DNA of 58,668 bases. Source: Nitrospira sp. CG24A. GTDB taxonomy: Bacteria > Nitrospirota > Nitrospiria > Nitrospirales > Nitrospiraceae. The stretch spans positions 1-58,668 of the forward strand of contig NEWT02000023.1 of the NCBI GenBank assembly GCA_002869925.2, given 5' to 3'. The translations under genes were made by a program, and so were the position numbers. The notes under the pieces were generated by a model, which worked only from the letters and a program-made list of their open reading frames with translations, did no database searches and was not told where the DNA came from. Below, in pieces: positions 1-58,668 of this stretch. The number at the start of each line of letters is the position of its first letter. Within the stretch, counting starts at the first letter, position 1.

Positions 1-243
1 TTGATGGACTGCGAGATGCCGGAGATGAACGGCTATGACGCGACACAAGAGATCAGGCGGCAAGAGCAAAGCACGACCAATCATCTTCCTATCATTGCCC
101 TCACCGGGCACGCGTCATCGGAGGACGAACAGCAGTGCCGACAAGCCGGAATGGATGACGTCGTGACGAAGCCAATAACGCTCCCAACCCTCCGCGCAAA
201 AATAGAACGTCTTCTCGCACAGCCAGACTTCCGGCAAAGCTAA
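1..243 (+). CDS. Response-regulator receiver domain, C-terminal part (gene begins before the window)
   Basis: The reading frame is open from the first base, so only the last 80 residues are visible. They match the second half of a CheY-like receiver: MDCEMPEMNGYDAT holds the phosphoacceptor Asp followed by the usual MPxMNG turn, LPIIALTGHA carries the conserved Thr, and VTKPI the conserved Lys. This form (MDCxMPxMDGxxAT with TKP near the end) is typical of the receiver at the C-terminus of hybrid histidine kinases, so the missing upstream part may be a kinase; that part is inference. The protein ends 36 residues after the TKP motif with no output domain. Confidence 0.85.
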   Translation: MMDCEMPEMNGYDATQEIRRQEQSTTNHLPIIALTGHASSEDEQQCRQAGMDDVVTKPITLPTLRAKIERLLAQPDFRQS

Positions 244-307
244 ATCGTTGCCAGGATTTTCGCCAACAATCTGCTCTTCCTAGATGCATTCCCTATTAGG
301 AGAAAGT

Positions 308-400
308 ATGATCGGCAGTTTTGATTGTGGATTTTGCTCGAGCTCGTCGGTACCATATGGGTGTGAAAGCAAAGGGTTGCCGGAGTCCAAAGGAGCATAG
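308..400 (+). CDS. Possible 30-residue upstream ORF with a CGFC motif
   Basis: An ATG preceded by AGGAG at good spacing opens a 30-codon frame ending in TAG, five bases before the ATG of the DsbA-like gene. The peptide has three cysteines, two in CGFC. Its last codons contain the AAAGGAG ribosome site of the next gene, which would suit translational coupling. I recognise no family; it could be a leader peptide or chance. Confidence 0.3.
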   Translation: MIGSFDCGFCSSSSVPYGCESKGLPESKGA

Positions 401-405
401 ACAAG

Positions 406-984
406 ATGAATGACAGACTGAATCTTCTATATAGCGACTTCAACTGTCCGTTCTGTTATGCCATGCACGAACGGCTGCACGAGATGAATGTGCTCGCGCG
501 CTGTGAATGGAGAGGTGTGCAGCACGCATCGCATCTGCCGATCCCGATGAAGCCGTGGCAGGGTTCGTTGGGTGCGGAACTGCGCCACGAAGTGGCGGTC
601 GTGGAGCGGCTGGCGCCGGGCCTGCCTATTGCCCTCCCTCCTGGTAAGCCCAATACGAAGCCAGCGATTGAGCAAGCAGTGGCACTCCTCCGGCACGATC
701 CATCGCATGCGATGACGTTTGTGCGTGAGACCTATCGGGCCTTCTGGTGTGAAGGGAAGGACATCTCTGATCCGGAGGTCCTCAGCCGATTGGTTGAGCA
801 GGCAGGAGGCTCACCGGAGAGTATGGATTCGATCAACAGCGAGGATCGCAGGGTGGCTCACGAGTGGGAAGCGGCTTGGCATCTCACAGGCCAGGCTGGA
901 GTTCCCCTCATCGTCTCGCCGGAGAATTATCTTCTGGTCGGATGCGCGCCTATCGCTGATGTCCAACGGTTTTTCAGCCGATAG
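406..984 (+). CDS. DsbA/FrnE-family thioredoxin-fold oxidoreductase
   Basis: A 192-residue protein beginning NLLYSDFNCPFCYAMHE: a first beta strand followed by a CPFC redox motif (residues about 15-18), as in DsbA/FrnE-like proteins (CPWC or CPFC after YSDF). The middle is helical, and GVPLIV near residue 165 supplies the cis-proline loop facing the active site. There is no signal peptide, so it is probably a cytoplasmic thiol oxidoreductase or isomerase rather than a periplasmic DsbA. Its substrate cannot be told from sequence. AAAGGAG lies just upstream of the ATG. Its stop is two bases from the stop of the convergent DUF4139 gene. Confidence 0.8.
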   Translation: MNDRLNLLYSDFNCPFCYAMHERLHEMNVLARCEWRGVQHASHLPIPMKPWQGSLGAELRHEVAVVERLAPGLPIALPPGKPNTKPAIEQAVALLRHDPSHAMTFVRETYRAFWCEGKDISDPEVLSRLVEQAGGSPESMDSINSEDRRVAHEWEAAWHLTGQAGVPLIVSPENYLLVGCAPIADVQRFFSR

Positions 985-986
985 GA

Positions 987-3071
987 TTAGCTGATATCCA
1001 GACTCATCATGTAGTCCTGTAATTCCCGCCGATGTTCTTCCTCGGTGTTTTTGAGACGTTCAATGTCCTTGCGCAGGCTGTCCAGCTCGGTCTCCTGCTG
1101 GTCTAACTTCTTGACATAGCGAGTGTAGAGATCGGAGTTCTGCTGGAGTCGCTGCATATTCTCGCGGATGCGAGCATGTTCTGCCGTGATCTCGGCGATG
1201 CGCTGATCCAGGCGTGTCCGTTGGGCGCGCACATCGCCAAGCTTGTTGCGCAAGTACACCACCCGTTGGAGGGCCTCTTTCACTTTCGGGCTGACTTCCT
1301 TTGTTTGCTGGTAATAGGTGATTTGGTCGATACCACCCTCCGATAAGAGAATCGATTCCTGAATGGGGAGTGTTTCCTTGACGTGGAGCGTTACGTTTTT
1401 CCCCGGATCGACCGCGACACTAAAGCGGTACAGATTGCGCGTTCGTTCAGTCGATTCTTTTGGCTCGGCAAGTTTCCAGTCTGCACGATAGGGCTGTTCG
1501 ATCAGAATGGTCTTTGCTTTCGTGTCACGATTCTTCACGAGATACGTGCGGTCTTCGACCGCACGGCGTGAGATGAGCATCGTGCCCTTTTTCAGCGAGA
1601 CGGTGGCAAGTTCTTGCGTGCCCCCGTCGAATGCAGGTTCCACCTCGGTCTTGAGATCGAGTGCGTAGCTAATCAGCCGATCTTGCCCTGGAGGAAGATC
1701 TTCGATGCGCGCATCGCCGGCATAGGTCCCGTTGTCGAAGAGTGTAATGGGGCCTTGCATCAGATGAAGAGCCGAGGTGTTTTTCAGCCGATACCCATTC
1801 AGTGGATGTTTGGCATTGACGTGTTGGTTGTAGAGCGATACTTTTTGCCCCTGGAGTGATTGGCCAATGATAGGCAGCAGCGCACTCTGATGCTTGGCGA
1901 GGGTCACAGGCTGGTCGATACGATATTCGAAGAGCTCGCCCTTGTCTTCAGCCATCGCCATGGGTGTGACACCTTCTTCCAAGCGGCCCATCTCCATGTC
2001 CGCAATGGCATCGGCTTCTGCCGGAGCATTGGCCCGACTACTGGTAGCACCTTGGGTCATCTTGCCGAGCATGCGCTCTTTTTTCATCTCGTTGCGGGTT
2101 GAAGGGGCAGGAGCCATCGGTTTGAGTTCGTCCATGGCATCGCCGTAGGTCTGGGGTTTGAGGTTGGCGTAGAGCTCAGGCTGTACGACCGGCCGTGGGT
2201 TGTAGAGCGGTTGATACAGATCCATAGTGAAGGAAATGGGCCGTCCCGAAACAAGTGACAGCGTGACGTTGTTCCAATCCTGTGGAGTTTGATTTTCCAC
2301 AATGGCCCAGCCTTGCAGGTAAGGAGCTTTGTCTTCATCTAAGACGAGTCGATAGCTGGTCTTCCAGACTGGGGTTTCCGTCAGGTAGGCGATACGGGCT
2401 TGGCGGTTACCGATCCCGTCGAAGGTGATCGAGACCGTCTTTTTCTGAGCATCGTGATTCGTCGCAAGTGTGGCCAGCGCCTGGTGCAGCTCAGCATTCA
2501 ACGCGGGGTTGGTCAATTTAATGCGCTGCACGGTTGATAACGAGAGTGAGCGAAACCCGTCTTCTGTCAGGAGGGTGATATATTCCTGTTCCACCATACG
2601 GTGTTGTGAGCCTTCACCGAGGGACTCCGTTTTCTTTTCCACGCCTACCAATGTGCCGAAGATGGGATTGGGCGCGGTCACTTCGATTGGCTCTCCCCGA
2701 ACCTGAGTCAGGATTTGTCCCAGGGTGGGATTGCCGTTCAGATTGATCCCGAAGCTGCCGAGTGTTTTAGTGATAGGATCGCGTGAGCCATAGGTCACAG
2801 TCGAGACCTTGCCGCCGCCGAAATCCTGTACGACCAGACTTTTCAGCATGTCGTTGATCTGATTCGTATGGAGACGGAGGTCGAGTTGCAGTCGGTTGTT
2901 CACCGTGCCGTCATGTTGAAAATAGCCCACGCCGCTTGAGTAGAGGACGATTTTTGATAAGGGAAGTGCCGCTCCATCCTCTGCGAAAACTGGCCAGGGG
3001 AGCAGAAGGAACGAGATGAGGATCAGCCGCCTCACGAGGGTGTCACCGGAGCCAATCGACCGCGCGCGCAT
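987..3071 (-). CDS. DUF4139 domain-containing exported protein
   Basis: About 694 residues. I chose the ATG at 3071 because GGAGG sits five bases upstream and the product then starts with a signal peptide (hydrophobic stretch RLILISFLLLPWPVFA, then AEDG); an upstream ATG would add nine residues. The body contains the beta-rich DUF4139 region (SVSITFDGIGNRQARIAYL and TPVWKTSYRLVLDEDK) and a linker rich in Met, Ala and charged residues. The last ~110 residues are a coiled coil. The family is widespread and of unknown molecular function; it is often annotated as mucoidy-inhibitor-like. Export to the periplasm or outer envelope is the safest inference. Confidence 0.85.
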   Translation of the reverse strand: MRARSIGSGDTLVRRLILISFLLLPWPVFAEDGAALPLSKIVLYSSGVGYFQHDGTVNNRLQLDLRLHTNQINDMLKSLVVQDFGGGKVSTVTYGSRDPITKTLGSFGINLNGNPTLGQILTQVRGEPIEVTAPNPIFGTLVGVEKKTESLGEGSQHRMVEQEYITLLTEDGFRSLSLSTVQRIKLTNPALNAELHQALATLATNHDAQKKTVSITFDGIGNRQARIAYLTETPVWKTSYRLVLDEDKAPYLQGWAIVENQTPQDWNNVTLSLVSGRPISFTMDLYQPLYNPRPVVQPELYANLKPQTYGDAMDELKPMAPAPSTRNEMKKERMLGKMTQGATSSRANAPAEADAIADMEMGRLEEGVTPMAMAEDKGELFEYRIDQPVTLAKHQSALLPIIGQSLQGQKVSLYNQHVNAKHPLNGYRLKNTSALHLMQGPITLFDNGTYAGDARIEDLPPGQDRLISYALDLKTEVEPAFDGGTQELATVSLKKGTMLISRRAVEDRTYLVKNRDTKAKTILIEQPYRADWKLAEPKESTERTRNLYRFSVAVDPGKNVTLHVKETLPIQESILLSEGGIDQITYYQQTKEVSPKVKEALQRVVYLRNKLGDVRAQRTRLDQRIAEITAEHARIRENMQRLQQNSDLYTRYVKKLDQQETELDSLRKDIERLKNTEEEHRRELQDYMMSLDIS

Positions 3072-3235
3072 AGAGACCTCCATCATAGAGTACTGCACCA
3101 GGCTGGAACGTCAATGGTGATATGACCTAGCTTACTCATATCGTCAAGGGTCAGATTCTTCCAGACTTATGAGAGAATTGTCCAAGCTATTCCACTCATG
3201 ATACGGTCTACATCATCTGTTGAGGGGACTGAAGA

Positions 3236-3652
3236 ATGTCTACCCAGTTGACTATGATCATCGATGAAATTCTGCGAGATTGCCGTACGATAGCTGTCGT
3301 GGGGCTGTCGTCGAATCCTGTACGGCCATCTTATCACGTGGCTGCCTATATGCAGAGTCACGGCCATCGAATCATCCCAGTGAATCCGAACGAGACGAAC
3401 GTCCTTGGCGAGCAGGCGTATCCTTCGCTGGGTGCTGTGCCCGGGCCCATTGATCTCGTGAATATCTTCAGAAAATCTGAAGACGTTCTTCCGATCGTTG
3501 AGGAAGCCATTGCGCATGGCGTCAAAGCCATCTGGATGCAAGAAGGAATCAGCAACGAGCAGGCAGCCGTTCGTGCGAGAGAATCCGGCCTGCTTGTCGT
3601 GATGGACCGCTGCTGGCTCAAAGAACAGGCTGCTCGATCACATCGTGGCTGA
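3236..3652 (+). CDS. CoA-binding domain protein (YccU-like)
   Basis: A 138-residue Rossmann-fold protein of the single-domain CoA-binding family, related to the N-terminal domain of succinyl-CoA synthetase alpha subunit. TIAVVGLSSNPVRPSYHVA is the nucleotide loop; IIPVNPNE, PIDLVNIFRKSE and AIWMQEGISNE are the following conserved strands. The whole family length is present. The physiological ligand is not established. Its end overlaps the DUF4112 gene by eight bases in another frame, so the two are probably one transcription unit. Confidence 0.88.
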   Translation: MSTQLTMIIDEILRDCRTIAVVGLSSNPVRPSYHVAAYMQSHGHRIIPVNPNETNVLGEQAYPSLGAVPGPIDLVNIFRKSEDVLPIVEEAIAHGVKAIWMQEGISNEQAAVRARESGLLVVMDRCWLKEQAARSHRG

Positions 3653-4157
3653 CCAGGTCACCCGTCTCCCTCGAAAGTCTCCATCTCCCGATTCTCAGCG
3701 AGAAGCCATGGTGGCGACGGCTGAATTCTTGGCCAAGATTCTGGATACCACCGTCAAGATCCCCGGCACGCCATTCTATGTGGGACTCGATCCGTTGCTC
3801 GGATTAATTCCCGGCATCGGTGACATGATTGCCAATCTTATCGGAACCGTCATCCTGATCTTGGCTGCGCGGCTTCGCGTGCCGCAGATCGTCATCGCAC
3901 GGATGAGCCTGAATCTTTTGATCAATGGAACCGTCGGTGCGGTTCCTATCCTCGGCGATCTTTTCTCTATTTGGTTTCGGAGTCACGCGCGGAATGCGGA
4001 ATTACTGCGGAGAGCTGCCACGCAACCCTATCGAGAAACACAACAGGCCAGGCTGTATGTGGCCGGCATTATCGGCGGCACCGTCGTGCTGCTTGCGCTC
4101 GCCATTGCCGCAGTCCTCTGGATCGTCATGAAGCTCTGGGCCGCAATCACCACGTAA
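3645..4157 (+). CDS. DUF4112 family membrane protein
   Basis: A 170-residue protein with the DUF4112 pattern: LAKILDTTVKIPGTPFYVG followed by GLDPLLGLIPGIGDM, a hydrophobic segment (IGTVILILAARLRVP), VPILGDLFSIWFRSHARN, and a second membrane segment at the C-terminus (VAGIIGGTVVLLALAIAAV). Such proteins are predicted small inner-membrane proteins of unknown function. The start overlaps the previous gene. Several in-frame starts are possible, including one about 20 codons in, so the N-terminus is uncertain. Confidence 0.85.
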   Translation: MADQVTRLPRKSPSPDSQREAMVATAEFLAKILDTTVKIPGTPFYVGLDPLLGLIPGIGDMIANLIGTVILILAARLRVPQIVIARMSLNLLINGTVGAVPILGDLFSIWFRSHARNAELLRRAATQPYRETQQARLYVAGIIGGTVVLLALAIAAVLWIVMKLWAAITT

Positions 4158-4253
4158 ATTGCTTGGCCGTGCCATGCCTGAGAAATTACGATAATCGTAT
4201 TTCGGCCGCTTCTCGGTCGTTCGGCTCAACAGAGGGAGTCCGTGACCTGACGC

Positions 4254-4350
4254 GGTTGTTTTTTTGAGGTGCGAAGCTTTATAGTTTCTGCCCATTGGAT
4301 ATGTGTGGGTCTGGTGTCACGAATTTCTTCAATAAAAGCGGAGGCGGTTC
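4254..4350 (+). repeat. Leader duplicated upstream of both SUMF1-like genes, copy 1
   Basis: The ~97 bases before the first SUMF1-like ATG are repeated, diverged, at 5305-5401 before the second. Shared blocks are GGTTGTTTTT, GCTTTATAGTT, GCCCATTGGA and AAAGCGGAGGCGGTTCATGA, the last holding the ribosome binding site. The duplication therefore covered the promoter/leader as well as the gene. Confidence 0.75.
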
Positions 4351-5172
4351 ATGAAAAAGGCACTTGTGTTGGTGGCGTTGCTTGGGCTTGTGGTTTCCCC
4401 GGCGATGGCCGCTCCACCTGTCGAAAAGGCTGTGAAGGAGTTGGCTCCGGTGCAGAAATCGAGTCAAGAGATACCTGCGTCGGTCAAACCACCGGAGGGG
4501 GCAATGGTGGTGGTGCCGGGGGGAGAGTTTACGATGGGAAGTGCGGCGGGAGATTCAGATGAACAACCGGAGCACAAGGTCTATGTGGATACATTTTCCA
4601 TGGATGTGTATGAAGTGACGGTAGGGCAGTATGCGGCATTTCTGCAGGCGAAAGGGATCGAACTACCTTCAGACTGGAAGACGCTGAACCAGTCGTCGAA
4701 TCAGAAACGTCCGGTTGCCAATATCGATTCGACGGAAGCGTCTTTCTACTGTAAATGGGTCGGCAAGCGGTTGCCGACAGAGGCGGAGTGGGAGAAGGCG
4801 GCGAGGGGAACAGATGGCCGTACCTATCCGTGGGGTAACGAGGCTCCGACGCCGCTTCATGCGAACTTTGGGAAATCGGAGTGGAACAATCATGCGGTCG
4901 CGGCGCCGGTGGGCTCGTTCGAAGCGGGCAAGAGCCCCTACGGCATTTATGACATGGCCGGGAATGTTTGGGAATGGGTCAGCGATTTATACGACTATAA
5001 CTACTATAAGGTCAGCTCGCCGAAGAATCCGACAGGACCGGCGACTGGCGGGACCAGGGCGGTTCGTGGCGGTGCGTGGAACAGTAATCCTCGAGCGATA
5101 CGTTCCTCGAATCGAAGTCTCATTTCGCCGACAGACCAGGGGCTCAACGGATTTCGGTGCGCGAAGAATTAA
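4351..5172 (+). CDS. SUMF1 / formylglycine-generating-enzyme-like exported protein
   Basis: 273 residues with a signal peptide ending at AMAA, then a proline-rich linker and the FGE-sulfatase (SUMF1) fold: MVVVPGGEFTMGSAAGDSDE, DVYEVTVGQYAAFL, GKRLPTEAEWEKAARG, YPWGNE, GIYDMAGNVWEWVSDLY, AVRGGAWNS and GLNGFRCAKN. The domain is complete, but the cysteine pair that true formylglycine-generating enzymes carry near the RGG motif is absent (RGGAWNSNPRAIRSSNR), so sulfatase activation is unlikely. A structural or ligand-binding role in the envelope is more plausible. It is followed by a broken tandem paralogue. Confidence 0.88.
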   Translation: MKKALVLVALLGLVVSPAMAAPPVEKAVKELAPVQKSSQEIPASVKPPEGAMVVVPGGEFTMGSAAGDSDEQPEHKVYVDTFSMDVYEVTVGQYAAFLQAKGIELPSDWKTLNQSSNQKRPVANIDSTEASFYCKWVGKRLPTEAEWEKAARGTDGRTYPWGNEAPTPLHANFGKSEWNNHAVAAPVGSFEAGKSPYGIYDMAGNVWEWVSDLYDYNYYKVSSPKNPTGPATGGTRAVRGGAWNSNPRAIRSSNRSLISPTDQGLNGFRCAKN

Positions 5173-5180
5173 TAGTCGCT

Positions 5181-5297
5181 GACTCCTGGATTTTTCGTTC
5201 GTACGTTCCATCAGGATTTATTAGTTCCTACAACCCGTTCGCTTCGTAGGGGGGGAAGGGTTGCAGGACGTAGACGAGGCGTAGGAATTCCAGGATC
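5181..5297. repeat. Imperfect palindromic spacer between the SUMF1 paralogues
   Basis: TCCTGGATTT at the left and AATTCCAGGA at the right are inverted, and inner blocks TTCCTACAACCC and GGGTTGCAGGA / GTAGGAATTCC also pair. It could form a long hairpin or be a decayed small mobile element. I see no reading frame in it. Confidence 0.4.
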
Positions 5298-5304
5298 ATA
5301 TCCG

Positions 5305-5401
5305 GTTGTTTTTCTGAGGCGTGAGGCTTTATAGTTCCCGCCCATTGGAAGTTGCGAGGGAGAGGTGTCATGGTTTTTTCAGGAGAAAGCGGAGGCGGTT
5401 C
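5305..5401 (+). repeat. Leader duplicated upstream of both SUMF1-like genes, copy 2
   Basis: Diverged copy of 4254-4350, including the ribosome binding site AAAGCGGAGGCGG. See copy 1. Confidence 0.75.
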
Positions 5402-5990
5402 ATGAGACGGATGCTTGTACTGATTGCCTTGCTCGGGCTCGCGGCAAATACGGCGCTGGCTGCGTCACCCGACATGAAGGGGGCGAATGAGTTGGTCACG
5501 CAGCAGAAACAGAGTCAGGAGAATCCGATAGTGTCGAAACCGCCGTTGGGTTCCATGGTGTCGATACCGGCGGGAGAATTTACGATGGGGAGTGAGGATG
5601 GTGATGCAGACGAACGACCGGCGCATAAGGTCACCGTGGATAGCTTTTCTATCGATGTCTATGAAGTGACGGTAGGAGAGTATGGGGATTTTCTACGGTC
5701 CGGGGGAGGCCATCTACCTCCAGGTTGGGAGAAGATGAGCCAAACGAAATACCACAAGCGTCCGGTCATGGGGGTAGATTGGGCGGATGCGGCTGCCTAT
5801 TGTAAGTCAGTCGGCAAACGTTTGCCTACTGAGGCGGAGTGGGAGAAGGCGGCACGACGAGATGAAGGATCAGGCCAAATCAGTCGAGGCATTCACGCGC
5901 TATCTCGAACTCGGGGGGAGCCATGCCCGTGCTCGAGCGGCTGTTGCATCGTCAGCACCCCCCGCTCCTGCCGTACCCTCAAAACCTTAA
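5402..5990 (+). pseudogene. Second SUMF1-like gene, broken and joined to a TPR-protein tail
   Basis: From ATG 5402 the product has a signal peptide and tracks the upstream paralogue through MVSIPAGEFTMGSEDGDADE, DVYEVTVGEYGDFL and KRLPTEAEWEKAAR. Homology stops at about 5857, before the GNVWEW, RGG and GFRC motifs. The next bases read, in the +2 frame relative to the gene, as DEMKDQAKSVEAFTRYLELG and on to a stop at 5990; that looks like the C-terminal helix pair of a tetratricopeptide protein. A deletion fused the 5' part of one gene to the 3' end of another out of frame. The original SUMF1 frame stays open to 6184 but is not domain-like after the junction. Confidence 0.75.
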
Positions 5991-5996
5991 GGTTTT
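5981..5996. terminator. Perfect 16-bp palindrome between convergent gene ends
   Basis: AAAACCTTAAGGTTTT is self-complementary and lies exactly over both stop codons (TAA on plus at 5988-5990, TAA on minus at 5987-5989), followed by T-rich sequence on plus and flanked by A-rich sequence. It could act as a weak bidirectional terminator, but it has no loop sequence and only four G:C pairs. Confidence 0.35.
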
Positions 5997-6157
5997 TCTC
6001 CTCCCTTGAGATAGCCCAGACCGATCTTGACCGCTTTCCGCGTGATTTCTGCCCAGCGCACTTGCGGGTATTCAGCAAGGACCGCGGCTGCTTTGGGATC
6101 TTGTACTTCCATGTTCATAATCTTAATGATACCGTCATTGATCTGAATGTCTGCCAC
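5987..6157 (-). CDS. Small conserved-looking cytoplasmic protein, 56 residues
   Basis: The GTG start at 6157 is preceded by AAGGAGG at eight bases, a strong reason to accept it although the open frame extends further upstream. The product begins ADIQINDGIIKIMNMEV after the initiator and continues with an alpha-helical half containing ITRKAVKIGLGYLK. No cysteines, no membrane segment. I do not recognise a named family. It faces the broken SUMF1/TPR gene tail to tail. Confidence 0.6.
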   Translation of the reverse strand: MADIQINDGIIKIMNMEVQDPKAAAVLAEYPQVRWAEITRKAVKIGLGYLKGGEKP

Positions 6158-6333
6158 GGGGATCCTCCTTACAGAGAACATTGAGACGGTCAACCGTTGA
6201 TCGCCTGTTGCGTTGACTGAGGTAGGGGTGCATGTTAGCATGATTTCGTTTGGATTCTCGAACGTTTGTCGCTGGCATCTGCCACTGTGCCGTGCGGTTT
6301 CACTGTCCAGATCATCACCAAGGAGGCATGGGT

Positions 6334-6867
6334 ATGAATAGGGTACTGGGATTCAGGTCGAGGTTAGTCGGGGGGGGAGTCGCTGTTGCCCTGATGATCG
6401 GACTTGTTGCTTGTGGCGGGCCTCCGAAGTGGGTCAAGCAAGGGTCAGGAGCCTTTAACGAGAAAGACAGTAAAGCCTTTTATGGCGTCGGGTCCGTGTC
6501 TGGTGTCAGGAATGAGCCGCTGGCTTGGGACACCGCTGAAAATCGTGCCAGAGCTGAAATCGCCAAGACCTTTGAAACCTATACCGGCTACCTGATGCGC
6601 GACTATGCGGCCTCCACGACAGCCGGAGACTTTACGAAGAACACGGAAGAGCAGAATGTCGAGCGGGCCATCAAGACGGTGACGTTCTCTTATCACACTC
6701 GCGACGGGAGCAGGAGAGGGTTTGTCAACAGCCTGCTAGAAAGACAGAGCTCTTCATTCGCGCGCGTCGTTTTTGCGGCTTTCTTACGGTACCTGTGCCA
6801 ACAGCTCCAGGACCGCTTCATTCCACCCCGCCGGCCCAATTCCTGGAGCATGAATCATCCGAGGTAG
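6334..6867 (+). pseudogene. Truncated LPP20-family lipoprotein gene
   Basis: AAGGAGG precedes ATG 6334 by eight bases. The product starts with a lipoprotein signal (LMIGLVACGG, lipobox LVAC) and an LPP20-like domain: FYGVGSVSGVRNEPLAWDTA, ENRARAEIAKTFETYTGYLM, then EEQNVERAIKT. After about base 6678 the sequence loses family character, has a low-complexity Ser/Arg/Phe composition, and runs antisense into the 3' end of the phosphatase gene at 6784-6867. Bases 6717-6737 resemble the right end of the intergenic repeat family (CAACAGCCTGCTAG), so an element-associated rearrangement probably removed the true 3' end. A short secreted N-terminal product could still be made. Confidence 0.65.
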
Positions 6868-7617
6868 TTGGATATCAGGGTCATAGGATCCGTCTGGTTT
6901 TTGGACGAGAATCGGATAATCCACCATCGCGAGCAAGGTAGCGTCATTGATGCTGTCACCGATCCCAATCGTTTCGATCCGATCCGTTTCTCCTTGCATG
7001 CGTTGTTGCCGGTGGTAGCAGCTGAGGAGCTTGGAGGCGGCCTTTCCCTTATCGGTTTCTCCTGTGAGATGAAATAACCGGCCACCTTTTGTCCATCGGA
7101 GTCCCCTGGTGACGATTTGACGGCACACTTCTTCAATGAGCGGCCTGGGGCCTTGTAGGAGGAAGGGTTCATCGTATTCTCGTTGCTTGGCCAGGATTGC
7201 GTCTGCGCGCGGGAGCCCGGTGACTTGCATAATCGTTTCTATTGACAGGTCGCCAAATCCTTGCAATGGCGTTTCAATCGCGTCTTCTATTTGTTTCAGG
7301 ACATCTCGCAGCATGTGATATGGAAGGCCTAATTCCATGACTTGATAGGGAGGTCGCGTTCGCATGCGTTCCAAGGGGAAATCGAAAAATCCTTGAGGGA
7401 TAAACACCGCGCCGCCATTTTCGACAATGAAAGGGTTCTGAAGGTCGAGGCGCCGTCGAATCGGCTCCATCTCCGCACGTGTTTTACTCGACGCCAGCAC
7501 GAGGGGAATGCCTTGCTCGCGAAGCGCGGTAAGGGCTGGTAGAGCGGCTTTGTACGAATAGGTCGTACTGTCCAGGAGCGAACCATCCAAGTCTGTGAAC
7601 ACGATCAAGTTGGGCAT
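6784..7617 (-). CDS. mpgP: HAD phosphatase of the mannosyl-3-phosphoglycerate phosphatase family
   Basis: 277 residues, close to the family length. HAD motif I is TDLDGSLLD (nucleophile Asp9, Asp11), motif II is ASSKTR (about 42-47), and motif IV is GIGDSINDATLL, with the cap domain between. FIVENGGAVFIP after motif II is characteristic of MPGP proteins. Known family role: removing the phosphate from mannosyl-, glucosyl- or mannosylglucosyl-3-phosphoglycerate to yield the compatible solute. It is the last gene of a minus-strand operon (13 bases from the upstream membrane gene). Which sugar it handles cannot be read from sequence. Confidence 0.85.
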   Translation of the reverse strand: MPNLIVFTDLDGSLLDSTTYSYKAALPALTALREQGIPLVLASSKTRAEMEPIRRRLDLQNPFIVENGGAVFIPQGFFDFPLERMRTRPPYQVMELGLPYHMLRDVLKQIEDAIETPLQGFGDLSIETIMQVTGLPRADAILAKQREYDEPFLLQGPRPLIEEVCRQIVTRGLRWTKGGRLFHLTGETDKGKAASKLLSCYHRQQRMQGETDRIETIGIGDSINDATLLAMVDYPILVQKPDGSYDPDIQLPRMIHAPGIGPAGWNEAVLELLAQVP

Positions 7618-7629
7618 GCTCGTGCGCCG

Positions 7630-8337
7630 TTACCAGTGATGGAGATCGTCATCCGGGTTGGCTTTGGATCGATTGATCAGTCGTCGCTCCAAGAGCTCTT
7701 TGGCAAGATCGGAGGCGCCAAGCCCGAATGCAATAGCTCCGGCCAGCACAATCCCTCCCCAGGTAATGCCGAATCCGACAACGACGATGTGTTGGGCAAT
7801 GCCGAGTTGTTCGAGCGCCATGGCGGCCGCGAGGACCTGTATACCCCATCGAGAACAGGCTGCGATGAGTCGGGCGGGTGGGAGGCCGGCGTTGACCGCG
7901 GCAATCAGGACCGCCTGGGAGACAAAGTTCGAGAGAAAGTACCCGGCCAGGAGAATTACCGCTGCGGTGACCAGGTGCGGCACATAGGCGAGGAGTGACT
8001 GGGCGAACTGGTTGATCGGGGTCAGGTTGAGGGCTCCTAATGCCGCGATCGAGGCCATCACGATGACGGTCCAATAGATGCCTCGTCCGACAAGGCGAGA
8101 AGGATCGGTTTTGACTCCTCCGCGGAGGAGCGCCGCATTCATTCCTACCCGATCGCAAAAATGGTCGAATCCGATCACACGAAGCAGCCGTTCTGAAAAA
8201 GACCCGAGCGCCCAGGCCGTGAAGATCCCACCGAGTAAGATGATGCCCATGGCGAGCACATTCGGGAGTACGGTCAACACTTGACGTCCGAGCAGTTCCA
8301 GCGGTCCCAGAAGCGCCTGGTTGATGAAGTCACTCAT
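7630..8337 (-). CDS. MscS-related membrane protein (conserved TM-helix repeats, no beta domain)
   Basis: 235 residues from ATG 8337, chosen for AGGAGG eight bases upstream; the start overlaps the end of the preceding gene by eight bases. Four or more hydrophobic helices are seen (VLPNVLAMGIILLGGIFTAW, YWTVIVMASIAALGAL, VPHLVTAAVILLAGYFLSN, IVVVGFGITWGGIVLAGAIA). GFGLGASDLAKELLERR-like C-terminal sequence (here AFGLGASDLAKELL) matches the pore-lining/linker region of small-conductance mechanosensitive-channel relatives, but the MscS beta and C-terminal vestibule domains are missing. In this operon, release of the solute during hypo-osmotic shock is a reasonable inference. Confidence 0.75.
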   Translation of the reverse strand: MSDFINQALLGPLELLGRQVLTVLPNVLAMGIILLGGIFTAWALGSFSERLLRVIGFDHFCDRVGMNAALLRGGVKTDPSRLVGRGIYWTVIVMASIAALGALNLTPINQFAQSLLAYVPHLVTAAVILLAGYFLSNFVSQAVLIAAVNAGLPPARLIAACSRWGIQVLAAAMALEQLGIAQHIVVVGFGITWGGIVLAGAIAFGLGASDLAKELLERRLINRSKANPDDDLHHW

Positions 8338-9664
8338 GATCACCTCCTGCGTCGGTGCTGGTGTGATGCAATAGAGCCGGAGCGGCAGGTTGCGGCGCCG
8401 GCGGTTGCCAACGTTCAACCAGATAGGGTTTCATGCGTTCGAACGTGTGGCACAACGCTTCGATCTTCTGCTCTGCTTCCACGGACGTCAAGCCCTGAGT
8501 TGCGTGGACAAACGAGGCGGTCCGACCTAAGTACAGGGGAGTGAGGGCTTTGAGGAGGTGGTCGCGTCGTATGATTCGTTTGCGATGCGCAATCGCCGCA
8601 TCGTAAACGACCTGAACCCACAGTTCATCGGGGATACGACAGTCGGTGTTGGACGTTCCCTGGAGATCGCGGAGTTGCGCGAATGTATCGTCGGCCAGAA
8701 TCTGTCGCCAGATGGGCTCAAGATCGGTGAGGCCTTGTCGATAGTGCAAGACCATCCGTTCCATATTGACATGGACTGGTTCGACCCCCACCTCGTAGGT
8801 AAACCCAAAGAGTGGAACCGGCTGCGATCCTTCCAGCCGAGACCAGAGCACTTCATGTTTTTCCATGAGGGCAAAGAGCGCTCCCATCACCTGCGTCAAC
8901 ATGGCCGACAAGTCGGCTGATGGGTCCTTTGGATTATGGATTTTTGCGCCGAGGAAGCTTTGGCAGATCCGTGCGCCACTGGCAATGGCTTCCGTCGTCA
9001 TCCAGATATCGATACCGAAGCGCGCGACTTCCGATTCCCAGACATGTTGGTCGAGATAGTGGGCCGCGAGCGCTCCGGAAAAACCAAACTCCCCGCCGAT
9101 AGGCTGGCGCACCCGTCGTCCGTAGAGCGCCCTGGTCAGTGGGTAGGCGAGACTGTTTGTGATCGTGCCGTCGTATTTGTGGCGGAGATAATAGGGCGCG
9201 ACGTAGTCGTATCCTTCCTCCAGGATGGGTCGGAGCAAGAGCTCAATCCATTCCGGAGAAATACTGCGGAGGTCCGCATCGACGACTGCACAGGCCCGGG
9301 CATTCAATCGTCGGGCAATCTCAAAGATCGTCCGGAACGCGCTGCCTTTTCCGGGAATCCCATGGTACGGCGTCACGATTCGATGCAGGATACTTTGCTG
9401 GTCGGCAATGAAGAGATGTTCGAAATCGATCGCGGTGCGGGCGACGATGGCCGGCGTCTGATCCGATGAGCCTCCGTCGGAATTGACCAGGACGGCTCGA
9501 CGGCCAGGGAAATGTTTAGCGAGCCCCACGCTGACGGCCCGCACGACATGTGCAACCGTATCCGCGTTGTTATAGCTCGGAATCCCAACAAGCACCTCTG
9601 CAGAGCCAATTTCTTGGATGCGTGCTTCTGTCGGCGGAGTGAGTGGGGTGAGATTCGCGCTCAT
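8330..9664 (-). CDS. Glycosyltransferase, GT-A fold, related to GT81/GT2 glycosylglycerate synthases
   Basis: 444 residues. VLVGIPSYNNADTV (residues 24-37) is the N-terminal nucleotide-binding strand; NSDGGSSD (61-68) follows; GIPGKGSA (103-109), VDADLRS (128-134, the metal-binding D-x-D) and QPIGGEFG (187-194) are arranged as in glucosyl-3-phosphoglycerate synthases. The long C-terminal half is helical. Its ATG overlaps the stop of the GpgS-like gene (ATGA), so translation is coupled. With a GpgS-like enzyme before it and an MPGP-like phosphatase after it, it may add a second sugar, as MggA does in Petrotoga, or be the direct mannosylglycerate-type synthase. Confidence 0.75.
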   Translation of the reverse strand: MSANLTPLTPPTEARIQEIGSAEVLVGIPSYNNADTVAHVVRAVSVGLAKHFPGRRAVLVNSDGGSSDQTPAIVARTAIDFEHLFIADQQSILHRIVTPYHGIPGKGSAFRTIFEIARRLNARACAVVDADLRSISPEWIELLLRPILEEGYDYVAPYYLRHKYDGTITNSLAYPLTRALYGRRVRQPIGGEFGFSGALAAHYLDQHVWESEVARFGIDIWMTTEAIASGARICQSFLGAKIHNPKDPSADLSAMLTQVMGALFALMEKHEVLWSRLEGSQPVPLFGFTYEVGVEPVHVNMERMVLHYRQGLTDLEPIWRQILADDTFAQLRDLQGTSNTDCRIPDELWVQVVYDAAIAHRKRIIRRDHLLKALTPLYLGRTASFVHATQGLTSVEAEQKIEALCHTFERMKPYLVERWQPPAPQPAAPALLHHTSTDAGGDHE

Positions 9665-10905
9665 GAAGGAGTGGCTGCCGGCTCAGTTGTGGGATCCCAG
9701 ACATGATCGGCTTCGACGGCTTCGACCAGGCGATCGAAAATGTCTGGCACGGCATGGGTGACGCGACTCCAGTTGGAAATCATGGGGACACCAAGCGGGT
9801 CCTCGAGAAACCCCTCGGTGGCGAGTTTCATGCCTTTCAAGAACACTTCGACGGCCGTGCGTTCCTGGTGTCGATCGAACGTGAGGCTATTGATGGACGC
9901 ATCGTTTTCGTATCGGCTGATCGCTTCCTGAGCGGCCTGCAAATATGTGGCGCGCAAGGTCTTGAGGATACCGTCAGACAACACGACGCCTTCGCTCGCG
10001 AGATTCCTGAAGAGCGATTTCGTAATGTCGACACACATCTTGAGGAGGCCGGCATCGGGATTGTGGGCTGAGAGTTCCTGGTGTTTGTGGTCATAGGCGT
10101 CCGCAATATCGGCTTGGCAGATGCGGCGTAAGGCACAGTTTCGATAGACTTCCGCGAGAACGCCGATTTCAAGCCCCCAGTCCCCTGGAATCCTATTAGT
10201 CCAAGCCAGGTCCCTCACCATGGCAAACTCACCGGCTAGAGGATAACGAAAGCTGTCGAGAAAGGTCAGGAGTGCGTGAGGTCCCACAAGCTGTTGGAGG
10301 CTTCGGATCATCGGCGTAATAAAGAGGCGCGTTACTCTGCCATTGAGGCGGTCGGTTACTCGGCTGTAATAACCCTTGCAGAACTCATACCCGAGATTGG
10401 GATTGGCGATGGGATAGCAGAGGCGCGCCAGATATTCACGGCTGTAGCTTGTGATGTCACAGTCGTGGAGTGCGATGACTTGGCTGTGATTTCTAGCCAA
10501 TACATAACCGAAGGCGGTCCAGCAACCCCGCCCTTTGCCCTGTAAGCCGATATCGAGGTTGTGATCGACCAGGACCTTGAGGATGGCTTGAATACGCGCA
10601 CCGTCATTCCAGATAAGGCGAACCCGCTGGGGAAGGACAGAAAAGAATTGCTTCGCCAGACGAAATTCTAAGGCCGAAGCTCGATCCAGGGAGATGACGA
10701 TTTCATTGAGATATGACACAGTTTTGAGGGTCTCTACGATGGCTTTCAATGCCGGGCGTCCCAATTCCGAGTAGAGGGAGGGGAGGACCAATGCAATGGG
10801 ATTGACGCGCCCGTAACGTACCAATTCTTGCTCCAGTTGGTTGACATTTGGCTGCCCGAGGCGGTGAAGCACGGTGACCACCCCGTTTTGATAGAAATCT
10901 GACAT
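9661..10905 (-). CDS. gpgS: Glucosyl-3-phosphoglycerate synthase-like glycosyltransferase
   Basis: 414 residues. Motifs in order: IALVLPSLYSE (37-47), IVISLDRA (69-76), LQGKGRGCW (121-129), ALHDCDI (145-151, metal-binding D-x-D), PLAGEFAMV (222-230) and GDWGLEIGVL (241-250). This order and spacing match GT81 GpgS/MpgS-type enzymes, which join NDP-sugar to 3-phosphoglycerate. It is the promoter-proximal gene of the four-gene operon. The exact donor sugar (glucose or mannose) is not determined by what I can see; the symbol is given by closest resemblance. Confidence 0.75.
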   Translation of the reverse strand: MSDFYQNGVVTVLHRLGQPNVNQLEQELVRYGRVNPIALVLPSLYSELGRPALKAIVETLKTVSYLNEIVISLDRASALEFRLAKQFFSVLPQRVRLIWNDGARIQAILKVLVDHNLDIGLQGKGRGCWTAFGYVLARNHSQVIALHDCDITSYSREYLARLCYPIANPNLGYEFCKGYYSRVTDRLNGRVTRLFITPMIRSLQQLVGPHALLTFLDSFRYPLAGEFAMVRDLAWTNRIPGDWGLEIGVLAEVYRNCALRRICQADIADAYDHKHQELSAHNPDAGLLKMCVDITKSLFRNLASEGVVLSDGILKTLRATYLQAAQEAISRYENDASINSLTFDRHQERTAVEVFLKGMKLATEGFLEDPLGVPMISNWSRVTHAVPDIFDRLVEAVEADHVWDPTTEPAATPS

Positions 10906-10963
10906 TGGAGCCTCCGGTGATCGAGTCCATGGACCTGAACTACATCATGCCGTGTTGAAGGAT

Positions 10964-11007
10964 GACCAGTGGTCGTTGTCGAAATCGTAAACCTACGCCC
11001 TAGGGCG
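10964..11007. promoter_or_regulatory. Palindromic sites upstream of the gpgS operon
   Basis: Two inverted repeats: GACCAGTGGTC (10964-10974, nine of eleven positions as in the GACAAGTTGTC sites near 14.2 kb) and CGCCCTAGGGCG (10996-11007, perfect). Candidate operators only; no regulator is assigned. Confidence 0.35.
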
Positions 11008-11035
11008 GTATCGTTTCCGCATAATACAACAGTTG

Positions 11036-11051
11036 GGCGGGTGATGTGCCA
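11036..11051 (-). promoter_or_regulatory. Possible sigma-54 type -24/-12 element before gpgS
   Basis: On the minus strand: TGGCACATCACCCGCC. The -24 part TGGCAC is perfect and the -12 GC is present at the right spacing, but TT of TTGC is replaced by CC. It would start transcription about 120 bases before gpgS. Weak alone; the sigma-54 activator gene is next door. Confidence 0.35.
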
Positions 11052-11170
11052 CTAGATAATGCTCATATCGGTAATTGTTCGAAGTGTGAACAGGTTAGAG
11101 AATTGAAGAAGATGGTGGGAAAACCCTTCACCTTCGTGGTCTTGTGCCCGAACGGATTGAGCTGTGCGAG

Positions 11171-12523
11171 TTAGTCTTTGCCGTATAGACGGAGCTTACG
11201 GAAGAGCGTTTTGCGGTGGATCCCAAGGATGTCAGCTGCCTCGCCGTGGTCCTGATGATGGGCCTCCAGCACCCGCAGAATATAATTCTTTTCCATATCG
11301 TGAAGAGTCTCCCATCCACGAGCTCGGGCTTGGATGTGAACAGGCGCTGTCCGAATCGTTTCAGGAAGATCTTCAGGCGTAATGATGGGATGGGGGGTCA
11401 AGGCAATAGCCCGCTCAATCACATGCTCGAGTTCACGGACATTGCCAGGCCATGCGTAGCGTGTCAGCAAAGGGATGGTGTCCGGTGAGAGCCCGGTGAC
11501 CGGTCTCTCTTTGGTACGCCCGAATTTATCGACGAAGTACCGGCTTAAAAGCGGAATATCGTCAATCCGATCTCGCAAGGGAGGAAGGACAATGGTAATT
11601 ACTTCCAGTCGATAAAAAAGATCCTCTCGAAAGGTCCCGGCTTCGACAAGTGGCTTCAAAGCTTTTTTCGTTGCGGCGATGATTCTGACATCGATGGCGC
11701 GCGGCGTTTCGCTTCCGACGCGCCGGATTTCGCGCTCCTGAATTGCACGCAGCAACTTGCTCTGCATCATGGGAGAGAGGTCTGCGATCTCGTCCAGAAA
11801 GCAGGTGCCGAGATTCGCCTGTTCCAACAACCCTTTTTTCGTTGCGATGGCTCCGGTAAATGCACCACGTTCGTGACCAAAGAGCTCAGACTCAAGGAGC
11901 GTCTCGGCCAACGAGCCCGTATCGATGGCGACGAATGGCCCGCCACTTCTACCGCTGTTGGCATGAATGGCGCGGGCGATCAACTCCTTTCCGGTCCCAC
12001 TTTCTCCCTGGATGAGCACCGTGCTGTCCGTCTCCGCGACCCGGGCAATCATTTTATAGACTTCAACCATTCCGCCACTGCTGCCCACGAGGTTGTCAAA
12101 CCGGTATCGATCGCGCAATTGTCCCCGTAAGGACCTATTTTCCCGTACGAGCTTGGTATGTTCGAGCGCGCGCCGGACCACCAACCGAATGTCCTCGACG
12201 ACAAACGGTTTGCTGAGATAGTCGAAGGCTCCGGCTTTAATGGCATCCACAGCAGTCTTGAGCGATCCGTAGGCCGTCAACAACACCACCGGAATATCCG
12301 GCTCCTTTTCGCGCACGGCAGCCAGTAATGCGAGCCCGTCCATCCCTGGCATATGAATGTCGGTGATGACGAGTTCAGGCTGCCATTGCTCAAGTCGCCG
12401 CAGCGCGGTCTCCGCGTCCTCGGCCGTTTCGACCTCGAACCCTTCTTTGGCCACGATCTCGCGCATCAAGGCTAGCGTCTCGGCGTCGTCATCCACGACC
12501 ATGACCCGGGATGGTCGCAGCAT
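11171..12523 (-). CDS. NtrC-family sigma-54-dependent response regulator
   Basis: 450 residues in three domains. The N-terminal receiver has Asp55 in VITDIHMPGMDGL and the conserved KPF. The central AAA+ domain has Walker A GESGTGKE, the GAFTGA loop that contacts sigma-54 (ERGAFTGAI), and Walker B FLDEIADL. The C-terminal Fis-type helix-turn-helix is AADILGIHRKTLFRKLR. All activating residues are intact, so it should be a functional enhancer-binding protein. Its ATG overlaps the stop of the kinase gene (TGATG), indicating a co-transcribed two-component pair. Probable targets are the GACAAGWTGTC pairs at 14.2 and 23.6 kb. Confidence 0.92.
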   Translation of the reverse strand: MLRPSRVMVVDDDAETLALMREIVAKEGFEVETAEDAETALRRLEQWQPELVITDIHMPGMDGLALLAAVREKEPDIPVVLLTAYGSLKTAVDAIKAGAFDYLSKPFVVEDIRLVVRRALEHTKLVRENRSLRGQLRDRYRFDNLVGSSGGMVEVYKMIARVAETDSTVLIQGESGTGKELIARAIHANSGRSGGPFVAIDTGSLAETLLESELFGHERGAFTGAIATKKGLLEQANLGTCFLDEIADLSPMMQSKLLRAIQEREIRRVGSETPRAIDVRIIAATKKALKPLVEAGTFREDLFYRLEVITIVLPPLRDRIDDIPLLSRYFVDKFGRTKERPVTGLSPDTIPLLTRYAWPGNVRELEHVIERAIALTPHPIITPEDLPETIRTAPVHIQARARGWETLHDMEKNYILRVLEAHHQDHGEAADILGIHRKTLFRKLRLYGKD

Positions 12524-14151
12524 CAGCGCGCTCCTCCGTCGGCTGGAAGCTCAATCGTGAATCGCGAACCTTTTTGCAACTCGCTCTCTACCTTGATGTC
12601 TCCGCCGTGTGCCCGTACGGTTTCCAGTGCGCTCGCCAACCCCAATCCCGTGCCACGTCCTGCTCGCTTTGTTGTAAAGAATGGCTGAAAGATTTGTACA
12701 AGCTGTGCCGCGCTCATTCCGCAGCCTGTATCGATCAGTTCCACCGCGACCCATGGGCGATGAGCCGGCTGTCCGAGCGCAGCGTGAGGAGAGACTCGCA
12801 CAACCAGTGTTCCTCCGTCAGGCATCGCGTCGAGTGCGTTTTCGATCAAACTGTGGAACACCTCATGGAGCTGCTGGGAATCGGCCTCAACTTTCTCGAT
12901 CTGCTGGCTCCATTCTGTCTCCAGCGTAATCTTCTGACGATCGAATTCCGGCTGGAAGAGTGCGAGACATTCCGCGACACAGGCATTGAGATCGATAGGA
13001 GATCGCACCGGATCCGGTCTCCGGGCATACAAGAGGAGGTCTTGAATGATTTTTGACGTTCGTTCGATCTGGGCCTCCACGGTCTGTAACCGTCGTCGAG
13101 ACTCTGTACTCAGAGTCTGGTCCTCAGCCAGGAGTTGAATATGGCCCGACAGCGCAGTCAATGGTGTGCCGATTTTATGTGCCACGGTCGCAGCGACCTG
13201 TCCTATAGCCGAGAGGCGTTGTGCGCGTGCAGCATCGCGCTGTGCCGCCGAAAGTAATTCGTTCGTCTGGGCCAACGCCCGATTTTTCTCCAACACTTCA
13301 GTGGTTGCCTCGATGACTTTCTGCTGAAGACTGTCGTTCATCTCGCGTAGGGATTCCGTCAATTGTGCATTGTCTTGAGTCGCTTCACGGATCTTCCTCA
13401 CCATGTCATTGAATGTGCCGGCCAGTTCTCCGAGTTCATCCTGTTCCTCAACAGGGACGACCGACGTCATGGTTCCCTGAGAAACCGATTCAACGGCAGT
13501 GAGCAGTCGTTTTACAGGGCGATGCACCTTAAAGTACAGAAACAGATTGATGGCGACGACGATCGCCAGTCCCGTCTGCAATCGCCTTGTTCTGGAGGCT
13601 TGCAGGATGGACTCTAAGGCTTCATCCATTTGCCTGGTAGAGAACTCGGCATAGGTGGCTCCTACCACGACATTCTTTAAGACGATCGGGGCAGCCAGGA
13701 AGACACGATGGGTATTTTTCCTGTCCGCATAATCGATCAGGGGCCGCTGTTCCTCGCGCACGCGTTTAATAAGGTCAAATGCCCTCTCTTGCCTCGGGTG
13801 CGAGAGGAGCAGCAATTCCGTGGGACCTGCGCTGGTGATCGGGATAGGATTTTCTCCCAGTTCCGCTGGAAATTCGTACATCACAATGTTGAGAAGATCA
13901 GGCAGATTGGAAAAGATCTTCTCCAATTCTTTGGTTCGCGCCTCCCGGTTTGATAGCTGAGCACGACTGGTGACGTTCTGGTCGACGGAATATCCGACAG
14001 CCAGCGCCGCCGCACGAACATTGTCTTCCACGATGTGCTGGATCGAGCGGGCCTCGAGCCAGTCCGTCGCTCCTGCGGAGACGCCGACGATAAAAATGAC
14101 GATCAGCGTCACCTTGATCTGAAGGCTGAGTCGGTGCCACCAGTTCAGCAT
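12523..14151 (-). CDS. Membrane sensor histidine kinase, partner of the adjacent NtrC-type regulator
   Basis: 542 residues from ATG 14151; an upstream in-frame ATG at 14241 would add 30 residues but lies within regulatory sequence, so I prefer the shorter form. Order: TM1 (VTLIVIFIVGVSAGATDW), ~150-residue extracytoplasmic sensor region of Cache-like layout, TM2 (LAIVVAINLFLYF), HAMP with a coiled coil, HisKA with the H-box GQVAATVAHKIGTPLTAL, and HATPase_c (N-box ENALDAMPDGG, G1 DTGCGM, G2 GRGTGLGLA). The stimulus is unknown; the sensor region has no cysteines or haem motif that I notice. Confidence 0.88.
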   Translation of the reverse strand: MLNWWHRLSLQIKVTLIVIFIVGVSAGATDWLEARSIQHIVEDNVRAAALAVGYSVDQNVTSRAQLSNREARTKELEKIFSNLPDLLNIVMYEFPAELGENPIPITSAGPTELLLLSHPRQERAFDLIKRVREEQRPLIDYADRKNTHRVFLAAPIVLKNVVVGATYAEFSTRQMDEALESILQASRTRRLQTGLAIVVAINLFLYFKVHRPVKRLLTAVESVSQGTMTSVVPVEEQDELGELAGTFNDMVRKIREATQDNAQLTESLREMNDSLQQKVIEATTEVLEKNRALAQTNELLSAAQRDAARAQRLSAIGQVAATVAHKIGTPLTALSGHIQLLAEDQTLSTESRRRLQTVEAQIERTSKIIQDLLLYARRPDPVRSPIDLNACVAECLALFQPEFDRQKITLETEWSQQIEKVEADSQQLHEVFHSLIENALDAMPDGGTLVVRVSPHAALGQPAHRPWVAVELIDTGCGMSAAQLVQIFQPFFTTKRAGRGTGLGLASALETVRAHGGDIKVESELQKGSRFTIELPADGGAR

Positions 14152-14196
14152 GGCGCCATGGTAGTCCCTCGGGTTTTCTTGTTCAATCGAAATTCG

Positions 14197-14228
14197 AGAC
14201 AAGATGTCTGCGGCGGGACAAGTTGTCT
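14197..14228. promoter_or_regulatory. Tandem palindromic enhancer sites (UAS pair 1)
   Basis: Two 13-bp palindromes, AGACAAGATGTCT (14197-14209) and GGACAAGTTGTCT (14216-14228), lie 19 bases apart, about two helical turns on one face. They are 110-140 bases upstream of the sigma-54 element at 14338 and just upstream of the divergent kinase/regulator operon. This is the usual placement of NtrC-type enhancers. A second, diverged pair is at 23618-23648. Confidence 0.6.
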
Positions 14229-14337
14229 CTTGTTCTGGCAACCAATCCGCGACGTGTCATATCACCAGACGTGATCACAATTATAAAACATTCAATCTTT
14301 CAATGCCTTGCGACGGGAGACCTCGCTGAGTCTCTTG

Positions 14338-14353
14338 TGGCACCAGGTTTGCT
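14338..14353 (+). promoter_or_regulatory. Sigma-54 promoter (-24/-12)
   Basis: TGGCACCAGGTTTGCT matches the consensus TGGCAYRNNNNTTGCW at every fixed position except the R. Predicted start is about 14364, some 40 bases before the receiver gene. This is the best sigma-54 element I found in the window. Confidence 0.7.
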
Positions 14354-14404
14354 CACTTCATCGCTCATAACAAGAGAATTATCGGATATCAGGAGTAACG
14401 GATT

Positions 14405-14809
14405 GTGATGGAACGAGTTGTTGTGGTCGAGGCCGATGTTGTGTTGGGCACTGTCCTTGCCGAAGTGCTACGGCACAGCGGGTATGAGGTGACGTTCGTC
14501 AGGACATTGATAGGCGAAATCGAGCGCGTCGATTCTGTGAGTGCGGTGATTCTTGATATCGACACAACGACTGCGGAAAGAGAGCTCGCCTGGCTCAGCT
14601 TGTTGGAACCCTGCAGCGACTCGCTGCCGATCATTCTGCTGGGCGTGCAAGTGTCCGAAGACCTGGTTCAACGTCTCAGATCGCATTCCCTGCCCCTGCA
14701 GAACAGGAATGTGGTCTGTGTGCAGAAGCCGTTTCGGAATGAAGAGTTACTTGCCGCCGTTCGACAGGCGCAAGAAGGCTGTGTATCCGGACAGGTAACC
14801 GGAATATAA
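14405..14809 (+). CDS. Stand-alone, divergent receiver-like protein
   Basis: 134 residues from GTG 14405 (ATG 14408 is an alternative), with AGGAG upstream. The CheY fold is recognisable: RVVVVEADVVLGTVLAEVL at the start (the acidic pair is reduced to E-A-D), VILDIDTTT with the candidate phosphoacceptor Asp, and CVQKPFRNEELLAAV with the conserved Lys-Pro. The conserved Thr/Ser strand reads LPIILLGVQ, so the switch residue is missing. There is no output domain. It is the first gene after the sigma-54 promoter, so it may modulate the adjacent kinase or a partner as a phosphate sink or adaptor. Confidence 0.7.
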   Translation: MMERVVVVEADVVLGTVLAEVLRHSGYEVTFVRTLIGEIERVDSVSAVILDIDTTTAERELAWLSLLEPCSDSLPIILLGVQVSEDLVQRLRSHSLPLQNRNVVCVQKPFRNEELLAAVRQAQEGCVSGQVTGI

Positions 14810-14856
14810 CTCCAGATTTTGTGAGTGGAGCAAGACACGTCGGGAAAGGAGGCCCC

Positions 14857-15078
14857 ATGCGATGCGAACGGTGTGCTGGGTTAGTTGTGGCTGAACATGC
14901 CAGTGTAGGTGGGACATCCATCGGATGCGGGGCCTCTGTTGAATGGCGATGTGTCAATTGTGGTGCGATGGGCGTCTCCGCGCCGGTAAGCGGGCATCCT
15001 GTCGCTCAAGCCATGGCAGGAAAAGAAAAAATCGGCGTGCAACGTCGAGCCTTGAACACGGAACCTCGTCGGTCTTAA
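14857..15078 (+). CDS. Small zinc-ribbon protein
   Basis: 73 residues from ATG 14857, with AAAGGAGG seven bases upstream. MRCERCAGL and WRCVNCGAMG are two CxxC knuckles about 30 residues apart, preceding a basic tail. It is the same type as the proteins at 35633-35833 (NCERCGGLKILEH ... LRCINCG) and, more distantly, 23908-24156. Likely a metal-binding regulator or adaptor; no function is known to me. Confidence 0.65.
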   Translation: MRCERCAGLVVAEHASVGGTSIGCGASVEWRCVNCGAMGVSAPVSGHPVAQAMAGKEKIGVQRRALNTEPRRS

Positions 15079-15189
15079 CCGCCACCTGAGAATATCAGGA
15101 TAGTGAGTCATGAATATGTATCTAGAATGGGTCAGAGAGTCGTCACGCTCCGATCTGCAGACTACAATAATGATGAAAGGAAGGTTCCA

Positions 15190-16281
15190 ATGAGAATTGC
15201 TCAGGTTGCCCCCTTATGGGAAAGTGTTCCGCCGAAACTCTATGGAGGAACGGAACGAGTCGTGTCCTACCTCACTGAAGAACTTGTCCGGCTCGGTCAT
15301 GATGTGACCTTGTTCGCGAGCGGAGACTCGACCACGGCGGCTCGTCTAGAAGCGATCTGTAGTCACGCGCTGCGTCTAAACGAAGGGATCTTTAACCGCG
15401 ACGCACCGATGACGATGCTGATGGAGCAGGCGCTGGGAAAAAGCGGCGACTTCGACGTGATACATTCTCACCTCGATTTCCTAGGATTTCCTCTCGGGAG
15501 GCGGAATCCGATCCCGATGGTCACCACGTTCCATGGTCGGCTCGACTTGCCTGAGCTGCAACCGGTGTTTCGTGAGTATGCGGAGATGCCGATGGTGTCG
15601 ATTTCAAATGCCCAACGAAAACCAGTCTCCTGGACGAATTGGCAGGCAACGGTCTATCACGGTTTACCAAAGGATCTGTATAGACTGAACCCGAACCCTG
15701 GCGGCTATCTGGCATTTTTGGGACGCATTGCCCCTGAAAAGCGACCGGATCATGCGATCGAGATTGCCAAGCGAGTAGGGATTCCGTTGAAGATTGCTGC
15801 AAAGGTCGATCCGGCGGATCAGAAATACTTTCAAGCCGAAATCGAGCCGTTGCTTTCTCATCCATTAATTGAGTTTCTCGGTGAGATTACAGACGCAGAA
15901 AAGAACGAATTCCTCGGAAATGCGATGGCGCTGGTGTGTCCCTACGACTGGCCTGAACCGTTTGGCCTCGTGTTGATTGAAGCGCTAGCCTGCGGAACGC
16001 CGGTGCTGGCCTATCGGCGTGGATCCATTCCTGAAATCATTGATAACGGCGAGACAGGATTCGTCTGCGAGGGGCTCGACGAGATGACTGCGGCCGTCCA
16101 AGGTATTGCTGGTATAGATCGTCAACGATGTCGGCATGCCTTCGATCAGCGGTTCAGCGTTGAACGAATGGCACAGGACTATCTCCGGGTGTATGAACAG
16201 CTGTCGCTTGGCAGCACAGGTGAACGGGAGACAGAGGGCGCCGGTTTTGCCTCCTGGCCCACGTTCTCCAGCAATGCGTAA
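15190..16281 (+). CDS. Family 4 glycosyltransferase
   Basis: 363 residues from ATG 15190, chosen for GGAAGG upstream; the frame is open further 5'. N-terminal Rossmann domain: MRIAQVAPLWESVPPKLYGG, TERVVSYLTEELVRLGHDVT, LFASGDS. C-terminal domain: LGRIAPEKRPDHAIEIAKR and the E-x7-E motif region EPFGLVLIEALACGTPVLAY, RGSIPEI. This is a retaining GT-B enzyme using an NDP-sugar. Its acceptor is unknown; the neighbourhood (debranching-type glucosidase, OtsA) suggests an alpha-glucan or a storage/protective saccharide. Confidence 0.85.
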   Translation: MRIAQVAPLWESVPPKLYGGTERVVSYLTEELVRLGHDVTLFASGDSTTAARLEAICSHALRLNEGIFNRDAPMTMLMEQALGKSGDFDVIHSHLDFLGFPLGRRNPIPMVTTFHGRLDLPELQPVFREYAEMPMVSISNAQRKPVSWTNWQATVYHGLPKDLYRLNPNPGGYLAFLGRIAPEKRPDHAIEIAKRVGIPLKIAAKVDPADQKYFQAEIEPLLSHPLIEFLGEITDAEKNEFLGNAMALVCPYDWPEPFGLVLIEALACGTPVLAYRRGSIPEIIDNGETGFVCEGLDEMTAAVQGIAGIDRQRCRHAFDQRFSVERMAQDYLRVYEQLSLGSTGERETEGAGFASWPTFSSNA

Positions 16282-16480
16282 AAGTGGAATCAGTCTTCTG
16301 GTGGAGAAGCCATGAAGGAGCTTAGTCATGACGCTGAGGGACGGGGCTCGATCATTCCTGTTCAGTGTTCGACAAACGACTGGAAGTTCTCCCTTCAAAC
16401 TGTCTCCTTGACAGGGAAATGTATGGGATCACGGTGAGAGCTCTTCGTGTTTGTACGCGTGGCATCAGTCAGGGGGTTGA

Positions 16481-17926
16481 GTGAGAATTCTCCACGTGAG
16501 TACGCATGACATCAAAGGAGGGGCTGCTCGATCCAGCTATCGCCTGCACCAGGCGATGCAACGCCTGGGCCATGAGTCGACTATGCTGGTCGGCACTCGC
16601 CACAGCAACGACTCAGCTGTGACCGCCTTCGTGCCGGCAAGGGATCTTATGACTCGTCTGCGACGTCGCGTTCGACGGAACCGGATTGATCAAGACTTCG
16701 CGGCTCATGGAGCGAGCCGACCTACAGGTCTGGAACCATTTGGTGATGATCGAAGCATGCACGCGATCGATCTCATGAAGCACGCCCCTCCATGTGATGT
16801 GATCACGCTGCAGTGGGTTGCGGGTTTTATCGACTATCAAGCGTTCTTCAGCGCCCGACAATTAGAGGGTACCCCTGTCGTTTGGCAATTGCACGACATG
16901 AATATCCTGACCGGCGGGTGCCACTATGATGAAGAATGCGGTCGGCATCGAACTCAATGCGGGGCGTGCCCGCAACTGGGCTCGACCGATCCCGAGGACC
17001 TCTCACGACAGATTTGGAAGCGAAAGCAGGCGGTGTTTGGCGCGCTGGAGGCGAAGCAGCTTCATATCGTCGCGCCCAGTCGCTGGATGCTTGAATTGGT
17101 CAAAGAGAGTCCTCTCCTGTCCAGGTTTCCCGCGACGCTGATTCCCTACGGTGTCGATGTGGAGGAGTTTGCTCCACGCGACCGGCGTTTCGCGCGGGAG
17201 ATGCTTGATATTCCTCAGGGAGCACAGGTCGTCATGTTCGTATCGGACAATCTGACGAACCGGCGGAAGGGCGGTTCCTACCTTTCGTCTGCGCTGTCAG
17301 AGTTGCCGCAGGCCCACAATCTCTTTCTGATTTCTGTTGGTAGCGGAAACCCGCCGGACACTGGTGCCATTCCATGTTTGCATATGGGCTACGTCACGGA
17401 TAACCGATGGCTGTCGATGATCTATAGTGCGGCTGACCTATTCGTGATCCCATCTATGCAGGATAACTTGCCGAATACAGTCTTGGAGTCGATGGCATGT
17501 GGAACGCCTGTCGTGGGGTTCGATGTCGGAGGTATTCCGGACATGGTTCGGCCCGGAAGGACCGGCCACCTTGTTCCTGTTGGGGACTCAGTCGCATTAC
17601 ACCATGCGATGACGCAATTGCTTAACGCCCCAAGTGTACTCCGACAGATGGGAGACGAGTGCCGCAAGGTGGCAATGGAAGAGTATTCGTATGAATCGTC
17701 AGCCCTGCGGCATGCCACACTATACGAATCACTTGTTCGTCAAGCACCCCGTGGAATGGAAGGGTGTTTCCCTTCAAGCGCAGATGGAGACTCAAGTGAA
17801 ATTCCTGCTGTCGACCAGTCTTCCCTTCGCGACTACGAGTGGCAGTTACATGGCGATTCTGGGAACTTGGGCGGAAGCCGGTCGTCTCGGAATGTTGACA
17901 TTCGAAAGTTCAGGCAGGCGACGTAG
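16481..17926 (+). CDS. Family 4 glycosyltransferase
   Basis: 481 residues from GTG 16481. MRILHVSTHDIKGGAARSSY is the N-terminal glycine-rich loop; VWQLHDMNILTGGCHYDE and CGRHRTQCGACPQLG form a Cys-rich segment typical of one GT4 subgroup of polysaccharide transferases; the C-terminal domain has IPSMQDNLPNTVLESMACGT and GGIPDMV. About 60 extra C-terminal residues look disordered. Separated from the previous transferase by 199 bases without a promoter I can defend, so it may be co-transcribed. Confidence 0.83.
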   Translation: MRILHVSTHDIKGGAARSSYRLHQAMQRLGHESTMLVGTRHSNDSAVTAFVPARDLMTRLRRRVRRNRIDQDFAAHGASRPTGLEPFGDDRSMHAIDLMKHAPPCDVITLQWVAGFIDYQAFFSARQLEGTPVVWQLHDMNILTGGCHYDEECGRHRTQCGACPQLGSTDPEDLSRQIWKRKQAVFGALEAKQLHIVAPSRWMLELVKESPLLSRFPATLIPYGVDVEEFAPRDRRFAREMLDIPQGAQVVMFVSDNLTNRRKGGSYLSSALSELPQAHNLFLISVGSGNPPDTGAIPCLHMGYVTDNRWLSMIYSAADLFVIPSMQDNLPNTVLESMACGTPVVGFDVGGIPDMVRPGRTGHLVPVGDSVALHHAMTQLLNAPSVLRQMGDECRKVAMEEYSYESSALRHATLYESLVRQAPRGMEGCFPSSADGDSSEIPAVDQSSLRDYEWQLHGDSGNLGGSRSSRNVDIRKFRQAT

Positions 17927-17961
17927 CTCCGGTTCAGAAAAATAGAGGAGGAGGTTTTGAA

Positions 17962-19245
17962 GTGAGTGAACATGTCGAGGCAGTGAAAGGTCGGGCAGGA
18001 TCCGGATGGGAATTGTTGAAGACAAGGAATTTTGCCCTTCTATTTTCAGGCCAGGTCGTATCCCAGATTGGCGACGGCATGAATAAGGTGGCGCTGTTGT
18101 GGTTCGTGTATGAACTCACAGGGTCGGCCTTCAAGATGACATTGATCGGATTACTCCAGACGATTCCCCCGTTGGTGTTTAGCCCGCTTATTGGTGTCTA
18201 TCTTGATCGGATGAAGAAAAAGCCGGTGATGATCTGGGTGGATCTCATCCGAACTGGGTCGGTGATGCTCATTCCCTTACTCTACGCCTTTGATGCCTTG
18301 ACGCTTGAACGGCTCTACGTGCTCGTGTTCTTGACGTCGATCGTCTCCACCATTTTTGGTCCCGCGTTGTCATCCGCTGTTCCACTTCTCGTTTCTCGCG
18401 CTCAATTGACCGGCGCCAATGCGTTAATTCAAAGCACAACAAACATAGGCCTCCTGATCGGACCTGCCGTCAGCGGGGTGGGGATTGCCATGATGGGAGC
18501 CCAAAATGTGTTGTACCTTGATGCGGCCACGTTCTTGGTATCGGCATTGTGCCTCATGCCGATTCGCCTGCGTGAGACACTGCAATCGCGTGTGGGTTCG
18601 GCCGATAGAGCCACGGTCTTCCAAGATATGATGGTCGGATTTCGATTTATTTTCGTCCAGCATCGAACCGTACTGCTCCTCATGTTTACCGCTGCCCTCT
18701 ACAGTTTGGGCGTGAGCGCGTTTATGCTCTTGCTGCCAGTGTTTGCCACGCAGCTATTCGATGCGGGTTCCGTCGAACTCGGGTGGCTGTGGTCATCGCT
18801 TGGGATAGGCATGCTGGCTGCGTCCGTCTGGCTGGGTTGGATCAATCAGGGCGATCTCCAAAACCGCCTGCGATTGGTTGCCGCAGCTCTGGCCGTTGGC
18901 GCCATCGCGGTGTGCACGCTGGGGATGTTCCAGGCGCCGGTTATGGCCGCTGTTCTTATCATCATATTCGGCGGCAGCACCGCCATCTTCACGCCGGTTG
19001 TGTGGGCGATGTTGCAAGAATTGACGCCCGAACCTCTCTTAGGCCGTGTGTTTACCACCTTCAGCGCCGGTGCCATGGCTGCCGCCATGGTCGGGATGGC
19101 TGGATTCGGTTGGGTGGCAGATGCCATCGGACCTGCAACGAGTCTTGTGGGTATCGGGGTGCTGTTGTTGGGCACCGCGACCGTTGCAGCGGCGTTTAGT
19201 CGACGACGCCACGGCATGACGGCTCCCGACCTTATTCCGGCATAA
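17962..19245 (+). CDS. MFS transporter (H+ antiporter-type, DHA3-like)
   Basis: 427 residues from GTG 17962 with GAGGAGG upstream. Twelve hydrophobic segments; FALLFSGQVVSQIGDGMNKV in helix 1 and LIGVYLDRMKKKPVMIWVD as the loop 2-3 motif A region are typical of the DHA3-type major facilitator group (MefA-like or tetracycline/macrolide-like). It is a close paralogue of the MFS protein at 20096-21394: both share ALIQSTT...GPAVSGVGIA and ...WAMLQELTPE/WGVVQELTP signatures. Substrate unknown. Confidence 0.88.
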   Translation: MSEHVEAVKGRAGSGWELLKTRNFALLFSGQVVSQIGDGMNKVALLWFVYELTGSAFKMTLIGLLQTIPPLVFSPLIGVYLDRMKKKPVMIWVDLIRTGSVMLIPLLYAFDALTLERLYVLVFLTSIVSTIFGPALSSAVPLLVSRAQLTGANALIQSTTNIGLLIGPAVSGVGIAMMGAQNVLYLDAATFLVSALCLMPIRLRETLQSRVGSADRATVFQDMMVGFRFIFVQHRTVLLLMFTAALYSLGVSAFMLLLPVFATQLFDAGSVELGWLWSSLGIGMLAASVWLGWINQGDLQNRLRLVAAALAVGAIAVCTLGMFQAPVMAAVLIIIFGGSTAIFTPVVWAMLQELTPEPLLGRVFTTFSAGAMAAAMVGMAGFGWVADAIGPATSLVGIGVLLLGTATVAAAFSRRRHGMTAPDLIPA

Positions 19246-19283
19246 ATCGGTTCCATCGTGTTTCATCGCTTAGGCCGATTTCG

Positions 19284-20099
19284 ATGGAAATGAACCTGAG
19301 AGATGTGAGATGGTCCCAGCTCATGGACATTGTATTGAGACAAGGGGCGGTGCTCCCGGCACTGTGCCTGTCGACCCTGCTCATCGCCCAGTTGACGAAT
19401 CCGGTGCTCGCGCAGTGTGAGCAGCGTTCGATCCTACTAGCTCAATCATCTGCCGATCATAGTAAAGGCGTGGAATCCAAATCTCCTGCCAAGGGACAAA
19501 AGGAACTGCCTTCCACTGAACCGGCTACTCAGGAACCAAAACAGGCGCAGCCGAATACGCCGACAATCAAGAGTGATGAAACAAAAACAAAAAAGGAGAG
19601 CGGAGAAGAGGGGGGAGAGAAGGGGAAAGAGAGCACAGGGAGAAAAACTGTTTCTTCGCTGATTCTCACGGTCAAGCTCGCGTTGCTGGGAGATCCACGC
19701 CTCTTTCCATACGAGATCGAAGTGGAGGCCGGATCGGAGGAGGTGACGCTTATGGGGAAAGTGTCCACCGACGCGGAAAAGGCCGCGGCGACGGAAATTG
19801 CGAGCATGGTGGCCACTGTGAAATCCGTGTCGAATAAGTTAGAGGTGGTCAAAGAACTGCCGGAGATCATCGCGCACAAACATGACGACATCATTACACG
19901 CCATGTCAAAGAGCGGTTTGCCAAGAGTGCCACTGTGACCGCAGCCAACTTCGACGTCAAGACGGAACAGGGAGTCGTCTCACTCAGCGGTACCGTACGA
20001 TTCCAAGTTATCATATTCGAAGCAGCAGAAGCGGCCAGGGAGGTTCTGGGGGTGAAAGCAGTGAAGACGGATAAGGTCAAGATCGAGAGTGAGGGGTGA
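19284..20099 (+). CDS. Exported protein with two BON domains
   Basis: 271 residues. An N-terminal signal peptide (VLPALCLSTLLIAQLTNPVLA, then Q) is followed by a low-complexity Lys/Glu/Pro linker (about residues 60-125) and two BON domains: LALLGDPRLFPYEIEVEAG ... EVTLMGKVSTDAEKAAATEI and ITRHVKERFAKSATVTAANF ... GVVSLSGTVRF. BON domains bind phospholipid or attach to membranes, and tandem BON proteins such as OsmY and DolP are periplasmic stress proteins. Its stop overlaps the GTG of the next MFS gene (GTGA), so the two are translationally coupled. Confidence 0.85.
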   Translation: MEMNLRDVRWSQLMDIVLRQGAVLPALCLSTLLIAQLTNPVLAQCEQRSILLAQSSADHSKGVESKSPAKGQKELPSTEPATQEPKQAQPNTPTIKSDETKTKKESGEEGGEKGKESTGRKTVSSLILTVKLALLGDPRLFPYEIEVEAGSEEVTLMGKVSTDAEKAAATEIASMVATVKSVSNKLEVVKELPEIIAHKHDDIITRHVKERFAKSATVTAANFDVKTEQGVVSLSGTVRFQVIIFEAAEAAREVLGVKAVKTDKVKIESEG

Positions 20100-21394
20100 A
20101 ACCTTGGGCGATCAGTCCCACGAACCGCACCTCTGCGCACGACGGCACGGAGGAGCAGGTTCCCGCCGAGACCCGCCGTCCCCTGCTCCTTACTCGAAAT
20201 TTTGGTTTGATATGGCTCAGTCAGTTGGTGTCCCAAGTCGGCGACGGCGTCTCGAACCTTGCCCTTCTCTGGTTTGTGTATTCGATTACCGGCTCGCCGG
20301 TGAAAACGACCATCATCGGACTCATTCATACGATTCCGCCGATCGTGCTCGGTCCCTTCATCGGCGTGTATGTCGACCGGTTGCCAAAAAAATTCTTCCT
20401 CATTGGATCGAACGTATTCCGGGCTGTGCTGATGGGCATCATTCCCTGCGCGGTGTCAACCGATACCTTCACCGTCAATCTCTTGTATGGCCTTGTCTTC
20501 CTCGATGCCATGGCCATGGCGATGTTCAGCCCGGCGCTGACGTCGTCGGTGCCGATGATCGTTCCTCGCGCGCAATTTACAGCCGCGAATGCACTGATTC
20601 AGAGTACGACCAGTCTGGGAATCATTTTCGGTCCGGCAGTGAGCGGCGTGGGGATCGCATTGTTCGGCTCGCAGGAAGTACTGTGTCTGAATGGGGCCAC
20701 GTATTTCGTCGCAGCATTATGCCTTGGGATGGTACGGCTGGGAGTTGCCCAGCCATCTGCTGTAGAACCAGAGACGACCGGTGGGTCAGCGTGGCAAGAC
20801 TTCAAAGAGGGCCTGGCCTTTGTTGCGACCAAGCAACGGGTTATTCTGCTGCTGATTTTGACTGCGGGATGTTATGGATTCGGCGCCAGCGCGCTCTCGA
20901 CGTTATTTCCTGTTTTCGCGAGAAAGCTGTTAGGACTGGGGCCGGTCGAGGTAGGCTACCTGTGGTCGTCTCTGGGAATCGGATTGCTCGTCATGTCGGT
21001 CGTGCTGCTGTGGTGTACGGAACGGATTCTCGCCGACCGAGTCAATATCATCTTTTGGGCGAGTGCGGTGAGTGGGCTGGCAATCGTGGCGCTCGTCTGG
21101 ATGAAAGACATTTATGTCGTCAGCATTCTCATGATCGTGATCGGAGGCGGGATGGGAGCCTTTACTCCCATCGCCTGGGGTGTAGTGCAAGAGCTGACGC
21201 CTCGCATGATGGTGGGGCGCGTTCTCGGGCTCTATGGTACAGGTGCGATGACAGCCGCTATCAGTGGAATCAGCGTGTTTGGGCAAATTACAGAGCGGTT
21301 TGGTGAATCGACGGGGATAGCAGGCATTGGCGCGACCTTTCTGCTGACAGCCTTCTTCGGAAGCTGGTTGAGCCGATCAATCCGAAACCGATGA
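20096..21394 (+). CDS. MFS transporter, paralogue of the upstream one
   Basis: 432 residues starting at GTG 20096, which overlaps the BON gene stop. Layout and motifs mirror the 17962-19245 protein: FGLIWLSQLVSQVGDGVSNL, PFIGVYVDRLPKKFFLIGSN, AANALIQSTTSLGIIFGPAV and ELTPRMMVGRVLGLYGTGAM. Twelve predicted helices. The duplication with an exported BON protein between the copies is unusual and suggests they act together. Ten bases separate its stop from the next ATG. Confidence 0.88.
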   Translation: MKPWAISPTNRTSAHDGTEEQVPAETRRPLLLTRNFGLIWLSQLVSQVGDGVSNLALLWFVYSITGSPVKTTIIGLIHTIPPIVLGPFIGVYVDRLPKKFFLIGSNVFRAVLMGIIPCAVSTDTFTVNLLYGLVFLDAMAMAMFSPALTSSVPMIVPRAQFTAANALIQSTTSLGIIFGPAVSGVGIALFGSQEVLCLNGATYFVAALCLGMVRLGVAQPSAVEPETTGGSAWQDFKEGLAFVATKQRVILLLILTAGCYGFGASALSTLFPVFARKLLGLGPVEVGYLWSSLGIGLLVMSVVLLWCTERILADRVNIIFWASAVSGLAIVALVWMKDIYVVSILMIVIGGGMGAFTPIAWGVVQELTPRMMVGRVLGLYGTGAMTAAISGISVFGQITERFGESTGIAGIGATFLLTAFFGSWLSRSIRNR

Positions 21395-21403
21395 GAGGCT
21401 CTT

Positions 21404-23572
21404 ATGAAAACTATGTATCGTCGAAACGATCAATGTAGCATTGTCATCACGTCCTCCTCATTGACCGATGACCACATTGAAGTTCTGAAGCAGGGCGACA
21501 CGTTCGGTGTGTTCGACGGAAACGGCGATATCCTTTCCATCAGAACAGGTTCGCAAGGCCTCTACCACGGAGGCACTCGCTTTCTGTCGCGGTTCGAGTT
21601 GGCCATCAATGGAGAGCGGCCATTGCTGCTCAGCTCGACAGTCAAAGAAGAGGACGTCTTGCTGAGCGTCGATCTGACGAATCCCACCCTGACCCAGGAG
21701 GGGCAGGGTGAGATCTTGGGCGGTGTGCTCCACCTGTCTCGGAATCGGTTCTTGTGGGAAGGGCACTGTTTCGAACGTCTTCGAATCCACAATTATAGTC
21801 TCCGCCCCATTCCGGTTCGGCTCTCTTTCTCAGTGGAGGCTGATTTTGCCGATCTGTTTGAGGTCCGTGGGACAAAACGAAACCGGCGAGGCCGCCGTTT
21901 GGAAGCCGTCACCTTTAAAGATGGAATGTCCCTGGGATATGAGGGGTTAGATCGTGTAGACCGATGGGTCACCATCCGCTGTGTACCGGCTCCGACTTCG
22001 GTCCTCCCCGGTGAGATCCACTGTGACACGCTCTTGCCGGCAGGGGAGGTGGCGCAGTGGGATCTCACAATATCTTGCGACATCGACAAACCACTGACCT
22101 GTGATCTCTCGTATGATGACACATTCGACATCGTAGAGCGCGCGCGCCACGCCGAGAAAGCCGATGATTGCCTTATCGTGACGTCGAATGAGCAATTCAA
22201 CGCATGGCTGAGCCGCTCGTTTGCCGACCTCCACATGATGGTTGCCGACACGCCAGACGGCCCCTATCCCTACGCCGGTGTCCCCTGGTTCAGCACCCCA
22301 TTTGGGCGCGACGGCCTCATTACCGCATTTGAATTTCTCTGGGTCAATCCAAGCATTGCCCGTGGTGTGTTAGCCTATCTGGCGGCGACTCAGGCGAGAG
22401 AGGTGGTTCCAGAGCAGGATGCAGAGATCGGGAAAATTTTGCATGAAACCCGCAAGGGAGAGATGGCGGCGCTCAACGAAATTCCGTATGGCCGCTACTA
22501 CGGCAGCGTCGATTCGACACCGTTGTTCGTCATGCTGGCCGGAGCGTATTATGAACGGACCGGCGATCGGGCGTTCATCAGGCACATCTGGCCGAATATC
22601 GAACTCGCATTACAGTGGATTGATCGTGATGGCGATCTCGATGGCGATGGGTTCGTGGAGTACAGCCGCCGGTCGAGGGGGGGGCTGATCCATCAAGGGT
22701 GGAAAGATTCACGGGATGCGGTGTTTCACGCAGATGGCAGCTCGGCGGAAGGACCCATTGCGCTCTGTGAAGTGCAGGGGTATGTGTTTGCCGCCAAGCG
22801 GCGCGCAGCTGAATTAGCTTCGATGCTGGGCTATACGGACCAAGCCCGCCGTCTCCTCAAAGAGGCGGCCAGGCTCCGTGCTCAGTTCGAGCGAAGCTTC
22901 TGGTGCAACGATCTCTCGTCCTATGCCTTGGCCTTGGACGGGCTCAAGCAGCCCTGTCGAGTCAAGACATCGAATGCCGGCCACAGCCTCTGGACGGGGA
23001 TCGCCACTCGACCGCATGGTATGAGAACGGCCAAGACCTTAATGACCGAGGCCTGTTTCAACGGATGGGGTGTCCGAACCGTCGCCGCGACGGAGATCCG
23101 CTTCAATCCTATGTCGTACCACAACGGATCTGTCTGGCCGCACGATAATGCCCTCATCGCCGCGGGCATGGCTTCCTATGGATTCAAACAAGGCGCATTG
23201 AAGATTCTTTCCGGTCTCTTCGACTCCAGCCGATTTCTCGATTTACATCGGCTACCTGAGCTGTTGTGCGGGTTCTCGCGCCGGCCCGGTGAGGGTCCGA
23301 CGCTGTACCCCGTGGCCTGTAGTCCTCAGACGTGGTCTTCGGTGGCACTGTTTCTGCTGCTTCAATCCTGTCTTGGATTGCGAATTGACGCTCCGCTGGC
23401 CAGACTGTCGTTTTCACAACCGGTCTTGCCGCCTTTCCTGAAGCATATTGAGATAAAAAATCTCACGATTGGAGACGCCACAGTGGATCTCTCACTTGAA
23501 CGTCAGGCGGAAGATGTTCGTGTGAATATACTGCGGCGCGAAGGTCGAGTCGAAGTCATCACCACGAAGTAA
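21404..23572 (+). CDS. Glycogen-debranching-type glucosidase (GDE N-terminal plus GDE_C catalytic domain)
   Basis: 722 residues. The N-terminal ~230 residues match the beta-sandwich domain found in bacterial amylo-alpha-1,6-glucosidase-like proteins ([31 protein letters not shown]). The C-terminal (alpha/alpha)6 domain shows [46 protein letters not shown] and [19 protein letters not shown], the usual active-site blocks. Members of this group act on alpha-glucans or disaccharides; the true substrate is unassigned. The gene sits in a run of sugar-transfer genes, 10 bases after the second MFS gene. Confidence 0.85.
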
Positions 23573-23617
23573 TATTCGCTCCCCCCAGCATTCATTAACA
23601 ACACTCATCTTTCACTT

Positions 23618-23648
23618 AGACATGTTGTCCCTGATGGACAAGATGTTC
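23618..23648. promoter_or_regulatory. Tandem palindromic enhancer sites (UAS pair 2)
   Basis: AGACATGTTGTCC (23618-23630) and GGACAAGATGTTC (23636-23648), 18 bases apart, resemble the pair at 14197-14228 (about 11 of 13 positions each, allowing W). They are about 190 bases upstream of a -24/-12-like element. Confidence 0.5.
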
Positions 23649-23830
23649 CTTCCACAGAGTCTCCTTGTATAGCGGGAACTTACGTATAGCCTGTCCTCAG
23701 TTGCATCCAACTAGTCCCCTCGGACGTCAATGCGTATAACCGAATACTGGACTGCGGTCATGAATCTACTTGCCTCTAGTCGTTGAAAGGATTGAGTGTT
23801 ATCCGATGCGAGAATGTCGATGCGATGGAA

Positions 23831-23846
23831 CGGTCTGAGTCTTGCA
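23831..23846 (+). promoter_or_regulatory. Sigma-54-like -24/-12 element
   Basis: CGGTCTGAGTCTTGCA keeps GG at -24 and a full TTGCA at -12 with correct spacing but lacks the TGGCA form. It lies 62 bases before the zinc-ribbon gene. Supported mainly by the upstream palindrome pair. Confidence 0.4.
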
Positions 23847-23907
23847 TTTTTATACCATCATCATATGAAGCGCCCATGAGACTATCGGGCGCAGAAAGAG
23901 AGGGGCA

Positions 23908-24156
23908 ATGAAAGAGACTCAACGTGTCCCGTCAGTGATGTTTCGCAATATCAAAAGGAATCAGAATATTAAAGGAATGCCGGTGTTGCGCGATGTGCAA
24001 GGCCCTCGCTGTGCGTATTGTGGGAGCTTGCGTTATTCCCTCGTCTTTCGCGTGAGCGAGGACGGCCGGAACGGAGTACTCGTTGGTCAATGCAGTAATT
24101 GCCGCAAACCTCGAGAGTTGACAGTGGGCGACATTGAAGGGGGGTGCCATGCCTGA
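23908..24156 (+). CDS. Small zinc-ribbon protein
   Basis: 82 residues from ATG 23908, preceded by AGAGAGGGG. RCAYCGSLRYSLVFRV and GQCSNCRKPREL form two CxxC pairs about 30 residues apart in the middle of the protein, a zinc-ribbon layout. The N-terminus is basic (NIKRNQNIKG). It is related in type, though not closely in sequence, to the proteins at 14857-15078 and 35633-35833. Role unknown. Confidence 0.65.
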   Translation: MKETQRVPSVMFRNIKRNQNIKGMPVLRDVQGPRCAYCGSLRYSLVFRVSEDGRNGVLVGQCSNCRKPRELTVGDIEGGCHA

Positions 24157-24539
24157 ATGGGAACGTCATACGCTAAAAAGAACGAGTGGAAAAGGCACGC
24201 TCCACACCTACCATGCACAGGGGTAAACCCAGCTTCTCGGGCGGCAAGTTGCCTCAGCGTGTGGAAGTTGGCAACGACTCAGACGATCTGAGGAATTCGT
24301 TGCGGGGCGAGACACATGCCATGGTGCGGTCTCTCACTGTGCCATGTAAGCCGCTGTGGGCGACCGTCTGTAATAAGTGCATGCTTCACCATACACGCGC
24401 TGTAGCCATAAATGTCGGTTGGAGAGAAAGCAGAAGAATAACCGCATGGATGTGTCAATAATTCCGAACCTCTCTTGCCAGGCATGAAAATTGGTCTGTC
24501 ATGCCGGACAGCATGAGCGAACGAGGAGACGCTCGAGCC
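24157..24539. other. Region between zinc-ribbon gene and otsA
   Basis: A 91-codon open frame (24186-24461) has no homology I can recognise, no convincing ribosome site and irregular composition; I do not call it. GGCAAGTTGCC at 24243-24253 is a palindrome resembling the GACAAGTTGTC sites. Confidence 0.4.
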
Positions 24540-26000
24540 ATGGATCGACAACGACTGATCGTCGTATCAAATCGTCAGCCCTACGAACATCGATGGGAGA
24601 GCGATCAACTTGTTTGCGCGCGGACCGATGGAGGGTTGACAGCGGCTCTGGATCCAGTGCTCCGCCGTCATGGCGGCACCTGGGTCGCCTGGGGAAGCGG
24701 GTCAGCCGATCAGAATGTCGTAGGCCCGGATATGTGCGTTGAGGTGCCTCCAGAGTCACCAGCCTATCGACTGCATCGTGTCTGGCTGACTCCAGATGAG
24801 ATCAAGGGCGGCTACCTCGGCTATGCCAACCAGGTTTTGTGGCCGCTGTGTCATATCACGTTAGACCGCATTCACTATCTGAAAGCGTTTTGGCCGGCCT
24901 ACCGATCAGAGATGCATCGTTTTGCCAATGCGGTGCTGGAGGAGCTGGATCGAGAGCCGCGGCTGGTGTGGATTCATGATTTTCACCTGGCGCTTCTTCC
25001 CGCGCTGATCAAGGCTGAGCGACCGACCGCGCCGGTATCGGTGTTTTGGCACATCCCATGGCCTAGTCCCGATGTGTGGCGCATTCTTCCGGAACGCCGT
25101 GAAATGCTGCTCGGATTGCTGGCGTCCGATGTCATAGTGTTCCAGACCTCCAGCCATGCGGAGGCGTTTTTCAATTGCACGCATACGTTCCTGGGCGCCA
25201 TCATTCCCTCCTCTAGAGATCGGGTGTTATACAACGGTCATGAAACCAGGGTGAGCGTTCGCCCGATCAGTGTGGACTATCGGGTGATCTCCGAGCATGC
25301 GGTCAGCTCCTCCGTGGAACAGGCCGAATCAGTTCTACGGCAGCAGTTAGGTTTTCGTGCGGGGGTTCGATTGGGCCTTGGTGTTGATCGGTTGGATTAC
25401 ACGAAGGGTTTATTAAAACGATTGTGGGCGCTCGATGAGTTCTTTACGCAGTTTCCTCGGTATCGAGGAAAGTTTACATTTCTCCAAATCGCCATCCCCA
25501 CACGCACCGAGATTGGTACATACCAGCTCTACGGTGATTTGATTCGAGAGACGGTAAACGACATTAACCAGCGACACAGTGCGTGCATCAAGGACATACC
25601 CAATGAGGGAAACGACTGGATCCCTATTCTCTTACAAGAAGGGCGGATAGGGTTCGACGATCTGGTTGCTTTGTATCGAATGGCTGACTTTGCATTGGTC
25701 AGTTCTGTCAATGATGGAATGAATCTTGTGGCGAAGGAATATGTCGCGGCGCAAGTTTGTGAAACCGGAGTGTTATTGGTGAGTCAAATGGCTGGAGCGT
25801 CAGAAGAATTGCCAGGTGCGAGCGTGATCAATCCGTATGAAATCGAAGGCCTAGCCGAAACCATCAAAGGCGCTTTAGAGATGCCGCTTGATGAGCGTCG
25901 ACGAAGAATGCGGCGAATGCGATCGTATCTCGCCGCACACGATATCCATGCGTGGGTGGACGGATGTCTTCAGGATGCCCTGGTGGGGGCACAGACTTGA
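24540..26000 (+). CDS. otsA: Alpha,alpha-trehalose-6-phosphate synthase (GT20)
   Basis: 486 residues from ATG 24540 (an upstream ATG at 24501 would add 13). LIVVSNRQPYEHRW and GGLTAAL begin the N-terminal domain, GGTWVAWGSG, GYLGYANQVLWPLCH and WIHDFHLALLP follow, and the C-terminal domain has LGVDRLDYTKGLLKRLWA (the synthase signature), PTRTEIGTYQL and NDGMNLVAKEYVA. It transfers glucose from a nucleotide sugar to glucose-6-phosphate. There is no phosphatase domain and no otsB nearby, so trehalose-6-phosphate would have to be dephosphorylated elsewhere. Confidence 0.92.
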   Translation: MDRQRLIVVSNRQPYEHRWESDQLVCARTDGGLTAALDPVLRRHGGTWVAWGSGSADQNVVGPDMCVEVPPESPAYRLHRVWLTPDEIKGGYLGYANQVLWPLCHITLDRIHYLKAFWPAYRSEMHRFANAVLEELDREPRLVWIHDFHLALLPALIKAERPTAPVSVFWHIPWPSPDVWRILPERREMLLGLLASDVIVFQTSSHAEAFFNCTHTFLGAIIPSSRDRVLYNGHETRVSVRPISVDYRVISEHAVSSSVEQAESVLRQQLGFRAGVRLGLGVDRLDYTKGLLKRLWALDEFFTQFPRYRGKFTFLQIAIPTRTEIGTYQLYGDLIRETVNDINQRHSACIKDIPNEGNDWIPILLQEGRIGFDDLVALYRMADFALVSSVNDGMNLVAKEYVAAQVCETGVLLVSQMAGASEELPGASVINPYEIEGLAETIKGALEMPLDERRRRMRRMRSYLAAHDIHAWVDGCLQDALVGAQT

Positions 26001-26107
26001 AGGGATGCCGCAAGAGGTGAAGAGGGCTTCTGCGTGGCTCTATCGTGATCGGTCTGCCTCTCGGCGCATCGAAGTTCGACTGAATCAGCGAAGGTGAAAG
26101 GGAGTAT

Positions 26108-27193
26108 GTGAAACGAATCCAAAATCTTGACACTGTGCGCGGCATGCTGATGCTGTACATAGTCGGTATCATTCATGGGCTGTTCTGGTTGAATCTTATT
26201 CCTCAGTGGGCAAGCTCGTTGATGCTCTTTGAGATGCCGTCGATATTTATCGTGTCCGGATATGCGTATTCTCTTTATGAGAATTCAACGTGCAATGGAA
26301 ACAGAAATCCGCTGAGTGTGAAGGCGTATTGTTCGTTCCTTGTCGCGCGATTCACCCGAATACTTGTGCCCTACGCTGTGTATGCAATGACCTGCATCGC
26401 ATTGATCTATTTCTTTCCATGGATTGGAAAGGGAAACGATTACGCATTGAACGACCTGATTGTCGGCTGGATGAACCCGGCTAATTATGGAGAGGGCTTC
26501 TCTGTCGGATACCTAAATTATCACTTATGGTTCGTTCCCGTTTTTTTGATCGTGACAGCCGCAATGCCGCTTGCGACAAGATTCAGGCCGTTCAAGAATC
26601 CGAGTTTGTTGTTCTTGGTAGTCGGGGTTGCTATCGCTGAAGTTGCAATTTCTAAGGCTCATTTTCCAGGCCAGGAGATCATCAAGCAAGCGGTGTTTTA
26701 TCTGGTCTTCTCCTTGCTCGGCTATTATATGGCGCGGGCCAACGAATACTTTAGCCGCGTCAATTTTGGCCAAGTTGCTATTGTTGCAGCGATATTGCTG
26801 ATGATGATCGTGATTGCGGAAGGAAATTTTCACGCCCTGAATATGCATGTCAACAAATTTCCACCCAACGGCATATTTTTTCTGTTTTCCTGCCTGTGGG
26901 TTTCACTGTTTCTAATCCTCTGGGTCAAGGTCCCCTGGTTTCTGGAGACATTCAAAAAGCTTGGTGATGGAATTTGGTTGAGACCATTTATCACCGCTGG
27001 TTATTCGATATATCTATGGCAGGGCATTGGTTATACTGTAGCGGTTCAAGTAGGAATGGCGGCCCATCTACCAAAACTTGCGATGTGGTTGTTGGCGCTG
27101 GGGATTTCTGTTGGTCTTGGGCTTCTAGCCGCACCGGCTGAAAGAGTCAGATTAAACCTGAAAGTGCCGATCCCAGCGGTTAGCGCCACATGA
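26108..27193 (+). CDS. Acyltransferase family 3 membrane protein
   Basis: 361 residues from GTG 26108. NLDTVRGMLMLYIVGIIHG with an early His, MFEMPSIFIVSGYAYSLY-like sequence (here LMLFEMPSIFIVSGYAYSLY), then RFTRILVPYAVYA are the usual start of acyltransferase-3 (OafA/OpgC-like) proteins; about ten membrane helices follow, ending in a short basic tail. Such enzymes acylate surface or periplasmic glycans. The gene is noticeably richer in A+T than its neighbours and lies next to a transposase remnant, so transfer is likely. Confidence 0.83.
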   Translation: MKRIQNLDTVRGMLMLYIVGIIHGLFWLNLIPQWASSLMLFEMPSIFIVSGYAYSLYENSTCNGNRNPLSVKAYCSFLVARFTRILVPYAVYAMTCIALIYFFPWIGKGNDYALNDLIVGWMNPANYGEGFSVGYLNYHLWFVPVFLIVTAAMPLATRFRPFKNPSLLFLVVGVAIAEVAISKAHFPGQEIIKQAVFYLVFSLLGYYMARANEYFSRVNFGQVAIVAAILLMMIVIAEGNFHALNMHVNKFPPNGIFFLFSCLWVSLFLILWVKVPWFLETFKKLGDGIWLRPFITAGYSIYLWQGIGYTVAVQVGMAAHLPKLAMWLLALGISVGLGLLAAPAERVRLNLKVPIPAVSAT

Positions 27194-27395
27194 TTTGTTC
27201 CCGTGTTCGGAAACCCGCGTGATGCAGAACCCTTGGTGGCAGTGGAGTGCCGAGGATTGCAACTCACTCCATCCTACAGGCTGCACACCTCTCTTAGTGC
27301 CACACGTCCATGAAATAATTAGACGTATTCGCTTTCATAGAGATGTCGTCAAGATGGGTCGATACAAACCAAATTACATTGGTCGGAAACTTCTT
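27194..27395. other. Spacer after the acyltransferase gene
   Basis: No credible gene. Part of the 835-base stretch 27194-28028, most of which is a decayed insertion sequence (next entry) and its flanks. I could not define insertion-sequence ends. Confidence 0.5.
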
Positions 27396-27816
27396 TTATA
27401 GGGTCTGCACTATTCTCCATAAATATCCGACAGTCCGTTCTTCTGGGTAATGAGGATCCGGAGCGGTGGTCGTATCCGCGAGGATCCTAGTGCGGTCGGT
27501 GGTAATGATACCGAGTCGGAAATATTGCAACATCGAGGAGCATGCGCGCGAGGTTACCGGCTCGATACGTTCCCCAGCCCAAGTATTCGTTGCGTCACGT
27601 ACGGTTGAAACTCTGAGTATAGGCCTATTCGTTTTTCTTGTACGGGCGGGCAATTCGATGCTGATCGCAATAGGCGTGGGCTTGCTGGGCAAACGCCTCG
27701 TTGCATTCCGGCCCCCCATCGGTTTGCAGGACCTCAACATGTCCCCTAAAGCGCCGGGACAGAGTTGTCTGTAACAAGGCGGCGCCATCGCCACTGGTCA
27801 TGGTAGGTCGGATCAC
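27396..27816 (-). pseudogene. IS481-like transposase remnant (rve/DDE domain), frameshifted
   Basis: On the minus strand one frame reads GHVEVLQTDGGPECNEAFAQ and HRIARPYKKNE: the second catalytic Asp region (QTDGG) and the following conserved block of an integrase-core transposase. A neighbouring frame continues with a C-terminal region like SFNRT then PPTAL-type sequence, showing at least one frameshift and internal decay. The N-terminal helix-turn-helix and first catalytic Asp are missing. Not active. Confidence 0.7.
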
Positions 27817-28028
27817 GCCCTTTACTCTCTTGATTAAATGTCGATCCCAGTTAAGGCCAATAAGTGTCTAAACGCCACGGTCGATAGACCCCACTGGAGA
27901 TGGCCGCATGGTGAGGAAGGCTCGGGCCTATTGGGTCAATTTGGTAAGTTTGTGTAACCGAATAACTGGATAGACTAGATTAACCGCAGAAAAGTCGTCG
28001 TATGCCGACGGACAGTTTCATCACCCGG
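27817..28028. other. Flank of the transposase remnant
   Basis: No gene seen. Probably degraded element sequence plus the 3' flank of the Crp/Fnr gene. CGTCGTATGCCGACG at about 27996-28010 is a small inverted repeat that could terminate the regulator's transcript. Confidence 0.35.
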
Positions 28029-28682
28029 TTAGTCGCGCAGGACGATACTAAGGAGAGAGCTGTGCACATGGACGCCGCCATTGTACTTCAAGAATCCAAG
28101 CCTCCTGAACTTATTCATGAAGAAGCTCACCCGTGACCGCGTGGTGCCCACCATTTCGGCCAGCCGTTCTTGACTGATCTTCGGAATGATGATCTCCAAC
28201 TGGCCTTCTTTTCCGAAATGAGCCATTAAGAGCAGTAGCCGAGCCAGCCGCTTCTCGCTTGAGTTAAAGAGTTGATCCACCAAATCCTCTTGGATGCGAA
28301 TGTTGCGTGAGAGGAGATGCGTGAGGAACAGCTCCGAGAAGCTGGGTTCGTCGTGGAGCACACGGATCATCGCCTGTTTGTCAATGCGGATAAGAACGGA
28401 GCTTCCTATGGCGGTCGCCGTGGCCATGCATGTCAGCTGTCCGGCGAGACATCCTTCCCCGAAAAAGCTGCCAGGCTCCAGCATCGCGATGATGGCTTCT
28501 TTGCCTTGCTCAGACAGCACGGTGAGTTTGACCTGGCCGGTCTGAATGTAGAACACAGCTTCCGCTGCATCTCCTTGCGAAAAGATCAGTTGAAGTTTAT
28601 TGGTCCGCAGCAGCGATTTGCCAGGGCCAATTTTTGAGAGAAAGATCGTGGGTGAAAACAGAAGTGGTTGTTTGCGAGGCAT
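28029..28682 (-). CDS. Crp/Fnr-family transcriptional regulator
   Basis: 217 residues. The cyclic-nucleotide-binding beta-barrel spans about 30-130 (IFSQGDAAEAVFYIQTGQV, EAIIAMLEPGSFFGEGCLAG), a dimerisation helix follows, and the C-terminal winged HTH is IPKISQERLAEMVGTTRSRV, SFFMNKFRRLGFLKY. The N-terminus has no Cys cluster, so it is not an Fnr-type iron-sulfur sensor. The effector is unknown; GEGCLAG replaces the E. coli Crp phosphate-binding loop (GELGLF and RSA), so cAMP binding is doubtful. Confidence 0.88.
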   Translation of the reverse strand: MPRKQPLLFSPTIFLSKIGPGKSLLRTNKLQLIFSQGDAAEAVFYIQTGQVKLTVLSEQGKEAIIAMLEPGSFFGEGCLAGQLTCMATATAIGSSVLIRIDKQAMIRVLHDEPSFSELFLTHLLSRNIRIQEDLVDQLFNSSEKRLARLLLLMAHFGKEGQLEIIIPKISQERLAEMVGTTRSRVSFFMNKFRRLGFLKYNGGVHVHSSLLSIVLRD

Positions 28683-28864
28683 CGCAGACTCTCATCGAAG
28701 TGAAGAGCCGGCCCTGTACCTAAAGAGCGAGCCCTATATCACGCAGTTGCCTGGTACGTGCGGTGATTGTGAAAGAAGGACGCTGGTTTTGTCAATAAGG
28801 GGCGACCAGATGCCTGTGAAAGAAGGCGGGCCTCCGGAACCTGCATTTTTATCTCACGGCCCCG

Positions 28865-29125
28865 TTATTTCTTCTGTGGGATGACGTCATGTTTATTCGA
28901 ATTCTTGGCTCTTTCAATCTCGCATTCACCCTTCTCGCAGACCTTCGCTTTTGCCTCTTGTCTCTCCGCACAAGACTTCTTATCCTCTTGGCTAATGGCA
29001 GTATTCAGACATTGTTTGAGCTGGTCCTGAGCTGCCTTGAGACAGTCTTCGCAAGGGTTTTGGGCAAATACAGGGGAGCCAGACAATAAGATAGAGAACA
29101 ACGCCAACACGAGCATGACATTCAT
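28865..29125 (-). CDS. Small Cys-rich exported protein
   Basis: 86 residues from ATG 29125 with GGAGG upstream. The signal peptide LVLALFSILLSGSPVFA is followed by QNPCEDC and four more Cys (QC, SC, VC, EC), six in all, in a charged helical protein ending in a Lys-rich tail. Six cysteines in an exported ~65-residue domain suggest disulfide bonds or metal binding. Family not recognised. Confidence 0.7.
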   Translation of the reverse strand: MNVMLVLALFSILLSGSPVFAQNPCEDCLKAAQDQLKQCLNTAISQEDKKSCAERQEAKAKVCEKGECEIERAKNSNKHDVIPQKK

Positions 29126-29227
29126 AACATGACCCTCCTGTGATACATGCCGAGGACAGATTCACAACGTGCCAATGAATTCGGCGCAATCGTTTTTGAA
29201 CTATCGATGAACGTGCCTTTCCGCCTC

Positions 29228-29734
29228 TCAGCGGCGATCAGCCGAATTGATCGCCGCTTGGATCTCAGTGAGGACATTCAATTTCTGTGTCATCTCTAAG
29301 CCCTGAGATTCGGCAAGATCCTGGCCACAGAACTGCAGTGAGGAGATCAGCGTGCGGCACTCACCCCGCAGATGTTGATCGAAGGTGAATTGTCGCAGAC
29401 TGGGCTCGACCATCTTGCGAGCTTCGCGTTCATACAGGGGGTCGGCATGATCGAGCCGGCCCAGTGTCTTCACATTCTGCTCCAACGCGACCTCAAGCTG
29501 TTTGATCATCGCCAGAAGAAAGTCCAACCTCAGGCGGCCTTCAGTCCATTGGGTGGCGATGTGCCCATCGAGAGGGGCATCGTGGGCGACCGTCTTGCGG
29601 ATCGGACCGTTGGTGGCCCGAGTCCATACTCCCAGCCATTCACGAAATATCCCGAATGAATAATAGATTGCCGCGAAGGCGGCGACTGCACCCAGCAACC
29701 AGAATGATATGAATCCGACGTCCAGAGCCTGCAT
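29228..29734 (-). CDS. Single-pass membrane protein of unknown function
   Basis: 168 residues from ATG 29734, chosen because a GGGAAGG site is upstream and the longer frame start lacks one. The N-terminus GFISFWLLGAVAAFAAIYYS is a membrane helix; the rest is cytoplasmic or periplasmic, mostly helical and acidic (LRLDFLLAMIKQLEVALEQN, FDQHLRGECRTLISSLQFCG). I do not recognise the family. Confidence 0.6.
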   Translation of the reverse strand: MQALDVGFISFWLLGAVAAFAAIYYSFGIFREWLGVWTRATNGPIRKTVAHDAPLDGHIATQWTEGRLRLDFLLAMIKQLEVALEQNVKTLGRLDHADPLYEREARKMVEPSLRQFTFDQHLRGECRTLISSLQFCGQDLAESQGLEMTQKLNVLTEIQAAINSADRR

Positions 29735-29975
29735 AGTTACGCCTTCCCTGTTCGCAGCCGTTCGCGTATGATCATGCCGATCAAAATCCCGCGTACAGAT
29801 CAATTTTGACCCGACGATTCATGTGCCGCCCTTCTTCAGTCTCATTGCTCTCGATTGGCTAGTTATCCCCTTTCATCAAACACCAGGCCGACGGCGAATG
29901 CCAATCCCCTGACAAAAGACATTAGCGAAATGCTCTTTTTCTTGCCGGCTCTGATTTGAAGAGAGATGTGGCCGG

Positions 29976-30077
29976 TCATCTCTTTTTAGATTGTGTAGGG
30001 GATGCCTTATAGGCGAACATCATGACACCGAGCGTGATGAGCACAATCCCTAGAATCGCTATGGCTTCCACGGTCAT
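29976..30077 (-). CDS. Very small membrane protein (DUF3185-like), 31-33 residues
   Basis: A short frame reads TVEAIAILGIVLITLGVMMF then AYKASPTQSKKR: one hydrophobic helix and a basic tail. The ATG is at 30077; a GTG at 30071 has a better-spaced AAAGGA upstream and would give 31 residues. Proteins of this shape are often annotated DUF3185. Overlooked by length filters. Confidence 0.5.
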   Translation of the reverse strand: MTVEAIAILGIVLITLGVMMFAYKASPTQSKKR

Positions 30078-30084
30078 GTCCTTT

Positions 30085-30333
30085 TCATGAGGTCGCCCAG
30101 CCTACTGCTTCCGAGCGGCGCTGGGCCAGGGCTTCGAGTCTGGACAGGAGCGAATAGTCGATTGCGACGCGAATGACCAGCTTGCCAAAATTCTTACCTT
30201 CGAGCAGGATCGAAATATGATCGCCAGGCAAGTTGCCGTTGTGGCTCATGAAGGCGGCAATGGCCAGGGATCTAATACTGCCACCCACCAGCGAGCCCGT
30301 TGATTTGATGCGCATGGCTATCTTAACCCTCAT
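30085..30333 (-). CDS. Hypothetical protein, doubtful
   Basis: 82 codons on the minus strand, eight bases upstream of the mini membrane gene. Contains SIRSLAIAAFMSHNGNLPGD and ISILLEGKNFGKLVIRVAID, which looks protein-like, but I know no family and the start (ATG 30333, or ATG 30315) lacks a good ribosome site. It may be a remnant of a larger gene. Confidence 0.35.
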   Translation of the reverse strand: MRVKIAMRIKSTGSLVGGSIRSLAIAAFMSHNGNLPGDHISILLEGKNFGKLVIRVAIDYSLLSRLEALAQRRSEAVGWATS

Positions 30334-30545
30334 GAAAGTGACGTATTGTATGCCGACGCGCCCTCTCCAGGGACGATTGGGAAGAAGCGTTGAATCAAAC
30401 GCGCTGGGTCCGCGTATGAGGCTTCTTCAGGCATCAGTTGGATGCTGACCACCCGAGCTGAGTCTCCACGATGATGGAGCCATCGTGACTTGATAGGGGA
30501 GACGAGGCCGAGAGCCCCTGGCGTCTGTCTCTAGATCAACGGCCA

Positions 30546-30866
30546 TCACACCTTCGCTTCACCGGACAGCCGCTCACGCTCCCGTGATAAAGCAACCCGT
30601 CCAGCCTCGATCGCCTCGGTCACGACTGCCTGTTTGTCTTTCATGAACTCGCGTCCCTTGTCCACCGCCTGGTTTAAAGCCTGGGAGGTCGTATCGGCCA
30701 TCTCATGGATCTGCTCTTCGGCGCGCTGTCCATACCCTCGCACCTGCTTTCGTGACTCATGACCGGACTGCGGCGTCAGCAACAGTGCCATTGCTGCCCC
30801 CACCAATCCTCCGCCCACAAACGCCAATCCCACCGCTCCCAATGAACACCCTCTGTCATCTGCCAT
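30546..30866 (-). CDS. YtxH-domain protein
   Basis: 106 residues from ATG 30866 (GGAGGGAC upstream). LGAVGLAFVGGGLVGAAMAL then LLTPQSGHESRKQVR is the YtxH/GvpP-like signature: a Gly-rich membrane helix followed by the L-x-x-P-x-S-G-x-x-x-R motif and an amphipathic helical tail. Small, stress-associated in other bacteria; no catalytic role. Overlaps the DUF948 gene by 11 bases and is clearly in its operon; YtxH and DUF948 genes are commonly adjacent. Confidence 0.82.
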   Translation of the reverse strand: MADDRGCSLGAVGLAFVGGGLVGAAMALLLTPQSGHESRKQVRGYGQRAEEQIHEMADTTSQALNQAVDKGREFMKDKQAVVTEAIEAGRVALSRERERLSGEAKV

Positions 30867-31260
30867 TATTCGTCCCTCCTTCTCGGTGAATGTGTGTTTT
30901 GACGGCACCCGCCGTGGCCCTGAACCCCGCCACCATGCTGACCAGCTTGACCAGAAACGATCGGCTCGTACCCTGCATCGTCTCATGGACCCGTTGCACG
31001 GTGTCGCCCAGAGTCCCTGCCGCATGCAGCAGCACGGCAGCATGCTCGACCCCATCCCGTGCATGCTTGACCAGTGCGTTCAGATTCTCCATCGTCGCCC
31101 GCACCTCCTTGAGCAACAACGGCAGCTCGGCGTTCATACGGACTAAGAGGTATTCCGATTGCGCCACCGGTTTCCTGAGTTGTATCAACAGTGGGACCAG
31201 CGAGCCGACCAGCACCGCCAACGCTGCGACGCCCACACACAGGGCAATCTCGATAATCAT
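30856..31260 (-). CDS. DUF948 family membrane protein
   Basis: 134 residues from ATG 31260. IALCVGVAALAVLVGSLVPL is the N-terminal membrane helix and a long amphipathic helix follows (LLLKEVRATMENLNALVKHA), the usual DUF948 layout. Its ATG overlaps the stop of the upstream interrupted small gene (TTATGA). Function unknown; usually linked with YtxH proteins. Confidence 0.8.
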   Translation of the reverse strand: MIIEIALCVGVAALAVLVGSLVPLLIQLRKPVAQSEYLLVRMNAELPLLLKEVRATMENLNALVKHARDGVEHAAVLLHAAGTLGDTVQRVHETMQGTSRSFLVKLVSMVAGFRATAGAVKTHIHREGGTNNGR

Positions 31261-31382
31261 AAGGTTCCTTTTGCGCTATCAGGTCCTCCACGTGCCGTCT
31301 TATCGAAGAACACCGAATGCCAGAGGACGACGAGCAACGTGAGCGGAACTCCCAGCAACTAGAGAATGATTGCTTTCCCCAT
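31257..31382 (-). pseudogene. Small hydrophobic membrane-protein gene with an in-frame amber codon
   Basis: From ATG 31382 (GGAGAGG upstream) the frame reads MGKAIIL, then TAG at codon 8, then LLGVPLTLLVVLWHSVFF and a polar tail to a TGA that overlaps the DUF948 ATG. A one-base change (TGG to TAG) would explain the stop, since Trp fits this kind of peptide. Ribosome site, hydrophobic pattern and overlap with the next gene suggest it was a real 41-residue gene. Sequencing error or readthrough are alternatives. Confidence 0.55.
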
Positions 31383-31433
31383 AATGGCCTCTCCTTTCCT
31401 GCCCGGCTAACGACCCGGACCTTGAGCATACGC

Positions 31434-32045
31434 TTACGGGCCCAGCTCCTTCAGAAGGCTGGCGAGGTCCTCTGCATGCTCTTCTTCTTGTGCGAGAATT
31501 CCCTCCAAGACTTTACGCGTGGTGGGGTCGTCCGTGCCGACATAGGCAACCATTTCACGATAGCTGTCGATCGCGACCCGTTCGGCAATCAGGTCTTCCG
31601 TAATCATTTCCACCAATGACGCTCCTTCGACATATTCTGAATGGCTCCGACTCAGCATCCCTTCAGGGGAGAGATTCGGTTCACCTCCAAGTTGGACGAT
31701 GCGTTCGGCCAATTGGTCGGCATGGACTTGTTCCTCAGTGGCATGCTTGAGAAACTCGCCCTTCACGCTGAGGGAACTGAGCCCGGTGGCCATGAAGTAA
31801 TGGCGTTTATAGCGCAGGACGCAGACGATTTCTGTGGCGAGGGCGTCATTCAGCAACGTGATCACCGTCTCTGCTTTGGCCTTGTACCCCGCTGTCATCG
31901 CGCCGTCTTCAATCCCTTGTCGTGCCCGAGCCCTGAGCGTCTTCACATCGGTCAGCCCGATGGCTTCTTTGATGATTTTTTCTTGTCGGGGAGTGCGGGA
32001 GGCCGTTGTTCCAGGTTGCGCCGTTATCGTTGTAATTGCTTTCAT
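31434..32045 (-). CDS. Ferritin-like protein (bacterioferritin/Dps group)
   Basis: 203 residues from ATG 32045 (AGGAGG upstream). A four-helix bundle with carboxylate/His ligands: ATEIVCVLRYKRHYF, HATEEQVHADQLAERIVQLG, EMITEDLIAERVAIDSYREM and LAQEEEHAEDLASLL give the E ... ExxH ... E ... ExxH set of a di-iron site. The haem-ligand Met of true bacterioferritin is not evident. About 40 N-terminal residues are extra. Probably stores iron or detoxifies peroxide; it lies just downstream of superoxide dismutase. Confidence 0.82.
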   Translation of the reverse strand: MKAITTITAQPGTTASRTPRQEKIIKEAIGLTDVKTLRARARQGIEDGAMTAGYKAKAETVITLLNDALATEIVCVLRYKRHYFMATGLSSLSVKGEFLKHATEEQVHADQLAERIVQLGGEPNLSPEGMLSRSHSEYVEGASLVEMITEDLIAERVAIDSYREMVAYVGTDDPTTRKVLEGILAQEEEHAEDLASLLKELGP

Positions 32046-32113
32046 AGTTTCCTCCTGTCGGGGGAGTGCCCCCGTTCTATTGTGTCGATCACGAATCGCC
32101 CAAGGCTTTCCGG

Positions 32114-32755
32114 TCATCCTCGGACTGCTTCTACCAAAGCCGGCTCGCAGAGTTGCAGCCGCTTCTCCACTGACTTCCAATCGATATTGGCGAAGAACGC
32201 GTCGATGTAGGACGACCTCTCTGCAGGCTTGTAATCGAGAAGATAGGCGTGCTCCCATACATCCATCACGAGAGCAGGAATGAAGCCGGCTACATTTCCA
32301 TTTTCATGCAGACTGATCCAGTGATTCGAGAGTCGGCCGTTGCGTGGATTCACATAACAAATGGCCCAGCCCACTCCTCGCATTTTCCCCACGCTGGAAA
32401 AGTCCAATTTCCACATGTCATAGGTGCCGAAGCTGTCTTCTGCCGCTTTCACAAAGGCAGAGCCTTGATCGGGCTTGCTGGCTCCGCCTGTGGTCAAGTT
32501 CTCAAAGTAATATTCGTGCAAGACCATCCCGTTGTATTCAAATCCCAGCCGTCTGGTCAGCTCGGAATAGGCAGGCATTTCCTCCTGATCAATCCGTCCA
32601 TCTTTGAGCATCTCGCCAATCTGGGTCGTGAGCTGGTTCGCGGCCTTCACATATCCCTCGTACAGCTTGAGATGCATCTCGAGTGTTCGATCAGAAATCC
32701 CGACCAGCCCCTGTAAGTCGAACGGCTTGACCTCGTACAAGTCTCCCTTGTTCAT
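32114..32755 (-). CDS. sodB: Fe/Mn-type superoxide dismutase
   Basis: 213 residues with no signal peptide. LEMHLKLYEGYVKAANQL is the N-terminal helix bearing the first metal His; GMVLHEYYFENL supplies the second His; VMDVWEHAYLLDYKP holds the Asp and His ligands near the C-terminus. GVGWAICYVNPRNGRL is the C-terminal domain strand. The usual HxxxHH pattern of helix 1 is HLKLYEGYV here, so the second-sphere His is absent, as in some relatives. Metal preference cannot be told. Confidence 0.85.
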   Translation of the reverse strand: MNKGDLYEVKPFDLQGLVGISDRTLEMHLKLYEGYVKAANQLTTQIGEMLKDGRIDQEEMPAYSELTRRLGFEYNGMVLHEYYFENLTTGGASKPDQGSAFVKAAEDSFGTYDMWKLDFSSVGKMRGVGWAICYVNPRNGRLSNHWISLHENGNVAGFIPALVMDVWEHAYLLDYKPAERSSYIDAFFANIDWKSVEKRLQLCEPALVEAVRG

Positions 32756-32855
32756 ATGCCTCTCCTGTGTGTTCTTGATTGTTCAGAAGGTCTCGTCATT
32801 TCTTTCTGTGCTTCCCTTATAGCCACAATATGTCACCGGCTTTTCCCTATGACAG

Positions 32856-34289
32856 TTAAAGCACGCGTAGAAATGCCACCAGGTCCTGTTTCTCCTCAGC
32901 CGTCAACTGGGTTCCTAACACAAGATTGAAGAACTCCACGGTATCCTCTAGGGTCAGTAACCTCCCATCATGCAAGTACGGAGACGAATCCTTGATGCCT
33001 CGCAAGGGAAACGTTTTGATGGGGCCATCGGCGCTCGCCATGCGTCCATTGATCATCCGCGGCTTGTAGAAGCGCTCCACCTTCAAGTTGTGCATGGAAT
33101 TGTCCGTGTAATAGGGCCCCTGATGGCAGCCAGCGCAGGTCGCTTTGCCGAAGAATAGGATCTCCCCTCGCTTCTCAGCCGAGGTGGCCTTTGAGGGATT
33201 CAATTTGCCGTCAATGCCTAGTTTGGGCGCCGGCGGGAAGTCCAGGAGTTCCTGGAACTCTGCCATGAAGTGCACCTGGCTCCCTCGTTCGAGAATGTTG
33301 GCGCCTTTTTTGGCCCCGATCACATGATCCCCGTCGAAGTAGGCGCCGCGCTGCTCAAACTCAGTGAAATCCTCCACGGTCTTCAGCGCTCTCTGCGAGC
33401 CAAACAGCCGCTGAATGTACAAGCCGCGTAACGTGGGGGTATCAATTCGATGACGAAACTCCTGCGGGCGGAGATCTCCAGCCAGATGGGTACTGGCGTT
33501 CGTGTGGCCATTCGCATGACACTCGAAGCAGGTCACGCCACGGCTAGGACGGACGGTACGACGGTCTTCCGTCTGGTTGAACTGCTGCTGCGGGAATGTG
33601 GTGACGAGCAGCCGCAAACCTTCGAGCTGTTTCGGATTCAGAATTCCGTTGAAGAATTCATAATAATTGTCGATGGTCACCAATTTGCCTTGTGATACGT
33701 CACCGAGATCAGGCCTGGTCGTCAGATAGATTGGGGGTGGGAACTCCGGTAAGAAATGGGCCGGCAGGTCGAAGTCCAGGTCGAAGCGCGTGAGATCACG
33801 GCCCTCCTGCTTCTGAATCTCCTCGATCTGGAACGTGGGGAACACCATTCCTCCTTCGGGATGGTTGGGATGCGGAAGTGGAAAGAATCCAGCCGGAAAT
33901 GAATCCTTCTCCCGGATCTCTTCGGAGCTCATGGCCTGAAGTTTTTCCCAGGTCAACCCCTGCGGAAGTATGACTCGTATTCCTTCCTGAACAGGCTTAC
34001 CGCGGGACATCGTGACATCTTTGGCCGGCCGGTTCGCGAGGTCATACCGCTCCTTGAGCAAATCCATCTGCCGCTTCATGATCTCAGGCTTTGCGGCTTT
34101 CATGCGAGCCATGACGACGGCAAAGTCCTCCTTGAGATCAACAGGAGCATAGCTCGTTCCTTTCTGTGGTAATTCTTGCGCGTTCGGTGTCTTTTCAGTG
34201 GCCTTACCCGAAACGGTCACTGGCGACGTGATGAGCATGGCTCCGATAACCAGAGTGGCGCAGAGTGTGACTAAGTAATGTGTCTTCAT
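32856..34289 (-). CDS. Di-haem cytochrome c peroxidase / MauG-like protein
   Basis: 477 residues with a signal peptide (CATLVIGAMLITSPV). Two c-type haem sites: VTCFECHANGHT in the N-terminal half of the CCP domain and ATCAGCHQGPYY in the C-terminal half, each CxxCH. TPTLRGLYIQRLFGS and PLRGIKDSSPYLHDGRLLTL are conserved CCP elements, the latter typical of di-haem peroxidases. Acts in the periplasm, using electrons from a small cytochrome to reduce peroxide, or as a MauG-like oxidant. Placement with SOD and a ferritin suggests oxidative-stress defence. Confidence 0.85.
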   Translation of the reverse strand: MKTHYLVTLCATLVIGAMLITSPVTVSGKATEKTPNAQELPQKGTSYAPVDLKEDFAVVMARMKAAKPEIMKRQMDLLKERYDLANRPAKDVTMSRGKPVQEGIRVILPQGLTWEKLQAMSSEEIREKDSFPAGFFPLPHPNHPEGGMVFPTFQIEEIQKQEGRDLTRFDLDFDLPAHFLPEFPPPIYLTTRPDLGDVSQGKLVTIDNYYEFFNGILNPKQLEGLRLLVTTFPQQQFNQTEDRRTVRPSRGVTCFECHANGHTNASTHLAGDLRPQEFRHRIDTPTLRGLYIQRLFGSQRALKTVEDFTEFEQRGAYFDGDHVIGAKKGANILERGSQVHFMAEFQELLDFPPAPKLGIDGKLNPSKATSAEKRGEILFFGKATCAGCHQGPYYTDNSMHNLKVERFYKPRMINGRMASADGPIKTFPLRGIKDSSPYLHDGRLLTLEDTVEFFNLVLGTQLTAEEKQDLVAFLRVL

Positions 34290-34485
34290 GAATCCACTCC
34301 TTGGCCGTTTACGGCCTCATCATGTGAAGGTATGCGCCAGTTAGCAATTTCATCGTGTGTAGCCTGGCCACAATTGCTCAGCTGCTCAGAATATCGTTTG
34401 AAGCACCTATAGAAGGGGCCTCCGTTGACTTACCCCAGTCAGACTGAATCCCGCGGCATTAGTCACGATCCTGAAGAAACAGGAA

Positions 34486-35442
34486 TCATCGTTTTGCAAT
34501 CGAATCTACATGGACGGAAGACGATGAACCCGTATCCGCGATGATTCTATCCCCCACGCGAATGTTATCGTTCCGGATGGTTGTAGAGTTTGATTGAAGG
34601 CGTATGTCCCTTCCCGTGAAGTCCCTGACCACGTACCCGTTCTCGTCAGTCCATACGACTTCCCCTTGGACGAGGTGAGGGCTGTCGAGTCTGTACATGG
34701 TCGTCACGTACGGGGCATCGGAAGGCATGGGATTCGTAATCGCCATGACCTTGTCTCCTCCCGTGATGTTCCGATCGAATCTGGTCGTGTTGTCCACTCG
34801 GAGATGCATGTCCCTTCCGCCTGAATCCCTGATGACGTACCCGTCCCCCTCAACTCGCACGACTTCCCCTTGAATGACGTTAGGATTGCCGAGTTTGTAA
34901 ATACTGTACATCGAGGCATCGGACATCATCGTGCTCGTAATGACCACCACCCTGTCTCCTGTTCGGATGTCTCGATCGAGTCTAGTCGTGTTGTCCGTAT
35001 GGAGACGCACATCCCTGCCGGAATTCTCTTTGATCACGTAATCGGTCCCGTCCTGCTGCTGGACAATACCTTCAACTGTTTGGAAGCGAGGCGAGGTGTT
35101 GGCTGAGGGAGAAGTCGGTTTCCCTGTGCCGCGTGTGATCGAAGTCGCATAGGCACTTGAAGGCAGGCCATCGAATCGTGCGGCTACGGTATCCCCGACC
35201 ACGATATTATCTTTCACAGTTTTTCTGTCGAACGCGACACGTGTTTGTCGTCCGGATAGTTCCCTGATGACATAGGCGTTGCCTTCGTTCCGTACGACCT
35301 GGCCCTCGATGACCGGCAGTTGGGACTGAAAGACGGGTCTCATAGGCGCGTTCGTGGATGAAGGGGAGGTATCTGTCGCGCAACCTGCTAATCCAACAAT
35401 CAGCAGAGTTGCCAGTGCAAAGTGTGTCGTAGGTTGGGTCAT
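34486..35442 (-). CDS. Lipoprotein with four repeated ~60-residue beta domains
   Basis: 318 residues from ATG 35442 (AAGGAGT upstream). Lipobox: ALATLLIVGLAGCATD. After a linker come four copies of a pattern V-x-G-x-V-V-x-x-x-G-x-x-Y-V-I-R-x-x-x-G-R-x-x-x-L-x-x-D-x-T-x-x-x-x-x-I-x-x-G-D: EGQVVRNEGNAYVIRELSGR, VEGIVQQQDGTDYVIKENSG, IQGEVVRVEGDGYVIRDSGG and VQGEVVWTDENGYVVRDFTG. The single-copy protein at 36664-37026 shares it. Likely an OB-like or PRC-like small beta domain; family name not known to me. Confidence 0.75.
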   Translation of the reverse strand: MTQPTTHFALATLLIVGLAGCATDTSPSSTNAPMRPVFQSQLPVIEGQVVRNEGNAYVIRELSGRQTRVAFDRKTVKDNIVVGDTVAARFDGLPSSAYATSITRGTGKPTSPSANTSPRFQTVEGIVQQQDGTDYVIKENSGRDVRLHTDNTTRLDRDIRTGDRVVVITSTMMSDASMYSIYKLGNPNVIQGEVVRVEGDGYVIRDSGGRDMHLRVDNTTRFDRNITGGDKVMAITNPMPSDAPYVTTMYRLDSPHLVQGEVVWTDENGYVVRDFTGRDIRLQSNSTTIRNDNIRVGDRIIADTGSSSSVHVDSIAKR

Positions 35443-35632
35443 GACGTTACTCCTTCTTCTCAGAGTTGATTTATTTTTTATTGCCGATGTCGCAACTAGC
35501 AGCAATCTCCTTAGATGATCTGGCAGCGTTGCCTGCCTTGCCGGTACTGCAGCACCCCGCCTTTTCTTGCGTGGTTTCGTCGGAGACCGCTGATGCATCG
35601 GTCTGCTCACGCCCACTCTTACTCGCGGTGAC

Positions 35633-35833
35633 TTAGCTGCGAGATCCTGCTCGAACTCCTGATACAAGATGACGGGGGCTCAGGTAGTGCATGTCTTTCT
35701 CTCCCATCTTAAACGTGGTGATGGAACCACAGTTTATGCACCGCAAGCCGTCATACATCCACGCCGATACATCAGTCGAGGAGCCGTAAAAATGCTCCAA
35801 TATTTTTAGTCCTCCGCAACGTTCACAATTCAT
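35633..35833 (-). CDS. Small zinc-ribbon protein
   Basis: 66 residues from ATG 35833 (AGGAGGACAT upstream). NCERCGGLKILEHFYG then LRCINCGSITTF give two CxxC pairs about 34 residues apart; the C-terminus is basic. The CERCxGL start is shared with 14857-15078. The frame is open far upstream, but only this ATG has a ribosome site. Function unknown. Confidence 0.65.
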   Translation of the reverse strand: MNCERCGGLKILEHFYGSSTDVSAWMYDGLRCINCGSITTFKMGEKDMHYLSPRHLVSGVRAGSRS

Positions 35834-36663
35834 GATGTCCTCCTGGTTGGCAACTGCATATTCCGTGAAGATGTCATTTTTCAACGGAGTGATGGAGCTC
35901 TCAATTTGGAACTCATCAGTGATTCGACCAGCTGAACTTCTATGGCTGTTCTTCTTGACGGTCATCATGCTTACTTTGAGCATGCGAGAAATCGCATTGG
36001 ATCTCACAACGCATGTTCTTATTAATGCTATGCCTCTGGGTGGAGCGAGTCTGGTCAGAATTGCTCAGTTTCGAAGAATCATGATGGGAACCGTAGGACT
36101 CCGTCTGGTTTGATGCTCACCGGACCTAGCAGGCTGCGAAACAACCATTTTGACATGCGAGAATCTCGGTTGTTCGCACATCTCGCGCCACATACGTAGC
36201 ATGTGGCGCTGGCGGACTGTTTCAGCATCCTGCTCGGCCATATATTGATATTGGTCATGAGCCGGTACGCCTGGTCCTCCTTAGGTGACTTCGCGAATCG
36301 TATTTTCCACGATCGTTTTGATGATCTGCCGACGATCTTTTTATCCGCGTGCTGCTCCGTCGACAATTGCCAAGCTGTGTGGTGATCTTGGGAGGAGTGG
36401 CAGCTCATTTAGATCAACACCAGCTTGAACGACCGATGTGCCAGTATGGTTGAGGTGCTCCACCTAATCCGCGTTCCACCAGTTTTGAATTATTGAGAGC
36501 ATCGTCAGCCAGCTCACAAGCCTTGGCCTCTGTCTGGCATCCAGGTGCGTCACCCAACAACCGAGATAATTCCCACGCTCTGGTCAATATTGATCAGCTT
36601 CTAAGACTCTGGAGCGAGTACCGTTCAGGTATGTGCTGTGTACATTTAACCGAGGAGGCTCCC
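35834..36663. other. Gene-poor region
   Basis: 830 bases with no gene I can support. It contains a degenerate repeat element (36129-36233) and the first copy of a duplicated leader (from 36546). Short open frames on both strands lack ribosome sites and family resemblance. Confidence 0.5.
36129..36233. repeat. Intergenic inverted-repeat element, degenerate copy
   Basis: Left end GCAGGCTGCGAAACAACC and right end GACTGTTTCAGCATCCTGC are inverted repeats (about 14 of 17). GGCGGAC before the right end is shared with the copy at 51.7 kb. The interior is diverged and 20 bases short. Confidence 0.6.
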
Positions 36664-36716
36664 ATGGTATCTATTCCCAAAGTCGTCGGTGTCCTGTCGT
36701 GTAGTTTCGTGCTGTG
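36546..36716 (+). repeat. Duplicated leader plus gene start, copy 1
   Basis: About 170 bases are repeated at 37686-37863. Shared blocks include CACCCAACAA, TGGTCAAT/TGGTCAAA, GAGTACCGTT/GAGTATCGTT and CTAACCGAGGAGGCTCCCAT or near it. The duplicated part covers the upstream region, ribosome site and first ~18 codons of the gene at 36664. Confidence 0.75.
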
Positions 36717-37026
36717 CCTGGGTCTGTCGACTGTCGCGTCGTCTGCAGACAAGTTCAACATTGGTCAATCTGGAGGGAAGATATTTACCGTGGATGATAA
36801 AGAAAGATTTGTACCCGGCAAGGAGGTCAAGGGCGAAATAGTAAAGATCGATGGTGAAAACTATGTCGTCAGAGAAGCAACCGGGACTGAGGTGCGCATG
36901 CATGTTGATTCCAGTACTGAAAAGAGATCAAGTTTAATTCCTAAAGTCGGAGAACATGTTATTGCGAAAGTGGATGCGAAAGGTCACGCAGTGTCGTTAT
37001 TTACGGACGCACCTGTTTCCCACTGA
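36664..37026 (+). CDS. Exported protein with one copy of the repeated beta domain
   Basis: 120 residues from ATG 36664 (GAGGAGG upstream). Signal peptide VGVLSCSFVLCLGLSTVASS then ADKFNIG. The domain GKEVKGEIVKIDGENYVVRE and ATGTEVRMHVDSST matches the four-repeat pattern of the lipoprotein at 34486-35442, followed by VGEHVIAKVDAKGHAVSLF. It is A+T-richer than its neighbours. Function unknown; a periplasmic beta-domain protein. Confidence 0.75.
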   Translation: MVSIPKVVGVLSCSFVLCLGLSTVASSADKFNIGQSGGKIFTVDDKERFVPGKEVKGEIVKIDGENYVVREATGTEVRMHVDSSTEKRSSLIPKVGEHVIAKVDAKGHAVSLFTDAPVSH

Positions 37027-37073
37027 CGCTTTTCTGCAATCAGCAAGGGCGCTTGAGGGGGTGGGAGCAGCGA

Positions 37074-37114
37074 GAGTCGGCAGAACGGTTCAGCATCGGA
37101 CCATCTGCCGACTC
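37074..37114. terminator. Possible terminator hairpin
   Basis: GAGTCGGCAGA and TCTGCCGACTC are exact inverted repeats separated by 19 bases, about 50 bases after the stop of the gene at 36664. No T-run follows, so it may be a Rho-dependent end, an mRNA stabiliser or a transcript processing site. Confidence 0.45.
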
Positions 37115-37685
37115 CGACCAGGCCCCGTTCTGATTCACACAAGTCAGAGGCCATCGCTGCCGGTGTGCCAGAGAGGTTCAAGCAGCGAGCGTGACAGGTT
37201 TAGTAGCGCGAATGATGCTCTCGCAGGTGCTAGCCGGTCGATCTACGCCGAGGCTACAACATGAACGCGACCGCATACAGCATAAGTTGTTTGCGCTAGA
37301 CCTTTGGCCTTTCCGCGTCATGAAGGAACGTGCCCTGATCGAATTGGTGGGTGACTAGCTGCGAATGCCTGGTTTCGTTCCCTCAATTGACGATTAGGGA
37401 CGAGTCGGGGTCGCCATACAGACTCACAAAGAACTGTGAACGGAGACTCATTTCAATCAGGCGCAAACCATATGCATGAGACATACAGTTTCGCCGCCCC
37501 CCGGGGGGGCTTACATGCGGGACGAAGTGAGGTGATTCGCTGCCGAATCTTATTGAGGGAAAGCCAACTCAGGCCATAAGACGGAGCGGTCCGTGTGGCG
37601 CCGGATGTCTCAAGCTTACAATCTTCCCTTCCTAAAGACGCGTACTCAATTCCCACTTACCTGCTCGTCTTGAGCCTGGGCTCGG

Positions 37686-37874
37686 AGCGCACCACCCAAC
37701 AATTGGGAAATCTCTGCGATCTGGTCAAAATTGCTCAGCGAGCAAGAGACTGGAGAGAGTATCGTTACAGGTGTGCATGTTGTCCATCTAACCGAGGAGG
37801 CTCCCATGGTATCTATTCCAAAAGTTGTCGGTGTCTTGTCGTGTGGTTTCTTGCTGTGCCTAAAGAAACGATGA
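37686..37874 (+). pseudogene. Truncated copy of the 36664 gene with its leader
   Basis: The leader, GAGGAGG and start ATG (37806) are repeated. The frame matches for 18 codons (MVSIPKVVGVLSCGFLLC) and then diverges to LKKR and TGA at 37872-37874. Only a signal-peptide fragment would be made. Confidence 0.7.
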
Positions 37875-37954
37875 TATTCTACTTTCTTAGGTTGATTTGG
37901 TCTATCCCAAACCTACCCACATCGACGGAGGCGGCCTCCGATACCATCCTTTAA

Positions 37955-37989
37955 ACTGCGCGCGTTGCGCGAGCACAGGAGACCAACAG
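37955..37989. repeat. GC-rich repeat family 2, single unit
   Basis: ACTGCGCGCGTTGCGCGAGC then ACAGGAGACCAACAG, followed by a pyrimidine tract. Same family as 38060-38122 and 54513-54575, with one unit instead of two. Confidence 0.6.
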
Positions 37990-38059
37990 ACTATCCCCTT
38001 TCTTTTCGGATATCTTTCACTCCCTCCGTTTCTCAGCAGGGCGGCCTGTTTGGGCTCCC

Positions 38060-38122
38060 ACTGCGCGTGTCGAACGAGCACCTTCCGAGCGTGCGCGTTC
38101 CACGAGCACAGGAGGCCAACAG
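38060..38122. repeat. GC-rich repeat family 2, two units
   Basis: Two diverged direct units: GCGCGTGTCGAACGAGCAC and GTGCGCGTTCCACGAGCAC, beginning ACTGCGCG and ending in GGCCAACAG. About 90 bases upstream of moaC. Confidence 0.65.
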
Positions 38123-38212
38123 GCTGCCCTGCCTCTCCCTTGACTGCCCTTTCCACCGGCTCCTATAATCCCCTCAAGTTTCTCTCTGTAACCAACTGAT
38201 TCAACTATAAAA

Positions 38213-38707
38213 ATGGCAGAATTTACGCACTTCAACGAGTCGGGGCGGGCGCGGATGGTGGATGTGAGCGCGAAGGACTCGACCGAGCGGGCTGCGACGG
38301 CTCAGGCCACAGTGTTTCTCCAGCCGGAAACCCTTGAAAAGATTCAACGAGGCAAGATTGCCAAGGGCGATGTCTTGTCCGTCGCGCAGGTGGCCGGCGT
38401 GATGGGAGCGAAGAAGACCCCGGATCTCATTCCTATGTGCCATCCGATTCTCCTCACCAGCGTCGATATCTCATTCAAAGAAGAAGTGCAGCCTGATCGG
38501 GAAGGCCGCTGTTCGATCACGATCTTGGCGACGGCCAAAACGACTGGGCCGACCGGGGTGGAGATGGAGGCGATGACGGCGGCCTCGGTGGCGGCGCTCA
38601 CAATCTACGATATGTGCAAAGCGGTTGATCGCGGGATGAGTGTTCGTGACGTCTGTCTTCTGTCAAAATCAGGTGGGAAGTCGGGAACCTATTCGAAGCA
38701 AGGCTGA
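38213..38707 (+). CDS. moaC: Cyclic pyranopterin monophosphate synthase
   Basis: 164 residues, family length. [13 protein letters not shown] at the start, [20 protein letters not shown] (the strand with the conserved His/Pro), [20 protein letters not shown] and [20 protein letters not shown] followed by GGKSG are the diagnostic MoaC blocks. Converts the MoaA product to cPMP in molybdenum-cofactor synthesis; cytoplasmic. First gene of moaC-moaDE-moaA, 5 bases before the next start. Mo cofactor is needed by nitrite oxidoreductase in nitrite oxidisers. Confidence 0.96.
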
Positions 38708-38712
38708 GGCTA

Positions 38713-39426
38713 ATGGCAAGGCTGACGATGGTGACAATCAAATTATTCGGCATGACCAAATCGTTGGCAGGGGGGCAGGGATCCCTCGCGCTGGCATTCA
38801 CCAATGGACGACAGGTCAAGGATTTGGTTGAGCTGCTCGACACCGGATATCCGATGATCGGGGAATTGATCCATAAGAAGAAAGTGCTGGTGTCGGTGAA
38901 TCAGGAAATTGCTCATGAGGATACGACGATTCAGGATGGCGACGAAGTGGCGTTGTTGCCTCCTTTTGCCGGCGGGTGTCCAATAGATCCAGTCAGCGAC
39001 GATGCTCAGTTAGTTCGCGTGCAACGGGAAGATTTTTCCGTCGATGCGGAGATCAATCGAGTGCGGGCGCGTTCGAAGCGCATCGGTGGCATTGCCACGT
39101 TTCTTGGTATTGCTCGCGATCGTTCCAAAGGGCGCGATGTGGACAGCATGACCTTTGAGCACTACGAAGGGATGGCCCAAACGAAGCTGCGTGAAATCCG
39201 CGAGCGGGCGTTGAAGGATTTCGACATCATTGAGGTCGCGATTCTCCATCGGTATGGCGAGATCGGTATCGGTGACAACATTGTGTTGATTGTCGTGGGG
39301 GCTGAGCATCGGGCCGAGGCGTTCCGCGCCTGCGAATGGGCGATCGCTGAATTGAAACGCATCACGCCGATTTGGAAACGTGAACACACGCCGGAAGGCG
39401 AAGTCTGGGTGGAGGAACACCCGTAG
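38713..39426 (+). CDS. moaDE: Fused molybdopterin synthase, MoaD-MoaE
   Basis: 237 residues. Residues 1 to about 85 are MoaD, a ubiquitin-like domain (TIKLFGMTKSLAG, VALLPPFAGG) whose usual C-terminal Gly-Gly is internal here, followed by CPIDPV. Residues about 97-237 are MoaE: GGIATFLGIARDRSKGRDV, LTFEHYEGMAQ-like sequence (here MTFEHYEGMAQTKL), HRYGEIGIGD, HRAEAFRACEWAIAELKR and PIWKREHTPEGEVWVE with the catalytic Lys. The Gly-Gly must be free for thiocarboxylation, so cleavage after GG, as reported for the mycobacterial MoaX fusion, is expected. Confidence 0.93.
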   Translation: MARLTMVTIKLFGMTKSLAGGQGSLALAFTNGRQVKDLVELLDTGYPMIGELIHKKKVLVSVNQEIAHEDTTIQDGDEVALLPPFAGGCPIDPVSDDAQLVRVQREDFSVDAEINRVRARSKRIGGIATFLGIARDRSKGRDVDSMTFEHYEGMAQTKLREIRERALKDFDIIEVAILHRYGEIGIGDNIVLIVVGAEHRAEAFRACEWAIAELKRITPIWKREHTPEGEVWVEEHP

Positions 39427-39482
39427 AAGTGTGAGACGTAAAAGGTGAGAAGTGAAACGCGTGGAAGACTACGGAAGTTGTC

Positions 39483-40547
39483 ATGAGTGAATCAAATATG
39501 AGTGGGCCTCTTTCTGCGGTGGTCGATACCTTTGATCGCCCGCTCAAGAGCTTGCGTTTGTCTGTGACGGATCGATGCAATCTCCGCTGCTCGTACTGTA
39601 TGCCGGAGCAGGATTATGTCTGGCTGCCGCGCGAGGATGTGCTGACCTTTGAGGAGATGGCGGTGCTGACCGGCTATTTCACCGACCTCGGCGTGGATCG
39701 TGTGCGGCTGACCGGCGGAGAGCCGTTGCTTCGACGTGATGTGCCTCAACTGATCCGGTTGTTGCTTCAAAACCGGCGGGTGACGGATATCGCGTTGACG
39801 ACGAATGGCATTCTTCTGGCGGACCAGGCTGAGGCGCTGTATGAGGCCGGGCTGCACCGCATTACGGTGAGTCTCGATACGCTGAAGCCGGAACGATTTC
39901 GCCAATTGACTCGCCGTGATGAGTTTGCACGTGTGATGGAAGGGATTGAATCGGTGGCTCGGGCAGGATTCACAGGGCTGAAGCTCGATACGGTGGCCAT
40001 TCGTGGGTTTAATGACGATGAGTTGGTTGCGCTGATTGAATTCGGCAGGCAGGTGCAGGCGGAGGTTCGGTTTATTGAATACATGGATGTCGGGGGTGCG
40101 AACGAGTGGTCTCAAGACAAAGTACTGTCGCAGGCAGCCATCCTCACGATCTTGAGCGGGCATTATGGGGCAATCGAGCCGCTGCCCGAGCGGGGGGCAG
40201 CGCCGGCACAGCGATTTCTATTGCGGGATGGGACGACCTTTGGGATTATTCCTTCGACGACCACGCCATTCTGTGCGGTGTGCGATCGTAGCCGGGTCAC
40301 TGCGGACGGCATGTGGTACCGCTGCCTGTATGCAACGTCGGGAACGGATCTGCGCAAGTCCCTTCGCGCCGGGGTTTCGGCTGACGAGATGCGGGCCTTA
40401 ATCCAGACCGGTTGGGAAGGCCGTCGCGACCGGGGCGCAGAAGAGCGCAAGGCGCTTGAACGAGAGGGGTTGCGTGTCGGAGGGCTTATCGGTGTTGAGA
40501 AACTTCGCGAAGACCCTCATCTCGAAATGCACGCACGCGGCGGGTGA
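39483..40547 (+). CDS. moaA: GTP 3',8-cyclase (radical SAM)
   Basis: 354 residues. LRLSVTDRCNLRCSYCMPE has the CxxxCxxC motif for the radical-SAM cluster; VRLTGGEPLLRRDV, TNGILL and VTVSLDTL-like strand (ITVSLDTLKPERF) follow; the C-terminal second cluster is CAVCDRSRVTADGMWYRCLY (two Cys then a third). The protein ends in HARGG, and MoaA C-terminal Gly-Gly is needed for activity. Catalyses the first step of cPMP formation. Start ATG 39483 has no strong ribosome site; MSGPLS five codons on is an alternative. Confidence 0.96.
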   Translation: MSESNMSGPLSAVVDTFDRPLKSLRLSVTDRCNLRCSYCMPEQDYVWLPREDVLTFEEMAVLTGYFTDLGVDRVRLTGGEPLLRRDVPQLIRLLLQNRRVTDIALTTNGILLADQAEALYEAGLHRITVSLDTLKPERFRQLTRRDEFARVMEGIESVARAGFTGLKLDTVAIRGFNDDELVALIEFGRQVQAEVRFIEYMDVGGANEWSQDKVLSQAAILTILSGHYGAIEPLPERGAAPAQRFLLRDGTTFGIIPSTTTPFCAVCDRSRVTADGMWYRCLYATSGTDLRKSLRAGVSADEMRALIQTGWEGRRDRGAEERKALEREGLRVGGLIGVEKLREDPHLEMHARGG

Positions 40548-40603
40548 CGTTCCCGTTGTGCCGCTGACAGCGATGGCGCAGCATCGGTCCTTGTAGATCG
40601 CTC

Positions 40604-41311
40604 ATGCTGGATACGGAATTCCTCACCATATTAGGGCTCGGGTTGGTCTTGGGGCTTCGCCATGCCTTGGACACGGACCATTTGGCTGCCGTCTCCACGA
40701 TGCTGGCGCAACGGCCTTCGCTCCGGGCCTCCGGTATGATTGGCCTCAGTTGGGGGTTGGGCCACACCGTTGTCTTACTCTTGGCCGGGGCGGTGGTGTT
40801 GGTGCTGCGCGTATCGATTCCTGAGCCGATGGCGTTAGCGGCTGAATTTGCGGTCGGTATGATGCTCGTGTTTCTGGGAGGAATGCTCGCAATTCGTTTG
40901 GTTCGGGAACGCTGGCATGTGCACGCACATGACCATGACGGCGCACAGCACATGCATTTGCATAGCCACGCGCTGGTCGAGGATCACGGGCATGGTCACT
41001 GGTGGCGCGATTCCATCCGGCCGTTCTGTGTCGGGATGGCCCACGGTCTCGCGGGGTCGGCGGCGTTGCTGTTGATTGTGCTGTCGTCTGCGCGGTCGCT
41101 GTCGGAGGGGCTGATGTACATTTCGGTGTTCGGGTTTGGCTCGATTGTGGGGATGGTGCTGGTTGGGATGGTCGTGAGTCTTCCGGTGTTGTGGTCGCTG
41201 AATCTTGGGCGCCCGGTTTTTCTTGCGCTCCAGGGTTTGGCGAGTCTTGGGAGCGTGGTCGTCGGATTCACGATGATGTATCAGATCGCCTTCGGCGGCC
41301 AGCTTTTCTGA
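40604..41311 (+). CDS. Nickel/cobalt permease, UreH/HupE-related
   Basis: 235 residues with six predicted membrane helices. LGLRHALDTDHLAAVSTML carries the HAxDTDH motif (HX4DH) of NiCoT-like permeases; a His-rich loop (HVHAHDHDG, HMHLHSHAL, DHGHGHWW) probably binds metal. PFCVGMAHGLAGSAALLLIV is the second conserved segment. Likely imports nickel for urease or [NiFe]-hydrogenase; neither enzyme is in the window. It follows moaA by 56 bases and may be in the same unit. Confidence 0.85.
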   Translation: MLDTEFLTILGLGLVLGLRHALDTDHLAAVSTMLAQRPSLRASGMIGLSWGLGHTVVLLLAGAVVLVLRVSIPEPMALAAEFAVGMMLVFLGGMLAIRLVRERWHVHAHDHDGAQHMHLHSHALVEDHGHGHWWRDSIRPFCVGMAHGLAGSAALLLIVLSSARSLSEGLMYISVFGFGSIVGMVLVGMVVSLPVLWSLNLGRPVFLALQGLASLGSVVVGFTMMYQIAFGGQLF

Positions 41312-41530
41312 TGCGAGGTGTGACCTTCATCGAGGGGAAATCCACGTGCGTCATGAGGGCGGCTATGGTATTCTGCCCTCCTCTTTGTCCATACGTCATT
41401 CGTCTTTCGTCAGAAAAAAGCGTAGAGCTGGTGGCTGATAGCAGGATCGTAGAGCAGGGAATAGAATCGTCTGTGTTTGCACGATACGTTTCACGCTGCA
41501 CGCGTCACAGGTTCTTAGGAGGGGCGCCCC

Positions 41531-42367
41531 ATGGCCTGGTTTAAAAAACAGAAAACAACAGAGCCTGAAGCTCCAAAACGGTCCAAAGTGTCGGAGGGAA
41601 TGTGGCTCAAGTGCAACAACTGTCGGGAAATCGTCTTTCGCAAAGAAGTCGAGCGCAATAACAAGGTGTGCCCGAAGTGCGACTACCACTTTCCGATCTC
41701 TGTCCTGGAGCGCATTACACTCTTGGTGGACCTTGGCACGTTCAAAGAGTGGGATGCGGAGCTTGGCCCTCAAGACCCGCTGAATTTTCAGGACACGAAA
41801 TCGTATAAGGATCGTGTGAAGGCGCATCAGGAGAAGACTGGCCGCAAAGATGCCATGGTCATCGGTGAAGGGATGATGAACGGCCGCCGCGTGGTGCTCT
41901 GCGTATTCGACTTCAGTTTTATGGGCGGCAGCATGGGGTCGGTGGTCGGGGAAAAGATCTGTCGGGCGATTGATCGCGCCCTGGAGTTCAAATTGCCGGT
42001 CATTTTGGTGACGACGTCCGGAGGGGCCCGGATGCAAGAGGGAATTCTCTCTTTGATGCAGATGGCCAAAACGTCTGCGGCGGTGGCCAAGCTGGGCGAG
42101 GCGCGACTCCCGTTTATTTGTCTATTGGCCGACCCCACGTTCGGGGGTGTCACGGCCAGTGTCGCCATGTTGGGCGATGTGATCCTGGCCGAACCGAAAG
42201 CGCTGATCGGTTTTGCCGGCCCACGCGTCATCGAGCAGACCATTAAACAACAGCTGCCCGACCAGTTTCAGCGTGCGGAGTTTCTGTTGGAGCACGGTAT
42301 GATCGATATGATCGTGGAACGCAGACAGCTGAAAGAAACCCTAAGTACTCTCGTCTCGCATTTTTGA
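41531..42367 (+). CDS. accD: Acetyl-CoA carboxylase carboxyltransferase beta subunit
   Basis: 278 residues. The N-terminal zinc ribbon is [15 protein letters not shown] and [14 protein letters not shown] (four Cys). The carboxyltransferase domain includes [51 protein letters not shown] and [14 protein letters not shown]-like sequence (here [15 protein letters not shown]). Acts with AccA to make malonyl-CoA. AGGAGG and an overlapping GGGGCGCCCC palindrome (41521-41530) precede the ATG. A repeat element begins about 80 bases after the stop. Confidence 0.97.
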
Positions 42368-42447
42368 GCCCAGCAGGGTGTTGATAAACTATTCTGGCAT
42401 GAGAGGCAGAGGGTTGAAGGAAGTCCTGCACAGCTCCAACAATGCCC

Positions 42448-42576
42448 GCAGGTTGTTCAAAAAGGCTGTCCAGCAAGGCCGCAGCGAGCGAAAAGGCGAA
42501 GCGTACTTTGTCTCGTACGTTGAGCCTTTGAGCGATGCGAGAACGATGCTGGCGGGCTTTTTCAACAACCTGCTAG
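42448..42576. repeat. Intergenic inverted-repeat element
   Basis: Left end GCAGGTTGTTCAAAAAG and right end CTTTTTCAACAACCTGC are inverted repeats matching at 16 of 17 positions. Between are CCAGCAAGGCCGCAGCGAG and GATGCGAGAACGATGCTGGC, shared with the copy at 51.7 kb. A third, shorter palindrome (GCGTACTTTGTCTCGTACG) lies in the centre. About 126 bases. Confidence 0.85.
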
Positions 42577-42622
42577 ACCCTTCATGAAGAATCCTAGCTA
42601 GCGTCCTCCTGCCGGTTACACC

Positions 42623-43918
42623 ATGACCTATTCCTCCGCTGTCGCCTATCTGTATCGTCTGCAAAAGCATGGCATTAAATTGGGTCTTGAGACGATGACG
42701 GCGTTGACGGCGCGCCTCGGCATGCCGCAGAACAGGTATCGGACCGTGCACATCGCCGGCACGAATGGAAAAGGCTCCACTGCGGCCATGGCGGCGGCGA
42801 TGTTGCAGGCGGCAGGGTATCGCGTGGGGCTCTATACCTCACCTCATCTTGTGGAGTTTCGAGAGCGGATACGGGTGAACGGCGAGATGATGGCTGAATC
42901 GCGGGTCGCGCAATTAACCGAACGCATTCAGACCGTCTGCCGACCGGACCTGTCGCCGACTTTTTTTGAATATACGACAGCCATGGCGTTCCAGCATTTT
43001 GCAGACTTAGAAGTTGATGTGGCGGTGTTGGAGGTTGGATTGGGTGGCAGATTCGATGCGACGAATGTGGTGACACCGATGGCCTGCGCCATCACGACGA
43101 TTGCGCTGGATCATCAGGCGTATCTCGGGAGTACACCTTCTGCCATCGCGTTCGAGAAGGCCGGCATTATCAAGCCGGGTGTGCCGGTGGTGCTGGGACG
43201 GCTCGATGATGACGCGTGGCGGACGATTGAACAAGTGGCAAAGGCGCGGCAGGCTCCGGTGTTTCGGCTAGGCGAGCACTTTCACACTGAGGGAGAGGAG
43301 CCCCGGCAATTTTCCTATCGCGGTGTGGGTATGCACTATGACGGGCTGACCTGTGCTCTGGCTGGCCGCCACCAACTCGATAACGTTGCCTGTGCGTTGG
43401 CGCTATTGGAGGCGGCGGCTTCGCAGGGGATTGTGATCGCGTCTGAGGCGGCGCGAACGGGTTTGCAGGCGGTCAGCTGGGCCGGGCGATTGGAAGTGGT
43501 CGATCGCCGCCCGACCATTCTATTGGACGGCGCGCATAATCCTGCTGCGGCAACCGCCTTGGCCGACTTTCTCTCACACGCTGACCGATTGCATCCGTCC
43601 CGCCCTGTGATTCTGGTTCTTGGGATGATGCGCGACAAGGATCATCGAGGATTTGTCGAACCATTGAGACGCCTGGTGGATGAAGTGGTGCTGACGCAGG
43701 CGGATCTTCCACGCTCTGCCACCGCACAAGAACTTCAATCTTCGCTCGGAGATCTGTTGTCTCATCCGCATGTCGTGTCGTCGCTCAGCGGTGCAATAGC
43801 TCTGGCCAGACAGCTGGCGACGCCGGACGGTCTGGTCTGTGTGACGGGATCGCTCATGCTTGTAGGGGAGTGCAAAGCATGGCTCCATGGTCGTGTGTGT
43901 TCGCCGCTTCGGGGCTGA
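42623..43918 (+). CDS. folC: Folylpolyglutamate synthase / dihydrofolate synthase
   Basis: 431 residues. HIAGTNGKGSTAAMAAAML is the P-loop, YTSPHLVEFRERIRVNG the Mur-ligase-type following motif, LEVGLGGRFDATN and ITTIALDHQAYLG the conserved core, and LDGAHNPAAATALADFL the C-terminal domain. Adds glutamate to dihydropteroate/folates. Ends two bases before lptD; the four genes accD-folC-lptD lie in one orientation. Confidence 0.95.
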   Translation: MTYSSAVAYLYRLQKHGIKLGLETMTALTARLGMPQNRYRTVHIAGTNGKGSTAAMAAAMLQAAGYRVGLYTSPHLVEFRERIRVNGEMMAESRVAQLTERIQTVCRPDLSPTFFEYTTAMAFQHFADLEVDVAVLEVGLGGRFDATNVVTPMACAITTIALDHQAYLGSTPSAIAFEKAGIIKPGVPVVLGRLDDDAWRTIEQVAKARQAPVFRLGEHFHTEGEEPRQFSYRGVGMHYDGLTCALAGRHQLDNVACALALLEAAASQGIVIASEAARTGLQAVSWAGRLEVVDRRPTILLDGAHNPAAATALADFLSHADRLHPSRPVILVLGMMRDKDHRGFVEPLRRLVDEVVLTQADLPRSATAQELQSSLGDLLSHPHVVSSLSGAIALARQLATPDGLVCVTGSLMLVGECKAWLHGRVCSPLRG

Positions 43919-43919
43919 T

Positions 43920-46364
43920 ATGGCAGGGATCTCGACGCGGCTGTGGATGGGCTTGGTTGGTTGGTTGATGTTGGGAGTCCTGTTTCCGCACGTAGGAGGT
44001 GCCGCTGGAACAACGATCTCTCCTGAAGGCCCCCCCCTCGATATCACGGCGGAACGCATCGAGTACCTCCAGGAGTCAGAAACCTACGAAGCCGATGGTT
44101 CGGTGGTGGTCAATCAGGGCCCCCTGCGTCTGACGGCCGATCATATGACCATCCAGTCATTACCCGGTGTCTTGGTTGCCACGGGCCACGTCCGGCTCAC
44201 CGATCCCAAAGCTGATCTTGTGACCGAGCGGTTGGAACTGAATGTGAATACTGAAGCGGGGGTGGTCACGCACGGACGGGTACACCTCAAATCCACGAAT
44301 ACGTCGGTGGAGGGGCGTCTTATACAACGGTTTTCAGAGGAGCATTACCGCGTCAAAGAGGGCCAATTTACGAACTGTGATGCGCAGGACGGTGAGACAC
44401 CGGCCTGGCGGTTCAAATTCAAGGATCTTGATCTCCATGCCGGCGACAACGTGGCGTTTACGGGTGGATGGTTGTGCGTGAACGATGTCCCGATGGTTCC
44501 CCTTCCCACGTTGACGTATCCGCTCTCCAAGCGGCGCACTGGATTTCTGACTCCCACGATCGGGTATGACAATCGTTTTGGCGCGCACCTTCAACAAAGC
44601 TTCTTTTGGGCTATCAATCCGAGTCACGACCTGACAATTGCTCCTTCCTATTACAGCAGCCTCGGCTATGGGGGAGATATAAAATATCGCTATGCTCTAG
44701 ACCGGCAATCGCGTGGACAGTGGCTCATCAGCGCCTTGAGGCAGACAGAGGCGCCGGATGTGTCCGGCGTCAGCCAGACGGGGCAAGATGCGGAGCAGAC
44801 GCGGGCGGTGATCATCGGGACTCATACGCAGCAATTCACACCGGATTTGCTGCTTCGCGTCAATGCCAATCTGGTAACCGATCCGAATTATCTCCAACAG
44901 TTGAGCAATTCAGGGACACTGCGGGCTCTTCCCAGCAACGAGTCGAATTTGCTGGCAGCCTACCGCCTGCCGTATGGAAAGACGTACGTGCATAGTCAAT
45001 ATCTGCAGCCTTTGCAATCTGGTGGGGCAGATACGTTTCAGCGCTTGCCGGAAATCGGCTACAGCCTGCCGAATCTGTCCTTGTTCAACTCGCCGATCTT
45101 GCTGGGGACGGACATGAACTTCGTGAACTTTTATCGCGAGCAGGGATTCGCTCAGAATCGAATCGATGTCCTTCCTGGATTGTCGACCGACGTGCTTCAT
45201 TTCGGCCATATCGTGGGTCTGACTCCCCAAGTAAAAGTGCGGGAGACCTACTATACGCGTGGGGTCACAAACCCTGAAAGCCAGCATCGCGAGACGTTGT
45301 GGGTGGGGCTCGATGCCACCTCGAAGCTGAGCCGTCGCTTTGGAACGAGTGAGGGCTCGAGTATGTTGCATACCATTGAGCCCAGCGTCATCTATGAATA
45401 TGTTCCGCCGACGAATCAGTCTCAGTTGACGCAAATCGATCAGGTGGATGATCTGCCGAAGAAAAACTTGCTGACCTATTCGATTCGTAGCCGGCTGTTG
45501 GAGCAAGCGGGCGGCAATAGTTTCAATTGGCTGGATTTCACAATGGCTCAAAGTTATCACGTGGGCGCTGTGCAAACGAGAGCGCGGGATTTCACACCCG
45601 GCGTCGTTCCATTGTTCGGGTCCATCACTCAGCCGCTGCAGCCGGCGACGGTGGCGATCGAGGGAAAGAAATTGTCGGATCTGTGGATGCGGGTTGTGAT
45701 CGGCAATACGACTCCTCAGTTCACGCAGGCGCAGTTAGCGGATGCCGCATTTGCTCAGGGCCTTGGGACGTTTCTCGCCCGGCAGCCTGCCACGAACCAG
45801 TATCTGACCGTCGATGCGTTTTTCGATCCCTACCGATCCTCGGTCAGTCAATTTAACACCACCCTTCGGGTTCAACAGTCCAACTACTGGTATCTTGAAC
45901 TGGGGCAACGCTTCACGCACGATGGGAATCGTATACGCCGCGGAGACCTGTGGAACCCGATTTCGTTCAACGAGGTCTATGCTCCGACCCCTGAGATTCA
46001 ATTTCTTACAGCGGGAGGGGCCTTTCGCACACCGTGGGGATGGACGGTCGGCGCAAAGGGTTACTACGATGTGAAGAACGGCAGGAGCCCGGAATATGAT
46101 GTGGTGGCACTCTACCAGAATCCATGCAAGTGCTGGTCACTGGGGCTCTTTTATTTACAATTCCCGGATCGCCAGCAGTATAACTTCATGTTGAGCTTGA
46201 CCGGGATCGGCTGGACGGAGAGTTTCGGCACGGCAGTGGTTCGAAATATCCTCGGTCCATTGCTGATCGGGGAGAAAGGTCTGCCATGGGCGACGCCTGG
46301 AGGGCCGTATGGGAGGCCACAATCTGATATGCCCCAGCCTGAGATGGGCGTGTATGGACGGTGA
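43920..46364 (+). CDS. lptD: LPS-assembly outer-membrane protein
   Basis: 814 residues from ATG 43920 (a 5' ATG at 43887 inside folC would add 11 but weaken the signal peptide). Signal peptide GLVGWLMLGVLFPHVGGAAG, then the OstA/LptA-like N-terminal domain (ITAERIEYLQESETYEADGS, LTADHMTIQ) and a C-terminal barrel (RTGFLTPTIGYDNRFGAHLQ, FFWAINPSHDLTIAPSYYSS). C-terminal CKCWSLGLFYLQ carries the family's Cys pair. Inserts LPS into the outer membrane, so the organism is Gram-negative. Confidence 0.92.
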   Translation: MAGISTRLWMGLVGWLMLGVLFPHVGGAAGTTISPEGPPLDITAERIEYLQESETYEADGSVVVNQGPLRLTADHMTIQSLPGVLVATGHVRLTDPKADLVTERLELNVNTEAGVVTHGRVHLKSTNTSVEGRLIQRFSEEHYRVKEGQFTNCDAQDGETPAWRFKFKDLDLHAGDNVAFTGGWLCVNDVPMVPLPTLTYPLSKRRTGFLTPTIGYDNRFGAHLQQSFFWAINPSHDLTIAPSYYSSLGYGGDIKYRYALDRQSRGQWLISALRQTEAPDVSGVSQTGQDAEQTRAVIIGTHTQQFTPDLLLRVNANLVTDPNYLQQLSNSGTLRALPSNESNLLAAYRLPYGKTYVHSQYLQPLQSGGADTFQRLPEIGYSLPNLSLFNSPILLGTDMNFVNFYREQGFAQNRIDVLPGLSTDVLHFGHIVGLTPQVKVRETYYTRGVTNPESQHRETLWVGLDATSKLSRRFGTSEGSSMLHTIEPSVIYEYVPPTNQSQLTQIDQVDDLPKKNLLTYSIRSRLLEQAGGNSFNWLDFTMAQSYHVGAVQTRARDFTPGVVPLFGSITQPLQPATVAIEGKKLSDLWMRVVIGNTTPQFTQAQLADAAFAQGLGTFLARQPATNQYLTVDAFFDPYRSSVSQFNTTLRVQQSNYWYLELGQRFTHDGNRIRRGDLWNPISFNEVYAPTPEIQFLTAGGAFRTPWGWTVGAKGYYDVKNGRSPEYDVVALYQNPCKCWSLGLFYLQFPDRQQYNFMLSLTGIGWTESFGTAVVRNILGPLLIGEKGLPWATPGGPYGRPQSDMPQPEMGVYGR

Positions 46365-46463
46365 GCGAATGGTGCGAAGGTACGCGTGCAAAATGAGGGG
46401 GTGGCGTGTCTTCAGGGCTCTCTCCCGTGCACAGTGGAGTGCTGCTGCCCCGTGCAGGCAGAT

Positions 46464-46491
46464 TTGACTCCTCAAAGAAGGCTGGTATACG
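46464..46491 (+). promoter_or_regulatory. Sigma-70 promoter before trxA
   Basis: TTGACT (46464-46469) and TATACG (46486-46491) with a 16-base spacer, about 45 bases before the GTG of trxA. Confidence 0.65.
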
Positions 46492-46541
46492 ATGCCTGAA
46501 GTTATTATTTTTATGGCGTACTCAGCAAGGAGGAATGTGAC

Positions 46542-46889
46542 GTGGCAGGCGATGCACTAAAAGTTGAAGATGCAACGTGGGATGCAGAAGTTATCAAGTC
46601 TACAGAGCTTGTGATGGTAGATTTCTGGGCGGTGTGGTGCGGTCCTTGCCAGATGGTCGCTCCAATCATCGAGGAGTTAAGCAAAGAGTACGCAGGAAAG
46701 ATGAAGGTACGTAAGCTCAATACGGATGAAAATCCTGAGGTCGCAGGTCGCTATCAGGTGATGAGTATCCCGACCATCCTGTTTTTTAAGAACGGACAGG
46801 TTGTGGAGAAGCTCGTTGGGGCGAGACCGAAGCGACAGTTCAAGGAACTGATTGATACGTTGCTGGCACAGCCAGCCGGTTCAGCCTAA
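46542..46889 (+). CDS. trxA: Thioredoxin
   Basis: 115 residues from GTG 46542 (AAGGAGG upstream). [17 protein letters not shown] contains the WCGPC redox motif, followed by [17 protein letters not shown] and the cis-Pro strand [12 protein letters not shown] complete single-domain thioredoxin with a few extra C-terminal residues. Has its own promoter-like sequence and is followed at 21 bases by recN. Confidence 0.96.
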
Positions 46890-46910
46890 GGATTATCGTT
46901 ACCTGCTGCA

Positions 46911-48602
46911 ATGCTCGTCGAGTTGCGCATTGTCAATTTCGCGCTCATTGAGCAACTGAGCCTTCAATTCCAGTCCGGGTTCACGGTTTTGACCGGGGAG
47001 ACCGGGGCAGGTAAATCCCTCCTCATCGATGCCATTGCGTTATTGGTCGGTGGGCGAGCCTCGACCGACCAGATCCGTTCTGGAGAAGACGAAGCTCAGC
47101 TTGAAGCCGCCTTCTCTCTTCCCGAGACCCATCCACTCCTCCAACGGCTACGGTTACAGGACATCATCGGTCAGAACGAGTCTGAGCTGATTCTTCGACG
47201 CGTGCTCTCCCGATCTGGCCGCCATCGAGTGTATGTCAATGGCAGCCTGTACCCCCTGCGAGTGCTTGAAGAGCTGGGGGGTACTCTCGTCGATATCCAT
47301 GGTCAACATGAGCAGCAATCGCTACTGGCGACCGCCAAACAATTAGAGGCTCTCGATGGATTTGGACGTCTCACCGAGTTGCGCGGGCAGTACGAGCACA
47401 CCTACCAAGGGTGGAAGGAATTGCGCAGGGCCCTGGAGGTTTTACAGAATGACGTCGTTGACCGTGCAAGACGTGAAGATCTATTGCGGTTTCAGGTTCA
47501 GGAGATTGAACAAGCCAGCCTGTTGTCCGATGAAGAAGAGCAGCTTCGCAGTGAGCGGCAGCGACTGGTGCATGCGAACCGGCTCAGAGAATTGGCTCAC
47601 GAGGCGCACCTGGAATTGCAGGCGGATGAACAGGCTGTGCTCACGAGGCTGGGACGAGTTGGACGAACGCTTACAGAGCTGGTTCAGATCGATCCGGCGA
47701 TGGGTGATTGTGAACACATTGCGACAGAGTCAGCGATCCCGCTCAAAGAGCTTGCCGGACGGTTGCGTGACTACGCGCAACGAATAGAAGCCGATCCTGC
47801 CAGACAGGCTGTCGTGGAGGATCGGATCGATCTGATCCAACAGTTGAAGAAAAAGTATGGAGGATCAGTTGAGGCGGTTATCGCGACTGGTCAACGGGTG
47901 CAAGAGGAACTTCAATTATTAGACAACCATCAAGAGCGGACTGCTGAGTTGACCGCGCAGGTGGAGGAGAAATCCCATCGTCTCCGCACATTGGCGCAGC
48001 AGTTGTCACAGAAGCGAACTGATGCGGCCAAGCGGATGACGACATCGGTGAAAGCAGAGCTGGCCGCGCTGAAGATGGAGCAGGCGATTTTTCAGGTGAT
48101 GGTCTCGAGTGATGAGTCGCCCGAGGGGATTGGACCGGCTGGGTGTGATCGAGCGGAGTTCCTTCTCTCGAGCAATCCGGGTGAACCGCCACGACCGTTA
48201 GGCCGGGTGGCATCCGGCGGGGAACTCTCGCGCATCATGTTGGCGCTCAAGACGGTATTAGCAGAGATGGATCAGGTTCCGATTCTCGTATTCGATGAAA
48301 TCGATACGGGAGTCGGCGGGGCAGTGGCTGCAGCGATGGGAACAAAATTGCGCACACTCGGATCGTTCCATCAAGTATTCTGTATCACTCATCTTCCTCA
48401 AGTCGCGTCGCAAGCGGAGCACCATGTGCTTGTGGAGAAAGGACTGGACGGTCAACGGACATCTACGTCGGTGAGAACGCTCAAGGGGGTGGGGCGAGAA
48501 GAAGAAATCGCCCGGATGTTGGGCGGGTCGACCATCACGAAAAAAGTGCGTGAAACGGCAGCAGAACTTATCGCGGGGGCGAAGGGGAAGCGGTCGAAAT
48601 GA
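46911..48602 (+). CDS. recN: DNA repair protein RecN
   Basis: 563 residues. FTVLTGETGAGKSLLIDAIA is Walker A, then a long coiled coil with EHQQSLLATAKQLE-type sequence, and the C-terminal ABC half has PLGRVASGGELSRIMLALKT (signature), LVFDEIDTGVGGAVAAAMG (Walker B) and CITHLPQVASQAEHH. An SMC-like ATPase for double-strand-break repair. I see no LexA box near it. Confidence 0.95.
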   Translation: MLVELRIVNFALIEQLSLQFQSGFTVLTGETGAGKSLLIDAIALLVGGRASTDQIRSGEDEAQLEAAFSLPETHPLLQRLRLQDIIGQNESELILRRVLSRSGRHRVYVNGSLYPLRVLEELGGTLVDIHGQHEQQSLLATAKQLEALDGFGRLTELRGQYEHTYQGWKELRRALEVLQNDVVDRARREDLLRFQVQEIEQASLLSDEEEQLRSERQRLVHANRLRELAHEAHLELQADEQAVLTRLGRVGRTLTELVQIDPAMGDCEHIATESAIPLKELAGRLRDYAQRIEADPARQAVVEDRIDLIQQLKKKYGGSVEAVIATGQRVQEELQLLDNHQERTAELTAQVEEKSHRLRTLAQQLSQKRTDAAKRMTTSVKAELAALKMEQAIFQVMVSSDESPEGIGPAGCDRAEFLLSSNPGEPPRPLGRVASGGELSRIMLALKTVLAEMDQVPILVFDEIDTGVGGAVAAAMGTKLRTLGSFHQVFCITHLPQVASQAEHHVLVEKGLDGQRTSTSVRTLKGVGREEEIARMLGGSTITKKVRETAAELIAGAKGKRSK

Positions 48603-48628
48603 ACGAGCACATTTTGGAGTCACGCGGG

Positions 48629-50284
48629 CTACGGGCGATCGGTTGAGAGTCGTTTGGCGAGGCGATGGGCCAACCGGACCATGCCAGCTGAGCGATCGGC
48701 TGGATCCAACAGCACATTCATGACATGTAGATGGCTGGAATCAGCCAAGGCGTCGGTGAGCGCACGCTCGAATTCCCCTTGGGTGTTGATTCGTGTGCCG
48801 ATTCCGCCACCGATCATGTCGCAGATCCGTTCATAGCCCCACTCGTGGACGTCGTTGAAGGGGCCTTCGAGAATCTCCCGTTCAGTGGAGTAGCCTCGAT
48901 TGTTGAGCACGATCACGATCGGCGTCTGACCATACCGCACGGCGGTCGAGAGTTCCGTTCCCGTCATTTGAAACGCACCGTCACCGACCAGTACGATTGG
49001 TCTCAGCGAGGGATCGGCAAACGAAGCACCCACAGCTGCCGGGACGGCAAATCCCATCGAAGTGTAATAGGCGGGGGAGAGGAATTCGAATCGCCGATGG
49101 ACGTGGAGATCGGCTGCTGCAAAAAGCGATTCCCCGACGTCGGCGATCACGAGCGTGTGCTCGTTCAACAGACTATCGAGGTGGCGGAACAGTCCATTTA
49201 AGGTTACGGGGGCATCCGTCGCAATGGTGCCTTGTGTCACGGGGAGCGGTGCCGGCAGCGGGCGAGAAGGAAACGAAGGGAGGGGGTTGGTCACCAGTGC
49301 CTTCACGAAGTCTTGGAACCGGATGGCATCGTAGCGGTGATGTTTGATCGCTACCCGATCGGCTGTCGCATGAATGGTCCGGCCTTCCGACAGCAAGGGC
49401 GAATCGGCATTGAGATCTTCAACATCGGACAAGATCGATCCCAGGATGAGCAGGCAGTCGGAGGCATTGATGAATTGCTGAACCTCGTCACGTGCAATGA
49501 GGCCCCCGTATACTCCGGCGTAGAGCGGGTGGTCTTCACGGATGACAGATTTGCCCAGCAGGGTGGAAGCGATGGGGACATTGAGTCGTTCGACCAGGCG
49601 GGTGAGATCGTCTTGCAGTCCGAACCGCCCGATCTCTGCGCCGGCTAAGATGGCGGGCCGGCTGGCCATGGTCAACATAGCCCGGACTTCGGCGATGGCT
49701 TCATCCAGTGCGGCGGTATCGCTTGGCTCATCGTCGAGGCACAAAGGCCGTAACGGGTGTGCCAGTGGTGTATGCACAAGATCGCGAGGGATTTCGATAT
49801 AGATTGGCCGGCGATAGCGCAGCAACGCCGCAAAGGCTCGATCCATCTCTCGTTCAGCGGTTGAGGGATCGTCCAGGGAGATGGCTGCGACCGTAATCTT
49901 CTCGAACACCTCGCGTTGCGTAGAAAAATCACGCACCATGTGGTGCATGTAAGGCGTGCGAATACGCTCCGAGAGCCCCGGCGATCCGGTGAGCAATACT
50001 ACGGGTGATCGTTCGGCATAGGCGCAGGCGATCGCATTTACGGTATTGAGTCCGCCGACGCAGTAGGTCACACAGACTGCTCCGATGCCGTTGATACGCG
50101 CATAGGCATCTGCGGCGAACCCTGCACAATCCTCGCGCGTGGTTCCAACATGCTGGATCGGTGAAGCCTCGATCAGCTGGTAGAGGTTGAGGACATAATC
50201 GCCGGGGATTCCGAAGATATGACGGACTCCCAACTGGTGGAGCCGATCGATCACGGCGGAACCAATGGTTGGTGTTCGATTCAT
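48629..50284 (-). CDS. Thiamine-diphosphate-dependent 2-oxoacid decarboxylase (PDC/IpdC-like)
   Basis: 551 residues. VRHIFGIPGDYVLNLYQLIE and TTREDCAGFAADAYARI (with the cofactor-activating Glu) start the PYR domain; PLPVT...; the PP domain has IVLVGDGAFQMTGTELSTAV and IVIVLNNRGYSTEREI (GDG-x(~25)-NN). Related to pyruvate/indolepyruvate decarboxylases and phenylglyoxylate-type enzymes; the substrate is not certain from sequence. No signal peptide. Convergent with recN (26-base gap). Confidence 0.85.
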   Translation of the reverse strand: MNRTPTIGSAVIDRLHQLGVRHIFGIPGDYVLNLYQLIEASPIQHVGTTREDCAGFAADAYARINGIGAVCVTYCVGGLNTVNAIACAYAERSPVVLLTGSPGLSERIRTPYMHHMVRDFSTQREVFEKITVAAISLDDPSTAEREMDRAFAALLRYRRPIYIEIPRDLVHTPLAHPLRPLCLDDEPSDTAALDEAIAEVRAMLTMASRPAILAGAEIGRFGLQDDLTRLVERLNVPIASTLLGKSVIREDHPLYAGVYGGLIARDEVQQFINASDCLLILGSILSDVEDLNADSPLLSEGRTIHATADRVAIKHHRYDAIRFQDFVKALVTNPLPSFPSRPLPAPLPVTQGTIATDAPVTLNGLFRHLDSLLNEHTLVIADVGESLFAAADLHVHRRFEFLSPAYYTSMGFAVPAAVGASFADPSLRPIVLVGDGAFQMTGTELSTAVRYGQTPIVIVLNNRGYSTEREILEGPFNDVHEWGYERICDMIGGGIGTRINTQGEFERALTDALADSSHLHVMNVLLDPADRSAGMVRLAHRLAKRLSTDRP

Positions 50285-50428
50285 CGTTGGATATCCCGGT
50301 TAATAGAACGGAAAAGATTCCCTGTTTCATGCATAGGCGCAGCAAACCACAGCGCAAGTCAGCCGTCAAGTAATCGAAGGCATCGGGAAAGGCTTGACGT
50401 TCAGGTCGTGCCATTGGATAAGTACGCC

Positions 50429-51622
50429 ATGACATTTCATGATGACAGTCCCCGCGGACACGTTCGCCTTTCTCGCACAGCTTCGACCGAGGCGTGGGGG
50501 CATCTCTGGATCTATGCCGGGTATGTCGAGGAGGTCAGCGGTAATCTGGTTTCCGGCGATGTGGTCGATGTCATTGCGCCGAATGGGCGATTCTATGCCA
50601 GAGGTCTCTATAATCCTGAGTCCAAGATCCGCGTGAGGATACTGACCTTTGACGACGAACCTATTACAGAACAGTTTTGGAGAGGACGGCTTGCGCAGGC
50701 TGTTAGGCTACGTCGGCGAATGGTGACCGGCACGAATGCCTATCGCCTTGTCTATGGAGAAGCGGATCGATTGCCGGGCTTGATTGTGGATCGATTCGAC
50801 GATGTCTTGGTCATGCAGACCCTATCCTCCGGGATGGACCATCGGAAAGACCAGTTGGCCGAGCTCTTGTGCCAGGAGTCTGGAGCCACGCGAGTGTATC
50901 TGCGCAACGATGCCAAAAGTCGCACCATGGAGGGTCTGCCGCTCGAAAAAAGATTCCTTCGAGGAGACGGTGCGACGATGGTCGAAATTCAGGAAGGGTC
51001 GGCTCGATTTCTTGTCGATATCGAACGAGGGCAGAAAACCGGTTGGTTTTGCGATCAACGAGAAAATCGCCTGGTGACGGCGCGGTTCGCAGCCGGTGCC
51101 GAGGTCCTAGAGGTGTTTGCTCATACTGGAGCTTTTGGGATTCATGCGGCGCTCGCGGGGGCGAAATCAGTGGAAGGACTCGATGTGAGTGAAGAGGCCT
51201 TGGCGCTTGCGCGCAACCATGCGCAGCTCAACAAGGTGGAGGATCGTTGTGTCTATCGAGCGGCGGATGCGTTTGAGGAAATGCGAAAACTGGAGCGTGC
51301 TGGGCGCCGCTACGACCTGGTGTTGCTCGATCCTCCGGCCTTTGCCCGCAGTAAACAGGCCGTGCCCCGTGCGTTGGCTGGATACAAGGATGTGAATTTG
51401 CTTGGGATGCGGCTCACAAAGCCCGAGGGATTTCTCGCCACGAGTTCCTGCTCCCACCACGTGACCGAACAGGAATTATGGACTAGCATTCGGCTCGCTG
51501 CGCGAGATGCGAAACGGCAGGTCCGTCTGCTTGAACAGCGGGGGCAGTCCAGTGATCATCCCATCCTTGCCACCATGCCGGAAACGCGCTACTTGAAATG
51601 TTTCATCCTGCAAGTTCTCTAG
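50429..51622 (+). CDS. PUA-domain class I rRNA methyltransferase, RlmI-like
   Basis: 397 residues from ATG 50429; the frame continues upstream but without support. N-terminal PUA domain (GHVRLSRTASTEAWGHLWIY, VVDVIAPNGRFYARG), then a middle EEHD-like domain, then a Rossmann methyltransferase: EVFAHTGAFGIHAALAG (SAM loop), LLDPPAFARSKQAV (motif IV) and ATSSCSHHVTEQ. Family members methylate 23S rRNA C1962 (RlmI) or a nearby base. Confidence 0.88.
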   Translation: MTFHDDSPRGHVRLSRTASTEAWGHLWIYAGYVEEVSGNLVSGDVVDVIAPNGRFYARGLYNPESKIRVRILTFDDEPITEQFWRGRLAQAVRLRRRMVTGTNAYRLVYGEADRLPGLIVDRFDDVLVMQTLSSGMDHRKDQLAELLCQESGATRVYLRNDAKSRTMEGLPLEKRFLRGDGATMVEIQEGSARFLVDIERGQKTGWFCDQRENRLVTARFAAGAEVLEVFAHTGAFGIHAALAGAKSVEGLDVSEEALALARNHAQLNKVEDRCVYRAADAFEEMRKLERAGRRYDLVLLDPPAFARSKQAVPRALAGYKDVNLLGMRLTKPEGFLATSSCSHHVTEQELWTSIRLAARDAKRQVRLLEQRGQSSDHPILATMPETRYLKCFILQVL

Positions 51623-51698
51623 CCGGATGCGGGAAACCCATTTTGGCCCCGGAGAACTTCTATGGTCCACACGTATAGCACAACAGAAGCACCTTCGC

Positions 51699-51823
51699 GC
51701 AGGATGCTCAAAAAGACCGTTCAGCCAGGCCGCAGCGAGTGAAGCCCCGAGGCGTACCCTCGTGGTACGTTGAAGGTCTGAACGATGCGAGAACGACGCT
51801 GGCGGACTTTTTCAGCATCCTGT
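51699..51823. repeat. Intergenic inverted-repeat element
   Basis: Left end GCAGGATGCTCAAAAAG and right end CTTTTTCAGCATCCTGT are inverted (15 of 17). Central GGCGTACCCTCGTGGTACG is itself a hairpin. Right end supplies TTA, the stop codon of the convergent HTH gene. Confidence 0.85.
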
Positions 51824-52284
51824 TAATCGCTGGGGGGTTCGAAGTGGCCCGACGGGCGATTCTGCCATGGGATTGTCGACTGTTTGGCCTGTTTGACGAG
51901 GCTGCGTAAATTCACTTCCGCTGCTCGGAGCAATTTGGGCTCGCCGCTTTGAATAATTGCTGTCAGCAGGACATACAGCGAACGATTCATCTGTGACCCC
52001 GCGAGAATGCGTTCTGTGACCGGATCTGGGCCTGCAGGAATGGAATCGGTATCTTCCTCTGGATCGTCAAATAGGGTGCGGAATGAGTTTGGGTGGCTGA
52101 AGAGCCAAGCTGGGGGGATCTTGAGAGCTGCAGCAAGTGCTTCGAGTCGTGAGAGATGGAGGTCAGTTTCTCCCGCTTCTATTTCCTCTAGCACCCGGGG
52201 CAGAAGAGATAGCTCGGTTGCCAAGTCGTCGACTGAACGACCTCGTGAGATACGCCACGCTTGAACCTGCTCTCCCAGTGCCAT
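51823..52284 (-). CDS. Helix-turn-helix (XRE-type) protein
   Basis: 153 residues from ATG 52284; a TTG 12 codons upstream is another possibility. LGEQVQAWRISRGRSVDDLA then TELSLLPRVLEEIEAGETDL is a Cro/CI-type HTH, followed by LSRLEALAAALKIPPAWLF. The C-terminal ~85 residues have no family that I know. Its TAA lies at the right edge of the repeat at 51699-51823, so the C-terminus may have been altered by the element. Confidence 0.75.
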   Translation of the reverse strand: MALGEQVQAWRISRGRSVDDLATELSLLPRVLEEIEAGETDLHLSRLEALAAALKIPPAWLFSHPNSFRTLFDDPEEDTDSIPAGPDPVTERILAGSQMNRSLYVLLTAIIQSGEPKLLRAAEVNLRSLVKQAKQSTIPWQNRPSGHFEPPSD

Positions 52285-52454
52285 GGCGCAATAGTACTGA
52301 AAAATGGACTCTCTCCGCAACCTCCTTCTATGGGTCCGTGTCAGGATACGCCTTGAAACACAACAGTTTATGTGAAATTACTCTCACTGGAAGATGGGTG
52401 ATCAAATCAGGTATAATGCGCAACAAGGTTACTGTCGATCCGGTGAGGAGGGGC

Positions 52455-52799
52455 ATGATGTTAGGAACAGATATTCGTGGAATTATTGCAGAAGAAGAAG
52501 AAGTTCAGCGACGCAAAGATGCCTTGAAGTCGCTCCTAAGTATGCGTTCCAAGCAGTTACGAGAGTCGTTGGAACAACGGATCAAGCGGGCTCGGACGTG
52601 TGGGGATTGGATCCAGCTTTCTCAGGAAGAATGTGCCACGCTTCACAAGCGGGAAAAGCTTCATCTCAAGTCTCAGTTCGATAAGCTTCAGCACGAGCAG
52701 GATCGTACCAGAGGGAAGCTGACCGCACTGAAGCGAGCGAAGGCGCGAGCTCAACGGATTCGGGCTGCCGAAGCCGCATCTGGGCGGAAGCGCCGCTAA
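52455..52799 (+). CDS. Small coiled-coil protein
   Basis: 114 residues from ATG 52455 (GAGGAGGGG upstream; ATG 52458 also possible). Almost entirely charged alpha helix (EEEEVQRRKDALKSLLSMR, KLQHEQDRTRGKLTALKRAK), a predicted coiled coil with a basic C-terminus (GRKRR). Reminiscent of FliJ-like or chaperone-like helical proteins, but no flagellar genes are near. TATAAT at 52412-52417 may be its -10 box. Function unknown. Confidence 0.65.
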   Translation: MMLGTDIRGIIAEEEEVQRRKDALKSLLSMRSKQLRESLEQRIKRARTCGDWIQLSQEECATLHKREKLHLKSQFDKLQHEQDRTRGKLTALKRAKARAQRIRAAEAASGRKRR

Positions 52800-52828
52800 A
52801 CTGGTTCTGTCTGCCATGATGCGCTAGC

Positions 52829-53635
52829 GTGACTCCCTCACCCCCCCTCCTGACGCGGTCGCAACGGGAGCACATTCGTGACCTCCTACGTGATAAGCAC
52901 GTACGCACACGAGAACGTGCCTTCGTGGTTGAAGGCGCCCATGCTGTTCGGGATCTCCTGACTCGGCATCCTGAACAGATTCTCACAATCGTCACCGCGT
53001 CAGGTTACCTGGAGAAAGAGAAGCGGAACGACCGGCTACTTCGATTAACTGCCTCGACGCAACAATACTCCTGCCCAGACATTCAGTTCTCAAAACTATC
53101 AGACTTGGATACCCCGCAGGGCATCATCGCGGTCGTGCGGCAGCCGACATGGGATGAAGGAGAGGTGCTTGGACAGCCGAGTGTTTTGGGGATCTTTGGA
53201 GAACAGCTACAAGACCCTGCCAATGTTGGGGCCATTATTCGAACAGCGGCAGCGCTCAATGTAAGTGCGCTGTGGCTCACACCGGAATCTGCCGATGTTT
53301 TTCACCCCAAGGTGGTTCGTGCAACGAGCGGTGTGTTACTCGTGCTGCCGATCTTTGCTGCGAAAGATGTGTCCGGGCTGATCAGGCAGGGCTGTCAGAT
53401 TTTTGCAGCAGAAACCGCGGGGAAGGGGGCCGGTTCAATTGATGAAATTCACCAGGCACCGAGAAAATTGGTTCTTGCTTTTGGCAATGAAAGTTGTGGT
53501 TTATCAGTTCAGACCATCGATCAGGCCGCCAGTAGATTTACTATACCGCTCAACCGCAGTGTAGAATCTCTTAATGTGGCGGCATCCGTAGCGATTGCCA
53601 CATTTTTCTTCTCTCGGCTTTCCAAAGGGACCTGA
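52829..53635 (+). CDS. TrmH/SpoU-family RNA 2'-O-methyltransferase
   Basis: 268 residues from GTG 52829. N-terminal substrate domain (REHIRDLLRDKHVRTRERAF, VVEGAHAVRDLL), then the knotted SPOUT domain with LQDPANVGAIIRTAAAL, LVLAFGNESCGLS and IPLNRSVESLNVAASVAIA, the three SpoU motifs. Likely modifies 23S rRNA (like RlmB) or tRNA; target unassigned. Start is supported by position only. Confidence 0.9.
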   Translation: MTPSPPLLTRSQREHIRDLLRDKHVRTRERAFVVEGAHAVRDLLTRHPEQILTIVTASGYLEKEKRNDRLLRLTASTQQYSCPDIQFSKLSDLDTPQGIIAVVRQPTWDEGEVLGQPSVLGIFGEQLQDPANVGAIIRTAAALNVSALWLTPESADVFHPKVVRATSGVLLVLPIFAAKDVSGLIRQGCQIFAAETAGKGAGSIDEIHQAPRKLVLAFGNESCGLSVQTIDQAASRFTIPLNRSVESLNVAASVAIATFFFSRLSKGT

Positions 53636-53704
53636 CTCAAGGCCTCTCCGCTCTGGCAATGGCCATGTCGCCTAGTCAGCAATCACAAAATTGGGTGTGA
53701 AGAA

Positions 53705-53780
53705 TGGTGCCGAGGGACAGAATTGAACTGTCGACACCAGCCTTTTCAGGGCTGTGCTCTACCAACTGAGCTACCTCGGC
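53705..53780 (-). tRNA. tRNA-Phe (anticodon GAA)
   Basis: Minus strand begins GCCGAGGTAGCTCAGTTGG and has the anticodon loop CTGAAAA, T-arm GTTCAATTC, acceptor CCTCGGC and encoded CCA. 76 bases including CCA. Confidence 0.97.
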
Positions 53781-53807
53781 ATGATTCATGGCAAGATGAG
53801 GGAGGCA

Positions 53808-53836
53808 CTGTTACAGGATTGTCAGAAAAAAATCAA
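53808..53836 (-). promoter_or_regulatory. Sigma-70 promoter for tRNA-Phe
   Basis: On the minus strand TTGATT (53831-53836) and TAACAG (53808-53813) with a 17-base spacer, about 28 bases before the mature 5' end. Confidence 0.6.
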
Positions 53837-54111
53837 GCGGCTGCACTATCCTCCTAAAATATCCGACACAGTTTCTCCTTCTATGTCAGGGTGCCCATAG
53901 CGGTGGTCGTTCGATGTGCGCAGTGAAGATCAATCCGCCTACTCTCTCTGAAGAAGTTGGGAAATCAGAAGACCCTTGACGGGACAAATGGCAGGTCTCG
54001 GACTTCGGCGAGCTCAGTCGAGCCGTGTGCCAGTGGGTGAGAATGACGTGCGCAGTCGGGACTATCTCAGCCACCCCTTGTAAAGTGATAGTTCACTACG
54101 GTCTTGCTGGA

Positions 54112-54133
54112 TGGAATTTTTGAGCATCCTGGG
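54112..54133. repeat. Right-end fragment of the intergenic inverted-repeat element
   Basis: CTTGCTGGATGGA then TTTTTGAGCATCCTG matches the right end of the copy at 56.7 kb (CTTGCTGAATGGCC, TTTTTGAGCATCCTG). No left end was found. Confidence 0.55.
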
Positions 54134-54173
54134 ACGTTGAACATTCAATTGTAGGGTAGATAAGGAGATTGCG

Positions 54174-54425
54174 ATGAAGAAATTCAGACGCAGTTTTTCA
54201 TTCGTTGTCGGATTACTGGCGGTGGTGGGGCTATTCGCTTGCAGCCAGGAGACCCCGGCGGAGAAGGCAAAGGCGGCGGTGTCCGGCAATGCGGCGACGC
54301 AAGCAGCCGGGCAGGCTGCGGTGGATGCCATACAGACTCCGATGGATCAGGCACGTCAGGCGGAAAATGTGTTGGAAAATTCGGCTGAACAAACAGCCGC
54401 TAAGATCAAGGAATCGATGCAGTAG
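54174..54425 (+). CDS. Small lipoprotein
   Basis: 83 residues from ATG 54174 (AAGGAGA upstream). VVGLLAVVGLFACSQETPAE has a lipobox (LFAC); the remainder is an Ala/Gln-rich amphipathic helix (AVDAIQTPMDQARQAENVLE). Resembles small Lpp-like or stress lipoproteins; no family assigned. Confidence 0.7.
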   Translation: MKKFRRSFSFVVGLLAVVGLFACSQETPAEKAKAAVSGNAATQAAGQAAVDAIQTPMDQARQAENVLENSAEQTAAKIKESMQ

Positions 54426-54512
54426 CAGGGAGAGGGGTGGCCTGGTTGGCCCCCCGTGCTTACGGAACTCCCACGATGAATGGGAAAGGGGATGGGGGCT
54501 GATTGATCTTCT

Positions 54513-54575
54513 ACTGCGCGCGTCCAACGAGGGGCGTCCGCGACCGCGCGTTGCGCGAACACGGAAGATCATCAG
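54513..54575. repeat. GC-rich repeat family 2, two units
   Basis: ACTGCGCGCGTCCAACGAGG and GCGCGTTGCGCGAACACGG are two diverged units like those at 38060-38122, followed by a pyrimidine tract before the helicase gene. Confidence 0.65.
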
Positions 54576-54672
54576 CCTCCATCCCCCTTCTCTTTGAAAG
54601 GGCAACGAGGAGTATGCTATACAGCGGTTTCCCTGCATGGTCGGACTGCCCAACAATTCCTTCGCTCATCTC

Positions 54673-56694
54673 ATGGAACGAGACACCAAAACCTATGTGT
54701 TGAAGCGACTGGTTGACGAGGCCGTTCCCCGGAAACTCTCAATCGATTATGCGGCGGCGTTGAATAGCCAGCAGCTTGCGGCGGTGACGGCAGGCGAAGG
54801 ACCATCCCTAGTCATTGCCGGCGCCGGCAGTGGCAAGACGCGCACCTTGGTCTACCGCGTGGCCTATTTGATCGACTCGGGGATCGATCCGTCGCAGATT
54901 CTGCTTCTGACCTTTACGCGAAAATCTTCGCAGGAAATGCTTGATCGGGCAGGCGAACTGATTGGCGTACGCAGTGAACGTGTTCGCGGCGGCACGTTTC
55001 ATTCTGTGGCCAATATGTTACTCCGGCGCTATGGCCGGTCCATCGGCCTTGAGCCGGGCTTTACCATTCTCGATCGGGGCGACGCGGAGGACTTGATCGC
55101 CTTAGTTCGCTCGCAGCTGGGTTTGAACGAAAAAGATAAGCGGTTTCCCCGCAAGGGGACGATTGCGGAGATGTTCAGCAAATCCGAGAATACGTTGCGT
55201 CCGCTCGCCGAGATCGTGGTCGAAGAGTTCGATCATTTTTCCGACCATTTGGATGCATTGGAACAGTTACAGAGAGGATATCAAGCGTCGAAGCGCCAGC
55301 GTCAATTGGTGGATTATGACGATCTGTTGGTGTTGCTGCGTCGGCTTGTGATGGAGGATGAAGGAGTCCGGCGGACGATTTCATCGCTGTATCGGTACAT
55401 CTTGGTGGATGAATATCAGGACACCAATCGCTTGCAAGCGGATGTCGTTAGGCATCTCGCCTCCACCCATCACAATGTGATGGTCGTGGGCGACGACGCG
55501 CAGTCGATCTATGCGTTCCGCGGCGCGACGTTCAAGAACATTATGGAATTCCCAGCGCTCTTTCCAGGCACCATTATTTATAAGCTGGAGGAGAATTACC
55601 GCAGTACCCAGCCGATCCTGAATCTCGCGAATACCATTATTGAAGCGGCGACGGAAAGGTACAGCAAGCATCTCTTTACGAGAAAACTCGATGGGCCGTT
55701 GCCGGTCCTGGTGGAGGCGGCAGGGGAGAATGCCCAATCGCGCTTCATTGCGCAGAAGATTTTGGAGTTGCGGGAGGAAGGGGTTCCGCTCAGCGAAATG
55801 GCCGTGCTCTTTCGATCGAGCTTTCACTCGTTCGATCTTGAAATTGAGCTCTCTCGTCACGGACTGTCGTTTATCAAGCGTGGCGGGGTGAAATTTATTG
55901 AGACTGCCCATGTGAAGGATTTGCTGGCCCATATGCGTGTCGTGGCTAATCCCTTGGACGCTGTGAGCTGGCATCGTGTGCTCATGCTCGTTGAGGGTGT
56001 GGGGCCCAAGAAGGCGCAGGATGTCATGGCTGCCCTTGTAAAATCAGACAAGCCGTATCATGCCCTTCGTGAGATGACGGGGCGATCCGGGAAAGGACTC
56101 AAGGATTTAGCCCTGACGCTCGAAAGTCTTGCCGGATCTGGAGATCTTCGGCCGGCCGAGCAAGTGAACCATATTTATGAGTACTACCTGCCGATTCTGA
56201 AGACCCAATACGACGACTATCCCAAGCGCATGCGGGATCTGGATCATTTGCAGACGATTGCGGAGGGATATCAGGAGGTTGAGACATTTCTCTCGGATCT
56301 GGCGCTGGAGCCGCCGGATGGGAGTGCCGCCGGCGTGGAGGCAACCGACCGAGACGACGAACGACTGGTATTGTCCACGATCCATTCTGCCAAGGGGCTT
56401 GAGTGGCAATGTGTATTTGTCATCTGGATTGTGGATGGAAGATTCCCGTCGGTCTATTCGTTTAGTGAAGATGAGGGGCTGGAAGAGGAGCGCCGGTTGT
56501 TCTATGTCTCCGTGACGAGAGCAAAACGGCATTTGTACTTGACCTACCCGATCAATGTGTTCGATAGGGGAAGCGGGATGATCCTGTCGAAGCCGTCCAG
56601 ATTTTTGGACCCTGTGTCGCCGGGACAGCTGGATCAATTGGTCTTGATGGAGGAGGGTGGGCGGGCGGACTGGTATTCTCGGGACGATCATTGA
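54673..56694 (+). CDS. UvrD/Rep-family superfamily 1 DNA helicase
   Basis: 673 residues from ATG 54673 (ATG 54637 would add 12). Motif I SLVIAGAGSGKTRTLVYR, motif Ia LLTFTRKSSQEML, motif II ILVDEYQDTNRLQ, motif III VVGDDAQSIYAFRGA, motif IV YRSTQPIL, motif V STIHSAKGLEWQCVFV and motif VI EERRLFYVSVTRAKRHLYL are all present. A 3'-5' helicase for repair or replication restart. It is shorter than E. coli UvrD and lacks its C-terminal tail. The stop codon abuts a repeat element. Confidence 0.92.
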   Translation: MERDTKTYVLKRLVDEAVPRKLSIDYAAALNSQQLAAVTAGEGPSLVIAGAGSGKTRTLVYRVAYLIDSGIDPSQILLLTFTRKSSQEMLDRAGELIGVRSERVRGGTFHSVANMLLRRYGRSIGLEPGFTILDRGDAEDLIALVRSQLGLNEKDKRFPRKGTIAEMFSKSENTLRPLAEIVVEEFDHFSDHLDALEQLQRGYQASKRQRQLVDYDDLLVLLRRLVMEDEGVRRTISSLYRYILVDEYQDTNRLQADVVRHLASTHHNVMVVGDDAQSIYAFRGATFKNIMEFPALFPGTIIYKLEENYRSTQPILNLANTIIEAATERYSKHLFTRKLDGPLPVLVEAAGENAQSRFIAQKILELREEGVPLSEMAVLFRSSFHSFDLEIELSRHGLSFIKRGGVKFIETAHVKDLLAHMRVVANPLDAVSWHRVLMLVEGVGPKKAQDVMAALVKSDKPYHALREMTGRSGKGLKDLALTLESLAGSGDLRPAEQVNHIYEYYLPILKTQYDDYPKRMRDLDHLQTIAEGYQEVETFLSDLALEPPDGSAAGVEATDRDDERLVLSTIHSAKGLEWQCVFVIWIVDGRFPSVYSFSEDEGLEEERRLFYVSVTRAKRHLYLTYPINVFDRGSGMILSKPSRFLDPVSPGQLDQLVLMEEGGRADWYSRDDH

Positions 56695-56820
56695 CAGGAT
56701 GCTGAAAAAGTCCGCCAGCGCCGTTCTCGACTCATCAAAATCCTCAACGTACCTCTGAGGGTACGTCTCCGGTTTCGATTCGCCTGCGGCCTTGCTGAAT
56801 GGCCTTTTTGAGCATCCTGT
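56694..56820. repeat. Intergenic inverted-repeat element
   Basis: ACAGGATGCTGAAAAAG at the left and CTTTTTGAGCATCCTGT at the right pair at 16 of 17. Opposite orientation to the copies at 42.4 and 51.7 kb. Starts inside the stop codon of the helicase gene. Confidence 0.85.
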
Positions 56821-56849
56821 ATGGCCATGAATAATGCGGACTGAGATCG

Positions 56850-57749
56850 ATGATGCGTACGTTATGCAGAGCGGTCGCGACGGGATTCCTCATTGGCGGA
56901 CTCTCCCTTGCCCCGAATGTGGGGGTGTCAGAAGACTCTCTGCCCTCTGTTGACCGGATGTGGCATCAGTTACTCGGCGAGGCCAACGCGCTACGTCTTC
57001 CGACGAAGTTCCTCCATACCATCCCACCGAGCTTCATTCAATTTGAGTTTGACGATTTGCACAGTTATGCGGCCGAGTATCACCCCGGAGAACATCGGAT
57101 GGTGCTCAATCGCGCCCTGTCCTTTAATGGAGCTGGAGCCGCGTTGCGTCCGCTCGAGCGACTTACCCATCCCCAGATTGAAACGCTCTACCATGAACTG
57201 TTCCATGCGTATATCGATTACCTGGTGACAGAGGCGAAGGCTTCGCCTAAGAAGGCGCCGGATCCTGTGCTGGCTTTTGCAAGAGTTCAGCAGGGTTGTC
57301 GCTATGGAGCGGTGTTGATCACACCGGTTGCTCAGAGAAAAGGCGACACTGAGGAACGGTTTCTGACTGACCGAGAATCCTGGGAAGCGCTCAACGAAAC
57401 ATGGGCGGTGTTTATTGGATGGGCCGTGTGGAATCAGTTGGAAGTAACCAGCGGTGTAGGACGATCGATTCAGAAGCCTGGAAAGAGTCAGGATGAATGG
57501 ATACGTCGACTTAAGCACGCCGATCACGAAAGGACTCTTCGTGGGTATTATGAACCGGAGGATTTTCGCGAACGGGCTGTCGCTCGAAAGCGGTACTTGG
57601 CTCCTGCTTCGCGTTTGTCGGAGCGAGAAGCCAAGATGCTGATGAAGGATGTTCTTGAATTTTCCCCGACTCTGCTCGCCCGCGCGAGTGAGGCGTTCTC
57701 AGGTGTTGGGGACGTCAGTCCACGAGACGGCACGTGTGGATCCTGGTAG
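56850..57749 (+). CDS. Exported protein with an HExxH zinc-metalloprotease-like motif
   Basis: 299 residues. The N-terminus MMRTLCRAVATGFLIGGLSL then APNVGVSED is a signal peptide. Residues about 112-121 are TLYHELFHAY, an HExxH motif, and SWEALNETWAVFIGWAVW further on offers a possible third ligand Glu, as in gluzincins. The rest, including LRGYYEPEDFRER, matches nothing I recognise. Predicted periplasmic or outer-membrane-anchored peptidase-like protein; activity not demonstrated by sequence alone. Confidence 0.65.
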   Translation: MMRTLCRAVATGFLIGGLSLAPNVGVSEDSLPSVDRMWHQLLGEANALRLPTKFLHTIPPSFIQFEFDDLHSYAAEYHPGEHRMVLNRALSFNGAGAALRPLERLTHPQIETLYHELFHAYIDYLVTEAKASPKKAPDPVLAFARVQQGCRYGAVLITPVAQRKGDTEERFLTDRESWEALNETWAVFIGWAVWNQLEVTSGVGRSIQKPGKSQDEWIRRLKHADHERTLRGYYEPEDFRERAVARKRYLAPASRLSEREAKMLMKDVLEFSPTLLARASEAFSGVGDVSPRDGTCGSW

Positions 57750-58136
57750 TACGTATTTTCATAAGGTCATGAAATACCTGTAGAAATTTACAATGGTGCC
57801 GGAATAGTTTGCCTATAGCAGGACTATGAAGAAAATAAATATGAAAAAAAAGAGCCAGGATCGGCAATGTCAGTAAAGTTCTTATGGATAGGTGTGTTTC
57901 AAGAAAAACAGGATAACCCTGATTTTTAGTCTTGACTTCACAGTACTTCATCAATAGAATCCAGCGTTTCATAAACAAGTCTGTGTCCACAGCTCACCAT
58001 ATTCATCCTTATTCAATTAAGGAAGGGGAGCCGTGCGTGGACCGGCTTGCTTTTCTTTTTTCATCATGCTGATGGAAGAGGAAGGCAGTGATAAGGATAC
58101 CAGATTTATTATTTCGTGTCGCATGCAAGGTGTTTC
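57750..58136. other. AT-rich leader of the tRNA-tuf unit
   Basis: 387 AT-rich bases. A promoter is seen at 57932-57960. Short open frames on both strands look non-coding. CAGGATAACCCTGATTTTT at 57910-57928 is a weak hairpin with a T-run. Confidence 0.5.
57932..57960 (+). promoter_or_regulatory. Sigma-70 promoter for tRNA-Tyr/Gly/Thr-tuf
   Basis: TTGACT (57932-57937) and TAGAAT (57955-57960), spacer 17, about 175 bases before tRNA-Tyr. Confidence 0.6.
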
Positions 58137-58221
58137 GGGCAGGTACCCAAGTGGCCAAAGGGGGCAGACTGTAAATCTGTTGCCATCGGCTTCCAAGGTT
58201 CGAATCCTTGCCTGCCCACCA
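58137..58221 (+). tRNA. tRNA-Tyr (anticodon GTA)
   Basis: Begins GGGCAGGTACCCAAGTGGCC, anticodon loop ACTGTAAAT, long variable arm, T-arm GTTCGAATC, encoded CCA. 85 bases with CCA. Confidence 0.97.
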
Positions 58222-58298
58222 CAGAATGATGCAGGCAAGTGCTGAGCGAACGTATACAACCTGAACCAAAGAAAAACTCAGCGCTGAACTCGAGAAGG

Positions 58299-58373
58299 GC
58301 GGGCGTAGCTCAGTGGTAGAGTTCCAGCCTTCCAAGCTGGCTGTCGTGGGTTCAAATCCCATCGCCCGCTCCA
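58299..58373 (+). tRNA. tRNA-Gly (anticodon TCC)
   Basis: Begins GCGGGCGTAGCTCAGTGG, anticodon loop CTTCCAA, T-arm GTTCAAATC, acceptor CGCCCGC, encoded CCA. 75 bases. Confidence 0.97.
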
Positions 58374-58480
58374 ATGAGAAGACGTGTGGCGTCAAACGTG
58401 AAACGTCAAGGCCGTCGCGTAGAGATGGTATGGCAGTCCGTCGTTTCACCTTTTGCGATTCACGTTTCACGGAGAGGGAC

Positions 58481-58556
58481 GCCCACGTAGCTCAGTTGGT
58501 AGAGCACGTCCTTGGTAAGGACGAGGTCACGCGTTCGATCCGCGTCGTGGGCTCCA
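58481..58556 (+). tRNA. tRNA-Thr (anticodon GGT)
   Basis: Begins GCCCACGTAGCTCAGTTGG, anticodon loop TTGGTAA, T-arm GTTCGATCC, acceptor GTGGGC, encoded CCA. 76 bases. Tyr-Gly-Thr followed by tuf matches the gene order of the E. coli tufB operon. Confidence 0.97.
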
Positions 58557-58623
58557 TACAGGGCTTGCTCGATCCGCGAGCTCACACAGAGGGCATCGGA
58601 GACTTTTAGAAAAGGAGCGAGGT

Positions 58624-58668
58624 ATGGCGAAGGCGAAATATGAGCGGCGGAAGCCGCACGTGAATATT
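58624..58668 (+). CDS. tuf: Elongation factor Tu, first 15 codons (continues beyond the window)
   Basis: ATG 58624 with AAAGGAGCGAGGT upstream reads MAKAKYERRKPHVNI, the standard EF-Tu N-terminus just before the G1 loop. It follows tRNA-Thr by 67 bases, so it is probably co-transcribed with the three tRNAs. Confidence 0.93.
   Translation, partial: MAKAKYERRKPHVNI

Follow-up and report, generated by a model that had tools for sequence, protein, structure and literature searches.

Two pairs of palindromes, 9.4 kb apart in the genome of Nitrospira sp. CG24A, raise the question of which protein recognizes them and whether trehalose synthesis is among the functions that it controls. Nitrospira and its relatives are major nitrite oxidizers (some also oxidize ammonia) that are difficult to culture and, for the most part, lack genetic systems, and their sensing of osmotic, drying, and starvation stress is largely inferred. 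The DNA analyzed here, referred to as the window, is a stretch of 58,668 nucleotides that lies in contig C16 of a 3.36-Mb genome, the nearest named relatives of which are the Nitrospira MAGs RSF11 and RSF6. A preliminary description of the window had noted two pairs of similar structure, the second of them upstream of a -24/-12-like element, a zinc-ribbon gene, and otsA, and had suggested that both are served by one regulator. Our comparison of genomes makes it very probable that the pair is the enhancer (upstream activating sequence) of the NtrC-family response regulator encoded at 11171 to 12523 and that it drives the sigma-54 promoters of a stress and compatible-solute regulon.

Paired sites and their putative sigma-54 promoters

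Pair 2 consists of two GACA-N3-TGTC palindromes, AGACATGTTGTCC at 23618 to 23630 and GGACAAGATGTTC at 23636 to 23648, which have no strand and are both conserved in a footprint of eight genomes. Their starts are 18 bases apart, as in the preliminary description, leaving gaps of 5 bases between the 13-mers and 7 between the 11-bp cores. Pair 1 (AGACAAGATGTCT and GGACAAGTTGTCT, about 14197 to 14228, no strand), which was delimited by pattern search and conservation, has starts 19 bases apart. The single site could be refined to an 11-bp palindrome, RGACA-R-N-Y-TGTCY, which is present twice per pair with starts 18 to 20 bp apart; the core-to-core gap among fully matching pairs is 8 in 26 cases, 7 in 7 cases, and 9 in 4 cases.

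Genome-wide counts were obtained by pattern search, with the reversed pattern as the control. Lone sites are unremarkable and near the chance level (GACANNNTGTC is found at 47 places versus 35 for the reversed pattern); the pairing is the unusual feature. Genome-wide, the pattern GACANNNTGTY-N6-9-GACANNNTGTY has two matches and no more, pair 1 (here 14198 to 14227) and pair 2, which both fall in the window and close to the regulator gene; the reversed pattern has none. Allowing 2 mismatches at a spacing of 7 or 8 adds one match in the genome, and the control also gives one. Across the family, the pair pattern is found at about 55 places in 29 of 175 genomes and the reversed pattern in a single genome. 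That one window should hold two random palindrome pairs, a reading that the near-chance frequency of lone sites might seem to favor, is refuted by these control counts, and its probability is practically nil. The likeness of the two pairs and the improbability of their arising by chance, both claimed at the outset, are confirmed.

The sites of pair 2 start 45 bases past the stop codon of the debranching-type gene at 23572, and a scan for terminator-like elements picks 23625 to 23641, so that they could be read as the hairpin that ends transcription of this gene. However, any palindrome pair folds in this way by construction, and pair 1 scans alike yet sits upstream of genes. The two palindromes, moreover, show conservation and recur at the promoters of unrelated genes. 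The terminator reading was dropped on these grounds, and it is highly improbable.

Downstream of pair 2, at a distance of 183 bp (about 190 had been estimated), lies the putative sigma-54 type -24/-12 element CGGTCTGAGTCTTGCA, at 23831 to 23846 on the plus strand, which has the correct GG-to-GC spacing and a core conserved in the eight genomes. By generic -24/-12 score it ranks just 20th in the window. The top-scoring element in the window is that of pair 1, TGGCACCAGGTTTGCT (14338 to 14353, plus strand), which is conserved in three relatives, as are pair 1 and TGGCAYSAGGTTTGCT at a spacing of 110 bp. The element of pair 2 is convincing because it is conserved and recurrent, and not because of its own score. 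It belongs to a recurring class, GGTCT-N5-TTGC, whose density beside pairs is 28 times that in the rest of the same loci, and GGCAT-N5-TTGC is likewise denser; spacer controls for the TTGC forms beside pairs gave no matches for N4 and two for N6.

Nonredundant pairs in the family number 47, and 41 of them are intergenic. A sigma-54-like element, scored at 8 bits or more with weights that we approximated from the published consensus, lies no farther than 300 bp from 43 of the 47, versus 50 of the 145 intergenic places that served as controls (34%; Mann-Whitney P = 1.6e-12); related genomes are counted more than once in these tallies and in the density counts above. The GG and GC doublets at fixed spacing and the TTGC at -12 are accompanied by an rpoN gene in the genome (PF04552 at G000:C6; E = 8e-57). 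The enrichment of sigma-54 promoters next to the sites that the preliminary description had predicted for a genome-wide scan is thus borne out across the family, and the contrary outcome, sites with no link to -24/-12 elements, did not occur.

Pair 2, its distance of 182 to 183 bp from the promoter, and CGGTCTGAGTCTTGCA itself are all retained in RSF11, RSF6, and G017. With the addition of G018, G080, G079, and G011, which completes the footprint of eight genomes, mean identity is down to 58%, and the invariant columns are mainly both sites and GG-T-T...TTGC. G018 retains both pairs, with two mismatches in each.

Between pair 2 and the promoter, the block CCTTGTATAGCGGGAACTT (23666 to 23690) is strictly conserved in the four close genomes. 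An ECF-like -35 word, GGAACTT, at about 23677 was rejected as a promoter candidate; it is kept in these four genomes and absent from G018, G080, G079, and G011. In G079, an identical 29-bp pair is found twice, 16 kb apart (L098 and L099; G079:C1:3254579 and 3270496), which suggests a duplicated promoter.

The regulator and its tie to the pairs

Pair 1 lies between the minus-strand kinase and regulator genes and a plus-strand gene cluster, and the likely start of the kinase gene, an ATG near 14151, places it within a divergent promoter region. The regulator gene (11171 to 12523, minus strand) encodes a complete NtrC-type protein, with a receiver, a Sigma54_activat AAA+ domain with GAFTGA, and a Fis-type HTH (LGIHRKTLFRKLR), and we propose this protein as the binder of the pairs. 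The partner histidine kinase (12523 to 14151, minus strand) is a membrane protein with HAMP, HisKA, and HATPase domains. We also looked near pair 1 for a sigma-54 site on the minus strand that could serve the kinase operon, but the top score fell inside the kinase gene, and the candidate was rejected.

An ortholog of the regulator is present in 46 of the 175 family genomes, a pair in 29, and both in 26 (Fisher P = 1.8e-15, shared ancestry being ignored). The exceptions among the pair-bearing genomes are G011, a fragmented assembly that is 79% complete, and two genomes with a longer inverted repeat; some regulator-bearing genomes are without a perfect pair. A near-pair (at most 2 mismatches) adjoins the regulator gene at 38 of 43 orthologous loci, and four permuted motifs gave 0, 1, 0, and 0. 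The near-pair may be divergent as in the window, may lie around the regulator stop codon before a receiver-domain gene, or may lie about 1.04 kb downstream. The five regulator loci without an adjoining near-pair are those of G163, G084, G060, and G118 and the second copy in G079. This co-occurrence supports the earlier proposal that the same regulator acts on both pairs.

The apparent pairs of G053 and G112 (L130 and L131; GACAATATGTCATATCTGACATATTGTC type) were rejected because they belong to an inverted repeat of greater length and occur in genomes that lack the regulator, and repeats of this type are probably a different element. The second regulator copy of G079 (L139) has 76% identity and is followed, at a distance of about 600 bp, by a DUF5752-like gene.

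If the pair were bound instead by another regulator, either an NtrC-type paralog or an ordinary palindrome-binding repressor, the tie to the gene at 11171 to 12523 would reflect shared ancestry only. The genome does encode several NtrC-type paralogs, and the co-occurrence test takes no account of phylogeny. However, the near-pairs adjoin the loci of this one regulator in several different arrangements, whereas paralogs are present in 32 of 32 genomes of the genus without tracking the pair. The recognition helix LGIHRKTLxRK is common to the orthologs examined, and two paralogs from the CG24A genome have different helices (LGIDRRTLYRM and LGIDRKTLYRK). Binding by another regulator is thus improbable. 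Outside the family, the tie between regulator and pair weakens: in the neighboring family, perfect pairs accompany only one of five regulator-like relatives (57 to 60% identity), and among the other pair-bearing genomes most have no regulator match at the threshold, so that replication there is mixed.

The case for the regulator at 11171 to 12523 is one of comparative genomics, which establishes, at the level of sequence, the pair, the promoter element, the co-occurrence of regulator and site, and the conservation of the recognition helix. From these we infer binding, phosphorylation, looping, activation as the direction of control, otsA cotranscription, and the nature of the inducing signal. 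Under osmotic, drying, or starvation stress, the kinase would phosphorylate the regulator, which would then bind the adjacent GACA-RNY-TGTC palindromes (centers 18 to 19 bp apart) as neighboring dimers. The bound dimers would assemble an AAA+ ring that loops to the sigma-54 polymerase at -24/-12, across 183 bp for pair 2 and 110 bp for pair 1, and that opens the promoter using ATP via the GAFTGA loop. The promoter of pair 1 would drive the cluster of receiver, zinc-ribbon, glycosyltransferase, MFS, and debranching-type genes, and that of pair 2 would drive the zinc-ribbon gene and probably otsA, such that the two recognizable pair promoters in the genome may bracket one cluster. In the family as a whole, the same regulator and site would control a broader range of genes for compatible solutes, glycans, and general stress.

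Genes behind the pairs and the place of trehalose

The first gene behind pair 1 (14405 to 14809, plus strand) encodes a receiver-like single-domain protein, as judged from weak OmpR/DivK receiver matches and from orthologs. It is followed by the presumed cluster at 14857 to 23572 (plus strand), in which Pfam matches and synteny point to a zinc ribbon, two glycosyltransferases, two MFS transporters, a BON protein, and a glycogen-debranching-like glycoside hydrolase. The product of the first gene appears to be a degenerate receiver-like protein and has no Pfam match; in many relatives, the gene that comes after the regulator and its pair encodes a canonical single-domain receiver. A receiver gene next to the regulator and pair suggests a phosphorelay or sink partner.

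Behind pair 2, the expected order of a zinc-ribbon gene and then otsA was found, with open reading frames at 23908 to 24156 and 24501 to 26000, both on the plus strand. The first encodes a small zinc-ribbon-like protein with CxxC motifs and no NCBIfam match, and it is the conserved gene directly behind the pair. The second encodes a GT20 trehalose-6-phosphate synthase-like protein (Pfam Glyco_transf_20, E = 5e-113) whose best PDB matches are trehalose-6-phosphate synthases and which scores 396 against a cutoff of 565 for TIGR02400.

The proposal that trehalose synthesis is under the same regulator stands in part. It is favored by the gene order in the window, by G080, which has the pair, the zinc ribbon, and otsA in that same order, and by G020, in which a pair precedes DUF5752, TreT, and OtsA genes. 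In contrast, RSF11 (L004) and G018 (L083) keep the promoter and the zinc-ribbon gene but have no otsA behind them, and in RSF6 (L005:17823-18320) an internal deletion of otsA has left only residues 1 to 69 and 401 to 499. Judged by these loci, the consistent direct target of the pair 2 promoter is the zinc-ribbon gene, and trehalose synthesis is variable within an otherwise conserved locus.

These losses from behind a conserved promoter, together with the 345-bp gap between the two genes (24156 to 24501), would also fit a promoter that serves the zinc-ribbon gene alone, with otsA expressed separately and trehalose outside the regulator in Nitrospira sp. CG24A. However, a scan of the plus strand from 24156 to 24501 found no terminator-like or sigma-70-like site, and the arrangements in G080 and G020 also speak against such a separation. 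Because no terminator-like site was found on this strand, read-through into otsA is plausible, and we favor cotranscription of otsA with the zinc-ribbon gene, as inferred from this layout; separate expression is the less likely arrangement but has an appreciable probability.

Elsewhere in the family, simple ORF calling placed behind the pairs genes for OtsA, for DUF5752 with TreT and OtsA, for an isoamylase-type debranching enzyme, and for a GH15/trehalase-like protein. Behind or beside pairs are also several glycosyltransferases, including orthologs of window gene 15103, as well as glucose-6-phosphate dehydrogenase (G6PDH), Ku, universal stress protein (Usp), DUF326 proteins, polyketide-cyclase-like proteins, PRC-barrel, and baeRF. 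A fusion of S30AE and cold shock domains (S30AE-CSD) is found on the opposite side of one pair. No pair was found at the alphaproteobacterial loci that carry a relative of gene 15103 (L010 to L018). As part of the joint explanation with the regulator and its promoters, the pair-linked genes probably represent a compatible-solute and general-stress regulon, a reading based on the family names of the downstream genes.

Known switches and the proposed stress response

Textbook accounts cover tandem palindromic enhancers, NtrC-type regulators, and -24/-12 promoters. The CG24A regulator is like AtoC, NtrC, ZraR, GlrR, and the PEP-CTERM response regulator in its receiver, AAA+ domain with GAFTGA, and Fis-type HTH, and like NtrC-family activators in that its presumed -24/-12 promoters are preceded by tandem palindromic enhancers. 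However, it differs from the named activators in its own site, GACA-N3-TGTC, and in its different target genes, and it falls under every listed NCBIfam equivalog cutoff (AtoC, 482 against 714; NtrC, 440 against 559; ZraR, 416 against 760; PEP-CTERM regulator, 382 against 503). The RpoS, SigB, and PhyR-EcfG systems have targets of kinds similar to those behind the pairs (trehalose, Ku, universal stress proteins, and glycan enzymes). Unlike in those systems, sigma-54 type promoters are combined here with a predicted phospho-activated enhancer-binding protein as the switch.

The nearest described function, compared by description only, is that of Desulfovibrio vulgaris DVU3305, which has been called a general stress responsive, sigma-54-type response regulator (PMC3333781). 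Its targets include Usp-domain and stress genes, and orthologs have been reported in Thermodesulfovibrio yellowstonii (PMC3333781, PMC4641369). The CG24A regulator shares with it the sigma-54-type response regulator architecture, and the predicted targets in the family likewise include Usp and stress genes. However, published accounts give DVU3305 a GAFSGA loop and associate it with a Lon-protease receiver (PMC3333781, PMC4641369), whereas the CG24A regulator has GAFTGA and no Lon-protease receiver was seen adjoining it. The GACA-N3-TGTC motif is not printed in the main text of the D. vulgaris regulator papers, and a literature search on the motif letters and on Nitrospira sigma-54 stress regulons found no description of the site or regulon. 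The kind of switch is already known; this well-supported member of it, with its particular site, regulator, and predicted regulon, is without description in the searchable literature.

Together, the regulator, its site, the promoter class, and the candidate targets make stress sensing in these bacteria testable by in vitro binding and RNA-seq alone. They also suggest that sigma-54, whose more familiar roles are in nitrogen, motility, and exterior functions, is able to run a stress-protection regulon. More tentatively, the kinase and regulator of the Nitrospiraceae might be the master switch of a general stress and compatible-solute response run by sigma-54, standing in for RpoS, SigB, or PhyR-EcfG, with a regulon of one locus in CG24A and of many loci in other species; we regard this as possible but doubtful.

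Downstream of the regulator, the minus strand of the window (6784 to 10905) encodes two GpgS-like glucosyltransferases in tandem, together with a mechanosensitive-channel-type protein and a HAD hydrolase. This is a probable glucosylglycerate cluster, which fits osmotic adaptation.
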